A DNA stretch of 64,000 nt, taken from NCBI RefSeq assembly GCF_003957375.1, contig NZ_CP025473.1:1699501-1763500 (forward strand), read 5' to 3'. The notes beneath the pieces were generated by a model. It searched no databases and was not told the DNA's origin. It saw only the letters and a program-made list of their open reading frames with translations. Origin of the DNA: Enterococcus mundtii (GTDB taxonomy: Bacteria; Bacillota; Bacilli; Lactobacillales; Enterococcaceae). A program made the translations under genes and the position numbers. Shown here piece after piece: positions 1-64,000 of the stretch. The stretch's first letter is position 1. Each line of letters opens with the position of its first letter.

Positions 1-1
1 T

Positions 2-541
2 GAAATCTTTGAGTCTTCTGGAAAACTTACAACAGATTTCATCGGCACATCAGGTATCGGCGCCACCTTGATCAATATGGGCTTGGTTGGCTTGTTATTG
101 ATGTCGTATGTCTTGCTGGTCGGTGGTGTGCTAAATGGACCTGTGGTGGGAGGAATCATCTCAGTAGCTGGTTTCAGCTCATTTGGAAGTCATGTTAAAA
201 ATTGTTTTCCGATTTTGATTGGTATCTACATTGCCTCAATATTAGGAACAATGCATGATATGACCGAAACAACCATGCTCGTAGCTGCGATTTTCGGTAC
301 AGGCCTTGCCCCGATCAGTGGATTTTATGGCGGCGTTTATGGAGTGATTGCAGGCTTTTTACATATTACTCTTGTCCATAATCTCAGCACATTACACGGA
401 GGATTGAATCTATATAATAGTGGGTTTTCAACGGGATTTATTGCTGGTATACTAGTGCCTATCCTAGAAAATTTTACGTTTGCAGGGAAGGGAAAGAACG
501 CACATGGAAATGGAAAAAGAACTATCAAAGAGGATCATTGA
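2..541 (+). CDS. DUF1576-type membrane protein, C-terminal part
   Basis: The frame is open from the left edge of the window, so the gene starts outside. The visible 179 residues are very hydrophobic, with several glycine-rich membrane segments (for example LVGLLLMSYVLLVGGVLNG and FPILIGIYIASILG), and match my memory of DUF1576 multi-pass proteins of Firmicutes. The function of that family is unknown to me. The tail after about residue 170 (KGKNAHGNGKRTIKEDH) is hydrophilic and probably cytoplasmic. The last 38 bases overlap the next gene, which suggests translational coupling. The family call is from memory of the sequence pattern only. Confidence 0.6.
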   Translation, partial: EIFESSGKLTTDFIGTSGIGATLINMGLVGLLLMSYVLLVGGVLNGPVVGGIISVAGFSSFGSHVKNCFPILIGIYIASILGTMHDMTETTMLVAAIFGTGLAPISGFYGGVYGVIAGFLHITLVHNLSTLHGGLNLYNSGFSTGFIAGILVPILENFTFAGKGKNAHGNGKRTIKEDH

Positions 542-845
542 TGAATTTCTCACGTATTTTTACGAACATGAGATCAATGAGATTCGTATTGGCTTAGAAT
601 ATACAGATGAAGGACTATATATCGAATTTCAAGGAACAACAAAAAATTCGCCAAAAGATTTGAATACATTGGCCTCACTGTTGAATACACCTAGAGATCC
701 TAGTATGGAGATCTATTACCACGAATTGCTAGGTACCCCTTCCCATGGCCAAGAATCCTATCGATTACTTGGGAATCTGATCGATGATGTGGAAATCATG
801 TATGATTCGCCAATTTTAAACATCAAGATTTTTCGCCGGATTTAA
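504..845 (+). CDS. hypothetical acidic protein coupled to the DUF1576 gene
   Basis: A 113-residue soluble, acidic protein (MEMEKELSKRIIDEFL...) with no signal peptide or membrane segment. A TTG start at 480 is possible, but the ATG at 504 has a purine-rich ribosome-binding stretch (AGGGAAGGGAAAG) just before it and begins with a typical amphipathic helix, so I chose 504. It overlaps the end of the DUF1576 gene and is therefore probably its cytoplasmic partner. The pattern of alternating strands and short helices (IRIGLEYTDEGLYIEFQG) suggests a small alpha/beta fold. I do not recognise the family. Confidence 0.6.
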   Translation: MEMEKELSKRIIDEFLTYFYEHEINEIRIGLEYTDEGLYIEFQGTTKNSPKDLNTLASLLNTPRDPSMEIYYHELLGTPSHGQESYRLLGNLIDDVEIMYDSPILNIKIFRRI

Positions 846-1049
846 ATGTGAAATAGCCATGAAAGTTTTATAGATCATAAAATTAAGTAAATAAGACTCT
901 AGATGGATGTTTTATTTTGTTTCATCCTCTATACTTGGTTTGAACTTACAAAATTGTTTGTTGTTTCTCACTTGAAATAGTGGCGCGCAGTTACGCTTTT
1001 CAGGTAAAATACAATTATCAGATGAAAACTTCGAAGGAGTTGACTAGGG

Positions 1050-1646
1050 ATGAACGTTGCAGTATCTCGTAAATTAATGAATATTATATCGATCATCGGT
1101 ATTGGTTTATCAATTGCACTCACGATTTATTTTATTAATCTAGGCGTCTTTAAAGATTTGAACGCATTAAGAGGTCTTGTAGGTGATTCAATTATTTTAG
1201 GACCGATAATCTTTATCTTGATCCAAATACTGCAAGTCGTTATACCGATCATTCCTGGAGGGATCAGCACCGCAGCAGGTGTCCTGATTTTTGGTCCTTA
1301 CGCTGGCTTTATCTATAATTATGTTGGTATTTGTATCGGTTCGATCATTATTTTCCTATTAGGTAGAAAATATGGAAAACCATTTATCCTGTCGATGATT
1401 AGTGATAAAACATATGACAAATATATTGGTTGGCTAGAAAACCAAAGTCGTTTTGAAAAGCTTTTTGCGCTAGCGATCTTTTTACCAGTAGCACCAGACG
1501 ATGCCTTGTGTTTAATGGCTGGCTTGACAAATATCTCAGTCAAAAAATACACGTTGATTATTTTGATTGCTAAACCCTTATCGATCTTTTTGTACAGCAT
1601 GGCATTGATTTATGGTGGTAACTTCCTGACTGGCTTGTTAGGATGA
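1050..1646 (+). CDS. TVP38/TMEM64 (VTT/SNARE-associated) family membrane protein
   Basis: A 198-residue polytopic membrane protein. It has a first membrane segment (about 10-30), a re-entrant loop with the family-like VIPIIPGGISTAAGVLIFGP stretch (about 65-85), a GxxxG-rich helix ending in FLLGRKYGKP, and the second loop FLPVAPDDALCLMAGL followed by two more helices. This order is that of VTT-domain (DedA-superfamily) proteins, which in other organisms act in lipid scrambling or membrane homeostasis. The specific substrate here is unknown. The ATG at 1050 follows GAAGGAG at good spacing. It stands alone, with a strong terminator just after it. Confidence 0.8.
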   Translation: MNVAVSRKLMNIISIIGIGLSIALTIYFINLGVFKDLNALRGLVGDSIILGPIIFILIQILQVVIPIIPGGISTAAGVLIFGPYAGFIYNYVGICIGSIIIFLLGRKYGKPFILSMISDKTYDKYIGWLENQSRFEKLFALAIFLPVAPDDALCLMAGLTNISVKKYTLIILIAKPLSIFLYSMALIYGGNFLTGLLG

Positions 1647-1666
1647 TTTCTTAATAGATACACTGT

Positions 1667-1706
1667 GAGTACTGCAATGAAAGGTTCCTGCAGTACTCCT
1701 TTTTTA
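1667..1706 (+). terminator. rho-independent terminator after VTT gene
   Basis: Perfect 10-bp stem GAGTACTGCA/TGCAGTACTC with a 12-base loop, followed by a run of T residues. Confidence 0.85.
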
Positions 1707-1744
1707 TGTTTTTTGCGCTATAATGTTAGGAGTAGGTGATAATA

Positions 1745-3547
1745 ATGATCGTTTATTTAAAACGAAGTTTAGGAAATGCTTGGGATTTCTTGAAAGGAAC
1801 ACAAGCTTATTTTCGTGATGTAGTTCTAATGCATGGGTTTATTTTGTTTATTTGTTTGCCTTTGCTTGGTAGTATGACACGCTTGATTTTACAACGTGGG
1901 TCGATCGATTATCTTTCAACGGATAATATCCCCACACTGATTTCGCAACATCCAGGAGTTTTCTTCTCCTTGATTGCTGTCTTATTGTTGATTTTGCTCT
2001 TAGTCTATTTTGAGTTTACTTTTTTGCTAATGAGTGTTTATTTCATCAAAAAACAAGAACCAATTTCATTGAAGCAATTATTGCAGTTGACCATCCGACA
2101 AATAAAAAAAGTTCGTCCGATGATTTTTTTATTTTTCTTAGCTTACTTTTTTTTGATTTTACCGATCAGCGGGTTAAGTTTTAATTCAGATTTACTTTCT
2201 AAAATAAAAATCCCTGCATTTATTATGGATTTTATTTTTACTAATCGCTGGATCATCGTAAGTTCTTTTCTACTCGTCTATGTCTTCCTCGGTTATATCG
2301 GCATTCGTTTAATCTTTGCATTACCTGAAATGATTTTAAGAGATCGCCCATTTCGTGAAGCGATCCGTGAGAGTTGGCGTTTGACCAAAGCACGTTTTTT
2401 TGCGATTTCAGGTCAATTTTTAGTGATCAGTGGTACAATTTTATTGATTTCAACAATCAGTTACTTGGCGATCTTGTCAGGTCAGATCTTTGTTGAGGAA
2501 TATTTTTCCGATTACTCATTGATTAGTGCTGTTTTTGCCATGACACTCTTACAAGGTGTTCTTTTGTTCAATATCGTGATGTCCACCGTCGGAATTTTTT
2601 ACGTCATTGTAGACTTTATGGATGATGAAGGTTTCTTACCAGATATTCCCAGCTGGTTCTCTTCACAAGAAGTGCCAAAAAAACACACAGCTTTAAAAAA
2701 TACTGCGTTTACTTTATTTGCTGTTTTCTTCGGTGTTGGTGTTTGTATTTACAATATGAATTACCTGACATCTGCTTCTGAAACAAAACCTCTAACGATT
2801 TCCCATCGTGGCGTTAGCTTAGGAAACAGCGCACAAAACACGATAGCTGCACTAGAAAAGACGAGCAAAGATTATCATCCAGATTATGTAGAAATGGACA
2901 TCCAAGAAACAAAAGATGGTCAATTCGTGGTCATGCATGATTTCAATTTAAGAAATTTGACTGGAGTCAATAAAGCACCGCAAGACCTAACTTTAGCAGA
3001 ACTGGAAAAATTAACTGTGACTGAAAATGGTGCCAAAGAGCCATTGGTTTCATTCGATACGTATTTAAACCGAGCAAATGAACTGAACCAAAAATTATTG
3101 ATCGAAATCAAAACGACTCGAAAAGACTCGGATGATTTAGTTAAAAATTTTGTTGAAAAATACGAAGAAACTATTTTAACGCATAGACATATTTTACAAA
3201 GTTTGACTTACCAAACAGTGTCCGATTTAAAAGCGGAAAACCCTAATTTTTACGTTGGCTATATTTTGCCTTTTAATCTAGTTGGTCCTCCAGTAACACC
3301 TGCCGACTTCTTAACCATGGAGTACAGTACGATCAATCGTAATTTCATTGATTCTGCCCATCAAGATGGCAAGAAAGTCTATGTATGGACACCCAATGAG
3401 GCAGACGATATGAGCCGGATGATGTTTTATGGTGTAGATGGTATCATTACAGATGATATGAAAGCATTGAATGATACGATCAAAGACTCTGAAGGAGAAA
3501 TTACTTACTCTGACAAGTTATTAAACTTTGTTCTTGGTGTTGGTTAA
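1745..3547 (+). CDS. membrane-anchored glycerophosphodiester phosphodiesterase
   Basis: About 600 residues. The first ~345 form a multi-pass membrane domain (the GDPD_N type found in Gram-positive GdpD/GlpQ-like proteins) and the rest is a catalytic GDPD domain. Catalytic signatures are visible: ISHRGVS near 360, EMDIQETKDGQFVVMHD (Glu/Asp metal ligands and second His), LIEIKT, and VYVWTPNE with GVDGIITDD at the end. It probably hydrolyses glycerophosphodiesters, perhaps from lipoteichoic acid turnover, at the membrane. The frame can start at GTG 1736, but AGGAG lies only 3 bases before it; ATG 1745, 12 bases after the AGGAG, gives the typical MIVYLKRSLGNAW start. Confidence 0.85.
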   Translation: MIVYLKRSLGNAWDFLKGTQAYFRDVVLMHGFILFICLPLLGSMTRLILQRGSIDYLSTDNIPTLISQHPGVFFSLIAVLLLILLLVYFEFTFLLMSVYFIKKQEPISLKQLLQLTIRQIKKVRPMIFLFFLAYFFLILPISGLSFNSDLLSKIKIPAFIMDFIFTNRWIIVSSFLLVYVFLGYIGIRLIFALPEMILRDRPFREAIRESWRLTKARFFAISGQFLVISGTILLISTISYLAILSGQIFVEEYFSDYSLISAVFAMTLLQGVLLFNIVMSTVGIFYVIVDFMDDEGFLPDIPSWFSSQEVPKKHTALKNTAFTLFAVFFGVGVCIYNMNYLTSASETKPLTISHRGVSLGNSAQNTIAALEKTSKDYHPDYVEMDIQETKDGQFVVMHDFNLRNLTGVNKAPQDLTLAELEKLTVTENGAKEPLVSFDTYLNRANELNQKLLIEIKTTRKDSDDLVKNFVEKYEETILTHRHILQSLTYQTVSDLKAENPNFYVGYILPFNLVGPPVTPADFLTMEYSTINRNFIDSAHQDGKKVYVWTPNEADDMSRMMFYGVDGIITDDMKALNDTIKDSEGEITYSDKLLNFVLGVG

Positions 3548-3550
3548 TAT

Positions 3551-3597
3551 AAAAACGTGTCGCTCACTATCCCACTGGATAAGTAAGCGACACGTTT
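3551..3597. terminator. bidirectional terminator between convergent genes
   Basis: Stem AAAACGTGTCGCT/AGCGACACGTTTT with A-rich left and T-rich right flanks, so it can stop the GDPD gene on the plus strand and the small gene on the minus strand. Confidence 0.8.
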
Positions 3598-3605
3598 TGT
3601 TTAGT

Positions 3606-3716
3606 TTATCTTTGCTTTGATTCCTTAATAGCTCGAACGACTGCTAAAACAGCAGGGATAGCAGATATAACTGCTAGAAAAATGCTTAGTTTACCAGAAT
3701 TTTTTCTTTTTTGCAT
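3606..3716 (-). CDS. 36-residue single-span membrane peptide
   Basis: MQKRKNSGKLSIFLAV... is a basic N-terminus followed by one hydrophobic helix (IFLAVISAIPAVLAVVRAI) and a charged tail KESKQR. A longer frame reaches upstream, but the ATG at 3716 has an excellent AAAGGGGG ribosome-binding site and a consensus-like promoter (TTGAGA-17-TATAAT) sits just upstream, inside the longer frame. It ends at a bidirectional terminator, so it forms its own transcription unit. I do not recognise the family; small membrane-protein regulator or stress peptide are guesses. The promoter and ribosome-binding evidence make it likely to be expressed. Confidence 0.65.
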   Translation of the reverse strand: MQKRKNSGKLSIFLAVISAIPAVLAVVRAIKESKQR

Positions 3717-3738
3717 AGCGATTCGCCCCCTTTCTTTT

Positions 3739-3767
3739 ATTATAATGAAGTTTGCGAAATATCTCAA
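3739..3767 (-). promoter_or_regulatory. promoter of the 36-residue peptide gene
   Basis: On the minus strand, -35 TTGAGA (3762-3767) and -10 TATAAT (3739-3744) are separated by 17 bases, just upstream of the ribosome-binding site. Confidence 0.7.
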
Positions 3768-3932
3768 AGCAAGTGTTTGCTCGACGCTTTCAATTTTCAC
3801 TATTTTGATTCCTGTTCTGCTATTATTTCAGTCATTTCAACCCAAAATATGACAATTTTGTTTGAACATTATCCCCCACTGTTCGTGAGTCGGAACCAAA
3901 AAAGAGATACACTAGGCTTAAAGAGGTGAATA

Positions 3933-4007
3933 ATGATGGTCTATATTCAAACTGGTATATTTATCTTATTGATGATTGGATTATTGATGGGAATCTCAGA
4001 GAATTAA
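3933..4007 (+). CDS. 24-residue hydrophobic peptide (candidate)
   Basis: MMVYIQTGIFILLMIGLLMG plus ISEN: one membrane-spanning helix. A good AAAGAGGTG ribosome-binding site precedes the double ATG. Size and hydrophobicity recall short membrane peptides such as type I toxins, but the usual basic C-terminus of Fst/TxpA-like toxins is missing and no antisense RNA promoter was identified. It could equally be a chance ORF. Confidence 0.35.
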   Translation: MMVYIQTGIFILLMIGLLMGISEN

Positions 4008-4145
4008 TTTCAAGTAAACTAGTAACAGCTATCTTATAGCACATTTATTGCCCAAATTTTAAAATGGTGCTAAACTTAAGGTGTATTCGGAATTTTTATG
4101 AAAAGTTTCATGAATACACAAATACCAATGAAAGGAGAGATATCT

Positions 4146-4295
4146 ATGACATTCACAAAAACAAGCATCAGCTATCGTGTAGCATTTGATAGTTCAACGA
4201 ATCGCTTCATGGCAATCGATGCACTGAACGAACAACATATCGCTTATGGAATCACCATTGAGCAAGCAGTAAAAGCGCTACACGAATCTAACTAA
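4146..4295 (+). CDS. 49-residue hypothetical protein
   Basis: MTFTKTSISYRVAFDSSTNR... The ATG at 4146 has a strong AAAGGAGAG ribosome-binding site; the longer frame from 4098 lacks one. The last third, GITIEQAVKALHES, resembles the amphipathic helix of HicB-like small domains, where a beta-sheet is followed by a helix, but no toxin partner lies beside it and 49 residues is short for such an antitoxin. A strong terminator follows. Single small cytoplasmic protein of unknown role. Confidence 0.6.
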   Translation: MTFTKTSISYRVAFDSSTNRFMAIDALNEQHIAYGITIEQAVKALHESN

Positions 4296-4340
4296 GGAGT
4301 GTTCCCTTTTCATGTCAGCTGATAATTCTAGAGAGAATTA

Positions 4341-4381
4341 AAAGACGTTTTTGGCTAAACGAGCCATAGAAACGTCTTTTT
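4341..4381 (+). terminator. rho-independent terminator
   Basis: Stem AAAGACGTTT/AAACGTCTTT with an inner TGGCT/AGCCA helix and a T-run. It closes the small-gene unit at 4146. Confidence 0.85.
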
Positions 4382-4429
4382 GTTTGCTCCAAATAATAAG
4401 AATATCTTAGCAGCACTTTTAAGAAAATC

Positions 4430-4825
4430 CTATCGATCATTTTTTGTTCTTCCCTGCTCCTCTGAGAAATCACGCCATTTTTTCAAACGTACTTTAACAA
4501 AATCAGGTACAGGTATTCCTAGTTTCCTTAGATTTTCAATAACAGACAAGCCATAGATTGCACAATACGAAAAAACCAAAGCAATACCAATTGCTTCAAA
4601 ACCTGTAATTTTTAGATAAGGATAAGCAATCAAAACAATAAGTAAAATCAACAAATATTTGATCATATCTTTAATCACAGAACGTTTGAATCGTTTCTTT
4701 TTTCCTGTTTTCAGACAGATACCGCTAATAAAATCAAGACATAGAATCAATACAAAAATCTGAATGTACACATTACTTACAAGATTTCTAAACTCATTCA
4801 ATACCACAGCATTCTCTACAATCAT
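4430..4825 (-). CDS. phage-type holin family protein (Phage_holin_4_1-like)
   Basis: 131 residues from the ATG at 4825, which has TGGAGG nine bases upstream; the in-frame GTG at 4834 would overlap that site. Three hydrophobic segments are seen (about 20-40, 63-80 and 85-105), and the tail SVIENLRKLGIPVPDFVKVRL is the hallmark of the toxin-secretion/phage-lysis holin family. In phages such proteins open the inner membrane for lysin release. No lysin or phage structural genes are nearby, so this is an orphan. It lies head-to-head with an XRE/ImmA pair and may be controlled by it through an operator at 4934-4954. Confidence 0.75.
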   Translation of the reverse strand: MIVENAVVLNEFRNLVSNVYIQIFVLILCLDFISGICLKTGKKKRFKRSVIKDMIKYLLILLIVLIAYPYLKITGFEAIGIALVFSYCAIYGLSVIENLRKLGIPVPDFVKVRLKKWRDFSEEQGRTKNDR

Positions 4826-4933
4826 TGTGCTCACCCTCCACTTTCTGGAATACTTTACCTTTGTTTGATCTTACCTATCGCCACAGATTACTTCAATCTG
4901 ATTACAATTCAATGTTCATCATCTTTGACACTG

Positions 4934-4961
4934 AATAACTTTTAAGCTATTATGAAGTCAA
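4934..4961 (-). promoter_or_regulatory. leftward promoter with overlapping repressor operator
   Basis: On the minus strand a -35 TTGACT (4956-4961) is followed at 17 bases by a weak -10 TTATTC. The spacer carries a copy (4934-4954) of the motif ACTTTTAAGCTATTAT, also present twice in front of the XRE gene. It would control the holin-family gene. The promoter is weak and inferred; the repeated motif is directly visible. Confidence 0.5.
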
Positions 4962-5045
4962 TAGAAATCATCGGAATACGCTCAATCTTAAGCATGCTCT
5001 ATCGAAAGAACTTTTAAGTAACTTTATTCTTAACTTTTCGAACAA

Positions 5046-5120
5046 TTGAATCAGTGTATAAACAAACTATAATAGCTTAAAAGCTAATTGTCAACAATAA
5101 TAACTTTTATGCTATTTAAA
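5046..5120 (+). promoter_or_regulatory. XRE gene promoter with two operator copies
   Basis: -35 TTGAAT (5046-5051) and -10 TATAAT (5068-5073) are 16 bases apart. A near-palindrome TAGCTTAAAAGCTA lies on the -10 (5073-5086), and a second copy of the same motif, ACTTTTATGCTATTTAA, is at 5103-5119. The arrangement suggests negative autoregulation by the XRE protein. Confidence 0.6.
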
Positions 5121-5141
5121 TTTCAAGAAAGGTGGTTCCTT

Positions 5142-5534
5142 ATGACACTAGTTGCGCGAATCAAACAATTAGCAGAAGAAAAAAAAGTAACCTTTGCTGA
5201 AGTCGAACGTGCCGTAGGAATCTCTAATGGCCAGATCCGAAGATGGGATCGCGTTTCACCAAAGTCGGAAAATTTAAAAAAAGTAGCGGATTATTTTGGG
5301 GTAACAACTGATTTCTTATTAGGCAGCAACCAAGCGCCAAAATGGGCAAATAAAGATGATTTATTTGAGTTAGACAAAATGCTCAATTCAAATGTCAATA
5401 TGGCGTATGGTGGAGAAACATTGACAGAACAAGAAAAGCAACGTGTGAAAGATGTATTGACGGGCTTTTCTGGGAATTTCGAAAACGTGGCAAAGAGAAG
5501 TGAGCATATATGGAGATGGATATTATCAAATTAG
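5142..5534 (+). CDS. XRE-family (Cro/CI-type) transcriptional regulator
   Basis: 130 residues from the ATG at 5142, which has AAGGTGG upstream. Residues 1-60 are an HTH_3/XRE domain: ARIKQLAEEKKVTFAEVERA, recognition region GISNGQIRRWDR, then the typical YFGVTTDFLLGS end. The C-terminal part is a linker and helical region. It overlaps the next gene, an ImmA-like protease, by 25 bases. By analogy with ImmR/ImmA of ICEBs1-type elements, the regulator is probably a repressor inactivated by the protease. Motif copies over its own -10 and over a divergent promoter fit a two-way repressor. Confidence 0.85.
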   Translation: MTLVARIKQLAEEKKVTFAEVERAVGISNGQIRRWDRVSPKSENLKKVADYFGVTTDFLLGSNQAPKWANKDDLFELDKMLNSNVNMAYGGETLTEQEKQRVKDVLTGFSGNFENVAKRSEHIWRWILSN

Positions 5535-5938
5535 TAAGCGAACTGAAGCGTACCTATGATACCGCCAATCCTTTTGTGATTGCTGAAAAATTAGGAATCG
5601 AAATCAGATATGTTTCTTTTCTCGATAATCCAAAAGGACAGTTTCAAGAACTATTAGGCTCCCCTATTATTTTATTGAACAACTCACTGAAAGAATCAGA
5701 AGAACGTTTTTACATTTGTGCCCATGAACTTGGACACGCTTTGTTCCATCGAGAAATATCTAGTTACTATGTATCCTCTAGAAATTCAAGAAGCAAGTCT
5801 GAAAGCGAAGCTAACTGCTTTGCTTCGAACTTGATCGTTTCCTTGTACAAAGAAGATACGGAAACCTACCCAAGAGAAGTGGAAGAACTGACAAGACTTT
5901 ATGGTCTTCCAGAGAGTTGTTATCGGTTTTTGATTTAA
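5510..5938 (+). CDS. ImmA/IrrE-family metallo-endopeptidase
   Basis: 142 residues. The zinc-protease motif HELGHALFH lies near residue 80 (His-Glu-x-x-His plus a following His), and a further acidic ligand candidate is in SESEANCFASNLI about 30 residues later. This is the ImmA/IrrE layout (Peptidase_M78). These proteins cleave a cognate XRE repressor in mobile elements. The gene overlaps the XRE gene by 25 bases in another frame, so the two are translated together. The C-terminus ends shortly after the motif region, as in other compact ImmA proteins. Substrate assignment is an inference from gene order. Confidence 0.85.
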   Translation: MEMDIIKLVSELKRTYDTANPFVIAEKLGIEIRYVSFLDNPKGQFQELLGSPIILLNNSLKESEERFYICAHELGHALFHREISSYYVSSRNSRSKSESEANCFASNLIVSLYKEDTETYPREVEELTRLYGLPESCYRFLI

Positions 5939-6011
5939 TACAGAATAAGCTACAGGTCTTTTTTCTCAAAGTCTTGTAGTTTTATATTTTTTTCTATAAA
6001 AGACAAAATAA

Positions 6012-6110
6012 TAGATTTTACAAAAAGTATAATTCGATATAATATGACTACCTTCGTTGGGACAAATCATTTTTATTAAAAACAGTAAGCGATTTGCTTA
6101 CTGTTTTTTT
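6012..6110 (+). ncRNA. possible short RNA with its own promoter and terminator
   Basis: A promoter-like TTTTACA...TATAAT (about 6012-6042, spacing about 15) is followed some 40 bases later by a strong terminator hairpin AAACAGTAAGC/GCTTACTGTTT with a T7 tail (6078-6110), with no ORF between. It could also be just a terminator for the XRE-ImmA unit. Confidence 0.25.
6078..6110 (+). terminator. rho-independent terminator
   Basis: Stem AAAACAGTAAGC/GCTTACTGTTTT, five-base loop, seven T residues. Confidence 0.85.
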
Positions 6111-6191
6111 CTTCATCACCAATTCTGCTTTTTTCTTTCATCAACAAAAAATATGTTACAATAACTTTATAAAATTTCAGGAGAATGTACT

Positions 6192-6482
6192 ATGAATTTT
6201 CATCCTCAAAAAAGTATCATGCATAAATTGATTCAGTTACAAAGGCAAGACCATTCCATCGTTGCTGCTGTTGTAGACAACAAAAATATGATTGTATCCA
6301 TCGGAAAAACTACTGTCTTAGATGAGCATGATCCCACTTCTCATGCTGAAGTAAACGCCGTCAGAAGTGCGTGTGAGCAATTAAAAACACATATATTACC
6401 TGAGGGATATTGGTTATATAGCACTTTTGAACCATGTCCTTTGTGTAGCTCAGTGATTATTTGGGCGGGAATAGTTAAGTAA
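6192..6482 (+). pseudogene. nucleoside/cytosine-type deaminase, C-terminally truncated
   Basis: 96 residues with the zinc deaminase signatures: SHAEVNAVRSA (His and catalytic Glu) and EPCPLCSS (two Cys ligands), followed by VIIWAGI, where members of the CMP/dCMP or guanine deaminase superfamily continue for another 50 or so residues. Here a TAA follows immediately and the downstream DNA shows no continuation in any frame. The active-site half is complete but the substrate-binding C-terminus is lost, so activity is doubtful. The ribosome-binding site (CAGGAGAATG) and start are intact. It belongs to the decayed 4.4-10.3 kb block. Confidence 0.7.
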
Positions 6483-6562
6483 AATTTTGTCTCGGATTTA
6501 TTCGTTTTAAATCTAAAAAATAATAAAACCTTATGACAAGTTTATATTATACTTTTCCTATT

Positions 6563-7001
6563 AAATTCTTTTCTATCACCTACACCAACTGCCCAAACCA
6601 ACCATTTCCTTTAGTTACTTCTCAATATCCCAATTTTTCATATAGCTCTTCATGTTATGTTTTTATATAAACTTCACTAAAATCTATTTCCCATAATAGA
6701 TGTTCACTTATTTAAACTAACTTCTGGCTCAAATGCTTTCCTTGATATGTTGATGTGACAAAATAGTTAAAATATCAAAGGTATATCCATTTGTGTCGCT
6801 AATATCTTCTTCTATACGAGTCCAAAATCCCACACCTTTGTCTCTTTCTTTTGCGCTGATCACTGATTCCCAATCTACAAATTTTTTCTTCATTTCTCCA
6901 CTATTCACTATATAGTTTGCTGTTTTCCAATCAAAGTGACTAATATAGTTAGCCCCTTTTAGCCAGATGGAACATCTATTTGTCAAGATCAAGTAGTCCA
7001 T
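6563..7001 (-). pseudogene. GNAT acetyltransferase, frameshifted paralogue
   Basis: The open part (MDYLILTNRCSIWLKGAN...) is 90 residues and aligns along its length with the intact GNAT gene at 8086-8544 (both share the DWESVI block and a GFWT/GFCT block). After the stop at 6729 the next bases read, in another frame, as YQGKHLSQKLV, the acetyl-CoA loop of the intact copy, and similarity continues to about 6563 with further stops. So this is a decayed copy with at least one frameshift just before motif A. The identity to the intact copy is clearly lower than between the two neighbouring cold-shock genes. Confidence 0.75.
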
Positions 7002-7031
7002 ATAGTTTTCCTCTTAGGACTTTTTAATAAC

Positions 7032-7059
7032 AAAAAAACCATCTCACAAAGAGATGGTT
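7032..7059 (-). terminator. terminator of csp copy 1
   Basis: Minus-strand stem AACCATCTC/GAGATGGTT with a loop of five and a T7 tail. Confidence 0.85.
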
Positions 7060-7076
7060 CAAATTCGTCTATTGAA

Positions 7077-7274
7077 TTATTTATTAATATTTACTGCTTG
7101 TGGTCCACGTTGACCATCTTCAATATCATAAGTAACTGCTTGACCTTCATCTAAAGTCTTAAAGCCTTCACCTTGGATCGCTGAAAAATGTGCAAACACA
7201 TCTTGTCCATCTTCACCTGTGATAAATCCAAAACCTTTGTCTGAGTTAAACCATTTTACTGTACCGTTATTCAT
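7077..7274 (-). CDS. cold-shock protein (CspA family), copy 1
   Basis: 65 residues with both RNA-binding motifs of the cold-shock domain: [16 protein letters not shown] (RNP1 KGFGFI) and DVFAHFSAI (RNP2-like VFAHF). It is a single-stranded nucleic-acid chaperone that melts RNA structure. The start has a very strong AGGAGG site. A leader of roughly 100 or more bases separates the coding start from the likely promoter, as in csp genes whose leaders respond to cold. The protein is identical to the copy at 8897-9094. The extra copies next to mobile-element relics suggest local duplication. Confidence 0.95.
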
Positions 7275-7487
7275 ATATATTTCCTCCTATTACGTAGATC
7301 ATACGTGTTTTGTTGCAATTAACATTACTTGGTAAAAGGAGTTTTTATAGTGTGAATATATCGCTCAGATTACGTTTCAAATTAGATTACTTATTTAATA
7401 TACCATGTATTACCTAAGAATACAAACATTTACGCTTATTCTTTTGATTTATCATTCTAGTAGGATAAGTTTGTACCATTCACATTT

Positions 7488-7882
7488 TTATTTTGTCAAT
7501 GTGTACTCGATGCCATGGATCGTAATATTTTGGATAGTATCAGGCCATCCTTTGCTCTGCCATTTTCCTTCATTTGCCTGCTTTTCAATTTGATCAGCAC
7601 CTTGGTTATAAAACTTCACTTGGTTTTTATTTGTACCAAGGATCTTTATGTGGATTTGGGGGCAATTGGTAGCGATATTTATCTGGATTGATCATATATC
7701 CTCTGTTCGTGCCACCAAATGACGCTTCTCTCCATTTATACTTTTTTCCTTCTATTCTCATGGTAGAACCTAGAAGACTAGAGCCACGTTCCTCCTTTGC
7801 TGTCACATCTTTACTATTCCAAAACATACTCCCACTTAATAAAACTGTTATACCTAAAAATAATCACTAAAATTCTCTTCAT
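7488..7882 (-). pseudogene. small secreted or lipoprotein-like protein with two frameshifts
   Basis: A start with AGGAGC ribosome-binding site at 7882 opens MKRILVIIF, after which a one-base slip in a T-run is needed to continue as LGITVLLSGSMFWNSKD, a signal-peptide-like helix. The middle frame (from about 7850 to 7627) reads ...SFGGTNRGYMINPDKYRYQL. A second slip near 7635 is needed to continue as LGTNKNQVKFYNQGADQIEK and so to the stop at 7488. Stitched together this would give a protein of roughly 130 residues with an N-terminal export signal. I do not recognise the family. Confidence 0.6.
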
Positions 7883-8085
7883 GAAAAAATGCTCCTATCA
7901 ATTTTTTGAATCCGCTTAATCTTACCAATGATCTATGAAAAAATATGAGATCTCCATTGATTTTTACTAAGAGTAAGCTTACGAAAACGTCACATCGATG
8001 TTCAACAAACACGAACGAAGATGTCTGCATACTTGTTTTACTTATTCAACTAACTGATTCATCGCTTAGTATGAACCGATCCTAT

Positions 8086-8544
8086 TCATTCGGATCCTTC
8101 ATTCTTCAAATTTTTTTCTAATACTCGCATCAATCGTCCAAACCGATCGTTTTCCTTAGTTACTTCCTGATAACCCCATTTTTCATATAACCCTTCATGT
8201 TGAGTTGTTATATATACACTACTGAAACCAATTTCCTTTAGTTTGTTTTCACCTGTTGCAACTAATTTTTGGCTGATATGTTTCCCTCGATATTCTGGGG
8301 CGACAAAAACAGTGGCAATGTTAGGCGTGTAGTCCTTCGTATCAATAATGTCTTTTTTTACAAGAGTACAAAATCCTACAACATGATTTCCATCTTTTGC
8401 AATAATCACGGATTCCCAATCTGTAAATTCTTGTTTTTCCATTTTATCTGCTATATATTTTGCTGCTTTCCATTCAAATTGACGGATAGAATTAGCTACT
8501 GAAAGCCAATCAGAATGTTTTTGGGTTATAATGACATATTCCAT
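8086..8544 (-). CDS. GNAT family N-acetyltransferase
   Basis: 152 residues from the ATG at 8544, which has GAGGAAAAG upstream; an in-frame upstream start at 8625 lacks a site. Beta-strand VIIAKDGNHVVGFCTL is followed by motif A, TVFVAPEYRGKHISQKLVAT, where the acetyl-CoA pyrophosphate loop reads RGKHIS instead of the usual RxxGxG/A. The tail HEGLYEKWGYQEV is the typical GNAT C-terminal signature. The acceptor substrate is unknown. It is the intact paralogue of the broken copy at 6563-7001, each one followed upstream by a csp gene. Confidence 0.85.
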   Translation of the reverse strand: MEYVIITQKHSDWLSVANSIRQFEWKAAKYIADKMEKQEFTDWESVIIAKDGNHVVGFCTLVKKDIIDTKDYTPNIATVFVAPEYRGKHISQKLVATGENKLKEIGFSSVYITTQHEGLYEKWGYQEVTKENDRFGRLMRVLEKNLKNEGSE

Positions 8545-8851
8545 ATACTTTTCCTCTTTTCTAATTACTTTAAGCGCATTTGATTCTCTGATTTTACGCA
8601 TATCAAAAATAGCGTGATGTTTCAAAAACTTAATAAAGTGACAGAATAGTTATTCCTTTTTGATCGATCCATTCTCTCATGTCCGGAAGAATCATCTATT
8701 GTTCTTTGAATTTTATGAATGATATAGAATTTCATGTATCACTTATCAACCACTTATGGTGATTCTTGCTATCTCTACCTACTGATCATTAAATAATAGT
8801 TTACTTGATTTTTCAAATGTTTCCAAAATTTTCGTATCTATTTCTAATAAC

Positions 8852-8879
8852 AAAAAAACCATCTCACAAGGAGATGGTT
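8852..8879 (-). terminator. terminator of csp copy 2
   Basis: Same hairpin as at 7032-7059 with one base change in the loop. Confidence 0.85.
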
Positions 8880-8896
8880 CAAATTCGTCTATTGAA

Positions 8897-9094
8897 TTAT
8901 TTATTGATATTTACTGCTTGTGGTCCACGTTGACCATCTTCGATATCATAAGTAACTGCTTGACCTTCATCTAAAGTCTTAAAGCCTTCACCTTGGATCG
9001 CTGAAAAATGTGCAAACACATCTTGTCCATCTTCACCTGTGATAAATCCAAAACCTTTGTCTGAGTTAAACCATTTTACTGTACCGTTATTCAT
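8897..9094 (-). CDS. cold-shock protein (CspA family), copy 2
   Basis: 65 residues, identical in protein sequence to the copy at 7077-7274, with two silent differences that I can see in the gene. It keeps the same RNP1 (KGFGFI) and RNP2 (VFAHF) motifs, AGGAGG site and leader. The identity of leaders and terminators means both copies probably respond to the same signal, so the cell may gain dosage rather than a new function. A recent duplication or gene conversion is likely because the adjoining GNAT copies are much more diverged. Confidence 0.95.
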
Positions 9095-9519
9095 ATATAT
9101 TTCCTCCTATTACGTAGATCATACGTGTTTTGTTGCAATTAACATTACTTGGTAAAAGGAGTTTTTATAGTGTGAATATATCCCTCAGATTACGTTTCAA
9201 ATTAGATTACTTATTTAATATACCATGTAGCAGCTAAGAACACAAATAATAACTCTCGCACAACTTAATTAGAGTTTATGCTATCTATCTTTAGTCAAAA
9301 CAAGTTTAATGTAAGTTATTATTATCACCATGTATATATTTTTATTATAAATATTTTTCTCTGATGAATAATATCCTTAGTAACCACACTTCTTTTATAC
9401 CGTTAATTATAATAGCTTAATTCAAGATTATTAGTATGATAATGGTAATTTGGATGGCTTATCTTTTTACAATATATATTTGAAGTGTACGATAAATAAT
9501 ATATATGGGAGAAATTATA

Positions 9520-10007
9520 ATGAAAAAATTGTTTTTATTGGTATGGTAACTAGTCTTCTTTTACTTGCTGCTTATGAGACAACTACCTCAAAAAATACAG
9601 AGTCAGATATCCAATCTATAAGTTCAATGAATGAAGAAAGTTCGTCTCAAGAAAATTCATCAGTATTTAAACATTCACAAATTCAAGAGGTTATAAATTC
9701 TACTCAATCATCTGAGGTAACAACGGAATCAACGGATGCTTCTTCGCCTCTTATAGGTAATGCAATAACCTCTCAGGAACGAGCAATGCAAGTACTTATC
9801 AGTGATTCTCCTGAATTACAAAATGAGGACATTGTGATTGCTTTCTATGAAATGATTGAATCAGACTATCTATTCAATGCACAAAGTCAATCAATTCTTG
9901 AACAAGGAGGATCAGGATCGGTAGGGTTTTATCGAGTATCTAAGGAAGGAATGATCACACTAACTGATGCAAAAGGAAACACAGTTTTATTGTTAAAAAA
10001 AATTTAG
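9520..10007 (+). pseudogene. lipoprotein gene with start-region frameshift and lost lipobox cysteine
   Basis: The ATG at 9520, with GGGAGAAA upstream, opens MKKLFLLVW and stops. A one-base shift near 9540 gives the continuation GMVTSLLLLAAYETTTSKN, which is a lipoprotein signal sequence except that the expected lipobox cysteine (LLAAC) is a tyrosine (codon TAT for TGT). The rest is a serine/glutamate-rich linker and a C-terminal domain (QVLISDSPELQNEDIVIAFYE...) that I do not recognise. Both changes would stop export and lipid modification, so this is probably dead. The remaining frame to 10007 is fully open. Confidence 0.65.
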
Positions 10008-10081
10008 TAGGCTTTTTTTGTCGATCAACCTTGATAATACTATACTACCTCCATAAATATTTTCTCACTCCATTTATACTC

Positions 10082-10237
10082 GGTGGTAAAGAAATATCTA
10101 TCCCCAAGATATATGCTCACCTCTCTCTCCTTGTCAAAGAACATGCTGTAAGTAAATCAGATAATTTTTTAAATACTCAAGATAAGAAAGCATTTGGTCA
10201 AGTGGTCCAATTTACATCAAAAAAAGACAGCCAATAA
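10082..10237 (+). pseudogene. tyrosine integrase C-terminal remnant
   Basis: The frame ends with IPKIYAHLSLLVKEHAVSKS and DNFLNTQDKK..., resembling the last helix region of phage/ICE tyrosine recombinases, where the catalytic Tyr lies in a xxYAHLx motif. No catalytic Arg/His boxes are upstream, so only the extreme end remains. Position next to pgi, at the edge of the 4.4-10.3 kb accessory block with an XRE/ImmA pair, supports a decayed integrative element. The terminator hairpin overlaps its last codons. The assignment rests on about 40 residues. Confidence 0.45.
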
Positions 10238-10250
10238 CTGGCTGTCTTTC
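10221..10250 (+). terminator. terminator overlapping integrase remnant end
   Basis: Stem AAAGACAGCC/GGCTGTCTTT around the stop codon. Confidence 0.8.
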
Positions 10251-10252
10251 TT

Positions 10253-10298
10253 CATGTAGTACCATTTGTAGTACCAAAAATAAAATGGTGCCTACATG
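10253..10298. repeat. inverted repeat beside integrase remnant
   Basis: Arms CATGTAGTACCATTT (10253-10267) and AAATGGTGCCTACATG (10283-10298) are near-perfect inverted copies; a second TAGTACC sits between them. It could be part of an old attachment region, but this is unproven. Confidence 0.4.
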
Positions 10299-10340
10299 TT
10301 TAGTCGTTTTCATTACTAAGAATCTTCTCTAAACCCTATC

Positions 10341-11687
10341 CTAAAGGCGATCGTTCAACTCTTTCGCCAACTCTTCAAACCCTGGTTTACCTAGTAAAGC
10401 GAACATGTTTTTCTTGTAAGCTTCTACTCCTGGTTGGTCGAATGGGTTGATACCATTCAAGTAACCTGAAATGCCAACAGCAATTTCAAAGAAGTACATA
10501 GTGTAACCTAATGTGTAAGCATCCATTGTAGGGATTTTAACTAATAGGTTTGGTACATCGCCGTCTGTATGAGCTAATAATGTACCTTCAAAAGCTTTTG
10601 TATTTACAAAGTCGATTTCTTTTCCTTGTAAATAACCAAGTCCGTCCAAGTCTTCTGCTTGTTCTGGAATTGTAATCGATTTACGTGGTTTTTCAACTTT
10701 TACGATTGTTTCGAAGATATTGCGACGTCCTTCTTGGATGTATTGTCCAAGTGAGTGCAAGTCTGTTGAGAAGTTTGCACTTGAAGGGTAGATTCCTTTT
10801 TGATCTTTACCTTCTGATTCGCCGAATAATTGTTTCCACCACTCAGAGAAATATTGCATTCCTGGCTCGTAGTTGATCAATAATTCAGTAACTTTGCCTT
10901 TACGGTAAAGAATATTACGCATTGCTGCATATTGGTAAGCTTCGTTTTCTTCAAGTTTGTCGCTTGAATAAGCTTTGCTTGCATCGGCAGCACCTTGCAT
11001 CAAGGCATCGATATCTGCTCCGCTTGCGGCGATCGGTAATAAACCAACTGCTGTCAATACAGAGAAACGTCCACCGACATCATCAGGAATCACAAATGTT
11101 TCCCATCCTTCTGCGTCTGCTTCTACTTTAACAGCCCCTTTTGCTTTGTCTGTTGTAGCGTAGATGCGTTTGTTTGCTTCTTCTTGACCATATTTTTTAA
11201 CAAGTAATTCTTTGAATACACGGAATGCAATGGCTGGCTCAGTCGTTGTTCCTGATTTTGAAATGACATTTACTGAGAAGTCACGGTCGCCGATCACTTC
11301 GATCAAGTCAGCAAGATAAGTTGAGCTGATTGAGTTTCCAGCGAAGAAAATTTGTGGTGTTTGACGTTTGTCGCTTCCCAACAAGTTGTAGAAGGTATGT
11401 TGTAAGAAATCGATTGCTGCACGAGCACCTAAATAAGAACCACCGATACCGATGACCACAAGGACTTCAGAATCAGATTGGATTTTCTTAGCAGCAGCTT
11501 TGATACGAGCAAATTCTTCTTTGTCGTAGTTCGTAGGTAGGTCGATCCATCCTCGGAAATCGCTACCTGCGCCAGTTCCTTCTCGCAATAATTTGTCTGC
11601 AGCAGTAACTTGACTCTGCATATAGCCTAACTCATGTTCATTGACAAATGGTGCAACTTTTGAATAGTCAAAATGAATGTGTGCCAT
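10341..11687 (-). CDS. pgi: glucose-6-phosphate isomerase
   Basis: 448 residues, the usual length for Firmicutes. It interconverts glucose-6-phosphate and fructose-6-phosphate in glycolysis. Signatures seen: [18 protein letters not shown] (sugar-phosphate SIS fold), [16 protein letters not shown] (phosphate-binding SKSGTT), [17 protein letters not shown] (PGI signature 1), [12 protein letters not shown] with the catalytic Glu, and [13 protein letters not shown] with the catalytic Lys near the C-terminus. The ATG at 11687 follows AGGAGGAAC. It is a single-gene unit, with gdhA upstream on the same strand 113 bases away. Confidence 0.98.
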
Positions 11688-11799
11688 TTTTGTTCCTCCT
11701 TAAAAGTTTCAATCTACAGATATACTTTACGTTTTTTTTTATTATTTTTCAAGCAAATATGCGAGAAGCTTCTAATATTTACAAGAAACTTCCAATTTT

Positions 11800-13149
11800 T
11801 TAGACTAAACCTTGCATAGCCATTACTTTTGCGACTTTTTCAAAACCTGCCACATTGGCGCCAAGCAAAAGATTTTTTTCGTTGCCAAATTCTTTGGCAG
11901 TTTGACGACATGTTTGATAGATCGTTGCCATGATCTCATCAAGTTGCGCATCAACTTGGCTGCTTTCCCACACCAATCGTTGTGAATTTTGGCTCATTTC
12001 TAGCGCAGATACAGCTACACCACCAGCATTGGCAGCTTTTCCTGGGCAATACCAGATGTCTGCTTTTTCATAGACTGAAACAGCATCTAATGTGGATGGC
12101 ATGTTCGCACCTTCTGCGACGATTTTAACGCCATTTTCTACAAGGATCTCTGCCAATTGTCCATCGATTTCATTTTGTGTTGCACAAGGTAAAGCAATAT
12201 CAGCCGCTTGTTTCAAAGTCCAAACCGATTCATTTGCGTGGTATTCAGCCGATGAGCGTTCTTTGGCGTATTCTGTTAAACGGGCTCTTTTAACTTCTTT
12301 CAATTCTTTTAATAGATCAAGATCGATACCTTCTGGGTCATAGATATAGCCACCTGAATCAGAACAAGTAACCACTTTCCCTCCTAATTCATGGACTTTT
12401 TCGATTGCATAGATTGCCACATTCCCACTGCCTGAAACCATCACTGTTTTGTCAGCAAATGAATCTTGTTCTTCGTTCAATAGATGTTTCACATAATAAA
12501 CTAAGCCATACCCTGTTGCTTCTGTTCGGATCTTACTTCCCCAGAAATCTAAAGGTTTCCCTGTCAAAACGCCTGCATCATATTGTTTCAATCGTTTATA
12601 GGCACCATACATATAGCCGATTTCACGAGCACCTACACCGATGTCGCCTGCCGGCACATCAATTGAAGGTCCGATATGTTTTGCCAGTTCCAACATAAAA
12701 CTTTGACAAAAGCGCATGATTTCATTATCCGATTTTCCTTTTGGGTCAAAATCACTTCCGCCTTTACCGCCACCGATTGGTAGGCCTGTCAGACTGTTCT
12801 TGAAAATTTGTTCAAATGCTAAGAATTTTAAAATACTTAAATTGACACTTGGATGAAAACGTAAGCCACCTTTATATGGTCCGATGGCTGAATTGTATTG
12901 AATACGATACCCACGATTCACTTGCCAATTCCCTTGATCATCTTGCCAAGGAACACGGAATTGGATCACTCGTTCTGGTTCAACTAAAATCCCTAGAATA
13001 TTTTTTTCAATGTATTCTGGATTTTTTTCTAAAAATTGGATGACCGTAGGCATAAATTCATCGACCGCTTGCAGAAACTCGATTTGGCCGTCATCTTTTT
13101 GGTGAAGTTTTTCTTGTATCGCTTGTACGTATTCTTTTGCATTTGACAT
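11800..13149 (-). CDS. gdhA: NADP-type glutamate dehydrogenase
   Basis: 449 residues, the size of hexameric bacterial NADP-GDH. It forms glutamate from 2-oxoglutarate and ammonium. Seen are the substrate-binding LPIGGGKGGSDFDPKGKSD with catalytic Lys, PAGDIGVGAREIGYMYG with the catalytic Asp, the Rossmann turn VSGSGNVAIYAIE, and ANAGGVAVSALEMSQNS near the end. The start at 13149 has AGGAGCG upstream. It is divergent from the flavoprotein gene at 13262. Regulation cannot be read from the short 112-base intergenic gap. Confidence 0.97.
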   Translation of the reverse strand: MSNAKEYVQAIQEKLHQKDDGQIEFLQAVDEFMPTVIQFLEKNPEYIEKNILGILVEPERVIQFRVPWQDDQGNWQVNRGYRIQYNSAIGPYKGGLRFHPSVNLSILKFLAFEQIFKNSLTGLPIGGGKGGSDFDPKGKSDNEIMRFCQSFMLELAKHIGPSIDVPAGDIGVGAREIGYMYGAYKRLKQYDAGVLTGKPLDFWGSKIRTEATGYGLVYYVKHLLNEEQDSFADKTVMVSGSGNVAIYAIEKVHELGGKVVTCSDSGGYIYDPEGIDLDLLKELKEVKRARLTEYAKERSSAEYHANESVWTLKQAADIALPCATQNEIDGQLAEILVENGVKIVAEGANMPSTLDAVSVYEKADIWYCPGKAANAGGVAVSALEMSQNSQRLVWESSQVDAQLDEIMATIYQTCRQTAKEFGNEKNLLLGANVAGFEKVAKVMAMQGLV

Positions 13150-13261
13150 AGGTTCACGCTCCTTTATTCATCTGACTTTATTTTAGCTTATTTCAATCAT
13201 AGGTCAAAACATTTTCTGCGCATCGTCTTCAAATATGCTACACTCTCTGTGAGGTGAGAAA

Positions 13262-14521
13262 ATGAAAAAAACTTATGACGTGATTGTTGTTGGCGCAGGA
13301 ACAAGTGGTATGATGGCCGCAATCAGTGCAGCCGAGTATGGTGCCAATGTCTTGTTGATCGAAAAAAATAAAAAAGCAGGTAAAAAATTATTGATGACTG
13401 GTGGCGGTCGATGTAATGTCACAAATAATCGCCCTGTTGATGATTTGATTGCGCATATCCCAGGAAATGGTAAATTTTTATATAGTACGTTTTCTCAATA
13501 CAACAATTTTGACATCATGGAATTCTTTGAATCACAAGGAGTTCACTTAAAAGAAGAAGATCACGGACGGATGTTTCCAGTGACAAATAAATCAAAAACG
13601 ATCATTGAAGCGCTGGTTCATCGTCTGAATGAATTGAACGTCACGATGTTTTTTGGTGAACGTGTAGAAAAATTGATCCATAAGGACAACCAAATCTATG
13701 GTGTGCGTACTGAATTTGATGAATTTAAAGCAAAATGCGTCATTTTGACGACTGGTGGACGCACCTATCCTTCTACTGGTGCAACGGGTGATGGGTATAA
13801 ATTGGTCAAAAAAGTAGGCCACACGATCACACCACTTTATGCAACAGAGTCTCCTTTGATTTCTGAGGAGTCATTTATTGCGGATAAAGTGTTGCAAGGT
13901 CTTTCTTTACAAGATATCACGTTACGTGTCTTGAACCAAAAAGGAAAAGTGATCACGGAACACACGATGGATCTTTTATTTACCCATTTTGGGATCTCTG
14001 GACCAGCAGCTTTAAGGTGTTCCAGTTTCATCAACAATGAGCTACAAAAAACGCAGGCACCTGTAACTGTTTCTTTAGATTGCTTCCCGATGAAGTCAGT
14101 CGAAGAACTGATACGGGAGTTAGTGGAACTAAGTAAGGAGTCGAAAAAGAATTTGATCAATTCGTGGCGTGGTTTTCTACCTGAACGTCTACTCCAATTT
14201 TATCTTGAACGGCTAGAAATGACCGAACTAACTGGTAGCCAAACATCTGAAAAACAAATCCAAGAATTTGCTGAATTATGTAAAAACTTTGAGCTATTGA
14301 TCCATAAGACATTTCCCATCGAGAAATCTTTTGTTACTGGTGGTGGAGTTTCATTAAAAGAAGTCAATCCAAAAACCATGGAAAGCAAAGTATTGAACGG
14401 CTTGTTTTTTGGCGGTGAATTACTTGATGTAAATGGGTATACAGGTGGCTTTAATATCACGGCAGCTTTTGCTACGGGACGTGTTTCAGGAATGCACGCA
14501 GCGCTGCAAAGTCAATGGTAA
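13262..14521 (+). CDS. BaiN/HI0933-family NAD(P)/FAD-dependent oxidoreductase
   Basis: 419 residues. The N-terminus carries an FAD-binding GxGxxG motif, VVGAGTSGMMAAISA, followed by the family's GGGRCNVTN, CVILTTGGRTYPSTGATGDG, and the C-terminal GGELLDVNGYTGGFN with FATGRVSG. These define the HI0933/YhiN (BaiN-like) group. In some gut bacteria a relative reduces bile acid intermediates, but the substrate in enterococci is unknown, so I give no symbol. Start at 13262 has GAGGTG upstream. It converges on the ybaK-aroD-rlmI group with a large hairpin between. Confidence 0.88.
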   Translation: MKKTYDVIVVGAGTSGMMAAISAAEYGANVLLIEKNKKAGKKLLMTGGGRCNVTNNRPVDDLIAHIPGNGKFLYSTFSQYNNFDIMEFFESQGVHLKEEDHGRMFPVTNKSKTIIEALVHRLNELNVTMFFGERVEKLIHKDNQIYGVRTEFDEFKAKCVILTTGGRTYPSTGATGDGYKLVKKVGHTITPLYATESPLISEESFIADKVLQGLSLQDITLRVLNQKGKVITEHTMDLLFTHFGISGPAALRCSSFINNELQKTQAPVTVSLDCFPMKSVEELIRELVELSKESKKNLINSWRGFLPERLLQFYLERLEMTELTGSQTSEKQIQEFAELCKNFELLIHKTFPIEKSFVTGGGVSLKEVNPKTMESKVLNGLFFGGELLDVNGYTGGFNITAAFATGRVSGMHAALQSQW

Positions 14522-14525
14522 GAGA

Positions 14526-14624
14526 CAAAAAAGCAAAACATTGCTTGCATGAAACATCCATGAAAGGCAACGCGTATCGTTCGCCTTTCATGGATCGATC
14601 TTTCAGCATTTGTTTTGCTTTTTG
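14526..14624. terminator. large two-part hairpin, probable bidirectional terminator
   Basis: Outer arms CAAAAAAGCAAAACA/TGTTTTGCTTTTTG (14526-14540, 14611-14624) enclose an inner stem TCCATGAAAGGC/GCCTTTCATGGA (14557-14594). The position between convergent genes fits termination on both strands. Confidence 0.7.
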
Positions 14625-14634
14625 TTTGTGGTTT

Positions 14635-15120
14635 TTAAATTTTGATATAGACAAATGTCGCATTGGTCAACTCAGCGATTGCTTCTGGAGCAAGTTCCAT
14701 TTGCAGTCCGCGTTTTCCAGCAGAAATAATGATCTGGTCATATTCTTTTGCCTTTTCTTCAATAAATGTTGGGAATAATTTTTTCATACCAATTGGTGAA
14801 CAGCCACCTCGAATATATCCGGTCGTTTTTTCCAAGTCCTTGAGATGGAGCATTTCTACTTTTTTATTGCCGGAGACTTTTGCTAGTTTTTTTAAATCAA
14901 GTTCAGTGCTTCCAGGGATAACGGCAACGATCGGGCCTGTATTATTCCCCACTGCTACTAATGTTTTAAAAATTCGTGATTCACTTCCTGGCAACTGAGC
15001 AGCAACGGATGAGGCACTGATATGTGCTTCATCCCAAGCATATTCATGTTCTGTATAAGCAATCTTTTTTTGTTCTACCATACGTATAGCATTAGTTTTT
15101 ACTGGTTTCTTCTTTGCCAA
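14635..15120 (-). CDS. YbaK/EbsC-family aminoacyl-tRNA deacylase
   Basis: About 161 residues. The family clears mischarged tRNA, typically Cys-tRNA(Pro), in trans. The YbaK fold is visible: TEHEYAWDEAHISASSVA, FKTLVAVGNNTGPIVAVIPG with the conserved lysine, and GYIRGGCSPIGMKKLFPTFI, then the C-terminal AGKRGLQMELAPEAI. The frame begins with a GTG at 15129, but that GTG is inside the AAGGTG site; the TTG at 15120 is at proper distance and gives the typical MAKKKPVKTNAIR start. The gene follows aroD by 20 bases, so it is probably cotranscribed with it. Confidence 0.88.
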   Translation of the reverse strand: MAKKKPVKTNAIRMVEQKKIAYTEHEYAWDEAHISASSVAAQLPGSESRIFKTLVAVGNNTGPIVAVIPGSTELDLKKLAKVSGNKKVEMLHLKDLEKTTGYIRGGCSPIGMKKLFPTFIEEKAKEYDQIIISAGKRGLQMELAPEAIAELTNATFVYIKI

Positions 15121-15140
15121 AATCTTCACCTTCGTCTAGC

Positions 15141-15896
15141 TTAATTTTCATTGAGTAAACTAATGATTTGTTTTAATTCTTTAACTGGTAATTGGCCAGG
15201 TGCAGAAGCTCGTGTCGCATCTAACGCACCGAAAGTGATGGCTGAACCTGTCACGTTGCCTGCAAGTCGAGAGACCATGCCAAGTTCACCCATTGACATA
15301 GTGACTAGAGGCATCGACACAAACGCATGAGCGCGACGAGTCAATTCCATCAACCGTAAAACATCACGTTCATTATTTGGCATCACAGCAATTTTTCCGA
15401 TACTTGCACCAAAATGTTCCATCATATTCAAACGGTACAGCAAGACCGGATCTGCTGGTGTTTCTTTAAAATCATGACTACTGATGACCAGTGGGATCTG
15501 GCGGCGGTGGATATCATGGAGCAGATCCTTTTCCATACTTTCGATTTTGAACAACTCAATATCTAGCATTTCCACTAATTCTGTGTCGATCAAAAATTTA
15601 TACAGATCGTGATAGTCTTTGATTGAAATATCTTGCGTTCCACCTTCTTCTAAACTTCGAAAAGTCAAAAGCAATGGAAGTCTTTCTAACATTTCATAGA
15701 TCAGCACTAACGTTTCCTTTAGTTGAACTTTGTTGAAGACATCATGATAACAATCAAGACGCCATTCAGCCAAATCAGCACCGGCTTCCCTCGCCAGGAT
15801 TGCTTCTCTCAGAAGTTCCTCGCGCGTTGTACCAGTCAAGGGCGCACAGACTTTTGGACGTCCAGTACCAAATCTTACTCCTTTTACTTGAAACAT
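15141..15896 (-). CDS. aroD: type I 3-dehydroquinate dehydratase
   Basis: 251 residues. It converts 3-dehydroquinate to 3-dehydroshikimate in the shikimate pathway by a Schiff-base mechanism. The catalytic His lies in VISSHDF and the Schiff-base Lys in IGKIAVMP; the ADLAEWRLDCY and MSMGELGMVSRL segments are characteristic of class I enzymes. It sits 16 bases after the RlmI-like methyltransferase gene and 20 bases before ybaK, forming a three-gene minus-strand operon. No other aro genes are in the window. Confidence 0.96.
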   Translation of the reverse strand: MFQVKGVRFGTGRPKVCAPLTGTTREELLREAILAREAGADLAEWRLDCYHDVFNKVQLKETLVLIYEMLERLPLLLTFRSLEEGGTQDISIKDYHDLYKFLIDTELVEMLDIELFKIESMEKDLLHDIHRRQIPLVISSHDFKETPADPVLLYRLNMMEHFGASIGKIAVMPNNERDVLRLMELTRRAHAFVSMPLVTMSMGELGMVSRLAGNVTGSAITFGALDATRASAPGQLPVKELKQIISLLNEN

Positions 15897-15912
15897 TTAC
15901 TTCACGCCCTCT

Positions 15913-17082
15913 CTATTTTTTTATTTCATAAACAAATACCTTTAAATAATTTCCTTCCGGGAAAGAATCAATGGTTTGAAAATCATCAGGTAAACGATAA
16001 ACGCCGCTGATTTGGTATTGATACTCAGCAGAGATTAGTTCATCTTCAATCATTGCTCGAAATTGATCAATCGACACATTGGCTGCATTTGTTGAGGCAA
16101 TCAGGATTCCTTCATCGGCTAAGATCGACAAGCTATCTTTCACTAATTCACCATAATTTTTAGCTACACGAAAGACTTTTTTCTTGTTCCGAGCAAAACT
16201 TGGAGGGTCCAAAACGATTACATCATAAGAGAAACCTTTGCGTTGTGCATATTTAAAGTATTCAAAAACATCCATAACGATGATTTTATGGGCATCAGGT
16301 ATCAACCCGTTGACCTCAAATTGTTCACGAGTTTTTTTCAAACTTCGTTTTGCTAGGTCTACACTTGTCGTTTCTATTGCCCCACCCATAGCAGCAGCTA
16401 CAGAAAAAGCACCGGTATAGCTGAACATATTCAGTACTGATTTCCCTAAAGCTAAGCCATCGATCAATGCGCCTCTGACTTCTTTTTGATCAAGGAAAAT
16501 TCCGGTCATCAGGCCTTCATTCAAATAAGTGGCATAAGTCACTCCATTTTCTTGGATAAGTAGTGGTTCTTTGGCCTCTTCTCCAGTCACATGCTGGCTC
16601 TCCGGTAATTGTGTTGTTTCAAAGCGAATTTTTTCGTAGATTCCGACAATTTCAGGATAAGCAGCTTGAAAAGCTTTTAATAGAACTCCACGAGCCAAAT
16701 ATAAGGTTTCATTGTACCAAGAAAAGACAGCAAAGCTATCGTAGTAGTCAATGATCAAACCACCGATCCCATCTCCTTCTCCATTGAACAAACGAAAAGC
16801 TGTTGTCTGCTCATCATTAAAATAGCTTGTCCTTTTTTCTTTAGCTGTCAAAAATTTTATTTCAAAAAATGATTGATCAAATGGTTCATCCTTTTGACTG
16901 AGTACCCAACCAATTCCTTTGTTTTGTTTTCCTAAATAGCCTTTTCCTAAAAATTTTCCTTGCTGATCAATTAATTCTACCCATTCTGTCGTTTTTTTCA
17001 TTTGCACTAGATCTTCTTCTTGGATCAATGGATAGCCTTTTAAAAATTTCTTGACTACTCTTTTTTTTATTGTTAGTTTCAT
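15913..17082 (-). CDS. rlmI: RlmI-like 23S rRNA (cytosine) methyltransferase
   Basis: 389 residues. Residues 1-80 form a PUA-like RNA-binding domain (VVKKFLKGYPLIQEEDLV...WVELIDQQGKFLGKGYLG), and the rest is a class I SAM methyltransferase: NGEGDGIGGLIIDYY, FLDQKEVRGALIDG, VLNMFSYTGAFSVAAAMGGA (SAM loop), and VIVLDPPSFARNKK with the catalytic-loop DPPSF. This is the RlmI/RlmK-type layout. E. coli RlmI makes m5C1962 in 23S rRNA; the exact base here is inferred. First gene of the rlmI-aroD-ybaK operon. Confidence 0.85.
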   Translation of the reverse strand: MKLTIKKRVVKKFLKGYPLIQEEDLVQMKKTTEWVELIDQQGKFLGKGYLGKQNKGIGWVLSQKDEPFDQSFFEIKFLTAKEKRTSYFNDEQTTAFRLFNGEGDGIGGLIIDYYDSFAVFSWYNETLYLARGVLLKAFQAAYPEIVGIYEKIRFETTQLPESQHVTGEEAKEPLLIQENGVTYATYLNEGLMTGIFLDQKEVRGALIDGLALGKSVLNMFSYTGAFSVAAAMGGAIETTSVDLAKRSLKKTREQFEVNGLIPDAHKIIVMDVFEYFKYAQRKGFSYDVIVLDPPSFARNKKKVFRVAKNYGELVKDSLSILADEGILIASTNAANVSIDQFRAMIEDELISAEYQYQISGVYRLPDDFQTIDSFPEGNYLKVFVYEIKK

Positions 17083-17257
17083 TGGCTCACCTGCTTTTTC
17101 ATTCTCCCTTTTAGTATAACAAAAAACACGCTTCTTGTCTTAGAGATTCCTTGTCTTGTAGGTAGTTCCCCTTAGAAAAGAGCTAAAATAAAAACTCCTT
17201 ATCTCCCACTAAAACTAAATACACGTGTTCCGAAAGTAGCTCCTTCAGAAAAAATTT

Positions 17258-17298
17258 GGAAAAAACGACAATTTGAAGAATGATTTTCGATTTTCCAT
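17258..17298. repeat. intergenic hairpin with shared AATTTGAAGAA core
   Basis: Arms TGGAAAAAACG and CGATTTTCCA enclose AATTTGAAGAATGATTTTCG, a core also present in the hairpin repeats at 37581-37640 and 50168-50225. The rest of 17083-17413 holds no gene I can support. Confidence 0.45.
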
Positions 17299-17413
17299 GA
17301 TGATTTCTCAGTGCTGCGCACCTTTGTCCTCCCTCTTCATGTGTAGATTTTTGCACAAAACTTAGCGATCTTAAAGAAAATCTTAATCTATCAAGCTTGA
17401 TTTGTACTTTCAA

Positions 17414-17442
17414 TTGACACTATTTTGGTCTACTAGTAAAAT
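17414..17442 (+). promoter_or_regulatory. ltaS promoter
   Basis: TTGACA (17414-17419), 17-base spacer, TAAAAT (17437-17442), about 76 bases before the chosen start. Confidence 0.75.
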
Positions 17443-17518
17443 AGTTAGGAGTACGTGAGTCGTGAGTATGTTTCATGCCACTCTTTTTTTATGTAAGAGT
17501 GCAGAAAGGAAGATTAAT

Positions 17519-19666
17519 TTGAAAATAAAAACACCCGCTTTTTTAAATAAAAGGCTCGGATTTTTTACTTTACTAGCCGTTTTGTTATGGGTCAAAACGA
17601 TTGCTACTTATCTATTTGATTTCCATTTAGGGATCGAGAGTGGCATCCAATATTTTATCTTGTTCATCAACCCAATCGCAACGACTATCCTTCTTTTAGG
17701 GATTGCCTTATATGTTAGACGAACGAAAGCAGCGTATATCACGATGCTAGTCATCTATTTCTTGTTGACCTTGCTCTTATTTTCTAACATCATCTACTAT
17801 CGTGAGTTCACTGATTTTATTACGATCAACGCGATCCTAGGCGCCGGAAAAGTCGCAAGTGGTTTAGGCGAAAGTGCCTTACGGTTATTCCGTCCTTATG
17901 ATGTCCTTTATTGGATCGATATCATTTTGATCATTGCGCTTTTAGCAACGAAAAAAATCAAAATGGACCCACGTCCTGTGCGCGCTCGAATGGCGTTTGC
18001 CTTTACTACCTTAGCAGTGATGATCTTTTCTGGAAATCTATTTTTAGCTGAAGCGGATCGCCCAGAGTTATTGACACGTACATTCTCTCGTGATTATTTA
18101 GTTAAATATCTTGGACTGAACGCGTTCATGGTATACGACGGTATCCAAACGTACCAAACGAACCAAGTACGAGCTGAAGCAAGTCCAAATGACATGAAAG
18201 AAGTAGCCACTTACGTCAAAGAACATTATGCGCAACCAAACCAAGATCTTTATGGATTAGCTGAGGGCAAGAATGTTATCTATATCCATTTAGAAAGCTT
18301 ACAACAGTTTGTGATCGATTATAAACTGAAAGACGAAAATGGCGTAGAACATGAAGTAACACCTTTCTTGAATAGTTTATTCCACAGTAATGAAACATTC
18401 AGTTTTGACAATTTCTTCCATCAAGTAAAAGCTGGAAAAACAAGTGATGCAGAGACATTGATGGAAAATTCATTATTCGGTTTGAACCAAGGATCACTAT
18501 TCACTCAACTTGGTGGTAAGAATACTTTCCAAGCAGCACCAAATATTTTAAAACAAACAAAAGGGTATACCAGTGCAGCGTTCCATGGGAATGCTGGTAC
18601 ATTCTGGAACCGTAACGAAACTTATAAGAGTTTTGGGTATGATTACTTCTTTGATGCTTCATACTATGACGTGAATGACGATAACTCATTCCAATACGGT
18701 TTACATGACAAACCATTCTTTGAACAATCCGTCCAATATTTAGAACGGATGCAACAACCATTCTACTCAAAATTCATTGCTGTATCGAATCACTTCCCTT
18801 ATTCAAAATTCACGAATGAGGAAGCTGGATTCCCTGTAGCTAATACGAATGATGAAACAATCAATGGTTACTTTGCGACAGCTAACTATTTAGACACAGC
18901 GGTAGAAGAATTCTTCAACTATTTAAAAGCAAGTGGCTTGTATGAAAACTCAGTCATCGTCTTATACGGTGACCACTACGGGATCTCTAATACAAGAAAC
19001 AAATCTTTAGCTGAATTAGTTGGTAAAACAAGTTCGACATGGACAAATTTTGATAATGCAGCGATGCAACGCGTGCCATATATGATCCATATCCCCGGAC
19101 AAACAAAAGGCGGAATCAACCATACGTACGGCGGCCAAGTCGATGCTTTACCGACATTGCTTCATTTGTTAGGTGTGGATTCAAAAAATTATATCCAATT
19201 AGGACAAGATCTCTTCTCACCTGATAATAACCAGTTAGTCGCTTTCCGTGATGGTGACTTCGTTTCACCTAAGTATACCTATTATGGTGGAGCTGTCTAC
19301 AATACCCAAACAGGTGAAGTCCTATCCGATATGACTGAAGAACAACAAGCAGAAGTTACTGCCTTACGTGAAGCAGTCAGCAAGCAACTCGCCGTTTCAG
19401 ACCAGATCAACAATGGCGATCTACTTCGATTTTATACAGAAAGTGGTTTAGAACCACTTGATACTTCTAAGTTTGATTACAAAAATGGTTTGCGACATCT
19501 AAGTGATACCGAACGTTCACTTGGTGACAAATCAACAAGCGTCTTCAGTGAGAACAACAACCAAACGACACAAAATCTGTACGAAACTAAAACCTTCCAA
19601 GATATCCATGGTATTCCTACTGAGGAACCCACGGATAGTGAAGATTCAGTGGAAAATAACGAATGA
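17519..19666 (+). CDS. ltaS: LtaS-family lipoteichoic acid synthase
   Basis: 715 residues from a TTG at 17519 preceded by AAAGGAAG; the frame reaches back to GTG 17462 but without a site, and MKIKTPAFLNKRLGFFT is the family-like start. Five N-terminal membrane helices (about 15-205) are followed by an extracellular sulfatase-fold domain: YIHLESLQQF (metal Glu), GKTSDAETLMENS (catalytic Thr), FHGNAGTFWNRNETYKSFGY, and VLYGDHYGIS (Asp-His metal ligands). It polymerises glycerolphosphate from phosphatidylglycerol onto a glycolipid anchor. The acidic C-terminal tail is long. Strong promoter upstream, terminator downstream: a single-gene unit. Confidence 0.95.
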   Translation: MKIKTPAFLNKRLGFFTLLAVLLWVKTIATYLFDFHLGIESGIQYFILFINPIATTILLLGIALYVRRTKAAYITMLVIYFLLTLLLFSNIIYYREFTDFITINAILGAGKVASGLGESALRLFRPYDVLYWIDIILIIALLATKKIKMDPRPVRARMAFAFTTLAVMIFSGNLFLAEADRPELLTRTFSRDYLVKYLGLNAFMVYDGIQTYQTNQVRAEASPNDMKEVATYVKEHYAQPNQDLYGLAEGKNVIYIHLESLQQFVIDYKLKDENGVEHEVTPFLNSLFHSNETFSFDNFFHQVKAGKTSDAETLMENSLFGLNQGSLFTQLGGKNTFQAAPNILKQTKGYTSAAFHGNAGTFWNRNETYKSFGYDYFFDASYYDVNDDNSFQYGLHDKPFFEQSVQYLERMQQPFYSKFIAVSNHFPYSKFTNEEAGFPVANTNDETINGYFATANYLDTAVEEFFNYLKASGLYENSVIVLYGDHYGISNTRNKSLAELVGKTSSTWTNFDNAAMQRVPYMIHIPGQTKGGINHTYGGQVDALPTLLHLLGVDSKNYIQLGQDLFSPDNNQLVAFRDGDFVSPKYTYYGGAVYNTQTGEVLSDMTEEQQAEVTALREAVSKQLAVSDQINNGDLLRFYTESGLEPLDTSKFDYKNGLRHLSDTERSLGDKSTSVFSENNNQTTQNLYETKTFQDIHGIPTEEPTDSEDSVENNE

Positions 19667-19708
19667 ACAACGTGAGAACAAGTAGCTAATGTTATCACTC
19701 AACGAACA

Positions 19709-19744
19709 GCACTCGAGGAAATCCTTTCTTCGGGTGTTTTTTTG
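19709..19744 (+). terminator. ltaS terminator
   Basis: Stem CACTCGAGGAAA/TTTCTTCGGGTG with T7 tail. Confidence 0.8.
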
Positions 19745-20136
19745 ATCTATAACTAGAGATATAAATAGATTTGCTTATTTCTACTCAGTAATTTTTTCTT
19801 ACCAGCACGATTGAAAGTGCAAAGAGATGCTACTAACCATATTAAATATACCTCTTCCCCCTCATACCTACTCTAAGTCTGAAAGGATTAAGATCCCAGA
19901 CAAATCATTAGATTCTTGGGGATTCATCGCTTGTTCATAGATCTTGAAATTGATACATTTCCCTATTAGTTTTGCACTAGATCTCATAGTACGACCAAAA
20001 GAATAGCATTACTAAAGAAGTTTTTATACGCCTTCAGGTTCCCTTTGCTTGTCCTACTTGATCAGCCTCCCTTTATTTCGGTTTTTCACTAAATGATTTT
20101 CATACTTTATTCATATTCATTTTTTATACTATTCTT
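19745..20136. other. 390-base gap with no recognised feature
   Basis: Both strands carry frequent stops in all frames. I see no gene, RNA or strong hairpin. The right end provides the leader and GAGG site of the permease gene. Confidence 0.5.
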
Positions 20137-20148
20137 GAGGTGAAAAGT

Positions 20149-20877
20149 ATGAATATGATCCGTTATTCTACCGCACGATTACTTTACTACAAAAAACAAA
20201 CATTTCTATATACTTTGTTTTCAAGCTTTTCTGCTTTTCTATTATTGATCAGCTTCAACTTATATAATCTACAAACCACTTTACACAAACAAATCCAAGA
20301 TCGGGTGTTGATATTTGATGCTTCTGATATCAAAGAGAACTTACCTTCATCAGAAACGCTTCAACAAGCCTATCTGGTTGTGATCAGTTGTATACTAGCA
20401 CTGTTTGCCTTGTGTTTCTTTTTTTTCTTTTTACTCTCACTCTATCGTCATCGTATGGAAATCATCAATTGGCGATTAGCGGGTCTTTCCAAACCAAAAA
20501 TGTTCTTCTTTATTTTTTGGCAATCCTTGATTCCATTAGTTCTTAGTTGCCTTGGCGTTCTTTTGATCGTTTTTGCTTTCCAAAATGGCTATCAAGCTTT
20601 ACTCCAAAAAATCAATTTGACTTTGTTAGATTTCTTCGAACTACCGAATTTACCAAGTGTCTTTTCTTCTGGAAATGGTTTATCGATCTCGATTGACCAA
20701 AATAGTTTTTTTATGATCGATTTTTTTAGCGATAACTTTTTAGTAGATACCTTAAAAGGGATCGGACAGACGATCATTTGTTTAGTTAGTATTAGCACAT
20801 TACTTAGTACCGGTCTTTTCATGATTTCAAATCGACTTTTAAAAAGAAAGAAGCTGATCATTGATGAACCAACATGA
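20149..20877 (+). CDS. FtsX-like ABC permease
   Basis: 242 residues from the ATG at 20149 (GAGG eight bases before it; the GTG at 20140 overlaps that site). Four membrane helices: about 17-38, 76-102 (VVISCILALFALCFFFFFLL), 116-142 and 205-228, with a ~60-residue extracellular segment between the last two, the FtsX/MacB-type half-permease order. The intracellular loop HRMEIINWRLAGLSKPKMFF is typical of these permeases, with the LAG(L) turn that contacts the ATPase. The next gene overlaps by 14 bases and is a degenerate ATPase. Substrate unknown. Confidence 0.7.
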   Translation: MNMIRYSTARLLYYKKQTFLYTLFSSFSAFLLLISFNLYNLQTTLHKQIQDRVLIFDASDIKENLPSSETLQQAYLVVISCILALFALCFFFFFLLSLYRHRMEIINWRLAGLSKPKMFFFIFWQSLIPLVLSCLGVLLIVFAFQNGYQALLQKINLTLLDFFELPNLPSVFSSGNGLSISIDQNSFFMIDFFSDNFLVDTLKGIGQTIICLVSISTLLSTGLFMISNRLLKRKKLIIDEPT

Positions 20878-21376
20878 TTCACTGATATCATTTAGCGGTT
20901 TTACTGTTCTGATCGGTTCGCAAGCCGAACAACAGGTGATTTTCACAGAGATCAAAGCACAACTCCTTGCTTCAGAACGAACTGATCTGATGATCGTTCA
21001 AAAAAATTGGCCGTTCTTCCCATACCTTAATTTAAAAGAACAAGTATTTTTGGACATCCCCGAAAAACAAAAAAAAGCCAAACAGGAACAAGCGCAAGCT
21101 AAGCTAATGATAGATTCCTCGCTGCTCAAAAAATCAGTAAGTGAATTGAGCACGTATGAAAGAATCATATTGCAACTGATGCATGCGATTCTCGCAGATA
21201 AAAAGAAACTGATCATCGAAGACCCTATCGATGATTTATCGATTATCGAGATTCAAGATCTTTTGACAAATCTTTGCGATTTAGTCAACGATCATTCTTT
21301 TTCGATTTTATTGATGACTCATGATCTTTCCATTGCCGAAAGTCCATATGTCACTGATTGTAAAGAAGCTAGTTGA
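20864..21376 (+). CDS. ABC-ATPase-like protein without Walker A
   Basis: 170 residues. The C-terminal half follows an ABC ATPase: SVSELSTYERIILQLMHAIL stands in the place of the signature and following helix, KKLIIEDPIDDL is like Walker B (hhhhEDP instead of DEP), and ILLMTHDLSIAE contains the H-loop. The place for Walker A reads FTVLIGSQAEQQVIF, with no GxxGxGKS/T. So nucleotide binding is unlikely in the normal way and the protein is short (usual length about 220-250). It is translated with the permease by overlap. Either a pseudo-ATPase or a decaying gene; the frame is clean. Confidence 0.6.
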   Translation: MNQHDSLISFSGFTVLIGSQAEQQVIFTEIKAQLLASERTDLMIVQKNWPFFPYLNLKEQVFLDIPEKQKKAKQEQAQAKLMIDSSLLKKSVSELSTYERIILQLMHAILADKKKLIIEDPIDDLSIIEIQDLLTNLCDLVNDHSFSILLMTHDLSIAESPYVTDCKEAS

Positions 21377-21397
21377 CTTGTGTTTGTTAATCTTTAT

Positions 21398-21443
21398 AAA
21401 AAAACCGTTAAAACAAGAAAGAAGCCTTGTTTTAACGGTTTTT
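21398..21443. terminator. bidirectional terminator
   Basis: Long stem AAAACCGTTAAAACAAG/CTTGTTTTAACGGTTTT between the convergent ABC-like genes and the histidine kinase operon, with A and T runs on either side. Confidence 0.9.
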
Positions 21444-21453
21444 GATTTAGTTA

Positions 21454-22896
21454 TCATTCGATTTCAACATCTGGTAATTTTACAGTAAATGTCGTGCCTT
21501 TTCCTAACTCACTTATTACGTCGAGTTTTCCTTTGTGCAATCGAACTAATTGTTGAACGATTGGTAACCCTAAGCCGGATTCGCCATATTTTGTGTTTTT
21601 TCTAGAAGGATCAACTTTGTAATAGCGATCCCATATGCTTTTCATTTGTTGTTCTGACATACCAATACCGGTATCGGTCACTTTGATGATCGTTTCAAGA
21701 TAGCCTTTTTCTAAAGAGACTGTGATCGTTCCATTTTCAGTGAATTGGATCGCATTTTGAATAATGTTGACCATGATCTGTACAAATCGATCATAATCAG
21801 CGTATACGTCTAATTGTTCAGGTGCTTCTAAAATCAATTGATTACCCGCAGCTTCTGCTTTTGCTTCCAATTGAGCGACAATATTTTTTAACGTTTCTGT
21901 CCCATCAAATTTTTTGATGACCATACTGATTTGATTCGTTCTGATTTTTTCATAATCTAAATTCTCATTGACTAGACGAATCAAACGTTCGGTTTCATTT
22001 TTCATTAATTTAATGGCATTTTCCCGTTGGTTTTCTGGGATGGCATTATACTCCAAGCCTTCTAACAAGCCATTAATAGTTGTTAAAGGTGTCCGCATTT
22101 CATGAGAAGCATCTGCCATGAATTGTCTGCGCCGATTCTCTTGTTCCTCGATTTCTGCTCGTGATTCTTTCAGTGAGTTGGTCATCTTATTGAAATCGTC
22201 TGCTAATTCATCAAATTCATCTTTGTCATTTACAGGTAATTGCACATCGAAGTTGCCATTTGTGACTTCTTTTGTAGCATTTCTCAAACGATTGATCCGT
22301 TTGACTTGGAAAGCCGCAAAGGCATAGCTTGCGATGATTGCTATAATACTTGAGAAGATGAAGCCCTTGAAGAGATTCAAGGTGACTGAACGCACGCTAT
22401 TGTCGATGTTTCTGGCTGGTTGGCTTACAACTAATCCCCCATAAAACTCATGATTCAAGTTGAAAGGAACCAAAGCATAGGAAGTGGCTTGATTCTCTCC
22501 TGCGATATTTTTATTTGAAGTAAACTTGACTTGGCGACCGCTTTTCAAACTTTCCCATTGATCTGCTGTAATCGTAAAATTCAAGTAAACCCCAGCAGTT
22601 GGATAGATCACTCGCTCATATTTATCAATAAAGATAAAATTGACATTTTGTTCAGTTAATACTTGTTCAGTCAGTTCCAACGCATTTTGGAATGCTTGAT
22701 CTTGATTAAATTGAGGAAACGTATCCGCAAAGGTTTGGGTCGTTTTCTCCACCGACTCGGCATAACCAAAAAGTTGTTGGTAATTATTTTCTTCGATCGT
22801 CTGCTTGGTCAATTGCGTAAAAGAAATACCGACGATCAAGATGATCATCGCGATCATCCCACAAAATGCCAGTAATTGTTGGTATAAATAGCGCAT
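21454..22896 (-). CDS. sensor histidine kinase
   Basis: 480 residues: first membrane helix (about 8-28), extracellular sensor domain (30-170), second helix (about 175-198), HAMP (FQVKRINRLRNATKEVTNGN...), HisKA with the phospho-acceptor in DASHEMRTPLTTINGLLEG, and HATPase_c with NIIQNAIQFTENGTI (N box), DTGIGM (G1) and GESGLGLPIVQQL (G2). It phosphorylates the OmpR-type regulator encoded immediately upstream, whose stop codon it overlaps by one base. The signal is not known; the sdpI-like gene at the operon start suggests envelope or peptide stress, which is an inference. Confidence 0.93.
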   Translation of the reverse strand: MRYLYQQLLAFCGMIAMIILIVGISFTQLTKQTIEENNYQQLFGYAESVEKTTQTFADTFPQFNQDQAFQNALELTEQVLTEQNVNFIFIDKYERVIYPTAGVYLNFTITADQWESLKSGRQVKFTSNKNIAGENQATSYALVPFNLNHEFYGGLVVSQPARNIDNSVRSVTLNLFKGFIFSSIIAIIASYAFAAFQVKRINRLRNATKEVTNGNFDVQLPVNDKDEFDELADDFNKMTNSLKESRAEIEEQENRRRQFMADASHEMRTPLTTINGLLEGLEYNAIPENQRENAIKLMKNETERLIRLVNENLDYEKIRTNQISMVIKKFDGTETLKNIVAQLEAKAEAAGNQLILEAPEQLDVYADYDRFVQIMVNIIQNAIQFTENGTITVSLEKGYLETIIKVTDTGIGMSEQQMKSIWDRYYKVDPSRKNTKYGESGLGLPIVQQLVRLHKGKLDVISELGKGTTFTVKLPDVEIE

Positions 22897-23612
22897 CAGG
22901 CAACACCTGAATCATCAAATTTATAGCCTACTCCCCAAACTGTCTGGATCACTTGTGGGCCTACTTTCTCGATTTTTTGACGAAGTTTTTTGATATGGGC
23001 GTCGACGGTTCGTTCATCACCAAAATATTGATAATCCCAAACTAGTTCCAATAACTGTTCTCTTGAAAACACTTGTCTTGGTTTTTTTGCTAATGTAAAT
23101 AAAAGATCGAATTCTTTTGGTGTCAATCCATCGATCGGTTGGTTATTCAAGTAGGCTTCACGCGTTTTCGTATTCATCTTGAAGTGATCGGTTTGGATGT
23201 CAAAATTTTGTTCAGATAATGGATTTTCTTCTTTTGTTTCTACCAATTCGCTACGACGGTGTAATGCCTTCATACGTGCAATCAATGTCAAGGGACTAAA
23301 AGGTTTAGTGACATAGTCATCAGCTCCCATTTCCAAACCGATCACTTGATCACTTTCAGAATCTCGGGCGGTCAACATGATGATTGGTACCGTACTTGAA
23401 ACTTTTCGGATTTCTCGTCCAACCATCATGCCATCCATTGTCGGAAGATTAAGATCCAACGTGACCATATCCCAATGTTGCGGATTCTCTAAAAACGCAT
23501 CTAATCCTTCTTTTCCGTCATATTTGAAGGTTGCTTCCCATCCTTCATTTAAAAAAAACATCTGCATCATTTCAGATACGGATTGATTATCTTCAATCAT
23601 TAAAATGTTCAT
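22896..23612 (-). CDS. OmpR/PhoB-family response regulator
   Basis: 238 residues from the ATG at 23612 with GGAGGAG upstream. Receiver domain: acidic pair in MIEDNQS, phospho-acceptor Asp in VTLDLNLPTMDG (near residue 53), Thr in IIMLTARDSES, and Lys in YVTKPFSP. A winged-helix Trans_reg_C domain follows (LTPKEFDLLFTL, DERTVDAHIKKLRQKI, VWGVGYKF). The start lies inside the end of the sdpI-like gene (20-base overlap) and the stop overlaps the kinase start, so all three are one operon. Confidence 0.95.
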   Translation of the reverse strand: MNILMIEDNQSVSEMMQMFFLNEGWEATFKYDGKEGLDAFLENPQHWDMVTLDLNLPTMDGMMVGREIRKVSSTVPIIMLTARDSESDQVIGLEMGADDYVTKPFSPLTLIARMKALHRRSELVETKEENPLSEQNFDIQTDHFKMNTKTREAYLNNQPIDGLTPKEFDLLFTLAKKPRQVFSREQLLELVWDYQYFGDERTVDAHIKKLRQKIEKVGPQVIQTVWGVGYKFDDSGVA

Positions 23613-23943
23613 GCTCGTCTCCTCCATTTATCAAATCGTAAGTTTGTAATTTTTTTTCTGTTAATATAAAAATCGGCATGATCGGAAACACTAAGAGTAA
23701 CATTTCAATAATAAAAAAATTGGTATGTCCTGTGATTTTTAATCCGTAGCCGATCAAGGTCATCAATAATCCGAAAATCAAGAAATATTTTCCGCTTGTT
23801 CGTTGGGCAATCCGCCAATGTTCGTCGGATCTGGTGGCACGTTCTGAATGATAACCATAGAAAGGTAAATTACCTTTAGAAGGCAAAATTAAAAATAAGA
23901 GCCCTATCAAGGTCAAAAAAAGACCAACTGTTAAAAAAATCAT
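23593..23943 (-). CDS. SdpI-family membrane protein
   Basis: 116 residues from the ATG at 23943 (GGAGAGTG upstream). Helix 1 (about 2-22), then the SdpI-family block LPFYGYHSERATRSDEHWRIAQRTSGK, then two further helices (FLIFGLLMTLIGYGLKI and FFIIEMLLLVFPIMPIFI). In B. subtilis SdpI gives immunity to the SdpC toxin and signals to the SdpR repressor. Here it is the first gene of an operon with a two-component system, so a sensing or immunity role for an envelope-active peptide is plausible but unproven. Confidence 0.75.
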   Translation of the reverse strand: MIFLTVGLFLTLIGLLFLILPSKGNLPFYGYHSERATRSDEHWRIAQRTSGKYFLIFGLLMTLIGYGLKITGHTNFFIIEMLLLVFPIMPIFILTEKKLQTYDLINGGDEHEHFND

Positions 23944-23969
23944 GATTTCACTCTCCAATCTCTGTCTAT

Positions 23970-23998
23970 AGTATACTCTAAAATGGTTGCTGAACCAA
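23970..23998 (-). promoter_or_regulatory. promoter of sdpI-like/two-component operon
   Basis: Minus strand: TTGGTT (23993-23998), 17 bases, TATACT (23970-23975), shortly before the GGAGAGTG site. Confidence 0.55.
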
Positions 23999-24085
23999 TA
24001 AGTTCAGTAATTCTTCACGAAACGTTTGTCTTTTGTTCATTCTTTGATAAGATAAAGATATTCAAATGAAAAAGGAGTTTTATTT

Positions 24086-24859
24086 GTGACAAACTATCAA
24101 GCAATCACATTTTTCGATCTCGATGGAACTTTATTAGATGGACATTCTAAAATAACTCCTGAGATCGCCGCAGCAATCCAAGCATTAAAAGAAAATGATA
24201 TCCTACCTGTTATCGCCACTGGACGGACTGAAATGGAAATCAAACAAATTATGCGTGATGCAGGTATTACTTCCGCTGTAACAATGAACGGTTCTTGTAT
24301 TAGCGTAGAGGGAGAAGTAATTTATTCTGTACGCTTTTCTAAAGAAGAATGTCAAAAAATGCGTGACCATATCGAAGAGCAAGGTCATGCCCTTTGTTTT
24401 TATAATAGAGAGAACATTTGGAGTACTCATCACACAGAGACCATGAGAAAAGCTTATGGCTTTATCCATTCAGATGTGCCACCAATCGATCCTTCCGCTT
24501 TTCAGGATCATCCGATCAATATGTTGCTGATTCTTTCCGAATCAGGTGATGAATATTATCATGAACGTTTCCCTGACATGACTTTTTACCGCAATAGTCC
24601 CTATTCGATCGATACGGTCAGAAAAGGTATTTCAAAAGGTGCAGGGGTCAAACGCTTAAAAGAAACATTAAAATTAGAGAATGTCCCAACTTTTGGTTTT
24701 GGTGACGGGCCGAACGATTTTGCCTTACTTGAAGCTTGTGATCACAAAATCGCGATGGGCAATGCTTACGATGAGTTAAAAGAACTTGCAACCTTCATTA
24801 CGAAGAAAAATACCGAAGGCGGGATCGTTCACGCATTGAAGCATTTTGAATTGATTTGA
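24086..24859 (+). CDS. Cof-type HAD-IIB hydrolase
   Basis: 257 residues from a GTG at 24086 with AAAAGGAG upstream. HAD motif I FFDLDGTLLDG (nucleophile Asp), motif II PVIATGRTEMEI, motif III Lys in GISKGAGVKRLKE, motif IV FGDGPNDFALLE. The type IIB cap lies between motifs II and III. Relatives dephosphorylate sugar phosphates and flavin or pyridoxal phosphate; the substrate cannot be told from sequence. Single gene. Confidence 0.9.
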   Translation: MTNYQAITFFDLDGTLLDGHSKITPEIAAAIQALKENDILPVIATGRTEMEIKQIMRDAGITSAVTMNGSCISVEGEVIYSVRFSKEECQKMRDHIEEQGHALCFYNRENIWSTHHTETMRKAYGFIHSDVPPIDPSAFQDHPINMLLILSESGDEYYHERFPDMTFYRNSPYSIDTVRKGISKGAGVKRLKETLKLENVPTFGFGDGPNDFALLEACDHKIAMGNAYDELKELATFITKKNTEGGIVHALKHFELI

Positions 24860-24915
24860 TCGTCTGCTCTCTCACAATTAGCGATTCGATATTCCATATA
24901 AATGGCTGAATCATG

Positions 24916-24963
24916 TAAAAAAGCCCTAGTTATCATCTAGAATTCAAGGACTCTAACTAGGGC
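24916..24963 (-). terminator. minus-strand terminator without an obvious gene
   Basis: Stem GCCCTAGTTA/TAACTAGGGC (24923-24932, 24954-24963) is followed on the minus strand by T6. On the plus strand there is no T-run. No minus-strand gene was found in 24964-25205. It may belong to an unrecognised small RNA or to lost citrate genes. Confidence 0.5.
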
Positions 24964-25205
24964 AATAGGCTATAAATTTTTGACAGTAACGTTAAATGAC
25001 TTTAATTGTGGAACTGCTTAAACATGATAAAAAGAAATAAGTTAAATCTTTGCTACCATCTTTAGCATTGCTACCAAAAGGGACTGTTCACGCAGTTTCT
25101 TTTTTCATTTCATTTTAGCCAAGGACTGAGGATTTAACCATCGTTCGTTTATCTCATGGTTAGTAAATTTTATCTAGTCAACGATAGATCTCTCCCCCGT
25201 TACTA

Positions 25206-25925
25206 ACTCTCTTTAATTGAAGAAATCACTAAAAACACCGATCCTGAAACAGTCACAATGCGCTGTCCTAAAATTTTTGTATTCAATGGGATACTCACGA
25301 TCGTGTTGATTGCCTGGTTGGTTGCTAGCTCGTTTATCTCTTCTATTGTCTTACCACCTCTTTTATTATTTTTAGTAGGAACATGCATTGCTTTAATAGT
25401 CAATTCCCCACATCTAAAAAGATCGATCCGCACGTATTGGTGCAAATGGTAGCGATGAGGTGCAAGTCGTTATTTTAGTTTTTGCAGCGGAGTTTTCAGG
25501 GGCTTTTCCAAGGTTCCGGTATGGCTGAAGCACTCGCGAATAGCTTTACTTATCTTATTCCAAAACAATTAGCAGGATGCTGGGGATTAGTCCTTGCGTT
25601 GATTTCAGCGCCCGGTACTTTCTTTATTTCAAATGATGGTTCTTATTTCGGAGTATTACCCGTTTTAGCAGAAGCCGGACATACCTATGGCTTTACGAAT
25701 ATGCAAATAGCTCTCGCCTCTTTGATGGGTCAAGCCTTCCATTTGCTCAGCCTTTTAGTTGCTTTTATCTATCTTTGGTTACGTTTGACCGGATTGGATA
25801 TGGGAAAACGGCAACGAGAAGTTGGAAAATATGCCTTAGGTATTTTTACTATTTTTGTCGTCACAATTATTCTTTTTGCTATCTGCCATTTTATATTTCC
25901 CAATAAAAACAACCGTCTAAAGTAG
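25206..25925 (+). pseudogene. CitMHS-family citrate transporter, N-terminally deleted and frameshifted
   Basis: The remaining piece begins mid-protein (LSLIEEITKNTDPETVTMRCPKIFVFNG) and reads through membrane segments LPPLLLFLVGTCIALIVNSP. It then needs shifts at about 25433 (continuing IGANGSDEVQVVILVFAAEF) and at about 25500 (continuing FQGSGMAEALANSFTYLIP). The open end ISAPGTFFISNDGSYFGVLPVLAE matches the CitMHS citrate-Mg transporter C-terminal signature. Roughly the first half is missing. It lies beside broken citO and citG, so the whole citrate locus has collapsed. Confidence 0.8.
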
Positions 25926-26150
25926 ATGTCCACTCTGAGAAGTGTTCCGTAAGAGTAGAAAACAATTGATACTCTCTTTTTCGATGTTACAGAACAATTT
26001 CTCAGAGTTTTCCATACGGATACTTTATTCCGATTTGTAAAATAAAAGTCATTCACGTTTTAGTCATTTCTCATGAGGTGCAGAATAAAGCATGAGAGAC
26101 TTATTCATTGACTTAGTTTTTTATAGCTAAAGTAGAAAGGGGGAGAAGAA

Positions 26151-26846
26151 ATGAACAAAGTTGTTGAAGCATTACGTAAAAATTTGGACCTCACACAAAA
26201 TAAGACATTGTATGTGCTTATTTAAGAAGCGTTTCGTAAAACGATTATTCTTGGCGATATTCCTGCCAATACGTGGCTCAACGAAAAAGTCTTAGCCGAA
26301 GAATTGAATATCAGCCGTACACCTATTCGCTTAGCAATGAAACAATTAGTCAATGAAAAATTGTTTGAACGCGTACCCAAAATCGGCATCGTCGTCAAAG
26401 GTATCCACATAAAAGACGCTTACGAAATCTATGATATCCGTAAATCTTTAGATACACTTGCCACGATCAAGGCAATGAATCAGATGACAAAACAAGAGTT
26501 CATTGAGCTAAAAGAACTATTATTACGAGGTGAAAGCTATAATCAAGCAGATCAAACAGAAAAAGTCTTGCAAAATTTTTCGGACTTCAATACGTTCATC
26601 TATGAAAAAAGCCAAATGCTCCGTTTAAAATCCATTGTCTTAGAATTACAAGCTTACTTAGTTTACTTTCACGATATCGCCATTCGCTCTTCTAAACGCA
26701 GGGATAAAGCCCTTGAAGAACATTGGCTGATCTATCGCGGGATGCAAACAAAAAATGCAGAACAAATCACTTTGATCACACATGAGCATTTAGTTCGTTC
26801 ATTACAATTTATTTTAGCTGAAATGGAGCGTAAAAAAATTGACTGA
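26151..26846 (+). pseudogene. citO: GntR-family citrate regulator (CitO-like) with a nonsense codon
   Basis: ATG 26151 with AAAGGGGGAGAAG upstream opens MNKVVEALRKNLDLTQNKTL and then YVLI; a TAA at 26223-26225 interrupts, and the same frame continues EAFRKTIILGDIPANTWLNE as a GntR winged helix (EELNISRTPIRLAMKQLVNE) and an FCD ligand domain up to 26846. Only one substitution (for example CAA to TAA) separates it from an intact 231-codon gene. In E. faecalis CitO activates the citrate operons in response to citrate. An internal start at 26304 would lack part of the DNA-binding domain. Symbol from context with citM/citG remnants. Confidence 0.75.
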
Positions 26847-27030
26847 CCACAAACTGATCGGTACGATCGCACAGGCTGCACAGCACGCTTTGTTTTACGG
26901 AGTAGCATTAAGTCCAAAACCTGGATTAGTCGACCCTATTTCAAATGGCGCGCATACAGATATAGATTTTCAGACCTTTCAAATAAGGATTCAAACAACT
27001 AACTTTGCCAATTACCTAGCAATGAGCTGA
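26839..27030 (+). pseudogene. citG: citG 5' fragment (triphosphoribosyl-dephospho-CoA synthase)
   Basis: Starts at TTG 26839, overlapping the citO frame end by eight bases. IAQAAQHALFYGVALSPKPG and LVDPISNGAHTDIDFQTF are the N-terminal signature of CitG, which makes the prosthetic-group precursor of citrate lyase. After about residue 47 the sequence no longer resembles CitG and stops at 27030; about 240 residues are missing. The break is probably a deletion that also removed the citrate lyase genes and joined the locus to the region of ssrA. Confidence 0.75.
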
Positions 27031-27043
27031 CCGGAGTCAAAAC

Positions 27044-27098
27044 AAAAAAATGTAGCAAAAACACTGTACAATCGTTGGTACAACAGTGTTTTTGCTAC
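27044..27098 (-). terminator. ssrA terminator
   Basis: Minus strand stem GTAGCAAAAACACTGT/ACAGTGTTTTTGCTAC followed by T7. Confidence 0.9.
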
Positions 27099-27116
27099 TT
27101 ATATGATTTCTCCGAA

Positions 27117-27481
27117 TGGAGACGGCGGGAGTCGAACCCGCGTCCAAACACATCGCCACTTAAAAATCTACGTTCATAGTCAACTCATTTAGAAGTTCGC
27201 TTTACAGCTTGCCGAGTGACAGGCATTCTGTATCGCTAGTCTGATGTTCTCTTTTTCAACTTACAGACGGAAAGTTGAAACGTATCCCACTAAAGTTAGG
27301 ACCCTTACTCGAGCACATGGGCGATGCCGAGAGGATCTACGCTAACTGTTTTTAGGCAGCTAAAGCGTAAGAGTTGTTTTCGTTTTTAGCAGTTATATTT
27401 AACTGTAACGTTTTAGCGTAGACGTAACCTACGAAACGCAATTCAAGCTCGAACTGTGCCTGTCGAATCCGTAACGTCCCC
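27117..27481 (-). ncRNA. ssrA: transfer-messenger RNA
   Basis: The mature 5' end GGGGACGTTACGGATTCGAC (27481 leftward) and the 3' tRNA-like end with TCGAACCCGC-type T-arm and terminal CCA (27117-27119) are typical of tmRNA; length about 365. The tag frame encodes AKNENNSYALAA followed by TAA at 27352-27354, matching a Lactobacillales-type degradation tag. It rescues stalled ribosomes with SmpB, which is not in the window. A promoter lies about 40 bases upstream of the mature 5' end, so the precursor needs RNase P-type processing. Confidence 0.97.
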
Positions 27482-27520
27482 TTAATAAAATGGGTTACGG
27501 TATTTTCAAGATACTTACAT

Positions 27521-27549
27521 AATATACCACATATGTAGTTTTTTTTCAA
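27521..27549 (-). promoter_or_regulatory. ssrA promoter
   Basis: Minus strand TTGAAA (27544-27549), 17 bases, TATATT (27521-27526). Confidence 0.75.
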
Positions 27550-27708
27550 TATGGTTGATTGCTTTTCAAATAGATGCTTCACTTCTTGAGAGAAACAAGA
27601 AAGATCTAAGAGATAAATAGACATTAGACTTTTCTTGCTCCCTCTTAAAGTGAAGGTTCTTTCTACTTTAGCTACTTTGATCGCAAAAGAGCGTTTCAGC
27701 GAATTGTT

Positions 27709-27996
27709 TTAAGCAAGTGTTTTCGCAACATTCAATTCTGTTTCTTTTTCTGCATATTCAGGCATGTTTTTGAACAATTGTTGCAACAATGGACTTTGGT
27801 TATGTCCTTCGATTGCTTGTTCATCCCGCCAATTTTCAACCATCACAAAGACATTTACTTGTTCCGTTGATTCATACAATTGATAACTCAAACAACCGTC
27901 TTCTTTTCTAGTCGCTTCGATCAATTGTGTCGCTTCTTCTAAAAATTCAGCGCGTTTCGCTTCTTTGATGGTAAATTTTGCATTGATGATGATCAT
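27709..27996 (-). CDS. ABM-domain putative quinol monooxygenase
   Basis: 95 residues, one ferredoxin-like ABM domain: IIINAKFTIKEAKRAEFLEE, EDGCLSYQLYESTEQVNVFV, VENWRDEQAIEGHNQSP with the conserved His. This matches the YgiN-like family (antibiotic biosynthesis monooxygenase fold) that oxidises quinols or related phenols. It is the last gene of the MarR-nitroreductase operon, 21 bases after the nitroreductase, consistent with a quinone or electrophile detoxification unit. Confidence 0.85.
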   Translation of the reverse strand: MIIINAKFTIKEAKRAEFLEEATQLIEATRKEDGCLSYQLYESTEQVNVFVMVENWRDEQAIEGHNQSPLLQQLFKNMPEYAEKETELNVAKTLA

Positions 27997-28017
27997 TCGT
28001 CCGTCTCCTTTTTCTTT

Positions 28018-28656
28018 CTATTTGAAAGAAGTGATTTTTTCTGAAGCTAAACGAACAGATTCGTAGCCTTGATCGACCGCTTTACCAACGGACAAGATCA
28101 TCACAGGAACATAACGTTCTTTGTCCAAATCGAAAGCTTCTGCTAATTGGTCTGCTTCAAATCCGCCGATTGGATTTGTATCATATCCATGGCTACGTGC
28201 AGTTAACATAAATTGCATAGCTGCTAAGCTTGAATCGATTTTCACTACGTCATTCATTTGTTCACGTGTGAAATTTTTGTAATAAGGAATGATCGCTGCT
28301 AGTTGTTCGTCACGAACTTCTGCTGGCATTTTGCCTTCTTCCACAGCTTGATCATAAATTTCTTCTCCGTATTCATAGCAATTCATATCACCAAAAATCA
28401 AGACCATGGCAGATGATGTATCATTTTGTTTTGTGTTAAAACGGATCAATGGTTTCAATTTTGCTTTTGCTTCTTCGCTTTCAACTACTACAAAGCGCCA
28501 AGGTTGTAGATTCACAGAAGATGGTGCTGTTGTTGCTTCTTGGATCATTTCCAACATTTCTTCATGAGGGATTTTCACATTTTCGTCGTACACACGGATT
28601 GATTTTCTGCCAAAGACGATATCAGAAAAATCATTGTTTGCTAGAGTTTTATTCAT
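28018..28656 (-). CDS. nitroreductase family protein
   Basis: 212 residues. The FMN-binding N-terminus FGRKSIRVYDENVKIPHEEM with the family Arg/Ser pattern, APSSVNLQPWRFVVVESEEAK, a central cap, and the C-terminal GYDTNPIGGFEADQLAEAF and RYVPVMILSVGKA define the nitroreductase/oxidoreductase fold. It is probably an NAD(P)H-dependent reductase of quinones or nitro compounds with a bound FMN. It lies between a MarR regulator and an ABM monooxygenase in one operon. Confidence 0.92.
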   Translation of the reverse strand: MNKTLANNDFSDIVFGRKSIRVYDENVKIPHEEMLEMIQEATTAPSSVNLQPWRFVVVESEEAKAKLKPLIRFNTKQNDTSSAMVLIFGDMNCYEYGEEIYDQAVEEGKMPAEVRDEQLAAIIPYYKNFTREQMNDVVKIDSSLAAMQFMLTARSHGYDTNPIGGFEADQLAEAFDLDKERYVPVMILSVGKAVDQGYESVRLASEKITSFK

Positions 28657-28687
28657 TACTTAACCGCTTCTTTCTTTGTTTTGATTT

Positions 28688-29092
28688 TTAGTATAATTTA
28701 TCTAGTAATTGAGTCAGTTGATCGATTTCTTCATCTGATAGCGAAACACACAGGGAGTCATCTGATTCTTGATGATTTTTTTCACACTCAGTCAATTCAT
28801 TCACTGCTTTATCGGACAAAGAAACGAATACTTCACGATTATTGTTCTCATTTCTTTTTCTGATCACATATCCTTTTTGTTCTAATATCTTTAGATGACG
28901 TGAAATAGCTGCCAAATCGATTTTTAAATCGCTCTGTAACTTATTTTGCAAACATTCCCCGTTTTTTTGTAAGAACATCAAGATCTCGTACCTCGTTAAA
29001 CTAAATCCAGTTTCTTTTTCAAATAAAGCTGTTCCTTCTTGACTGATGATTTTTATCTGATAAAGCAATTGACTTAACTTTCTCAGCTCCAT
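28688..29092 (-). CDS. MarR-family transcriptional regulator
   Basis: 134 residues from the ATG at 29092 with AGGAGG seven bases upstream; the frame's earlier start at 29110 overlaps that site. Winged-helix region: LTRYEILMFLQKNGECLQNK, recognition helix KIDLAAISRHLKILEQKGYV and wing IRKRNENNNREVFVSLSDKA. It is first in the operon with nitroreductase and monooxygenase, with an inverted repeat over its own -10, which fits an autorepressor released by an electrophile or phenolic ligand. Only one Cys near the N-terminal half (GECLQ) and one in TECEKN are visible, so redox sensing is possible. Confidence 0.92.
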   Translation of the reverse strand: MELRKLSQLLYQIKIISQEGTALFEKETGFSLTRYEILMFLQKNGECLQNKLQSDLKIDLAAISRHLKILEQKGYVIRKRNENNNREVFVSLSDKAVNELTECEKNHQESDDSLCVSLSDEEIDQLTQLLDKLY

Positions 29093-29112
29093 AATATTGC
29101 CTCCTACCATCG

Positions 29113-29169
29113 TTGACTAATCAATTATTGACTTATCAATAATATAGATCATTTACTTCCTTTTGTAAA
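29113..29169 (-). promoter_or_regulatory. marR operon promoter with palindromic operator
   Basis: Minus strand TTTACA (29164-29169), 17 bases, TATATT (29141-29146). The inverted repeat ATTATTGA/TCAATAAT (29124-29143) overlaps the -10, and a second half-copy TTGACTAATCAA (29113-29124) adjoins it. Confidence 0.7.
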
Positions 29170-29308
29170 GTAAAAAGAATAAGAAGCAAGATAAAAGTTA
29201 TTTTCCCTTTTAACTTGCCCCTTCTTCAACTGTCTGTATTCGAGTATTCTATTTCTTAACGATTATGTATGAATGTTCAATTGCTTCTATTATGTATGCA
29301 AATTAAAG

Positions 29309-29350
29309 GAAGTCTGATAACTAACAATGGCTTATTCAAATCAGACTTCC
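29309..29350 (-). terminator. terminator of the DUF2187-like gene
   Basis: Arms GGAAGTCTGA and TCAGACTTCC, followed on the minus strand by TTTAATTT. Weak T-run. Confidence 0.55.
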
Positions 29351-29377
29351 TGATAGGCGCTAGGTGTATTCATCACT

Positions 29378-29641
29378 TTAAGATACCATTGCTTGTGTGT
29401 ACAGCTTGGTTGGTGACTGAAAGACTTGTTCAACGGGACTCAACTCAAAAATATCTGTATATTTTGCGACAACTTTTCCACATTTCTCTAGAATATCTAA
29501 GTGATCTGTACGATCATATTCCTCTACACTCATAATCACACAGTTTTCTAATTTTACGATTACTTCTCCGACTACTTTATTTTTGATGCCGATTGGATGA
29601 CATACATATTTTTGTCCTAAAACGATTGTTTCGCTTGTCAT
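29378..29641 (-). CDS. DUF2187-like small protein
   Basis: 87 residues. The middle, VVGEVIVKLENCVIMSVEEY...KVVAKYTDI, resembles the KOW-like fold of DUF2187 proteins, in which a strand pair is followed by a V(V)xKYxDI motif. The C-terminal 20 residues are an extension. No catalytic residues can be named. ATG 29641 has GAGGAGAA upstream. It is transcribed alone. The family call is tentative, the gene itself likely. Confidence 0.65.
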   Translation of the reverse strand: MTSETIVLGQKYVCHPIGIKNKVVGEVIVKLENCVIMSVEEYDRTDHLDILEKCGKVVAKYTDIFELSPVEQVFQSPTKLYTQAMVS

Positions 29642-29728
29642 AACCCATTCTCCTCTTGTTCTTTAATATTTTATAAAATGATAATAACATTAAAATTAGA
29701 TTATGAAAACAAAAATGTTCAATAAACT

Positions 29729-29777
29729 AAAAAAGAGTTGAAAAAAAGTGATCAAACACCTTTTTTCAACTCTTTTT
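29729..29777. terminator. terminator between fRMsr and DUF2187-like genes
   Basis: Stem AAAAAGAGTTGAAAAAA/TTTTTTCAACTCTTTTT with A/T flanks; acts on the minus strand after the fRMsr gene. Confidence 0.85.
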
Positions 29778-29781
29778 CACT

Positions 29782-30270
29782 TTATTTCATAACATTTACA
29801 GGAAAATCACCTAACAATAACTCAATATATCGTTCCAAAAATTCTTGATCTAAAGCATCGTAGCCCTCAGTCACACCACAATCGATATCAAGTACTCCGA
29901 TCAATTGACCTTCTTTGATCATCGGCACTACGATTTCAGATTGTGCGGCTGAATCACATGAAATATAATTTTCATGGGTTTTCACATTCGCAACGATCAA
30001 TGTTTTTTGTTTTTCGGCTGCTTCGCCACAAACACCTTTTCCCATTTTGATACGGGTACAGGACACTCTACCTTGGAAAGGACCTAAAATTAATTCTTGT
30101 CTATCATATAAATAATAGCCGGCAAAGACTGTTTGAGGTAAAGTTTCATTCAATAATGCAGAGGAGTTAGCTAAATTGGCTAACCAGTTGTCTTCCGCTT
30201 CTAAAAGACCTTTTTGTTGGAGTAGCAAAATTTCATAAGCATCTCTTTTTTCTTTTTCTGTCCATAACAT
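29782..30270 (-). CDS. free methionine-(R)-sulfoxide reductase (GAF domain)
   Basis: 162 residues, a single GAF domain. The three cysteines expected in fRMsr enzymes are present: [17 protein letters not shown] (two) and [15 protein letters not shown] (one), plus the LGVLD-like [10 protein letters not shown]. The enzyme reduces free methionine-R-sulfoxide using thioredoxin. Length is typical. ATG 30270 has AAGGAGTG-like bases upstream. Single gene with a strong terminator. Confidence 0.9.
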
Positions 30271-30357
30271 CCAAAATCACTCCTTCTATGCCCAAAATTA
30301 TAGCCTAATTCAAGGAGCAACGCTATGATTTGTTTTTGATTCTTAATGACTAGATGA

Positions 30358-31065
30358 TCATTCTGCTTGCTCGATTTCAGCAGCTAGATCTGCATAGTCG
30401 ATTTCATTTTGGATAAAAGTCGGGTCATTCGTCGGAAAATGTTGCACCAAAGATTCTATTTGACTGATTTCTACTGTTCCTTGCGACACAGTAAAATCAA
30501 GGATATGTCCTCCAAATGTTTTCTCATCGTCAATAAAATGCAAATGGAAGCCTGCAGCAGCCACCCCTTGAAATAATTCCGGTGTATAAAAACCAGCAAT
30601 GGTCCCTTGAATATCTGATCGATGAAACTCTGGCTGGGATTCTGAGATTTTCGCTAAACGTCGATATGGTTTCTCTTGTTTTGGCATGATCCGGATATGC
30701 ATATCTTTAAATAAACCGCTGATCTTGACTGCTAAAAAGAGATTTTTCCCTGCTGCGTCCTTTAGGATTTGTTCTTTTAATGCTTCGCTAGATAGATGTT
30801 TGACTGCAAATGAACGATCCGCTGAAAATGCAGTGATTGCCGCATAAGGAGTGGACTCTTCTCCAGACAAATGGATCAATGCGCCATCTGATCTACCTTG
30901 ATAGGCTTCACCGTCTAAAAATATCACTTCGCCGTCTAATCCATGTAACGTTCCAAGACCTAGTGTACCGTACTTCAAGACCTCCGCGATGGAAGTAGTA
31001 CCGTCCATCAGTCCCGCCATTAGCGCACCTAATGTCCCATGTTGATATAATAGTTTCTCTGTCAT
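30358..31065 (-). CDS. aldB: alpha-acetolactate decarboxylase
   Basis: 235 residues. It decarboxylates acetolactate to acetoin. The metal site is visible in FHLHFIDDEKTFGGHILDF (three His in the HxHx(n)H arrangement) and the family start YQHGTLGALMAGLMDGTTS, plus TLGLGTLHGLDGEVIFLDG. Its ATG lies 12 bases after the alsS stop, so both are one operon that diverts pyruvate to acetoin and relieves acid stress. BudA is an alternative name. Confidence 0.96.
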   Translation of the reverse strand: MTEKLLYQHGTLGALMAGLMDGTTSIAEVLKYGTLGLGTLHGLDGEVIFLDGEAYQGRSDGALIHLSGEESTPYAAITAFSADRSFAVKHLSSEALKEQILKDAAGKNLFLAVKISGLFKDMHIRIMPKQEKPYRRLAKISESQPEFHRSDIQGTIAGFYTPELFQGVAAAGFHLHFIDDEKTFGGHILDFTVSQGTVEISQIESLVQHFPTNDPTFIQNEIDYADLAAEIEQAE

Positions 31066-31077
31066 CTGAACATCCCC

Positions 31078-32784
31078 TTAGTAAAATTGGTCCGGTAAGA
31101 TCGTTTCACCTAATTTTTCATTATCTCGATAGTCAATCGGGATATCAATGATGACTGGCCCTTCTGTCGCAAATCCTTCTTCTAAGGCAGATGCCAATTC
31201 TTCTGCATTGCTTACTCGCAGACCTTTAGCCCCAAAAGCTTCGGCATATTGAACAAAATCAACTGGACCAAAATCAACCCCTGATGCTCGATCATATTTC
31301 ATGATTTCTTGAAACTCGACCATATTATAACGACCATCATTCCAAATCAAATGAATGATATTCAGTTTTTTACGCACAGCTGTTTCTAAATCTTGGGCAG
31401 AAAATAAGAAGCCACCATCTCCTGACACAGAGATTACTTGCGTATTTGGACGAACCAGTGCAGCAGAGATCGCCCAAGGAAGTGCGACTCCTAATGTTTG
31501 CATGCCATTACTGAATAGCAAATGACGCGCTTCATAACTTCTAAAGTGGCGGGCCATCCAAATGTAATGACTACCTACATCAACCGTCACAGTCATGTCG
31601 TCCGTTACTTTCGATTGCAGTGTATTGATTACTTCTAATGGATGTAAGATCCCGTCTTCACTACTGGTTTCACAAATATCTCGTGCCTTCAACTTTTCTT
31701 GCAACGTATTTAAATATTCTTGCGCATCTACCGATACTTGTGCTTCTTCTAATGACTCTGTCAGTAAATCTAAGGTTGCAGAAATGTCCCCGATTAGTTC
31801 ACGTTCTGGTTGCATGTAACTGTCGATTTCAGCTGGTGTTTCATCAATGACGATGATTCTAGCATCTTTTTCAGCATTCCAATTTCTCGCTTCATATTCG
31901 ATTGGATCATAACCAATCGCAATCACTAAATCACTCCGTTTTAACAGCATATCTCCTGGTTGATTGCGGAAGAGACCGACGCGACCAAAAAAGTGGTCTT
32001 CTAATTGACGAGAAATCACACCGGCTGCTTGGAAAGTTTCTACCACAGGCAATCCTGTTTTTTCAACAAGTTGACGAATGGCTGCTGTTTCATCTTTACT
32101 TGATCCACGCATTCCAACTAACAATACTGGTAACTTCGCCTCACGAATCCGTTCAACTAGATAGTCGATATCTCCTGAAGATGCTGAGCCTAATTTAGGA
32201 TCTTGTAATGGTTTGATGACATCACTTTTGACTGGTGCATCCACCACATCTTGAGGGATACTGATAAAACTAGCGCCTTTTTTCGAACTCTTTGCCATTC
32301 GGTAGGCATTAGCGATAATTTCTGAAATTGTTTCCGGATCTTGAATCTCTGCACTATATTTTGTGATTGGTTCAAACAACGCGGCATTGTTCATGCTTTG
32401 ATGTGTTAATTTTAATAAATCACTTCGTTTTACTTGGCCTGCGATTGCCAACACAGGATCACCTTCTGCTGTCGCTGTGACTAATCCGGTTGCTAGATTA
32501 CTTGCACCTGGCCCACTTGTCGCAATCACCACACCTGGTTCTCCAGTAATACGACCAATTGCTTGCGCCATAAAGGCAGCATTTTGCTCATGACGCGTCA
32601 CGATCAACTCTGGACCATGATCTTCTAATTCATTGAATACTCCATCGATTTTCGCTCCTGGAATACCGAATACGTAATCAACTTGATGATTGATTAAACT
32701 TTCTACTACAGTTGTTGAACCTTGTTTTTCTTTAACTACTTCTTCTGATACAGTTTCTACGCCTTGTTTTTCCTTAAACAACAT
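31078..32784 (-). CDS. alsS: catabolic acetolactate synthase
   Basis: 568 residues, TPP-dependent. N-terminal catalytic Glu in [17 protein letters not shown], the TPP motif [20 protein letters not shown] with [13 protein letters not shown], and the length without FAD-specific acetohydroxyacid synthase features point to the catabolic AlsS. It condenses two pyruvates to acetolactate, and with aldB makes acetoin. The N-terminus has a small repeat ([12 protein letters not shown] then [12 protein letters not shown]), so about 18 residues are extra compared with the usual start near [14 protein letters not shown] 32784 has AAAGGAAG upstream. Confidence 0.95.
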
Positions 32785-32913
32785 GAGACATCTTCCTTTT
32801 CAACGATATTTACATGGTCGTTACATAATAAATATAAATAATATTAATACAGATATCAATACCTGTTTCATCTGTTAGTCTAGCACTTAATGAGTCATTT
32901 GTGTAGTAAGATG

Positions 32914-32961
32914 CAAAAAAAAGACATACATTTTTGTCACATGGACAAAATGTACATCTTT
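32914..32961 (-). terminator. terminator of the GNAT gene
   Basis: Minus strand arms AAAGATGTACATTTTGTC and GACAAAAATGTATGTCTTT, followed by T6. Confidence 0.85.
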
Positions 32962-32962
32962 A

Positions 32963-33514
32963 TTATTGATTTTGATATTTTTTTCCTAGAATGATCAGAT
33001 CATTTTCTTGACTGCCCATGTTGGCAACTTTTGGCAAATGTCCCCAAACGGCATATCCATTTTTGAGAAATAACTTTTTACTTGCCTGATTCACATCGAA
33101 AACAAATGCAAGCACTGTCTGGATTTTTAAACGATGCAGTTGAGTTTCCACAAAGCCAAGTGCGGCCTTGCCTAAATGATGACCACGTGTTACCGGGTCT
33201 AGATAAATACTGATTTCCGCTGTCTGTTGATACGCAGACCGACCATAAAAATCACTAAGGCTGATCCAACCAACGATATAATCACCATGCCGCATTACCC
33301 AAAGCGGTCTAGAATCAGCATGATGCGCCTCAAACCAAGGGAACCTCGAGTCAACCGTTATCGGTTCTAGGTCCGCCGTTGCTTGCTTCGATGCGATAGA
33401 CTGATTATAAATGTCTACAATTCGCGGTAAATCCTTGATCGTTGCATAGGTATACTTGATATCGATTGGTTTCGCCCCCTTTATTTTTGAATAGTATAAC
33501 ACGTTTTTTATCAT
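32963..33514 (-). CDS. GNAT acetyltransferase, phosphinothricin-acetyltransferase-like
   Basis: The conserved body starts at DIKYTYATIKDLPRIVDIYN and shows EISIYLDPVTRGHHLGKAAL (motif A with RGHHLG), and the C-terminal FDVNQASKKLFLKNGYAVWG typical of the PAT/YncA group. The only ATG/GTG/TTG start is at 33514, giving 183 residues, but it has no ribosome-binding site and an extended -10 (TGTTATACT) lies inside the extra 17 codons. A strong AAAGGGGG site sits just before an ATC codon at 33466, so translation may use that non-standard start. Acceptor substrate unknown. Confidence 0.8.
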   Translation of the reverse strand: MIKNVLYYSKIKGAKPIDIKYTYATIKDLPRIVDIYNQSIASKQATADLEPITVDSRFPWFEAHHADSRPLWVMRHGDYIVGWISLSDFYGRSAYQQTAEISIYLDPVTRGHHLGKAALGFVETQLHRLKIQTVLAFVFDVNQASKKLFLKNGYAVWGHLPKVANMGSQENDLIILGKKYQNQ

Positions 33515-33565
33515 CGTTATACAGCAAAAAAAGGAGATATATCGAAACCAATGATATTACTACTA

Positions 33566-33682
33566 TTAGTATTTATTCTTCAATCTTTTTGATTGTTGGA
33601 TGAGTTTAAGCGCACGTTTTCGTGTTTTGATATTCGGGCTTTTCAATCGTCTATATGCACTTGAAAGGTCTTGCTTCTCCAT
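33566..33682 (-). CDS. 38-residue basic protein ('putative metal homeostasis protein' type)
   Basis: MEKQDLSSAYRRLKSPNIKT... continuing RKRALKLIQQSKRLKNKY. The pattern SAYRRLKSPNIKTRKRA is one I remember from very small lactobacillales proteins named putative metal homeostasis protein. It has AGGGGG seven bases upstream and lies 35 bases after the L33 paralogue gene, so both would be under the Zur-like box at 33946-33966. Highly basic and probably RNA- or ribosome-bound; function unproven. Confidence 0.65.
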   Translation of the reverse strand: MEKQDLSSAYRRLKSPNIKTRKRALKLIQQSKRLKNKY

Positions 33683-33717
33683 TTTAACCCCCTATTTTCT
33701 AGAACATTCATTTCACT

Positions 33718-33867
33718 TTATTTTACTTCTGTAAATTGCATTTTCTTTCTTAATTTTGGCGAATATTTTTTTAACGTTAATCGTTCCGGTGTATTTCTTT
33801 TGTTTTTACTCGTCAGATAGATTCGTTCACCAGTTTCCTTGCATTCTAATGTAATGTTTTGACGCAT
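33718..33867 (-). CDS. rpmG: ribosomal protein L33, cysteine-poor paralogue
   Basis: 49 residues from the ATG at 33867 with GAAGGGGAAA upstream; the longer frame to 33939 is not needed. [20 protein letters not shown] and the tail [15 protein letters not shown] align with L33 but the zinc CxxC pairs are lost (one Cys remains in LECKETG and the second pair reads YSPKLRKK). This is the zinc-independent C-minus form that replaces zinc-binding L33 when zinc is scarce. The upstream Zur-like box supports that. Confidence 0.9.
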
Positions 33868-33945
33868 TTTTTCCCCTTCTCTCACTTTTTTTAGTAATTC
33901 TATCATTGCCCTATTTGAAACTTTGATCAAACCATCCAAAATTAC

Positions 33946-34004
33946 AAATAGTAATGATTACGATTTATAAAATATAATATACGCTAGTAACGAATTACTG
34001 TCAA
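33946..34004 (-). promoter_or_regulatory. rpmG promoter with Zur-like box
   Basis: Minus strand TTGACA (33999-34004), 17 bases, TATATT (33976-33981). Downstream, 33946-33966 holds an inverted repeat whose halves are AAATAGTAAT and ATTACGATTT around one central base (9 of 10 positions symmetric), close to the Bacillus Zur/Fur-type 7-1-7 pattern. Zinc-dependent repression is inferred. Confidence 0.65.
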
Positions 34005-34128
34005 TAAAAAAACGAATGAAAATAGCTTCAAATGAATGGACTCTCATTTTAAACAATAAAAAATAACAAAAAAACTGATTTCCAATGAGCAACTATGTAC
34101 GCCATCGAACGACAGTTTTTTGTCTTGA

Positions 34129-35145
34129 CTATTGTTTTACAGTTGTTTCTAGTAGTTCAAACAGATCAGCCAGTACAAACTCTGCTTGTGGCTCATCTGC
34201 CCAAATACCGACCATACTCCCCATTACCAGTAACTCAGTACCGCTAACCACAGTGGCCGTTGAGATTGTCGCTTGTGCGTTTTTTGCTGTATCAAAGGAG
34301 TAATGTCCTTGTTCACTTGTTTTTCGACCAATGACCCAATACCAGTGATCGTTCGTATTCAATAGTCGATGCCCTTGATCAAGTAAAAATTTCGCAGAAC
34401 TGACGTGATAGTTGTCCCATCCCGCTGTCCAATAGGCAATCATTAAGTCTTGATCGAATCGACCAAATTGTTCTTTTTCCTCGTAGTAGATGCCGTCGTT
34501 AAATACGATTGGAATCATCCCATAGGTTTTGACCAGTTGAGCCAACTGATTGGTATAGGTGACAAAATCTCGATACTTCCCAGATTGCTGGAGTCCTCGC
34601 CACCCGCCATCAGTTAAATCATTGGCAAATTCATCGCAACCTATATTGAAGGAACTAGTTATCGTTGAGAAGTAGCTCACATATTTTTCAAGTAGTGCTT
34701 TCGTGAAAGCGACCGCTTCTTGATTATCCAAATCAAGTGTTCGAATCGACGTTTGATAACAAGGGTGTTCGATGCCTAATTGTTGCATTCCTGTTAGAAT
34801 CGCATCCATATGTCCAGGGGTATTGATAAGCGGGATCACTTCCATATTTTTTTCCTTAGTCACACTAGCTAACTCTGCCATTTCTGTTTCAGTCAAATAA
34901 GTGCCATTAGGATCATCATAGTACTGTTTTGTTCCTGCAATCAATGCTTCTTTGACTGACTGACTGGAATAAGCTTTTCCTTTGACAGTCAGCGCCATGT
35001 CATCCAGTAAAAAGCGTAATCCGTTATTTCCCAGTGCAAAAGAAATCGCCGTGTATCGACATTGACTTGCTTTTTTTATGATCTGGATCAATTGTTCTTT
35101 CGAAAAATATTTACGTCCATTATCAATCAATAAAACCTTTTTCAT
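34129..35145 (-). CDS. GH20-family beta-N-acetylhexosaminidase-like enzyme, cytoplasmic
   Basis: 338 residues from the ATG at 35145 with GGAGG five bases upstream. No signal peptide. A TIM-barrel glycosidase: VIPLINTPGHMDAIL, the catalytic Asp-Glu pair in FNIGCDEFANDL, FNDGIYY, and the end of the barrel MGSMVGIWADEP. It probably removes terminal GlcNAc or GalNAc from imported oligosaccharides or peptidoglycan fragments. A cre-like sequence overlaps its likely transcription start, so glucose repression by CcpA is expected. It lies downstream of the M24 and DeoR genes on the same strand. Confidence 0.85.
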   Translation of the reverse strand: MKKVLLIDNGRKYFSKEQLIQIIKKASQCRYTAISFALGNNGLRFLLDDMALTVKGKAYSSQSVKEALIAGTKQYYDDPNGTYLTETEMAELASVTKEKNMEVIPLINTPGHMDAILTGMQQLGIEHPCYQTSIRTLDLDNQEAVAFTKALLEKYVSYFSTITSSFNIGCDEFANDLTDGGWRGLQQSGKYRDFVTYTNQLAQLVKTYGMIPIVFNDGIYYEEKEQFGRFDQDLMIAYWTAGWDNYHVSSAKFLLDQGHRLLNTNDHWYWVIGRKTSEQGHYSFDTAKNAQATISTATVVSGTELLVMGSMVGIWADEPQAEFVLADLFELLETTVKQ

Positions 35146-35161
35146 CTTTACCTCCACAAAA

Positions 35162-35182
35162 AGAAATCGTTTACATATTATA
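35162..35182 (-). promoter_or_regulatory. -10 element and cre-like site of GH20 gene
   Basis: Minus strand TATAAT (35177-35182) followed by TGTAAACGATTTCT (35162-35175), which fits the cre consensus TGWAANCGNTNWCA at all but the last base. No clear -35. Confidence 0.6.
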
Positions 35183-35221
35183 CAATAAAGTAGGCCTAAC
35201 GAAAATACTCTTTTGCACTTA

Positions 35222-35274
35222 AATAAAAAAATCCCCCTCTCAACCAGATTACTCGATCGTTAAGAAGGGAGGTT
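35222..35274 (-). terminator. terminator of the M24 gene
   Basis: Minus strand arms CCTCCCTTCTTAAC and GTTGAGAGGGGG with a T7 run after them. Confidence 0.65.
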
Positions 35275-35276
35275 GC

Positions 35277-36674
35277 TTATTCAACTGAATCTACACAGAA
35301 TGCCTTTTCTTTGGCTAAAAAGAACGGACGGAGATAACCGACAGTGTTTGATAGAGGCAGCAATTCTTCACTTACATGAATCTTCAAGACATCCGCTAAA
35401 TATTGCTTACGTCTAACAATCCGCTCCCACATGTCTGGATATTGTGCCTTCATTTCATTTCTCAATCCTTCATCTGCAAGTACCACACATTCTTCTGCAC
35501 TTACTCCAGTATATCCTGATACAGAAGGAATAATATCTAATTGGAAGATCATACCACTCTTGATGATTTCTTGCGAACCAGAATAAATGGGTGAGGCTAA
35601 CCATTCTTCATCCGCCGTCAAGTGTCCGGGATTCAAATGCCAATGATAGGTCGCTTGTGGCAAGACTGTTTCAATCAACTGATAGAGATCAGCCCCTTTC
35701 ATTCCGATATGGATAGCTTCTAACCAACTAACGATAGCTGCATAATATGGTTTTGCTACTCGATCAAGATAATCGGCTTGTTCTACCGGCAGTTGAGCTT
35801 CTTCTTCGATCACAAATCCTGTACGACTGGATAAGCCACCTTTGAAGCCTGTCGTCAATGACAGTGGATCACCTAATTGGATCGTTTTTGCTGTCGGATA
35901 AAGATTCGCAAATTCAAAACGGCGTCCAGTTGCAGCAATCGTGATCACTGTATTCGCTTGTCCTTGTCCGTGCAACAACTCTCCGATCTCGGATTCTTTC
36001 ACACCAAGCTCAATGGCATCTAATGCACGTAGCATGCAAGATGAAGCAAGATTTGCCCCATATTCGTAGTGTGCGATTTCATTTGCATTATTCATGACAC
36101 GCGCCCCTTCCTCACCAATCAATAGATGAGTGCCATTGACGATAGCAGTTTCCACAGTGATTGCTTGTTTTAGCGCATCTACGATAAAAAATGGTACATC
36201 GAACAATTGGCTATTGTCTTGTGTCATAGACGTAAACAACTTCCAACCGACTAATCCGATTTTCTTTCTATCTGCCACCTTTAATGATGCAAAAATAGCT
36301 GACAGATTTTGTTCATTGTCCATTGGTTGATTCGGTAAAGAAAATGCTGGATAATGGATCAAATCAGCAGTGATACGCGCATGTGCATTCATTTTTAGAT
36401 TCTCATTCCCAAGGATCATCGTGAATTTGCCCGATTGATCTAACACCAATAATCCTTCTTCAAATCGCGGAATAAAGCCTGTAAAATATTCAAAATTACC
36501 ACCATGCTCTTTATCTGCATATATCACCAACAGATCTATCGCTTCGTCTTTCATGCGTTCGATCGTTTTGTTGATTCGTTCGGTGATCGTCTCCTCTGTT
36601 AAAAAGACAGGGGAAACATCAGGAAAAATCGCTGGTTTTGGTATAGTTGTTAACTGGATGTTTTCTTTTTTCAT
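35277..36674 (-). CDS. M24-family (aminopeptidase P-like) protein with incomplete metal site
   Basis: 465 residues. N-terminal creatinase-like domain (about 1-190) and a pita-bread C-terminal domain with NPGHLTADEEWLASPIYSG (His) and IFQLDIIPSVSGYTGVSAEE with ECVVLADEGL (Glu). The region normally holding the two Asp ligands (D-x-G...D-x-T-R-T) reads DPLSLTTGFKGGLSSRTGF, so at least one ligand appears to be missing; catalysis is doubtful. The gene starts within the end of the DeoR gene (ATGA overlap). Role may be binding of a peptide or amino-sugar derivative, but this is speculation. Confidence 0.75.
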   Translation of the reverse strand: MKKENIQLTTIPKPAIFPDVSPVFLTEETITERINKTIERMKDEAIDLLVIYADKEHGGNFEYFTGFIPRFEEGLLVLDQSGKFTMILGNENLKMNAHARITADLIHYPAFSLPNQPMDNEQNLSAIFASLKVADRKKIGLVGWKLFTSMTQDNSQLFDVPFFIVDALKQAITVETAIVNGTHLLIGEEGARVMNNANEIAHYEYGANLASSCMLRALDAIELGVKESEIGELLHGQGQANTVITIAATGRRFEFANLYPTAKTIQLGDPLSLTTGFKGGLSSRTGFVIEEEAQLPVEQADYLDRVAKPYYAAIVSWLEAIHIGMKGADLYQLIETVLPQATYHWHLNPGHLTADEEWLASPIYSGSQEIIKSGMIFQLDIIPSVSGYTGVSAEECVVLADEGLRNEMKAQYPDMWERIVRRKQYLADVLKIHVSEELLPLSNTVGYLRPFFLAKEKAFCVDSVE

Positions 36675-37438
36675 TCATTCTTCCTCGCTTCTATGAGTTC
36701 TACATGGTTCTCAGTCAGTGCTTTGGCTAATGCTTTTGGAGGCTTTTGATCCGTGATCAAATAATCAATGGCTGATAAGTCGCAAACTTTATAAAAACCA
36801 GTTTTATCTAGTTTTGTATGATCCGCTAGCGCGATCACGCTACGTCCTTGTTGGATCATCTGACGTTTTACTAAGCCTTCTTCCTCTGTATGGATGAACA
36901 GTCCTTCGCTTGACAACGCAAATACTCCAAGTAGTGTGTAGTCTGCTTGATAATTTTTCAACTGTTCCACTGTTTCCGTTCCAAATAAAAACAACTGTTC
37001 TTTGTGTAATTTACCGGGTAATAAGGAAATAGCTGTTTTCGGATGATTGGCTAGTAATAAAGCGTGAGATAAAGAATTAGTCACCGCATGGATTTTTTTG
37101 TCCGGTAGTTCTCTGATCACTGCTTCCACTGTAGTCGAAGAATCGAAGATGATTGAGGAAGGATCTGCCATTATTTCAAGCACCTGCTCAGCCATTTGTT
37201 TTTTCACTTCATTTAGGATCGATGACCGTTTCTCATAATCAAAGATCGTTGCTTCTTTTTGAAGCGCTAAAGCACCGCCATGGGTCCGTTTGATTTGGTG
37301 CTGTTTTTCTAACTGGATCAAGTCGCGGCGAATCGTATCTTTAGACACGTCTAAGCGATCTGCTAAATCTTCAATCGAAGCACTTTTTTCTTGATCAATC
37401 ATTGTTTTAATACGCTGGATGCGTTCTTCCTTTAACAT
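36671..37438 (-). CDS. DeoR/GlpR-family transcriptional regulator
   Basis: 255 residues from the ATG at 37438 with AGGAG eight bases upstream (an alternative ATG/GTG is at 37447). N-terminal HTH: RIQRIKTMIDQEKSASIEDL and DVSKDTIRRDLIQLEKQHQI with the family RTHGGAL motif; C-terminal DeoRC sugar-phosphate-binding domain: IIFDSSTTVEAVIRELPDKK and SVIALADHTKLDKTGFYK. It is first in an operon with the M24 gene and probably regulates it and perhaps the GH20 gene in response to an amino-sugar phosphate. Confidence 0.9.
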   Translation of the reverse strand: MLKEERIQRIKTMIDQEKSASIEDLADRLDVSKDTIRRDLIQLEKQHQIKRTHGGALALQKEATIFDYEKRSSILNEVKKQMAEQVLEIMADPSSIIFDSSTTVEAVIRELPDKKIHAVTNSLSHALLLANHPKTAISLLPGKLHKEQLFLFGTETVEQLKNYQADYTLLGVFALSSEGLFIHTEEEGLVKRQMIQQGRSVIALADHTKLDKTGFYKVCDLSAIDYLITDQKPPKALAKALTENHVELIEARKNE

Positions 37439-37580
37439 GACGCTCACTCCTCTTACCTAGGATACGACATTTTGCATTATTTTGCAACTTTATGCTTTTT
37501 TAGCAAAAAAATATGACATTATCCCTCTCGCACTAGCAAAAACCGAATGAACGGCAAAAATAGTAGTGTCCTCTGCAAAA

Positions 37581-37640
37581 AAAATAAGACACCAGCTACA
37601 AAATTTGGAGAACGAATCTCGTGGACGCCACCTTATTGCT
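37581..37640. repeat. degenerate copy of the enterococcal hairpin repeat
   Basis: AATAAGACACCAGCTACAAA ... TCGTGGACGCCACCTTATT matches 50168-50225 with mismatches in both arms and the same TTTGRAGAAC core. The flank CAAGTTTAAAGGCTTCTACC (37640-37660) also matches the other copy's flank in inverted form. Confidence 0.6.
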
Positions 37641-37660
37641 CAAGTTTAAAGGCTTCTACC

Positions 37661-38103
37661 CAGACTTCTTTATGGTTGATCGATTCCAATCGTAACAGCT
37701 CGCTTCTCTTAAATCGTTTCTATGCGTCTTAGCAAATTAAAAAACTGATCGATTAGTTAAACTGCACCAGCTTCCAAAAATTCTTGACGGCCCCCTACCA
37801 CACACTTCAATAGGGTCATCTGTGTTATCAGAAACACACTGCACTGATCGTGACCCTCGAATTTGTAAAATAGTAACAAGCTATTTCAACGATCGCCCGC
37901 CTTGAATTTGGAAAAATGATCCAAATCACTATATCAAGCTAACTATCTCCCATGCTATTCGCTGTTTTTTTCCAATTGGGATTCATTTTCAATCTGGCAC
38001 TTTTTGTTAAGCGATAAGGATTTACAACATAATGCACTCTGTTGCAATCACCAAAATACTCATCCTAATTTTCTAGTGACATTCAGATAAAAATGCCGAT
38101 AAA
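37661..38103. other. gap with no recognised gene
   Basis: About 440 bases with stops in all frames. On the minus strand near 37765-37810 a short piece reads VVGGRQEFLEAGAV before a stop, which looks like a protein C-terminus, but nothing identifiable precedes it. Confidence 0.4.
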
Positions 38104-38161
38104 GAAACAGTGGCTTGCTTCAATACAATATCCTCAGCATTGAAAGCCAGTCACTGTTTCA
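38104..38161 (-). terminator. hairpin downstream of the DXS-like gene
   Basis: Imperfect arms GAAACAGTGGCTTGCTTCAAT and ATTGAAAGCCAGTCACTGTTTC with a short T-rich tail on the minus strand; weak as a terminator. Confidence 0.45.
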
Positions 38162-38260
38162 GTAATTAATTGTTCAATTATTTTATTTATAAATTTGATT
38201 CAGGTGTAAGTTCGCTTAGTTTCAACTCTTTCTCTAGAAATAAGCGCTTCTTCAACTTGA

Positions 38261-40024
38261 CTATCGTTGATCAGCGAGCGTTTCTTCAATATTTCCCACG
38301 ATATTCTCTACTGTCAGACCATTTTCCGCTAATAGTTCCGATGCTTCATAACGATCATGAAATGCTTTATCTAAGCCGTAAGTTTGTACAAGGATCGCAG
38401 CATCCCCCAAATAGCCAGCAACCATTTGTCCATACCCGCCCTCCAAGATACCATCTTCAAGTGTAACTACTATATCGTGGGTTTCTTTGAGTTCATCTAG
38501 TAATTCAGTGTCTATCCCAGAGATGAATGCTGGATTGATCACCGTAGCAGTTAGCTGGAGAGTTTTCTTTAATTCAACAGCCACTTTTTCTGCCAAACCA
38601 TAAAAATTACCTACACCTATAATTGCTACTTTTTCGCCTTTTTGAATGACTTTGTTCTTATATAACTGGCTGTAATCTGTCCGATCTACTTCACCAGAAG
38701 AAGTGATTGGACCGACTGGTACGCGGATTGCCACTAATTGATCCGTTTGATCGATCGACCATTCAAGCATCGCTAAGTACTCTTCTTTCGTAGTTGGGGC
38801 TAAGTAGACTAAATTAGGGATATGGCTCAAAAATGGAATATCAAAGATCCCTAAATGACTTTCATCATTCATTCCGTTTACAGAAGCAAGTGTCACGAGG
38901 ATTGTACCTGATAAGCGATTCAGCGCTAAGTCATGGGAGATTTGATCATAACTTCTTTGTAAAAACGGTGAATGGACTGCCCATACTGGTTTTACTCCGC
39001 CTTTGGCTAAACCAGCAGTCATCGTTGCCGCATGTTCTTCAGCAATTCCTACATCCACAAATTTTGCCCCGACTTGTTGGCGTTGCTCTGGCGAAAATAA
39101 AATCATCGGTGTCCCTGCATTTACGGCTACTACTGTCGGATCTTCAGCCATTTTGCGTAATAAAAAGTCTGTTGTTATGCTGCTGTAGGTTTCTTCCCCT
39201 TTCGATTGCAGATACTCACCTGTTTCGAGACTAAACGGTCCACCCGCATGGAACTTTTCACGATTTTCTTCTGCAAAGGAGTATCCTTTTCCTTTGACGG
39301 TATGGATATGTAGCACAACCGGCGTATTTTGATCTTTTACTTCTTTGAATAACTCGATCAAAGCAGCTAAATCATTGCCTGCTTCCAGATAATGATAATC
39401 AAGTCCTAATGCTTTAAAGAAATTGTTCGTAGCTTGACCATTCGTTTCCCTTAGCTCTTTGAGATTTTTGTAAAGTCCCCCATGATTTTCTGCGATCGAC
39501 TGGTCATTATCATTGACGATAATGATCGTATTCGTGCCTAGTTCAGAAATATTGTTCAAACCTTCATAGGCTAAGCCACCCGATAAAGACCCATCGCCAA
39601 TCACTGCAATGACATTATTTGTTTCATTTTTCAAATCTCTTGCCTTAGCTAGACCGTTTGCTAAAGACAATGAAGTCGATGTATGACCGATCGTGAAGAG
39701 ATCATGTTCGCTCTCTAATGGGTTCGTGTAACCTGAGACTTCCTGGTAATGCGCTTGGTCCAAAAACGCTTGTGCTCTTCCTGTCAACATTTTATGCACA
39801 TAAGTTTGATGTGAGACATCAAAAACAAATTGATCTTCTGGTGAATCGAACACATAATGTAGCGCCACCGTCATTTCAACAACACCTAGATTTGGGCCAT
39901 TATGTCCACCGTATTGGCTGATTTTTTCCAATAACGCGGCACGTGCTTCCTCTACCACTTGTTGAAGCTCTTCTTGTTTCAATTTCTTTAGATCTTGAGG
40001 ACCTTTTATTCGTTTTAATAACAT
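38261..40024 (-). CDS. 1-deoxy-D-xylulose-5-phosphate synthase-like transketolase
   Basis: 587 residues, a little shorter than classical Dxs (about 620). N-terminal PNLGVVEMTVALHYVFDSP, SHQTYVHKMLTGR, TPP-binding IGDGSLSGGLAYEGLNN with IIVNDNDQSIAENHGG, then VDVGIAEEHAATMTAGLAKG with the catalytic Glu, HSPFLQRSYDQISHDLAL (usually YSTFLQRAYDQ), and a transketolase C domain. Enterococci make isoprenoids through mevalonate, and no other MEP gene is in the window, so the product may feed pyridoxal or thiamine synthesis or be a different keto-sugar. Hence no symbol. Confidence 0.85.
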   Translation of the reverse strand: MLLKRIKGPQDLKKLKQEELQQVVEEARAALLEKISQYGGHNGPNLGVVEMTVALHYVFDSPEDQFVFDVSHQTYVHKMLTGRAQAFLDQAHYQEVSGYTNPLESEHDLFTIGHTSTSLSLANGLAKARDLKNETNNVIAVIGDGSLSGGLAYEGLNNISELGTNTIIIVNDNDQSIAENHGGLYKNLKELRETNGQATNNFFKALGLDYHYLEAGNDLAALIELFKEVKDQNTPVVLHIHTVKGKGYSFAEENREKFHAGGPFSLETGEYLQSKGEETYSSITTDFLLRKMAEDPTVVAVNAGTPMILFSPEQRQQVGAKFVDVGIAEEHAATMTAGLAKGGVKPVWAVHSPFLQRSYDQISHDLALNRLSGTILVTLASVNGMNDESHLGIFDIPFLSHIPNLVYLAPTTKEEYLAMLEWSIDQTDQLVAIRVPVGPITSSGEVDRTDYSQLYKNKVIQKGEKVAIIGVGNFYGLAEKVAVELKKTLQLTATVINPAFISGIDTELLDELKETHDIVVTLEDGILEGGYGQMVAGYLGDAAILVQTYGLDKAFHDRYEASELLAENGLTVENIVGNIEETLADQR

Positions 40025-40150
40025 GAATTTCCCTCCTTTATTTCTGCTTAATCATACACCTTGAACCGAACTCTAAGTCAAGTGATTTTTTTAACAAATG
40101 ATTCTAATTGTGGTAAATATCGAATACGCTGTTATAAAGCTTTTTCCCAT

Positions 40151-40183
40151 AAAAAAACCGCAGATTCTTCAATCTACGGTTTC
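40151..40183 (-). terminator. terminator of the surface-protein operon
   Basis: Minus strand stem AAACCGTAGATT/AATCTGCGGTTT followed by T4-5. Confidence 0.8.
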
Positions 40184-40186
40184 TAT

Positions 40187-40564
40187 TTATTTCTTAGATG
40201 AATCGTTCACAATGATTTTAATCATTTTTTTTGGATTTCGACGCTTGTCACTAATAATTTGATAACTAACTAGAACGATCAAAAACAAAATCGCGCCTAT
40301 CAAAACGTACAATATTTGTGTTGTTTCTCCCAATGGTGGTAAAACATTCTTCTTAGGCGGAGCGCTTGGTGTCACTGATTCTTTCGGATCTCTAGTATTC
40401 GGCTTTGTAGGGCTTGTTTCTTGTGTAGCGTTTGAGTCAAACTCTAGCTCTCCAATGACTTCAATTGTATTAGAACTAGCTTCTATGAGCATCTGTGGCA
40501 ATCCAACGATCAATAGACCTAAAACCATGAACAAACAAAGAATTGTTTGTTTTTTTTGTTTCAT
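40187..40564 (-). CDS. small sortase-anchored or membrane-anchored protein (LPPLGE motif)
   Basis: 125 residues: signal peptide (about 1-30, ILCLFMVLGLLIVGLPQMLI), short linker rich in Thr/Pro/Ser, LPPLGE near residue 77, then a membrane helix (TTQILYVLIGAILFLIVLVS) and a long basic tail. The layout is that of the small LPxTG-type proteins that accompany WxL loci, but the Thr of LPxTG is Leu and the tail after the helix is unusually long (about 28 residues). It is the last gene of a four-gene operon with the giant GLUG adhesin. No sortase gene is in the window. Confidence 0.65.
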   Translation of the reverse strand: MKQKKQTILCLFMVLGLLIVGLPQMLIEASSNTIEVIGELEFDSNATQETSPTKPNTRDPKESVTPSAPPKKNVLPPLGETTQILYVLIGAILFLIVLVSYQIISDKRRNPKKMIKIIVNDSSKK

Positions 40565-40585
40565 CCAATCACCTCACAATTTGAA

Positions 40586-41242
40586 CTATGGATAAGGATC
40601 GCCAGCTTCATCTAGGGCTTCAATGTTCAACGTCAACGTACTTGCAATTGAGATTGCTCCTTTATCCGTTGGAAAATCAAGAATATCAGTATCAACTTCT
40701 CCTTTAAAAGTAAAAGTCGCTGCGCTATCTCCTTGTAGATCACTAGGACGTGCATTCGGTGAAGCCAAGGTCATCAAGTCTCCTGATAAATTTGAATTTA
40801 CTGCCCCATTTTCAATCAAAAGATTGTTGCTCCCTAAACTAACAACCAACGTTAACTGATCGATTGCTGAGATATCTCCAGAAGAAACTGTGTAACTTCC
40901 TAGACTGATTTTTACTGGACGACCCGAATGATTGGTGATCTTATGCTCTCCACCTAAAATCGTCTTATAGTCTTCTGGTTCAGTGAAGAAAACAGCTTTT
41001 AATGGTAACGTCACATTCAACCACTTATCTGGATTTCCTGGTTCTGGCGCTTCAGGATCTGTGTTATCAAATCCTAAAGTTCCATTGATCTCCACATCTG
41101 CAGTCGTATCAATCGACCCACCTATTGAATTATCGATCGTTTGGTCCGCTCCGTTGATGATAATATCAGCTTGAACACTTGCCCCTGTTGCTAAAATCGT
41201 GCCGAACATCAATCCTGTTGCTAAAATATTTTTTACTTTCAT
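40586..41242 (-). CDS. secreted protein with adhesin-like C-terminal domain
   Basis: 218 residues: a signal peptide (MKVKNILATGLMFGTILATG, cleavage after ASVQA), no anchor, no WxL motif. The block WLNVTLPLKAVFFTEPEDYK and HKITNHSGRPVKISL can be aligned with the C-terminal region of the giant adhesin (IHVTLPVRMAFNVLDDQVTS, YQVVNHSTTTELTVSF), and the ends (ASTLTLNIEAL / KLSLHLAAKIN) are also similar. Strong AAAGGAG site. It lies between the anchored small protein and the membrane-bound accessory protein and may be the repeated subunit or adaptor of a surface complex. Family unknown to me. Confidence 0.6.
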   Translation of the reverse strand: MKVKNILATGLMFGTILATGASVQADIIINGADQTIDNSIGGSIDTTADVEINGTLGFDNTDPEAPEPGNPDKWLNVTLPLKAVFFTEPEDYKTILGGEHKITNHSGRPVKISLGSYTVSSGDISAIDQLTLVVSLGSNNLLIENGAVNSNLSGDLMTLASPNARPSDLQGDSAATFTFKGEVDTDILDFPTDKGAISIASTLTLNIEALDEAGDPYP

Positions 41243-41301
41243 TTTGTTATCTCCTTTATTTATCTCTTTATATTCTAAAGCATGATTGCTTTATTCCGTC
41301 T

Positions 41302-41832
41302 TTACTGATTGACATTGATGGTCACGTCAACCGTCGTTTTACCCATAAGCTTTTTATTTTCTAAATCATAAAACTCTAATTCCACTACTCCTGGATGCGT
41401 GCCTGTCGTTAACTCTTTTGCCAATGTTAATTCGGTTACTTCATATCCAGGCTCCAATAAACCCGTTTCATACAGTGTTTCTTTAGAATCCTTTATGGAC
41501 AATATTGCTTGCTGCCCATAACGATTGGTCGGTAAGTTTTGGATCCAAATGTTTCCCGTTTTACCATCCGCATTGACCCTGACTTCCGGATACACATTGA
41601 TAGTGACATTACTATCGTCTACTGCTTGGTTGGCATATTTTTTCAATTGGTCTCCTGTCATTTTTTCCGCATGTTTGATCTCGGGAAAATCATCCGACAA
41701 AATCTGCGTTGGTTGGTTATTGGCATACCAATACCAACCAATCGCAACTAACACGAGCAATAATAAAAGAATTGCCAGTAATCTTTTTTTCTTTTGTTGT
41801 TCATTCTTTTCACTTAGTTTCTGTGTGATCAT
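41302..41832 (-). CDS. single-pass membrane protein with extracellular beta-rich domain
   Basis: About 176 residues from the ATG at 41832 (AAGG five bases upstream; a TTG at 41856 overlaps the adhesin stop codon). N-terminus is basic and Lys/Gln-rich, then a membrane helix (LLAILLLLLVLVAIGWYWYA), then an outside domain whose YGQQAILSIKDSKETLYETG and TGTHPGVVELEFYDLENKKL recall Ig-like folds of cell-surface proteins. It follows the giant adhesin with a near-zero gap, so it is translated with it. Type II orientation is inferred. Possibly holds the adhesin at the membrane. Confidence 0.6.
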   Translation of the reverse strand: MITQKLSEKNEQQKKKRLLAILLLLLVLVAIGWYWYANNQPTQILSDDFPEIKHAEKMTGDQLKKYANQAVDDSNVTINVYPEVRVNADGKTGNIWIQNLPTNRYGQQAILSIKDSKETLYETGLLEPGYEVTELTLAKELTTGTHPGVVELEFYDLENKKLMGKTTVDVTINVNQ

Positions 41833-41852
41833 GTTCACCTTCTTGTGTGTGT

Positions 41853-44800
41853 TCAATTTATCTTCGCAGCAAGGTGTAAACTTAGCTTGCCTGTTACTTT
41901 ATTATTTTGTGTGGCATCACCAAAATATTTCCCTGTAAAATGAAGTGACATTCGAGAATCTGCTGACATTGATTCAGTCCACTGTGCACCAGCAAAAGTA
42001 CTTTCTTGTCCAACTAAAGGCTTGTCAGATAAGGTCGCACCTCTTCGTTGCAAATATAAAAACATCGATTCGCTTGTCACCTCTTGTTCCAATGAATCTA
42101 AAAAGACAATATTCGAAGTACTTGCTAATTCCACATCGTTTTTGGTATGGAAGGAAACTGTCAGTTCTGTCGTTGTCGAATGATTGACCACTTGGTAATC
42201 ATCGCTAGTCACTTGATCGTCTAAGACGTTAAAGGCCATCCGAACCGGTAACGTTACATGGATTGCTAGATCACTTTCCACCACAAAAGGAATGGTATAC
42301 TCCCATGTAGCTGTTTCGCCATTAACCAATGACTCGCTGACAACGATTTTGCCAGTCGTCGCTCCTTCTTTTGACGTATTGGGATATTGGGTGAACCCTT
42401 CAATTTTCAAGGTAGGATATTGACTGATATCCAAATATCGTCCAATTTGACGATCCATATCTTCACGAGACATTCCTAACGTTGCTTTTTGTTCCCTTGG
42501 ATTTAAACGATCAATGTTTAATCGTTCAAATCCATTCGCGGTAATTTGATAACGACTTCGATTATCCGATATTCTTGGCTGCACCACGTTATCTTTGAAG
42601 TTGTCCAGTCTGCCATTGACCTCTGCATGGAAAATTTCCACGATCTCGCCTTTCGCAACTGATAGTCTTCGATTTGTTCCGAAACCATCCAAAATCTTCA
42701 CTAAGTCTCCACCCTCTACTGAAAAAACTGTATCAGCAGTCATATTGTTCAATGGACCATTTTTGATAGTGGAACCTTCAAAGTGTTTAAATTCATAATA
42801 AAGCTCATTCGCGAACCTGTAATGAATCTCTTGATTAGATAATCCATATTCATAAGTTGCAGTAATCTGTGTTTGATCTCGGTTCAAACTAAATGTTGCA
42901 GCCCGTGTATCGTGATCGAAGTCAGTATATTTAATTCCTCGTATATTCAAAGAATGACCAAACTGATAAGTGACTGGCACATCGACCGTAGCTAATACTG
43001 TGCCATTTTTCGAAACCTCTACTCGTGCAGATTTACCATTCAACGAATCAGGAAAACTTACAAAACGTGCGTCATAATCCTTTGTTTCCGTTTGATCTTT
43101 GAATACTGTGACAAAGTCCATTGCCTGGTAATCTGTTTCCCCATATCCATAGTTCAAGACTTGATTCTTTGGCTGGAAATCTGTGTAATTTCCGATACCA
43201 GTAAAACCAATGACGCCTTGTTCATTGATGACCCCGATGGAAAAACGTTCGGCATTATTCCGATTGATTTGGAATGTACCTGTTGTGATCTCTCCTGCCA
43301 ATTCCGCTTGATATGGATTGAATAAGTAAACAGGTTGTCCTGCAAGATCTAGAGTTACTGTTACTTGGTTTGTTGAGACAGCTGTATCTACTTCTGGTTG
43401 GATCGAGTTAAAGAACTCGGATGTTTGTGACCCGTTCGTCTGCCACTTCAAATAGGGATAAGTTCGATTAGCACTGCTCTCCATAGCAAAACCTGTGAGC
43501 CACTTTTCACCAAACCCAAGCTCAGTTATAGTTCTATCGATCAATCCTGTAGTACTACGAGCTTCACCCACACCAGTTGTCGTCGTTTTCCTTGTAGTGC
43601 TTGCATCAAAATAAACATTACTTGCTGTAATCCCAGTTGTAGTATTCGAAATTGCTTCACCTGCAGTAAAACCTGCGACGAACAAGTTTGTGAGCTTTGC
43701 AGTTGCAGTCGAATCGACTATTCCGATCACCCCATGTCCGTTCGTTGAACCAACGCTATAATTATCTATCATCGTTAAGTGACCATTTCCTTCGAGCTTA
43801 CCAACAAATCCCGCGGAACCATTGGATAGACTTCCAAGCATATATCCATTATGATAACTCTCATTGATCGTCGCATTTCCTGCTAAACGACCAATAAACC
43901 CGCCAACATAACTATTCCCACTTCGTATATCACTCGAATTGATACTGCGTTCAATCTGAACTTGACCAATTTCTGTAACATAGCCAATCAGTCCTCCACG
44001 ATAGCTGGTAGTTGAAGAATTAACTGTCGAGCGCGTCTCACTAAGCGTGTCGGTAATCGTTACTGTACCAGATGCTTGACCGATCAAACCGCCTAAATTC
44101 AAAGTATAATTATTCCCACCAGTAAAATTCACTTTTGAACTAGAGTGCCCCATGGTAAGCACGCCTGTCGTGCGACCGACGAGACCCCCTAGTAGACCGT
44201 TTGAAGTATTCGAATGAAGATTACTTGATACTTGGCTATTCGTAATTATTAGTTGTCCAGTGTTGTTTCCAACAAAAGCCCCGCTTCCATCTGACTGGTT
44301 TGAAACAATACTACTTTTACTGTCTATCCTGATATTATCAAGTTCAACAATACTCCCTGTGCTGATTTGGGCAATCACTCCTGCAGTATAGTTGGTATAT
44401 GACTGTCCTCTAGTATTTGACACCCTTAGATTTTCAAATGTTAGATTCTCAATTCGTAAAGGATCGTTTCCGACTGAATGAATAAAAGCTAAGTCTAATT
44501 CTCCACTAGTCAACGTCAAATTCTTGATGATCGCATGATTACCGATCAATTTCGCTCCATACACTCGTCTGCCTGAAAAAGTTCCTGCATTTGCCATATC
44601 GATTGATATTCCATCTTCTGGTTCAATCGAATAGTCTTTATCATCTTCATCAAAAGGCACTTGACTGTTCAAAAAACGACTTAGATCCTCTGCTGTTCGA
44701 ATGACCGTTTGCACATAATTTGCTGTCACAGTTGCATCTTCTGTCCCCATCGAAAAAGTAGCTGTTCGATTTTTTTGATCAACATTTGTTACGATACTTC

Positions 44801-45421
44801 CTGTGCCTGTCACGCTAAATCCAACAAAACGATATCCAGCATTTGCTTCAGCCGCCTGAATCGTTGTTGTATCCCCTTCGATAAAATTCGTCTGGACAGC
44901 AATTGGATCAGCTGCACTTCCTGTTAAGGGATCACGCCCCAGTGTCAAACTCATTCGCCGTGCGGTAAAGCCCACAACTCCTTGTTGATTGATCACCCCA
45001 ATTGATACATTTTTAACATTGCCTTGATTGAAACCGAAAGTTCCTTCTGTGGCTTCACCTGCTAAGCCAGAACTATATGGATTGAATAGTTTCAATGGCT
45101 CTTGTTTTAGGTCTAACGTTACGGACACTTGATTGCCTGTCACTGGATGATCAACCATCGGATCGATACTTTCAAAAAACATAGATGGTTGGGTATTTTG
45201 GGTCTGCCAACTAAGATATGGATAGGTTTTATTCGTGCGCTGATCCACTGAAAAGTCAGTTTGCCAACGACTTCCGAAACCTAGTGCAGTGGTTGTTTCT
45301 TCAATCAACTCTAGCGTTGTTTTCGCTTCTCCAACTCCAGTCGTCGTTGACTTATTCGTCGTACTGGAATCAAAATAAACATTAGTCGCCGTGATACCCA
45401 TCGTACCTGAAGTAATGGGTT
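41853..45421 (-). pseudogene. giant GLUG-type adhesin, C-terminal part (after frameshift)
   Basis: The frame continues the preceding open frame after a one-base shift at the G6 run at 45422-45427. It contains a second copy of the adhesin module (beta-repeat near RMSLTLGRDPLTGSAADP, then GLUG-like repeats GGLVGRTTGVLTMG, GGLIGQASGTVTI, GGFIGRLAGNATINESYHNG), a second FFNSIQPEVD linker, and a C-terminal domain with VTLPVRMAFNV and VNHSTTTELTVSFH. It ends KLSLHLAAKIN with no LPxTG motif or membrane helix, so it must be held by something else. The frame has no ribosome-binding site of its own at 45401. Confidence 0.75.
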
Positions 45422-47842
45422 CCCCCCTGTAAATCCTGCGACAAAGAGTTGGCTGAGTGTCACAGAATCCGTTAATTGATTGTTCCCAATCACACCATTA
45501 CCATTGGAAGAGCCGATACTATAACTATCCATGATGTCAAGAACACCATCGCTATCGGCCTTACCAATGAACCCAGCAGTTCCTAGACTTGTATTTCCTT
45601 GGACGTGCCCATTGTGATAGCTTTCCTCAATTCTAGCATTTCCTGACAACCTTCCGATGAATCCGCCCACATAACTATTATTTCCTCGCATATCACCAGC
45701 ATTGATACTTCGTTGGATCGTGACCTCTCCTGAGAATTTCACTAGACCAATCATACCACCTCGATATGTCCCATTTAATGAATTGATGATTGTTTGGCTT
45801 TCACTTATAGAATCAGTGATCCTTACCTCGCTACTGGTTGCACCCACTAGTCCGCCGATATTTAATGTGTATGAATCACCTCCAGTAAAAGTAACTTGAG
45901 AAAGGCTACTATCAATGATCAACGGCCCGTCATTTGCACCAACAAGTCCACCTAACAGTCCGTTGGCGGTGTTGCTATGCAACGTTCCTAAAACTTCACT
46001 GTTTTTGATCATTACTGAACCTTGATTGTTCCCGATCAATCCTGCATTACCATCAGGCTGACTAGCAGCAATTTGACTGCTTTCATCGATCGTGATATTT
46101 TCAAGCTCAACTGACTTCCCACTCGCTACTTGACCGATGATCCCAGCCACATTAGAGTGTGTTCTGGTATTATTAACGAGTAATCCTTCTAATTTCAAGT
46201 TTTCTATACGTGAAAGGTTGTCGCCATCGATCGTTTGAATCAATCCAAGAGAAGCTCCTGAAGCTACTAATGAAAGGTTTTTGATGATTGTACCATTTCC
46301 GATCAGATTACCAGAAAATTGACTACGACCTGTAAAACCACCTTCTCCGGACATGTCAATCGTTTGATTTATCTCTGGTTCGATCGCGTACGTCTGTTCA
46401 TTTGAATCATAAGGAAATTCGCTTCGTAAAAATTTCCCAAGATCCGCTTTATTGCGAATGACCGTCGAAGCATACTCAGCTGTGACTGTCGCATTTTCAG
46501 TTCCCATGGTGAAAGTGGCTGTGCGATTTGCTAAATCAACATTTGTAATCTTACCGTCACCTGTCACATTGAAGCCGGCTAAACGATAACCAGGAGAAGG
46601 TGTATCTGCTGTGACCTTCGTTGATGTCCCCACCAACAGATTGGTCGTCGGCGTAGTTGGATTACTGGCACTTCCAGCTTGTGGTGAACGTGCTAAAGTT
46701 AGCATTCGATTAGTCAACTCATAACGAGCGGTAACTTTAGTATTTTGAGATCCCATCGTAAACGTACCTGTTCGATTGGCTGTATTCACATTCGTGATCG
46801 AACTTCCTGTACCACTTACATCAAATCCCGCAAACTGATACCCCGTCGCTGGTGCTGCAGCAGTCACCGTTGTTGTTGCACCTTGTGCTAATACGGTCAC
46901 AGGAGCCGTTGGATTCGCACTAGCTCCTTGTGATGGATTTCTAGCAGACGTCAAAGTATGAGCGGGTAGTTCTATAAAACTGCCACGAATTGCTTGATCA
47001 ACTGTTGCAAAATAGTTTGCATAATACATATGAATATAATTAGCGGCATAATAAAAATACGTATTGAAAACCCAATCCAAATCAACCGAAAAAGCGTTTG
47101 TCCTTTGACTTGTATTTTTTGCGTCTCTGACTCTTTCAACACGTATAGTATATTGTTGAAAGTCAGCTAAGGAACCTTCATTACTATTTGAGGGAGATAG
47201 AACTGGCGCTTTTATTTGATAAGGATTTGTTTCTTTAATAGTAAATCGAAAATCTTCATTGCTATGTTCAACCGAATTCACTCCGAATTGATACTGACTT
47301 TTTGCAGGCATTTCTGAATAACTCACACCTGCATACAATAAATCGTTAGTATTGCGGTATAAAAATTGTCTAGGCAGCATAACTCGCCCTTCAATACTAT
47401 TTCCAATTCTGTTACCTAACTGATTGTTGCCTGACCATACAATGGATGCCCGGCTATCATTTAAAAAATAATTCTTAAAAGTTGTTGGAAACTGTGTACG
47501 ATTTCCACTAGCACTGCCCTGCAAGAATTGAGAAATCCAAAAATTATTTAAACTATTTAGCTGTTGCAGACCTCTTGGCTCCGTTTCTACTAAAGTTCCA
47601 CCTTCCACCACTTTTTCGGTTGATACCTCTACTCGTTCACTCTCATCCTCAATCGTCTCATCACCTTCTACCAATGTTTCTTCTGTTGTTTCCTGCGTTT
47701 GGCTAACATCTTCTACATGTTCTTCTACCCTTAACTCGTTGATTGCCTCAGCAATAACACTGATACTATTGCCTAATGACGAAAAAAGCAGCAAGATAAT
47801 TACAATAATATGTAAAAATTGTTTCTTATAAAAATGAGTCAT
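45311..47842 (-). pseudogene. giant GLUG-type adhesin, N-terminal part (before frameshift)
   Basis: 843 residues as translated. Signal peptide (about 1-32), acidic Thr/Glu-rich segment, a unique region with RTQFPTTFKNYFLNDSRAS, two bacterial-repeat/InlB B-repeat-like domains (near SARNPSQGASANPTAPVT and TLARSPQAGSASNPTTPTT, each ending ATFTMG/GTFTMG), then GLUG repeats (GGLVGANDGPLIID, GGLVGATSSEVRI, GGMIGLVKFSGEVTI, GGFIGRLSGNARIEESYHNG). It ends in nonsense (GGNPLLQVRWVSRRL) after the G6 run; by one base more or fewer it would join the next part to give about 2,000 residues. Strong AGGAGG at 47850. First gene of the operon. Confidence 0.8.
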
Positions 47843-48607
47843 TTCTTCCTCCTACTCTATACGTATTACTTGACGTGACGTAATCTGCTGATTTTTTGGC
47901 AGAAAGTTATACTCAATGTACATGGGTTACTTCATTCTATTCATAATTTTTTCTTATTTAATGGTTGATTCCATAAACAAAAGCCCTCTAAAATAAATCA
48001 ACCAACCGTCATAATGGACTATTCATGTTTTTTGAAAGATCCACTAGTTATATTCAACTAATTGAATGTATGTCCCCCCCTTCTTAATCAGGATGAAATC
48101 GCGATGTTAAATAACGTTTTTACACAACTATCATTTCTACATCTTTTTATTATAATAACACTATTAAAAAATTTTTTTATTTTTATTTTTCTAAAATAAA
48201 TAAAAATAAAATACTATAAAATTGATTTACATTTAGAAATCCTTGTTACAATCGATATTTTTATTAATTACAGAAATTTAAAGATACTTTTTTTTTGTTA
48301 TTTAGAAAAAAATATCACACTATACACCAAAGAAATCTTCACAGGCAAAAAATATTGCCAACTAAAAAAATAACGAAATTATTCAAAATAACAAAAAATA
48401 TAAAAAAACATTTTTATCCCTAGCTGATCTTACTGATTATGAAAAATTTTTTTAATTATAATGATTTTTTATTTCAAACGTTTGTTTTTTTTGTATAATT
48501 ATAATAGGTATATTTTCCCCTTACCTTATTTACCTATGTGTTTTATCTTTATAGTCAAAATCGATTACTTACATATTTACAGAAAAAAAAGATTGGAAGC
48601 TAGAATA
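47843..48607. other. AT-rich divergent intergenic region with A-tracts
   Basis: Between the leftward adhesin operon and the rightward Mga-like gene. 48160-48480 is almost entirely A/T with many runs of 4-8 A or T, suggestive of intrinsic curvature. No convincing ORF. Part of the upstream frame extension of the Mga-like gene falls here, but the ATG at 48608 is the better start. Confidence 0.6.
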
Positions 48608-50104
48608 ATGGAAAATTTATCCATCACCTTACAACTTGATAATCAGTTTAAACGACAATATCAAATATTAAATTTAGTACATAAAACCAACCAATTAACA
48701 ATCAATGAACTTGCACTTAACTTAGAGAAATCAAAACCTACACTAAAAAAGGATATTGATGAAATCAATCAAGCACTGATTGAGCATTGTGTTTCACTAA
48801 AAATCGATCAAAAAGGTTTATTATCATTCCAATACAAAAAAGCAATGACAATCGATTCGATGATCACCTTATTAGTCAAAAGAACCCTCACTTACCAAAT
48901 CATGGATCTGTTACTTCATAATATGACTTACTCAACCGATGAACTAGCCGATACCTTGATGGTCTCTAGAAGTACGATTTTTAAAACGATTCGTCATATG
49001 AATAACCTCTTGAAAGAATTTAGTGTGACGATCACCACCGGACCATTGACTTTATCAGGTAAAGAAGAAGATATTCGTTTTTGTTTTTTTGCATTTTACT
49101 CAAGCTTTGGCGACAGTGCGATCATTGATGCTGATAGCGAAATCGATGCTCAGTATTTAGTCGACGAAGGACATAAAAGAGATCACGCTTTTTTACATTT
49201 CAGTCATTTTCGTGCCGCTCTGTGGCTATCCATTGCAAAAGTACGATGGAAATGCAAAAAGCTATGTAGCCTGAATCGAAGTATTAAAGTGTTGATCAAA
49301 AACAGCAAAGGCTTCTCTTCGCTTGAACCATTATTGCAGGATTACTATCTTTCACGCTCAAAAGAAACACTTTCCTTAAATGAAATAATATGGTTATACT
49401 TGGTCTCACTTCATTGTATTTCCTACACACGTCAAAACAATTTAGATGATGGTCGCTCCTATGCATTTTATCGAGAAGAGTCTCCTGGTGTCATCGAAGC
49501 AATCCAACGTTTTCTAGCGACTGTTTTCCCAGAACATATGGTCAAGGACGGTACGCTAGAAAAAATGGAAGCTTATTTGGTCAATGCACGTTTACTTTCT
49601 AAAATGAGCCATACTTATGAATTACATTCACCCACCATGGTGACGCAAATGAAGGAACGATATTCTGCAATCTACCAAGTGTGGCTTGAAAAATTGACTC
49701 TTCTAAAAAATAATCCTTTGTTCGGTTTTGTTCATATTGACTATCTTGCAGCTGCGTTGACAACATTTCATGCTTCACTTTTAATGAAACAATCGAAGCG
49801 GCATTTACGCATTATATTTACGATCCAAGGACCACCATCTTTAGATGATTATATCCTGAATGAGATTGAGACACTTTTTACGCAACGGTCAACGATCGAA
49901 TTTCAAATCGAACATGCTGTAACAAAAGAATCAATCGAAATGTATCAAGCTGATCTAGTTGTTTGTAATTATGATCTCCATCTGATCGATGAACAGATTT
50001 GCCAAATCCATCGAATCTCCAATGTTCCGACGATTGCGGATTGGCGCCTTTTAATGGAAACAATCACTTATTTGTCTTTGCCTGCTTATTTAGAAAATAC
50101 ATAA
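48608..50104 (+). CDS. Mga/AtxA-family transcriptional regulator
   Basis: 498 residues from the ATG at 48608 with GGAAG upstream. HTH_Mga-type region (KTNQLTINELALNLEKSKPT, LKKDIDEINQAL), a second HTH (YSTDELADTLMVSRSTIFKT) and a helical middle (PRD-like). The C-terminal 90 residues (LRIIFTIQGPPSLDDYILNE, ADLVVCNYDLHL) resemble the EIIB-like domain of Mga, MafR and AtxA. Such regulators control surface genes and often recognise DNA bends. It is divergent to the giant-adhesin operon and next to the WxL cassette, so both are candidate targets. Confidence 0.85.
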   Translation: MENLSITLQLDNQFKRQYQILNLVHKTNQLTINELALNLEKSKPTLKKDIDEINQALIEHCVSLKIDQKGLLSFQYKKAMTIDSMITLLVKRTLTYQIMDLLLHNMTYSTDELADTLMVSRSTIFKTIRHMNNLLKEFSVTITTGPLTLSGKEEDIRFCFFAFYSSFGDSAIIDADSEIDAQYLVDEGHKRDHAFLHFSHFRAALWLSIAKVRWKCKKLCSLNRSIKVLIKNSKGFSSLEPLLQDYYLSRSKETLSLNEIIWLYLVSLHCISYTRQNNLDDGRSYAFYREESPGVIEAIQRFLATVFPEHMVKDGTLEKMEAYLVNARLLSKMSHTYELHSPTMVTQMKERYSAIYQVWLEKLTLLKNNPLFGFVHIDYLAAALTTFHASLLMKQSKRHLRIIFTIQGPPSLDDYILNEIETLFTQRSTIEFQIEHAVTKESIEMYQADLVVCNYDLHLIDEQICQIHRISNVPTIADWRLLMETITYLSLPAYLENT

Positions 50105-50128
50105 AAAAATATCACTATTATTTTCTCC

Positions 50129-50225
50129 ACAAAAAAGAGACCGAGACAGAAGTGTTCAGCCTCAAGAAATAAGGCGCCATCCACAAAAATTTGAAGAACA
50201 ATTTTCGTGGATGGCGCCTTATTTC
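50129..50225. repeat. intergenic GC-rich hairpin repeat, best copy
   Basis: 50168-50225 is an almost perfect palindrome with arms AATAAGGCGCCATCCAC and GTGGATGGCGCCTTATT around AAAAATTTGAAGAACAATTT, preceded by GAGACCGAGACAGAAGTGTT. Related copies are at 37581-37640 and, more weakly, 17258-17298. It can terminate transcription of the Mga-like gene. Confidence 0.75.
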
Positions 50226-50534
50226 CGAAGAGGTCACTTCTATTCTCGCCATTTATTCGGCTTCAGGAGATGCGCTAGGACTAATGTTCCAGCCTCTGTT
50301 TTCGATCAGTCGTCCTATTCGTCAACATCGAAGCTTAAAAATATTTTTGTTTTTTTCTTTCCACCATTACTAATGCATGACGATATTCAGAAATTGGATA
50401 GATAGGCGCTGTTGTTAGTAGATTCAATTTTTTCTGTTCGATAAAATAGAATAATTGCTGAAAGGTTTGTTGCTATTCTTCATCTAAAACCGAATCTAAC
50501 AAATGCCTGAGATGATAGATTTTGGCTTGGATCG

Positions 50535-50700
50535 GCTGCTGGAAGAGAAGCTGCACGTGCAAGAGGAAGGTTTGGTGGTCGTCCTGAGAGGTGGATTTGG
50601 AATTACTGAAGACTCTAGTAGATAACGATACGTCTATTAAGACGATTGCCGAACGATGGAACGTTTCTTGAACAACCATTTATCGTTATCTTGGTAAGAG
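50535..50700 (+). pseudogene. serine recombinase (resolvase) C-terminal remnant
   Basis: Across frames one reads GREAARARGRFGGRPE, then KTLVDNDTSIKTIAERWNVS, then TTIYRYLG. This is the C-terminal HTH (HTH_7) of Tn3-type resolvases/invertases, with at least two frame changes and stops, so it is dead. It suggests a former transposon or invertible segment between the Mga-like gene and the WxL cassette. Confidence 0.6.
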
Positions 50701-50705
50701 AGTGG

Positions 50706-50747
50706 AAAAGGAAACACCTAAGTAGTTCTTAGGTGTTTCCTTTTCTT
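50706..50747. terminator. bidirectional terminator
   Basis: Stem AAAAGGAAACACCTAAG/CTTAGGTGTTTCCTTTT with a five-base loop; can serve the minus-strand WxL unit and plus-strand remnants. Confidence 0.85.
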
Positions 50748-50831
50748 AGAAATTTATACTACATTAAATACCATCGAATATTTATAGTTTGCACTCAGAT
50801 CATTGCCACAAAGTTCCTTAAAATACGTACG

Positions 50832-51107
50832 TTAGTCCGTCTCTACAAGCCGCAAAATCTCTTTTATTGGCAATTTACTATAGTCGTAACAAATTATTTC
50901 AGCCATTAGTGTTAGTTTCGCATCGATCCCTATAATTTTAGGGAGATTTTCCCAAAAATTGTCTGGTGAAATCGTGCTTGTCAATTGATTCAGTTGTTCG
51001 AACTGTTGTACCAAGTATTCATTTAGTGCTTCGTTTTCTTTTTTTTCTTGTGACAGATTTTTTTGAATCTGGCGCATATATTCATCTTTCATTAAGGCTG
51101 CTACCAT
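50832..51107 (-). pseudogene. small helical WxL-cassette protein, truncated copy
   Basis: 91 residues, mostly helical and charged, without export signal. It aligns with the 115-residue protein at 53823-54170 (QQFEQLNQLTSTISPDNF versus QQFEQLDQLINTISSDNF; IGIDAKLTL versus LGIDAKLTL; IKEILRLVETD versus IKEILRIVETD). After VETD comes TAA, but the next bases still read RTYFKELCGNDLSANYKYSM, matching the last 25 residues of the other copy. So a nonsense change has cut this copy. It is 180 bases downstream of a WxL adhesin gene. Family unknown. Confidence 0.65.
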
Positions 51108-51286
51108 CTTATATAATCCTTTCTTTTTTCTTTATTTCCTATGGGGATGATTAACTATAAAATTCTTTCTATTTATTGATTTTCAACGTTAAACCATTAA
51201 TATTTTTTAGATTATCATTTTTGTGAAGATCTGATTTATGAAAGGGTCGAAAGATTTAGAGAATTAAAAAAATCATACTCTATTTT

Positions 51287-53392
51287 TTAATTGTCAGGAA
51301 CTGCACTTAATTCCCACGTCAACTTGGTCGAATAATTAGTTGCTTCTGGATTTGTTCCTTTAGGTACAAAGAGACCCACACTTTTATCTGCTGTATTTTG
51401 ATCCCCAAAACGATAGATCCATGTCCCTGTCCCAGATTCTCCTTTTGCTTGTATAAGTACTTTTCTTGTATTTGGTAAAATTCTTTGCATGGATTCTTCC
51501 TGTAGTTCAGGTGTAGTTCCACCTTGTGCAGTCACTAGTTCTTGATTGAATAACTGAATTTCAGATCCGGTTAATTCCTGTCCACTTTCGTTACGGAATT
51601 GCTCGTACTGAGTAACCGATAACTGCCAACCATTACGTTCATTGACGGAACGACGATCACTAATCTGCACAAAATTTGGTCGTTCCTCGCTGTCGCTTAC
51701 TGCTCCATCTACATTTAATAATCGTTGCGGTTGTGCATAATAAATTTGATCACTAACAGATATTTTTTGCGTCTCAAAGTTAAATTGAGAAACAAAATCA
51801 ATACTTAATAAACCTTGATCTTCTGGCAGTTCTGGTTTATTTTCTGGATCGACATAGATATCTGGTTCTAATGGATCAACAGGACTAACTTGAGAAACAT
51901 CATAAATATACGTTACATTTATATTCTCTTCAGTAAAAATCCCTTGAGCATTCGTTGGTTTCTCAATTAATTTATACTTTTCTATTTCCAATGCGCTTGT
52001 TTCATAGCTTTCGCCAATAACTCCCCGGAGTTCTTTCGAATCTGCTAACCTATTTCCCACAGAATCAATATGATTAACAAAAACTCTTCCCTCTTTTTCA
52101 AATAAAGCTTGAAGAGTAACATCAGAATTTCCCATAGCAATTGTCGTATTGGTTGCACTTGGGTCATCAATTACTACATTCGTGCCAGTATTCACCTGCC
52201 AACCGACAAACCGATAACCATAGTTAGCCGTTGCTCCAATTTTGGTACTTTGCCCTTGACTCAATAAATCCATATCGGCTTGTGTATTACCACCAACGGA
52301 TGGGAGTGATTCCAATTTTAATGCATATTGAACTGGAGTTACTCTAGTCTGGGTAATAGCTGTGTTTAGTCCATCCAATCGAAAGCCAATCGTAGTCTGA
52401 TCAGAAGTTGCCGTGAATCTCATTCTGTAAATTTGGTAATTTGAACTTAAAAAGTACGATGCACTGTTTAATGCATTAGGTCCAGCTATTACCCCATTAC
52501 CATTATAAGCAGTTATAGCTAAATTCCCTGTAGCTGAAATTCTTCTTGCATTTACTTGTACATCATACGTATGACCTTGAACAGTTTGAATTGTTTGACT
52601 AGCCATTAAAGTTCTAGTTCCGCTTAGACGTTCAACTTGCAATGCCGCATGTGATCCTATTTGAAAAGTAGAGTCACTTAATCTATTCCAACCTGCTGCA
52701 GTTGTTGCTTGAGAAATAGTCAAGTTTCTGGAAAGGGCATCAACCGGCGTTGTAGATGATGCTAATTCCCAGTGAGGGATAGTTGTCTCCACTCCTCTAT
52801 TGAATACAAAATTTGGATTTATTAAAAGATTAGTCACATTACGTTCGTTTTTTATATCAGTATTTAACGTCTGATCTATGTCTGTACTGCTTGAATTATT
52901 GTCACCGCTTTCTTCACATTCACTGATTTCAAGATGAACTGTGGTTTCTTCAACCGATAGTTCGTAGTTTCCAATCATGTCAAACTCCAACGAAAGGGCA
53001 AACGTATTTTTAGCCTGTTCTGACTGAATCAACCATTCATGAGGCTGCTCTCCTTGTACAACTGAAGTTCCTTCTGGTAACTGCTCTCTGATGATTATTG
53101 CTTCTTCGGGTAAGATGATTCGCACCTCTGAAACTTCATGATCAGAAAAAATATTCACCTTTATCGGTTCATTTACCGCTCCTTTCAATTGAGATTGAGT
53201 AAAGAAAAGGTGAGGAGCATCAGCCAAATTTTCTAAAGAGTTTCTTTCGTGTGGTATTTCTACTTGTTGTTCATGTTCGTCTGTGTCTATCGTTATCTCT
53301 GCAGAGAACATTCTTGTTGGTATGAATACTATTTGAATAAATAGAACTATCGTTCCTAAAAAAAGCATTAGTCTTCTTAATCTTAAGAGCAT
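51287..53392 (-). CDS. WxL-domain surface protein (intact copy)
   Basis: About 701 residues from the ATG at 53392 (AAGGAG eight bases upstream; the GTG at 53401 overlaps it). Signal peptide (about 1-30), an N-terminal domain shared with the longer paralogue (LFFTQSQLKGAVNEPIKVNI), a carbohydrate-binding-like beta domain (NLLINPNFVFNRGVETTIPH...), a bacterial-repeat domain (SVGGNTQADMDLLSQGQSTK), a MucBP-like domain (VNHIDSVGNRLADSKELRG), and a C-terminal WxL domain with GWQLSVTQYEQF and LTWELSAVPDN. WxL domains bind peptidoglycan non-covalently. It probably interacts with the WxL-interacting protein at 58525. Confidence 0.88.
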   Translation of the reverse strand: MLLRLRRLMLFLGTIVLFIQIVFIPTRMFSAEITIDTDEHEQQVEIPHERNSLENLADAPHLFFTQSQLKGAVNEPIKVNIFSDHEVSEVRIILPEEAIIIREQLPEGTSVVQGEQPHEWLIQSEQAKNTFALSLEFDMIGNYELSVEETTVHLEISECEESGDNNSSSTDIDQTLNTDIKNERNVTNLLINPNFVFNRGVETTIPHWELASSTTPVDALSRNLTISQATTAAGWNRLSDSTFQIGSHAALQVERLSGTRTLMASQTIQTVQGHTYDVQVNARRISATGNLAITAYNGNGVIAGPNALNSASYFLSSNYQIYRMRFTATSDQTTIGFRLDGLNTAITQTRVTPVQYALKLESLPSVGGNTQADMDLLSQGQSTKIGATANYGYRFVGWQVNTGTNVVIDDPSATNTTIAMGNSDVTLQALFEKEGRVFVNHIDSVGNRLADSKELRGVIGESYETSALEIEKYKLIEKPTNAQGIFTEENINVTYIYDVSQVSPVDPLEPDIYVDPENKPELPEDQGLLSIDFVSQFNFETQKISVSDQIYYAQPQRLLNVDGAVSDSEERPNFVQISDRRSVNERNGWQLSVTQYEQFRNESGQELTGSEIQLFNQELVTAQGGTTPELQEESMQRILPNTRKVLIQAKGESGTGTWIYRFGDQNTADKSVGLFVPKGTNPEATNYSTKLTWELSAVPDN

Positions 53393-53401
53393 TGCATTCA
53401 C

Positions 53402-53530
53402 TCCTTCTCATCACCTTTATCCGTTTGCTTTTGTTTTCTTTTATAGATGAGGAGATAAAAAATAATTTCACGTAAAATGATTAAGACAATCAGTCACCAA
53501 TTCATGCTTGAATCAACGGACACATACTAA
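53402..53530 (-). pseudogene. remnant of a WxL-interacting protein C-terminus
   Basis: The minus strand reads SVDSSMNW, a TGA, then LIVLIILREIIFYLLIYKRK, which aligns with LDTSINWWMIGSIILLVLLL and the basic tail of the intact protein at 58525-59568. It sits at the same place relative to its WxL gene, with the same start-proximal spacing. The rest of 53531-53822 holds no recognisable gene. Confidence 0.65.
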
Positions 53531-53822
53531 AGTAACGCTATAAACGTTATGCATTTCTATAATCTCGTAAAAACTATATTTCACCATTTCTATCTAGTGT
53601 CGCATCATCTTTATCACTCACTACATCTATAATGCCAAAGTCAGTGTTAATATGCCCTGTATTACATCTGTCTCTGTAGAGTCAGAAATAAATAATTGAA
53701 TGACATAGTTTGTTGCTAAGTCAGCTGCATCCTCCGTTTAAGTTTGTTTAATTGCCCCAAACTCTCAGCCAATTTATTATTTACTGTGATTTTCTGCACA
53801 CTTTATTTTATAAGTAAATTTT

Positions 53823-54170
53823 TTATAATATATTATATACCATCGAATATTTGTTCTTTGCACTTAAATCAAGCTCACAAATTTCCTTGAAGTACGTAGA
53901 ATAGTCTGTTTCAACTATTCGCAGAATCTCTTTTATTTTTAATTGATCAAATTGAATTAACTCTGTAATTAGTGTTAATTTTGCATCAATTCCTAGAATT
54001 ATAGGAAGCTTTAAGAAAAAATTATCTGATGAAATTGTATTTATCAATTGATCAAGTTGCTCGAACTGTTGTATCAAATAGTCATCTAGTTCTTCAATGT
54101 CTCTTTTATCTCTTTGCATGTTTTCTTGAAACTGACTCATATAATTATTCTTCGTTAGAGGTGTTTCCAT
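53823..54170 (-). CDS. small helical WxL-cassette protein, full copy
   Basis: 115 residues from the ATG at 54170 (AGGAG eight bases upstream). Soluble, charged, predicted mostly helical (MQRDKRDIEELDDYLIQQFE ... SDNFFLKLPIILGIDAKLTL) and ending EICELDLSAKNKYSM. It repeats 163 bases after a WxL adhesin gene, as does its truncated paralogue at 50832-51107. I do not recognise the family. Lack of signal peptide means it works in the cytoplasm, so perhaps as a chaperone or regulator of the adhesin. Confidence 0.65.
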   Translation of the reverse strand: METPLTKNNYMSQFQENMQRDKRDIEELDDYLIQQFEQLDQLINTISSDNFFLKLPIILGIDAKLTLITELIQFDQLKIKEILRIVETDYSTYFKEICELDLSAKNKYSMVYNIL

Positions 54171-54332
54171 ATTGTATGCTCCTTTCAAATTGATGGGATT
54201 AAATAGAAAAATTTTTCTACTTATTAATTTAACCATAGTAATTCATCTATTTTTATATTTTCATTTTTTAGGAAAGTCCGATTTATTAGAGAGTCTAAGG
54301 TCATAGAATGAGAGAATAAATTGAACTATTTT

Positions 54333-55653
54333 CTAATTGTCAGGAACTGAACTCAATTCCCATATCAACGTTGTCGAATAACTTATCGCCTCTGGATTTG
54401 CCCCTTTGGGCACGTTGAGAGTAACACTCTCTTTTGCTGTATCGGCATCACCAAAACGATAAATCCAGGTACCTATTCCTTCATCACCTTGTGCTTTTAA
54501 CAAAGTAAAACGATTACCTGGTATTAACTCACAGGTAACAGATTGTAGTCTAGGTGCTGTTCCACCTTGAGCAGTAATGAGTTGTTGATTTGAAAAAATT
54601 AAACTGGCACCATTAAGCAATTGTTGTTCTTTACTTTTAAATTGTTCTTTTTGTGTCACGGCTAATTCCCAACCATTACGTTCAGATTCTAGTCGACGAT
54701 CACTGATCTGAATATAGTTTGGTCGTTCTTCCATTTCGTTTACCGTTCCATCCTCATTCAATAACCGTTGTAGTTGTGCATGATAAGTTTTATCATAAGC
54801 TGAAATAGCTTGTGAACCAAATTTAAAGGAAGAAACGAAATCAATACTCAATAGACCCTGATTTTCTAGTGGGTCAGGCTTACTTTCTGGATTCACTTCT
54901 ACTTCCGGATTCAATGGATCTAACGGAGCAATAGGTGAAGGGGAATCTACTTCGAATACAACATCATAATTAACAGTAAACGCACCTTCTCCTTCAATTG
55001 TTTGTGTTACTGCAATAACTCCCTCTTTATCTGTATTTGAACTATGTGTATTATCAAATCTCACAAATTCAAAACTAAACTGTTCTTTTTCTAATTCCGT
55101 AAATTCTTCATGGTATGAGAAAAAAGTCGATGCTATTTGAGACATTTCTTCTTTTGATGCACCAAATGGAACAACTATATCATTTCGTGTAGTTAATTGA
55201 TTCACACGCAATAGATGATAGCCATTTCTAGTCAACATATAATACGCAAACGGGTACCCTTGCGTCTCTAGACGCATGTCATTATTTCGAGAAACAAACA
55301 CATTATTTCCTAATTCATTAGTTACCGGATTATTAATTGTACTTGTATTAATTTTAGTAACATCTCCATAATTCAATGATACATCGGTCAAATTCTCATT
55401 CCATTCATTAATCATCTTATTTATAGAATCTGTAAATGTTATTAACCTCAGAGCATGAGATAATAAACTATGTTCCTCTGAGTTTCTATAAATATTAATA
55501 TGAGGGCGTGTTCCCACACGTTGTGTTCGTAAGCTCTGTTCTCCAAAGGTCGGAATTAGCTGTGGTTTTTCTCCAGTTAATAAACTGAGTGAACTAGTAA
55601 ACTCGTTTAATTTAGTTTCATTCCCCTGAGTTGCCTTAAAGCCAATACTATGC
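54333..55653 (-). pseudogene. long WxL adhesin, C-terminal part (after frameshift)
   Basis: About 440 residues that continue the upstream frame after a one-base shift at the G4 run 55654-55657. It has a middle domain (HSIGFKATQGNETKLNEF...), a linker with DPLNPEVEVNPESKPD, and a full WxL domain: GLLSIDFVSSFKFG, RRLESERNGWELAVTQKEQF, GTWIYRFGDADTAKES, LIWELSSVPDN. The first ATG in this frame (55658) has no ribosome-binding site, so without frameshift correction this part would not be made. With the N-terminal part it makes about 1,390 residues. Confidence 0.75.
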
Positions 55654-58492
55654 CCCAAATGATGTTATAAGAGACAACTACATCTTTTGAAAGGTGATCA
55701 GTAGTTACTTTGATAGTTGTTGTTTTTTTACCTACACTTTGAAGATCAAACTCATCAATCAATTCAACATGAAAATCTTCAACAACATGACCTTTAGGTG
55801 ATTCAGAAACTGACTTTATGAATTTTTTTAAATCAATATCTTTTGTATCACTTCCTAAAATAATATCTTGAGTTTTAGTTTCTACGTCCAATTTTTTTTC
55901 ATTATATACCGCACGTATTTTTGTGTTTTCGGATCCCATAGTAAATTGTGTATTTGGATTTTGTTTATCTGATACTAAACTACCTGAGCCGATCACTTCC
56001 CATTTTTCAAATTGATATTTTTCATTCGGATTCGCTTTTAACAACGTGTTTTCTCCTTCAAGCATGGTCGTTTTTTCTGCTGAGGGATTCCCTCCTTCAC
56101 TCGGTATAGCTTCGAAAGATAAGGAGTATTGTTGCTGTTCATAAATGTACGTCACCATTTGTTCATATTCTTTAAAAATCCCTGTCGAATTTACCGGTTT
56201 GTCTTTTAAAACATAACCTTCTATTTCTTTTGGGTTAGTAGTATACGGTTCATTCAAGTTTCCCTCAATTATATCATCGTCCAATAATTTTTTACCTTCT
56301 CCATCAGTGTACCGTATAGTGATATTTCCGCCCTTTTGTGTTTCAAACATAAACGTTAAACTTGCATTTATATCGAGAGGAGTAAATTCATACGTTTCTT
56401 CATCATAAAATCCATTTTCTGTCAAAATATCTTGAATGGAATAATTCGATTGGCTAATTATTCCATCTGGAATAGCACTTTCTATTTTTATAGGTATATC
56501 GATATATCCTTCTATTTGTTCTTTAGGAAATACAGTATTTCCATTTTGATCTAGATAAAAAATATTTATGACTGATTTTTCATCAGGATATTCTTTACTT
56601 CCAGCTATACTTATTCGTTTATAGTTTTCATTGGTGATATCAAATCTAGGGTCACTAAAATTCATAATGTTTTTTCCAATCTGACCAAATCCTCGACTAG
56701 TTGAACTTACAAGATTCGGTTGTTCCCAAAGAGATTCTCTGTTTTGCCAAACACTTATATATGAATCGAGAATACTTACCTCAGCTCTCGTTGCTAGAAA
56801 GAATAAATCGGTAGCGGCATTACTTCTAATCTCTACGTTTCGAGGGTTTATTATTGAAAATTTAGTGTCTGCACCTTTTAAGCTAATAATAGCATTTAAT
56901 TCAGTATCAGGTTCATCTTCATCATCAGGTTCATAAGGTCCATCCTCAATACTTTCACCAGGAGAAGAAGGAAGTTCTGGGATAATATTATTATCCTGAT
57001 TAACCAACAATACTTTCATTTTTGCACCTTGTTCTGTTCGTAAACTAGTACCCTTTCTACTAAATTGAATTCCCATTTGGTTTGATGTATAAATATTGAG
57101 TTCACCATTATCTTTTACAGTGTAGTTCTGTGGTCGATTATTTGAGGCACTTTGATCTCCTAGCGGCGCTACACCACCCTCTTGATTTTGATAAAAGTAA
57201 TTTACTTTTGCTTTTTCCTCAATTATATAGTTTTGAAAGTGACGAAAGACAGCTGGCTGATTCGCATTCTTGTTATTCTCTCGATAAAAATTTACAGTAG
57301 CACCTTTTTTTACTAAAAACTCAGAATTTTTTCCTGTGACAGCAGCGCCAAAAACATTCCTTGGATACCATACAGCAGCTCTGGGACTATTAAATACTAT
57401 GCTCGTATACGTACTGTTTTCTTCAACAACAAAACTTCCTAATGCAAAATTTGATCTACTGGTCCTTATGTTTGTATTTCCTCTTATGATAACTTCAGAT
57501 CTTCTGGCGTCTACAGCCCTACGTGATCCAGAAATTATGGTGTCTTCAATTAGAATCCGCCATCGTCCACCAGCTACTGAATCGTTTCCTCTTATAAAAT
57601 CCTTATTAATAGCGGAAAATAAAATATTTATGTTATTTAAATGTAATATTTTTTCTGTATCTCTCGGAGGATCGCCTAGCAATATGCTGTTTCCTTCCAA
57701 ATACAAGGTATATCCATTACCATCTATTTCTAGATTTTCTGTTCTTTGCTTAAAATTATCGTTACTAAAAGTAAATATGTCTCTCATCAATTTTATTTTT
57801 TTCACTGAATTGTCTTCAATAGCTTGAACTAATTGGTTCCAATTAGAAATCTCTACGTATTCAGTTTTTATATCATTATACTCAATAAATTCATTGGTAT
57901 TTTTTGTTAAATTTTTTTCTTCCGTATCTTTGGGAATGTTTGTCGAACTTTCTTCAAAAGATTCTGATATTTCATTTTCTTTATTATCTGTATCAGGTTT
58001 GATTAGTATATTCTCATCCTCAGTTATTTCTATAGTCATTTTTTCTTCACCAATAGATACCTCAAATACTCCAGATTCTTCGAATAAAATGGGTAAAGTA
58101 AATTGATCTTGCGCAAGTTCTGATCGAATTAACCAAATATTTTCATCTGAAGTTTTTTTAATTTCCAAACTATCCAACAAATTATTTGTATCAATTTTCC
58201 CTTTTGGTGGTAATTTGATTCTAATTTCATATACTTTTTGATTTGAAAAAATATCTACTTGTATTGGTTCATTTACCTTTCCTTGCATTTGTGATTGGGT
58301 AAAGAAAAAGATTGGTGAACTTATCTGATCTTCTAAATCATTCTCAATAGGTGGAGATTCTACTTGTTGTTCCTGTTCCTTTGTTTCCATCATTGTTTCT
58401 GCATAGACCATTCCTAACGGTATAAATACTGTTTGAATCATTAGAATTATCATCACTACAAAATATATTGATTTTCTTAAACTTGAGGACAT
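55607..58492 (-). pseudogene. long WxL adhesin, N-terminal part (before frameshift)
   Basis: About 961 residues as translated, from the ATG at 58492 (AAGGAG eight bases upstream). Signal peptide, paralogous N-domain (FFFTQSQMQGKVNEPIQVDI), a beta-helix or pectate-lyase-like adhesive region (LMRDIFTFSNDNFKQRTENL ... SFVVEENSTYTSIVFNS), MucBP-like domain (ITIRYTDGEGKKLLDDDIIE), a bacterial repeat (YSLSFEAIPSEGGNPSAEKT) and a further beta domain ending in HLSKDVVVSYNIIWG, after which the frame turns to nonsense (IVLALRQLRGMKLN). First in the cassette after the WxL-interacting protein, with a short gap. Confidence 0.8.
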
Positions 58493-58524
58493 TGTATTCA
58501 CTCCTTTTCATTCCTCTTATTCGC

Positions 58525-59568
58525 TTACTCTTTTTTTCTGTTATGCCTAGATAGATAAAGAATGATCCCCAGCAGTAAAACAAGTAATATGATTGAGCCA
58601 ATCATCCACCAATTGATGCTCGTATCGAGCATCACATCCGCTCGATTCAATGCACGCGCTTCATCTGCATCGATCGTAAAATTCCGTTCCCATTGCCATT
58701 CCTCTTCTCCTGAACGTGCCGTCATTTTCAATACGTAGTCACCATTACGAAAGCGATCCCCATCTAAGGAAATCGGAAAATTGAAATTGGAGTTTGGCGC
58801 CATTTGCATCTGTTCTTGACTGACTTGGTATAAAATTTCTTCTTCGCCCACTTTTTGAACCGTTGCTTCGATTTCCAAACGATTGATAAATGTCGGGGTG
58901 AAGTTTTGTAGATTGGCACTGATGACATTGCGATAGTTGAGTTGATCGGCAAAAACATCCAACAACTCTAAATCAGGTTGCACGGTCTCTTGACTGTTAC
59001 TCACCACCACACCGATGATATACGCAAACTCATTTTGGATGGCGACTCCTTCTTCGTTACTCGTCTCTTCTGTTGTGTCTTCTTTGACTTCTTCGATCCG
59101 TAAACCACCCGCTAAGAAACCTTCAAAGGCTTCTTTAGGCATGTTCAGATCAAGCGTAACGGTCTTTGTTTCATTGCCACCAAGCTCAATAATTTCTGGT
59201 TGTTCAATCAACTCAGCCAGCGAATGCTTGAGTGTAGGGTCTGCTTTTTTCGCATCTTGTCCGTATTCTACGACCCCCATCACGTTAGTATAAGCAGTAT
59301 GTGGGGTGATTTGGATTTTCTTAGCTTCTGCGTTTGCGTTTTGTAGTTTCAACGTTAGCTTTTCTGTCGCATCCGGTGCCAGGGTTAACTGAAAGTAACC
59401 TTCGTTGCCTGACTTTTGGTTGTCCGAGAATTCCGGTGTTACATAAAAATTCAATGTTCCCTCTTCTGCGCTCACGCGCATCGATGCCAAAAAACTAAAG
59501 AACACCATAAGGAGTACTACACCTACTTGTTGGATTTTATTTTTTCGATATGTATTTGCTTGTTTCAT
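58525..59568 (-). CDS. WxL-interacting protein (DUF916/DUF3324)
   Basis: 347 residues from the ATG at 59568 (GGAAGGGG upstream; the frame reaches 59637 without a site). Signal peptide, then the DUF916 domain (FYVTPEFSDNQKSGNEGYFQ ... GNETKTVTLDLNMPKEAF ... EGFLAGGLRIEE), DUF3324 (FAYIIGVVVSNSQETVQPDL ... PNSNFNFPISLDGDRFRNGDYVLKM, read in two segments), a C-terminal membrane helix (INWWMIGSIILLVLLLGIIL) and a basic tail. Such proteins bind WxL proteins and peptidoglycan. It heads the duplicated cassette; the WxL gene start lies about 30 bases downstream. Confidence 0.92.
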   Translation of the reverse strand: MKQANTYRKNKIQQVGVVLLMVFFSFLASMRVSAEEGTLNFYVTPEFSDNQKSGNEGYFQLTLAPDATEKLTLKLQNANAEAKKIQITPHTAYTNVMGVVEYGQDAKKADPTLKHSLAELIEQPEIIELGGNETKTVTLDLNMPKEAFEGFLAGGLRIEEVKEDTTEETSNEEGVAIQNEFAYIIGVVVSNSQETVQPDLELLDVFADQLNYRNVISANLQNFTPTFINRLEIEATVQKVGEEEILYQVSQEQMQMAPNSNFNFPISLDGDRFRNGDYVLKMTARSGEEEWQWERNFTIDADEARALNRADVMLDTSINWWMIGSIILLVLLLGIILYLSRHNRKKE

Positions 59569-59591
59569 TCGTCTACCCCTTCCTTTAAAGA

Positions 59592-59621
59592 GAGTAGCGC
59601 TACAAAATTGTAACGCTACTC
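59592..59621. repeat. inverted repeat in the WxL operon leader
   Basis: Arms GAGTAGCGCTACA (59592-59604) and TGTAACGCTACTC (59609-59621) differ at one pair. It lies 24 bases before the start of the WxL-interacting protein; it could be an operator or a leader hairpin. Confidence 0.5.
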
Positions 59622-59712
59622 CATTAATATAAGACAATGGATAGGCTACAATTAACTAGACAGAAAAATTAAGGTGTGTAGACTAGAAGAAAAAATACCA
59701 GGAGGAATTTTT

Positions 59713-60003
59713 ATGTCTAAGAGAACACGAAGAACTTTTTCACAAGAATTCAAGCAACAAATCGTCAATCTTTACTTAGCTGGAAAGCCACGTGTAGAAA
59801 TCATTCGAGAATATGAACTAACGGCTTCAGCATTTGACAAATGGGTAAAGCAATCTAAAACGAGTGGTTCATTCAAAGAAAAAGATAATCTTACGCCTGA
59901 ACAAAAAGAATTGTTAGAACTACGTAAAAGAAACCAGCAATTAGAAATGGAAAATGATATTTTAAAGCAAGCAGCGCTGATATTCGGACGAAGAGACAAG
60001 TAA
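59713..60003 (+). CDS. IS3-family transposase OrfA
   Basis: 96 residues from the ATG at 59713 with AGGAGG upstream. N-terminal HTH (RRTFSQEFKQQIVNLYLAGK ... YELTASAFDKWVKQ) and a leucine-zipper-like helix (LRKRNQQLEMENDILKQAA). Binds IS ends. A U UUA AAG heptamer at 59961-59967, in the correct reading frame, can shift ribosomes -1 into the OrfB frame to make the full transposase. Confidence 0.9.
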   Translation: MSKRTRRTFSQEFKQQIVNLYLAGKPRVEIIREYELTASAFDKWVKQSKTSGSFKEKDNLTPEQKELLELRKRNQQLEMENDILKQAALIFGRRDK

Positions 60004-60038
60004 TCGATGCGAATAAGCATCTTTACCCTATATCAGCG

Positions 60039-60875
60039 ATGTGCAGAATATTAGGTCTATCACGTCAGTCCTATTATTATCAATCAAAACCAAAGAAAGA
60101 CGAATCAGAACTTGAAGAAGCAGTCGCTGAAGAATTTATCCGCAGCCGAAAGGCCTACGGCTCAAGAAAAATAAAAAAAGCCTTATCAAAACGAGGCATT
60201 CAGATCAGCCGACGAAAAATTAGTAGAATCATGAAAAATAGAGGATTAAAATCGAGCTATACTGTTGCTTATTTTAAAGTACATCATTCTACTTGCAATG
60301 AAGCCAAAACGACAAACGTATTGAATCGTAAATTCTTAAGAGACAACCCATTAGAAGCGATCGTAACAGACTTGACTTATGTACGAGTCGGGAAAAAATG
60401 GAATTATGTCTGTTTCATTTTGGATCTGTTCAATCGAGAAATTCTCGGCTATTCTTGTGGAGAACATAAAGATGCCGTTCTAGTAAAAAAAGCATTTAGC
60501 CGTATCAAACAACCTCTGACAGAGGTTGAGATTTTTCATACTGATCGTGGAAAAGAGTTTGATAACCAAGCTATTGATGAATTATTAACAACTTTTGACA
60601 TCAATCGATCATTGAGTCATAAAGGCTGTCCTTTTGATAATGCCGTAGCTGAATCAACTTATAAGTCGTTGAAAGTAGAATTTGTCTATCAATACACATT
60701 TGAAACCTTACAACAATTGGATTTGGAGTTATTTGACTATGTCAATTGGTGGAACCACCTTCGGTTGCACGGTACACTTGGCTACGAGACACCGGTTGGT
60801 TACCGTAACCAGAGATTGGCGCAGCGAATCCTTGATAATGAGCTCGGATGTGCTAACGCTAGCGAGGCAGTCTAA
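60039..60875 (+). CDS. IS3-family transposase OrfB (DDE integrase)
   Basis: 278 residues from the annotated-type ATG, but the frame is open upstream to the slippery site in orfA, so it is made as an OrfAB fusion. HTH_21 (IRSRKAYGSRKIKKALSKRG), then the rve core with DDE residues: VTDLTYVRVGKKWNYV (Asp), FHTDRGKEFDN (Asp) and NAVAESTYKSLKVE (Glu), then DYVNWWNHLRLHGTLGY. All catalytic residues are present, so the copy is probably active. Confidence 0.92.
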   Translation: MCRILGLSRQSYYYQSKPKKDESELEEAVAEEFIRSRKAYGSRKIKKALSKRGIQISRRKISRIMKNRGLKSSYTVAYFKVHHSTCNEAKTTNVLNRKFLRDNPLEAIVTDLTYVRVGKKWNYVCFILDLFNREILGYSCGEHKDAVLVKKAFSRIKQPLTEVEIFHTDRGKEFDNQAIDELLTTFDINRSLSHKGCPFDNAVAESTYKSLKVEFVYQYTFETLQQLDLELFDYVNWWNHLRLHGTLGYETPVGYRNQRLAQRILDNELGCANASEAV

Positions 60876-60932
60876 CTTTAATTGTTAGCTCCTGCCGAAG
60901 ATCGTCACATCCGAGGAGGCTCATTGTCAAGG
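60830..60932. repeat. large imperfect palindrome at the IS end
   Basis: CCTTGATAATGAGC and TCGGATGTG on the left pair with CACATCCGA and GGCTCATTGTCAAGG on the right, across the orfB stop and right IS end. Confidence 0.6.
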
Positions 60933-61409
60933 ACAATCGGAATAGCATACGGAAAGAAGTTCTGCACCTTATAAAATTTGTCAAAAAAACTGTTGCCATT
61001 CCATTCTTTATATTCATTTCCGTATAGTTATTAATTTAAGGTATAGCCAAGCATACATCTGGTATTTTTCTTTTATTAGCTATCAGTAGAAACCCAATAA
61101 ACTTAGTAGTCCACAATTTACTGATCATTTTGAATCCTCAGTTAACTATTGGATTGCGCGCTTTATATTCTAATATGATCCAATTAGCTTATTTGAACGC
61201 TTAATCTAATAGTTGCATCTCAAGGACTTTTATTATCCGAAATTTATTCTCGTACAAAAATAAATGACCGTTAAATAAGCTATGAGTTGATAACTACAAT
61301 GAGTGTCAAAAACTATTAAGTTTCTGACCTCATACATTCCATTATTATTTTTTATTCCTCTCAATCATATTTTCCATGGCAGTTACTTTGATACTTTGTT
61401 TGAATATCT
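60933..61409. other. gap with no recognised gene
   Basis: About 475 AT-rich bases with frequent stops on both strands. I see no convincing ORF, RNA or hairpin. Confidence 0.5.
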
Positions 61410-62072
61410 TCAAACAGTTAGTCTCTCTTTGTCAGTAAAGCGGACCCCATCTGCATATCCGGAGTAAAATGCTTCTCTATCTTTTACATCATGGGACGTG
61501 TCTTTTCCAGGAACAAGTCCAATCTTTTCAACTGCGATTTCTATAACTTTCGGTACTTGTAAGGCAAGTTCATAGCCGTTTGTTAGCACCTGCTTCTTGA
61601 AAGTTTCAGTCAATCCACGTAAATAGCCTTCAAGATAATCTTGCTTCAGCTGCCATTTCCGCTTGTATTTCCGACGTATCTCCGGTAATTGTAAAAATTG
61701 TCTAGCACAATAGCTGACACTTCCACGAGCATATTCAAATGTAATCTGAGCGATTTGAACATCTGATTCGATTCCAACGAAATGAAGTTCAATTGGAGGA
61801 CCCGATACATAGTAATAACGAACTCGAAAGTTCTTAGCAATAATCAAAGCAAGTCGGTAGAGCCATTTTTGAGAACGTCCCTCGTATATGATCGTATTAA
61901 TCACTGCCTCCGTTTTTTGTTCCTGCTTATAGCTAAAGACATCTTCTTCATCTATATTGTGCTGGAGCATCAACTCTTGTGCTTTTACTAGTGCTGACAT
62001 TGATTCCTCATCGTTTGCATCATTTGCTAAAGCAAATAACTTAACAATTTTTTGTTTTGCTTTTTCATCCAT
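61410..62072 (-). CDS. DUF2786 domain protein
   Basis: 220 residues. N-terminal DUF2786: KAKQKIVKLFALANDANDEE followed by SALVKAQELMLQHNIDEEDV, then a second domain (about 60-200) with IIYEGRSQKWLYRLALIIAK and IELHFVGIESDVQIAQITFE. Such proteins occur in phages and integrative elements; function unknown, although the second part resembles a metallopeptidase-like SprT/DUF7168 fold without a visible HExxH. ATG 62072 has AAAGGTG upstream. It lies just downstream of the broken nuclease gene on the same strand. Confidence 0.75.
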   Translation of the reverse strand: MDEKAKQKIVKLFALANDANDEESMSALVKAQELMLQHNIDEEDVFSYKQEQKTEAVINTIIYEGRSQKWLYRLALIIAKNFRVRYYYVSGPPIELHFVGIESDVQIAQITFEYARGSVSYCARQFLQLPEIRRKYKRKWQLKQDYLEGYLRGLTETFKKQVLTNGYELALQVPKVIEIAVEKIGLVPGKDTSHDVKDREAFYSGYADGVRFTDKERLTV

Positions 62073-62141
62073 ATAATTTCACCTTTTATATATTTTCTAG
62101 TTTAATATCGCGAAAACAGAAATATTAAATACCTTCTCAAC

Positions 62142-63447
62142 TTAATTTATACTCGCTTTGCCTGTACTGTAATCAATAGATAAACCATCTTGCACGTTGT
62201 GGATTAACACATTGAATTGAATATCGTTGGTTTCAACGCTGCGTGCTTCCATTTGAATCGCCCTGGGCAATAATTCTCGCTCTCTGAATATCGGAGTGAC
62301 CCGATAACGGACGTGGTTATTGGTTTTTCTTAAATAGTTGGCCACTTCATTTTCAAATTGAACCATGTGGATCTGGTTCAGTTGTTGTGTTCCGGTAAAC
62401 AAGTTTTTCCAGTTATCATTTTATCATTCTCACCGGTCATCTGAAATCCAATTAAATGGCTTCTATTATAGAGCCAAATATTATTTTCAAGCTTTTTTTG
62501 ATTCCAACCAGTAGGGTATACGTTTGAAATATCCCCTCGTTCTTCTGTCGGCATCATCGATCGATGTAACAGTGCATCTGCGACACCGACACGATTTAGT
62601 GAATCGAGATCCGAAAATGTTTGCCAGGTCCCAGCATCTATTGACATCTCTTCAGCTGTAAAACTGGGGTTATTGCCGTTTACTTGAATAACAACATTCT
62701 GACCATCAAAATTAGGTAGATTCTCAACCTCTTCAGCTGAGATTTCTTCCTGATAGGCCCAATCACCGAAAAAGTTAGGCTACTGAACATCGAATTCAGA
62801 TAAGTCCACTAAAGAAGCAGTAAACCCAAACAAACTGAACAATGCTGCGAGTATGAATTTTGACTTACGTTTCATATATCCCACTTCAAGTTCTGTCTCT
62901 TTAACGGAAACTCGTTTGTTTTTTTCTTCGACAGCTACTTCCATTGATCGAATCAATTCTGATGTTTGTGTCTGCGTTAAATCTTTAATCGTATCTTTTT
63001 CTTTCTCACTCGCTTTATGTTCCAACTGATTGCTTAAATCTTCGATTCGTTTCAATTGTTGTAACTCGATATTATTCATTTTCTTATCCGTTTGTTTCTG
63101 ATCTGCTACTGTCACAGAATTTTTAGCTGTTGATTGTTCAGCATCTTCAGCAATTACCGGAGCATTTCCCTCATCTGATAGTTTAGGTTCGTTCTGGCGT
63201 GTAGGTTCTTCCGAATGCTGTTTATTGTGATCACTCAATGATTCAGCTGTATTTATAGTTGGCTGAGTTTCAAGTTCAGCAGTTGGCAATTGATTTTCAG
63301 GTACGCTAGGATCCTCTGAAACCTTCTTCTGTTCTGTTTGAGCTGCTTCTTGTGAATCGTTTTCCTGTACCTCTTTTTTTTATCAGCTAAAAGGTGCTTG
63401 ATTTCTTTTTTCCTCAATGACAAATTTCGATCAATTGTATTTGACAA
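62142..63447 (-). pseudogene. membrane-anchored EndA-like DNA/RNA nuclease with three lesions
   Basis: The pieces in order are: an N-terminal basic part (MSNTIDRNLSLRKKEIKHLL), frameshift in the A8 run at 63374-63381, a Gln/Glu-rich cytoplasmic segment, a membrane helix (SKFILAALFSLFGFTASLVD), a TAG at 62780, then the nuclease domain (VGVADALLHRSMMPTEERGD, WLYNRSHLIGFQMTGEN with the catalytic His) and a second frameshift near 62390 before FTGTQQLNQIHMVQFENEVA and YRVTPIFRERELLPRAIQME. The domain matches EndA-type non-specific nucleases. Three independent lesions mean it is dead, or that one or more are sequencing errors. Confidence 0.75.
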
Positions 63448-63534
63448 TTATTTTAACAAGCCATTAATTGATAAAAGTTTGCGATTAAATGAATTTTTCA
63501 AACCTAAACGAATGTCATCCATTGTGTTCGTCAC

Positions 63535-63855
63535 TTGATACACTATATTATTTTTTTGTGTGCTAACATACCTATTTCTGCCCATATTACAGAAAATAGG
63601 TTTTCACAAGGCTATGTTTTATCCCTAACAGACCTTGTTTACATTGCTTCTCACTGCAAAGAACTCGACAAAGACGCGTTAGAACCATTGATCGAGTTAC
63701 TCAAAATGAAACAAACAAAAACAAAAGGTTGGAAAAACGATTATATCTCTCGTTATAATGGCTATCAACCGTTCAGTTTCCGTCGACAAGACTGCCCATG
63801 GATCACCGAAATGATTCTACATTTTCTGAAATCTAATTCGGAAATGTCATTTTAA
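63535..63855 (+). CDS. hypothetical protein, doubtful start
   Basis: 106 codons from a TTG. No ribosome-binding site was found and the frame is open from about 63499, so the gene may be a fragment. The middle is helical and soluble (SLTDLVYIASHCKELDKDAL, EPLIELLKMKQTKTKGWKND) and the end is YNGYQPFSFRRQDCPWITEM. I do not recognise it. It is divergent from the broken nuclease gene. Confidence 0.35.
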   Translation: MIHYIIFLCANIPISAHITENRFSQGYVLSLTDLVYIASHCKELDKDALEPLIELLKMKQTKTKGWKNDYISRYNGYQPFSFRRQDCPWITEMILHFLKSNSEMSF

Positions 63856-64000
63856 AAAAATAGTCGATGCATAACAAAGGTATGTGTTCATATCTTTTTT
63901 AGCGTTATTAAAAAAAGAATATCCTTCATGATCAATACATCACTAAACAATAAAAACAAGCTTATCCCAATAAAAAATTCTTATTTTTTAATTTTAACCA

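What the first reader, a model, noticed from the sequence alone, without database searches (positions are those of the whole stretch)
40187..47842. Four-gene surface operon that looks like a distinct adhesin assembly system
The order is giant unanchored GLUG adhesin, membrane-bound type II protein, small secreted protein, small LPPLGE protein, with little or no gap. None carries a WxL domain, so it is not a normal WxL cluster. The small secreted protein and the giant's C-terminus share VTLP...F and Y-x-(I/V)-x-NHS segments, which suggests a common docking or polymerisation domain. The small LPxxG protein could then anchor the complex.
Basis: partly seen in the sequence, partly recalled or inferred. 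Interest (0 to 1): 0.8.

Follow-up and report, generated by a model that had tools for sequence, protein, structure and literature searches.

The report
Wall-anchored strand-swapping adhesin system
A conserved four-gene set in enterococci and relatives appears to mount a large adhesin on the cell wall by passing a short protein strand from one part to the next, as pili of Gram-negative bacteria do, and the wall anchor seems to be little more than that strand on a tether.

Summary
Here, however, the giant adhesin is two overlapping frames; two congeners have one open frame. Its C-terminal domain and the small secreted protein (SMALL) are the same domain (profile match 99.1%, E 5.5e-19); neither matches WxL (0.1-0.8%). 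The order giant, membrane protein (TYPE2), SMALL, small sortase-type anchor recurs: of 52 non-redundant TYPE2 genes, 52 adjoin SMALL and 50 a large adhesin.

New here: the small anchor carries, at its mature N-terminus, SMALL's own N-terminal strand motif (46 of 52 anchors, p<0.05). SMALL's model resembles donor-strand filament subunits (archaeal thread, TasA, CfaB; weak scores). A motif model from SMALL picks the N-terminal strand as best site in 4 of 4 E. coli type 1 pilins, not in the chaperone or adhesin. The giant lacks the strand before its domain (4 of 56), as tip adhesins do. Best reading: anchor strand into SMALL, SMALL strand into giant, by strand complementation; TYPE2 a membrane chaperone or platform (weakly supported). 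WxL clusters seem to share the anchor logic. No complex, binding or filament was tested.

The parts
40187..40564 (-). small sortase-type anchor protein, 125 aa: signal peptide, strand motif, linker, LPPLG, membrane segment, basic tail
   Evidence: NF053819 at 66 bits, cut-off 47; adjacent to SMALL here and in congeners L058, L059
40442..40471 (-). proposed donor strand of the anchor (NTIEVIGELE, residues 32-41), near the mature N-terminus
   Evidence: same place as in the other anchors; alignment to own SMALL p 0.012 against shuffles; its near-copy L058 has p 0.09 in the motif test
40328..40342 (-). LPPLG sortase-type motif of the anchor
   Evidence: sequence
40586..41242 (-). SMALL: secreted 218-aa protein, signal peptide, N-terminal strand, linker, beta-sandwich
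   Evidence: no Pfam family at E 1; model mean pLDDT 74.6, about 90 over residues 81-218
41072..41101 (-). proposed donor strand of SMALL (ADVEINGTLG, residues 48-57), pLDDT mostly under 50 in the single-chain model
   Evidence: conserved in the family; motif model; model
40589..41029 (-). acceptor domain of SMALL (about residues 72-218)
   Evidence: Foldseek to donor-strand filament subunits; profile match to the giants' C-termini
41302..41856 (-). TYPE2: membrane protein, basic N-terminus, one membrane helix, outer Ig-like domain (about residues 86-184)
   Evidence: model mean pLDDT 83.2; Foldseek Ig-like, incl. pilus chaperones and unrelated Ig domains
41853..45401 (-). LARGE adhesin, C-terminal part in its own frame (1182 aa): Flg_new_2, mucin/carbohydrate-binding module, acceptor domain
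41865..42281 (-). acceptor domain of LARGE (residues 1041-1179 of that frame); LARGE proteins as a group show no strand motif ahead of it
45311..47842 (-). LARGE adhesin, N-terminal part in a different frame (843 aa, ends in an out-of-frame tail)
   Evidence: single open frame in L058 and L059
48461..50104 (+). divergent AcpB/EbpR/MafR-type (Mga-like) regulator, possibly of this operon
   Evidence: NF053736 174.8 bits, cut-off 130; regulators similar to this one in only 13 of 63 loci, the window included

Best explanation
A WxL-independent surface system that presents a large adhesin by strand complementation. SMALL is a beta-sandwich with a groove (acceptor) and a free N-terminal strand (donor). 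LARGE has variable binding modules and the same acceptor domain at its C-terminus, but no free donor strand, so it sits at the outer end. The small anchor is a donor strand on a flexible linker, fixed to the wall by sortase (in leaderless forms, first displayed from the membrane). The chain is wall - anchor strand in SMALL - SMALL strand in LARGE, with one or many SMALL units in between. TYPE2 holds the acceptor subunits at the membrane, as a chaperone or platform. Shown by computation: the conserved gene set, the shared domain, the shared strand motif, its absence before LARGE's domain. Inferred: that the strand fills a groove, the direction of the chain, polymerisation, display of leaderless anchors, and the role of TYPE2.
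For: Shared domain: hhalign 99.1%, E 5.5e-19. Gene set: 50 of 52 non-redundant TYPE2 genes with LARGE, 52 of 52 with SMALL. The strand motif [DE]-[IV]-x-[IV]-x-G-x-[IL]-G of SMALL is found in 46 of 52 non-redundant anchors at p<0.05 (42 at p<0.01), with the cognate SMALL and its kin left out of the model; the best site lies at residues 28-47 in anchors with a signal peptide and at residues 2-22 in leaderless ones. Controls: 3 of 1575 other ORFs (first 60 aa, loci L105-L149) reach the anchors' median score and all 3 are anchor copies dropped as redundant; at score 6 or more, 26 of 1575 against 44 of 52. LARGE: motif in the 60 aa ahead of its domain in 4 of 56 at p<0.05, near chance (domain start set by a crude pattern). 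Fold: the first five Foldseek hits of SMALL are the Sulfolobus thread 7pnb (E 3.0e-4), a TasA fibre 8aur, CfaB 4y2l and 4y2n, and the Pyrobaculum pilus 7ueg; entries with PapK, CsuE and PapA are ranks 7, 11 and 14. Positive control: the SMALL-derived motif picks the N-terminal strand as best site in FimA, FimI, FimF and FimG (4 of 4), not in FimC or at the N-terminus of FimH; column-shuffled models do so, within one residue, in 5 of 2000. Pilins except FimH/PapG have an N-terminal extension of alternating hydrophobic residues, and Pap's P4 site accepts only glycine (passages of PMC3960871).
Against: No complex could be modelled and no binding or filament was tested. Only one Foldseek hit is below E 1e-3, with TM-score 0.42 over the whole chain and rmsd 15.6 over 213 columns; ranks 6, 8-10, 12 and 13 are unrelated proteins. 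The strand was left loose in the single-chain model, so a groove was not seen directly. Six of 52 anchors do not reach p<0.05, among them L058, the near-copy that stands for the window's own anchor in that test. Anchors do not match their own SMALL significantly better than other SMALLs (p 0.084). In the Fim control the single p-values are weak: 0.018 to 0.61 over the whole protein, 0.0025 to 0.21 in the N-terminal region. TYPE2's chaperone-like hits are mixed with unrelated Ig domains. In the window's genome LARGE is split in two frames.
Confidence: 0.6

Rival explanations
1. The shared N-terminal strand is a recognition tag: TYPE2 (or another membrane factor) binds the same strand on SMALL and on the anchor to bring them together, and the acceptor domains bind peptidoglycan rather than strands.
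For: TYPE2 always stands beside SMALL in the loci held, though TYPE2 was the search handle for them; it has an Ig-like domain that could pair with a strand. WxL domains are described as peptidoglycan-binding (abstract of PMC10599100).
Against: Does not explain why SMALL's model resembles donor-strand filament subunits, nor why the strand motif follows the pilin pattern, nor why LARGE has the domain but not the strand.
Confidence: 0.2
2. A strongly diverged WxL (csc) cluster: SMALL = CscB, LARGE = CscC, anchor = CscD, TYPE2 = the WxL-interacting protein, descended from one ancestor with the W-x-L motifs lost.
For: Same layout as the csc cluster (PMC1534035). Anchors of both systems match NCBIfam NF053819: in the own genome the window's anchor and L093 over the cut-off, L094 and L099 under it, WxL-cluster anchors mostly over it; of ten anchors of this system from other loci all match it, two over the cut-off. 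A similar sharing of an N-terminal motif between anchor and small protein is seen in WxL clusters.
Against: Profiles do not match: SMALL-WxL 0.8%, LARGE C-terminus-WxL 0.1%, and TYPE2-WxLIP only aligns membrane helices (9.6%). TYPE2 has an N-terminal membrane helix and one Ig domain, WxLIP a C-terminal helix and two (abstract of PMC10599100).
Confidence: 0.15
3. An ordinary sortase-assembled pilus or a plain secreted adhesin with unrelated neighbours.
For: The anchor has a sortase motif.
Against: SMALL and LARGE end without LPxTG, membrane segment or basic tail; no sortase enzyme was hit among the ten window proteins scanned (the rest of the window was not scanned for one); the neighbours are conserved together.
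Confidence: 0.03

Closest known systems
csc / WxL gene clusters (CscA-D; small WxL, large WxL, WxLIP, small LPxTG)
   Same: Four surface genes; large and small protein share a C-terminal domain; one membrane Ig-type protein; very short LPxTG protein that matches the same NCBIfam model; AlphaFold work reports a WxLIP strand filling a gap in WxL to complete its sandwich (passages of PMC10599100).
   Different: No WxL domain and no DUF916/DUF3324; TYPE2 has an N-terminal membrane helix and a single Ig domain; many anchors here lack a signal peptide (31 of 52 by my reading).
Chaperone-usher pili (type 1, P, CFA/I)
   Same: Acceptor fold resemblance, N-terminal strand motif with alternating hydrophobics and glycine, outer adhesin without a donor strand.
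   Different: Gram-positive; no usher would be needed or expected (not searched for); no curated-family or PDB sequence match to pilins; wall anchor that is a strand peptide with a sortase signal.
TasA/TapA fibres and archaeal threads (Saci_0406/0405)
   Same: Among the first Foldseek hits; N-terminal strand complementation in an organism with one membrane; [quoted passage not shown]
   Different: No large tip adhesin or sortase anchor is described for them in the passages and abstract read.

Membership tests
csc / WxL cluster | WxL domain at the C-terminus of the small and large secreted proteins | tested here: not met
   no Pfam WxL in the window proteins nor in 42 SMALL members at E 0.1; hhalign 0.8% and 0.1%
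csc / WxL cluster | CscA/WxLIP protein with DUF916 + DUF3324 | tested here: not met
   no such hit for the window's TYPE2 at E 1; not among the 25 of 35 families shown for 40 TYPE2 members; hhalign aligns membrane helices only
csc / WxL cluster | very short LPxTG protein in the cluster | tested here: met
   window anchor NF053819 over the cut-off; ten others match, two over the cut-off
donor-strand-complemented filaments | incomplete Ig-like or jelly-roll subunit with a groove | tested here: inconclusive
   Foldseek hits to such subunits, one below E 1e-3; groove not seen, coordinates not available
donor-strand-complemented filaments | free N-terminal strand, alternating hydrophobics with glycine (sequence pattern only) | tested here: met
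   motif conserved in SMALL; its model picks the N-terminal strand in 4 of 4 type 1 pilins
donor-strand-complemented filaments | tip adhesin with pilin domain but no donor strand | tested here: met
   4 of 56 LARGE proteins have the motif ahead of the domain at p<0.05, near chance
donor-strand-complemented filaments | dedicated strand-donating chaperone | tested here: inconclusive
   TYPE2 Ig-like; FaeE, PapD, CsuC entries among many unrelated Ig hits
donor-strand-complemented filaments | subunits shown to polymerise | not testable with these tools
   needs biochemistry or electron microscopy
sortase-assembled pili | pilin subunits with their own LPxTG signal | tested here: not met
   the window's SMALL and LARGE have none

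The most novel reading that the evidence does not exclude
One mechanism covers this system and the whole WxL (csc) world: Gram-positive bacteria build adhesin chains by donor-strand exchange at the cell surface, and the very short LPxTG protein of each cluster, left unexplained in 2006, is a wall-fixed donor strand that imitates the N-terminus of its cluster's small subunit. WxLIP and TYPE2 would be two unrelated membrane chaperones. Many anchors of the present system would also be sortase substrates without a signal peptide.
Probability: 0.4. Interest if true: 0.9.

Novelty: new variant of a known kind. Interest (0 to 1): 0.75.

Why it matters
Siezen et al. (PMC1534035, section 12) wrote that the short LPxTG (CscD) peptides have very low homology, that aligning them is not informative, and that they may anchor the other proteins 'through as yet unknown interactions'. 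The strand mimicry found here gives a simple, testable answer for a widespread set of surface genes, annotated mostly as 'hypothetical protein' in the three plasmid regions opened, and perhaps for WxL proteins too. If true, donor-strand exchange, best known from Gram-negative pili and TasA, would also be a common way to mount adhesins on lactic acid bacteria and enterococci, and a short strand peptide could be used to test or block it.

Tried and rejected
Rejected: 'divergent WxL domain' as a sequence claim (0.8%); I had expected it. Rejected: the Mga/EbpR-type regulator as a fixed part (13 of 63 loci have one similar to the window's). A 16-column motif model was too wide and found only 9 of 23 anchors at p<0.01; I replaced it by the 10-column core after reading the anchors in full, so the core was chosen after looking; the jackknife, the control ORFs and the Fim control are the safeguards. 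My first anchor search missed the leaderless forms because it skipped the first residues and asked for a strict LPxTG; therefore understates the match for that class (14 of 24 at p<0.05). For the WxL pairs, 33 of 44 loci gave a pair. Dropped before the count: L095 and L097 (one broken gene), L085 and L205 (near duplicates), L091 and L093 (held again as window and L057), L094 (left out; its variant motif was not caught), and L058, L059, L062, L063, L064 and the second L061 copy (near copies); L099 was not among the pairs. In one search, 67 SMALL loci gave 52 anchors: L073 and L143 had no small ORF next to SMALL, the rest were over 80% identical to one kept.

Results against the reading: own-SMALL preference of anchors is not significant in this system (p 0.084), though it is in WxL clusters (p 1e-4) and in the own-genome test of both classes (12 pairs, p 0.0018; 11 pairs, p 0.0034), where several signal-peptide ends were mis-set. 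WxL anchors carry the WxL-type motif in 12 of 26 at p<0.05 and 14 of 26 by pair alignment, so the WxL extension is weaker. The WxL-type motif, built from 16 of 24 motifs that I picked by eye, does not pick the N-terminal strand in the Fim pilins. A first neighbourhood tally (66 of 66) was wrong because one SMALL and one fragment counted as LARGE; one search is the corrected one, and in two of its loci (L131, L137) LARGE lies on the opposite strand. The fetched loci were mostly the best TYPE2 matches: 20 stretches out of the places listed, and the 45 loci (two of them cut at a contig end); weaker TYPE2 matches were not examined for neighbours.
Full report
What is there. LARGE is in two overlapping frames here (41853-45401 and 45311-47842). 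At the same place two congeners have a single open frame of 2586 and 2584 aa (L058, L059). A divergent AcpB/EbpR/MafR-type regulator stands upstream (48461-50104).

Shared domain. With 16 sequences each, the SMALL family and the C-termini of the LARGE proteins align by profile with 99.1% probability, E 5.5e-19, over 153 columns. Against a WxL profile from 19 domains of the same genome the scores are 0.8% (SMALL) and 0.1% (LARGE C-terminus); TYPE2 against WxLIP aligns membrane helices only. Pfam gives only scattered weak hits: among 42 SMALL members seven families, the most frequent in 5 members (an alphavirus core peptidase model, best E 2e-4); among 40 TYPE2 members 35 families, the most frequent in 17 (CD1107-like, best E 0.0014), with ABC2_membrane_3 in 9 (best E 8.5e-6). 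I read these as chance or membrane-helix matches.

Conserved set. TYPE2 was found in 67 of 105 genomes of the family (E 1e-3), 60 of 395 sampled from the order (E 1e-6) and 5 of 398 sampled from the class, all five in the order; SMALL in 1 of 398 sampled from the phylum, the own genome. Named loci are in Enterococcus, Vagococcus, Lactococcus and Listeria ilorinensis (45 loci). On plasmids TYPE2 matches lie in 11 records of Enterococcus, Melissococcus and Leuconostoc. Of the three regions opened, E. gilvus and Melissococcus show the four-gene layout by size and order, Leuconostoc only TYPE2 and one more hypothetical gene; all these genes but the E. gilvus anchor are called 'hypothetical protein'. 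Of 67 TYPE2 ORFs in the stretches held, 64 have a LARGE over 400 aa and a SMALL adjacent; of 52 non-redundant ones, 52 have SMALL and 50 LARGE. LARGE's outer part varies: in ten examples scanned there are LRR-like DUF285, pectate-lyase-like adhesive, mucin-binding and Ig-like modules, some below the Pfam cut-off, and three with no Pfam hit at E 1e-3.

The anchor carries SMALL's strand. Reading the small genes beside SMALL showed the same N-terminal motif in both. A 10-column model from 25 non-redundant SMALL motifs, leaving out kin of the cognate, finds it in 46 of 52 non-redundant anchors at p<0.05 and 42 at p<0.01 against shuffles; the best site is at residues 28-47 in anchors with a signal peptide and at 2-22 in the others, that is, near the mature N-terminus. 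Of 1575 other ORFs only 3 reach the anchors' median, and these are anchor copies removed as redundant. The anchors come in two forms: with a signal peptide, and leaderless, where the strand follows the start Met closely and a sortase-like motif, a membrane segment and a basic tail follow (30 flagged without signal peptide plus L119, which I read as leaderless, of 52). Display of the leaderless form is an inference from its C-terminal signal.

Donor-strand evidence. The AlphaFold model of SMALL is confident from about residue 70 on and leaves the strand segment loose. Foldseek's first five PDB hits are the Sulfolobus 0406 filament (E 3.0e-4), a TasA fibre, two CfaB trimer entries and the Pyrobaculum bundling pilus; entries with PapK, CsuE and PapA are ranks 7, 11 and 14, and the ranks between are unrelated proteins of low probability. 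Only the first is below E 1e-3, and its TM-score (0.42) and rmsd (15.6) are poor, so this is a resemblance, not a proof. Strand complementation is described for threads (passages of PMC9715654) and TasA (abstract of PMC10151520). As a control I fetched the fim operon of E. coli K-12: the SMALL motif model's best site in the whole protein is the N-terminal strand in FimA, FimI, FimF and FimG, and not in FimC or at FimH's N-terminus; models with shuffled columns do this, within one residue, in 5 of 2000 cases. The individual p-values are modest (0.018 to 0.61 over the whole protein, 0.0025 to 0.21 in the N-terminal region); the weight lies in the four coinciding positions. That those positions are the donor strands is recalled knowledge, in line with PMC3960871 (passages), which says that pilins except FimH/PapG have such an extension and that Pap's P4 site accepts only glycine. 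LARGE has no such strand before its domain (4 of 56 at p<0.05), as expected of an outer-end adhesin.

Model. Wall - anchor strand into SMALL's groove - SMALL's strand into the next SMALL or into LARGE. TYPE2, with one outer Ig-like domain whose structural neighbours include FaeE, PapD and CsuC entries but also spliceosome and antibody Ig domains, would hold subunits at the membrane. The number of SMALL units per chain is unknown.

Link to WxL clusters. In the same genome the anchors of WxL clusters match the same NCBIfam model, NF053819, mostly over its cut-off; of the four anchors of the present system two are over it, and of ten from other loci all match and two are over it. The mature N-termini of WxL-cluster anchors resemble those of the neighbouring small WxL protein. 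Over 12 own-genome pairs of both classes cognates score higher than shuffled pairings (p 0.0018); over 26 WxL pairs p is 1e-4, over 24 pairs of the present system 0.084. Anchors of each class resemble small proteins of their own class more than the other (28.5 against 23.9, and 28.8 against 23.3). Published AlphaFold work reports that a WxLIP strand fills a gap in WxL and completes its sandwich; the word chaperone does not occur in that text. So the same logic may run in WxL clusters, with unrelated parts; but their motif is weaker (12 of 26) and does not pick the Fim strands.

Prior art. I saw no paper joining WxL or these anchors with donor strands in the rows listed. The library holds open-licence PMC papers only, most listings were cut at 20 rows, and one review (PMC3796261) holds both words once each and was not opened. 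Papers looked at: PMC1534035 (passages, section 12), PMC10599100 (outline with abstract, first part of the Results, passages), PMC9772566, PMC12537917, PMC9715654 and PMC3960871 (passages), PMC10151520 (outline with abstract).

Own-genome paralogues. Four TYPE2 sets exist: the window's, L054, L056 and L057. L057 has anchor, SMALL and TYPE2 but no LARGE beside it, while a protein with the acceptor domain, in an open frame of 994 aa, stands at C1:2513205 with no SMALL or TYPE2 match near it; the two may work together.

Noticed in passing
window 41853-47842: The giant adhesin gene is in two overlapping frames here but one open frame in two congeners (L058, L059).
   Followed up: partly
window 54333-58501: The neighbouring large WxL gene also appears split into two overlapping frames (964 aa without WxL, 441 aa with it), next to a WxLIP gene (58525-59637) and an IS3-like transposase pair (59674-60875; named from recall).
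   Followed up: no
L057 (G000:C1:1114500-1116108) and G000:C1:2513205-2513567: An anchor-SMALL-TYPE2 set without LARGE, and a LARGE-like protein away from any such set, in the same genome: possible partners in trans.
   Followed up: partly
L106, L112, L121, L116 and others: Small anchors that start with Met and the strand motif, with no signal peptide but with a sortase-like C-terminal signal.
   Followed up: partly
L151 (Melissococcus plutonius plasmid), L150 (Enterococcus gilvus plasmid): The set sits near carbohydrate genes (GH43, beta-phosphoglucomutase; GH1 and PTS), in line with the role proposed for csc clusters.
   Followed up: no
window 38261-40024: A transketolase/DXS-like gene (named from recall) lies directly downstream on the same strand; a 587-aa gene stands at the same place in L058 and L059.
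   Followed up: no
window 40586-41242, residues 25-34: SMALL of this species has a second, similar segment (ADIIINGADQ) right after the signal peptide, ahead of the main strand.
   Followed up: no
L023 (G000:C1:1765700): A short WxL-like protein (23.3 bits, below cut-off) beside a WxLIP and an LPxTG gene just outside the window.
   Followed up: no
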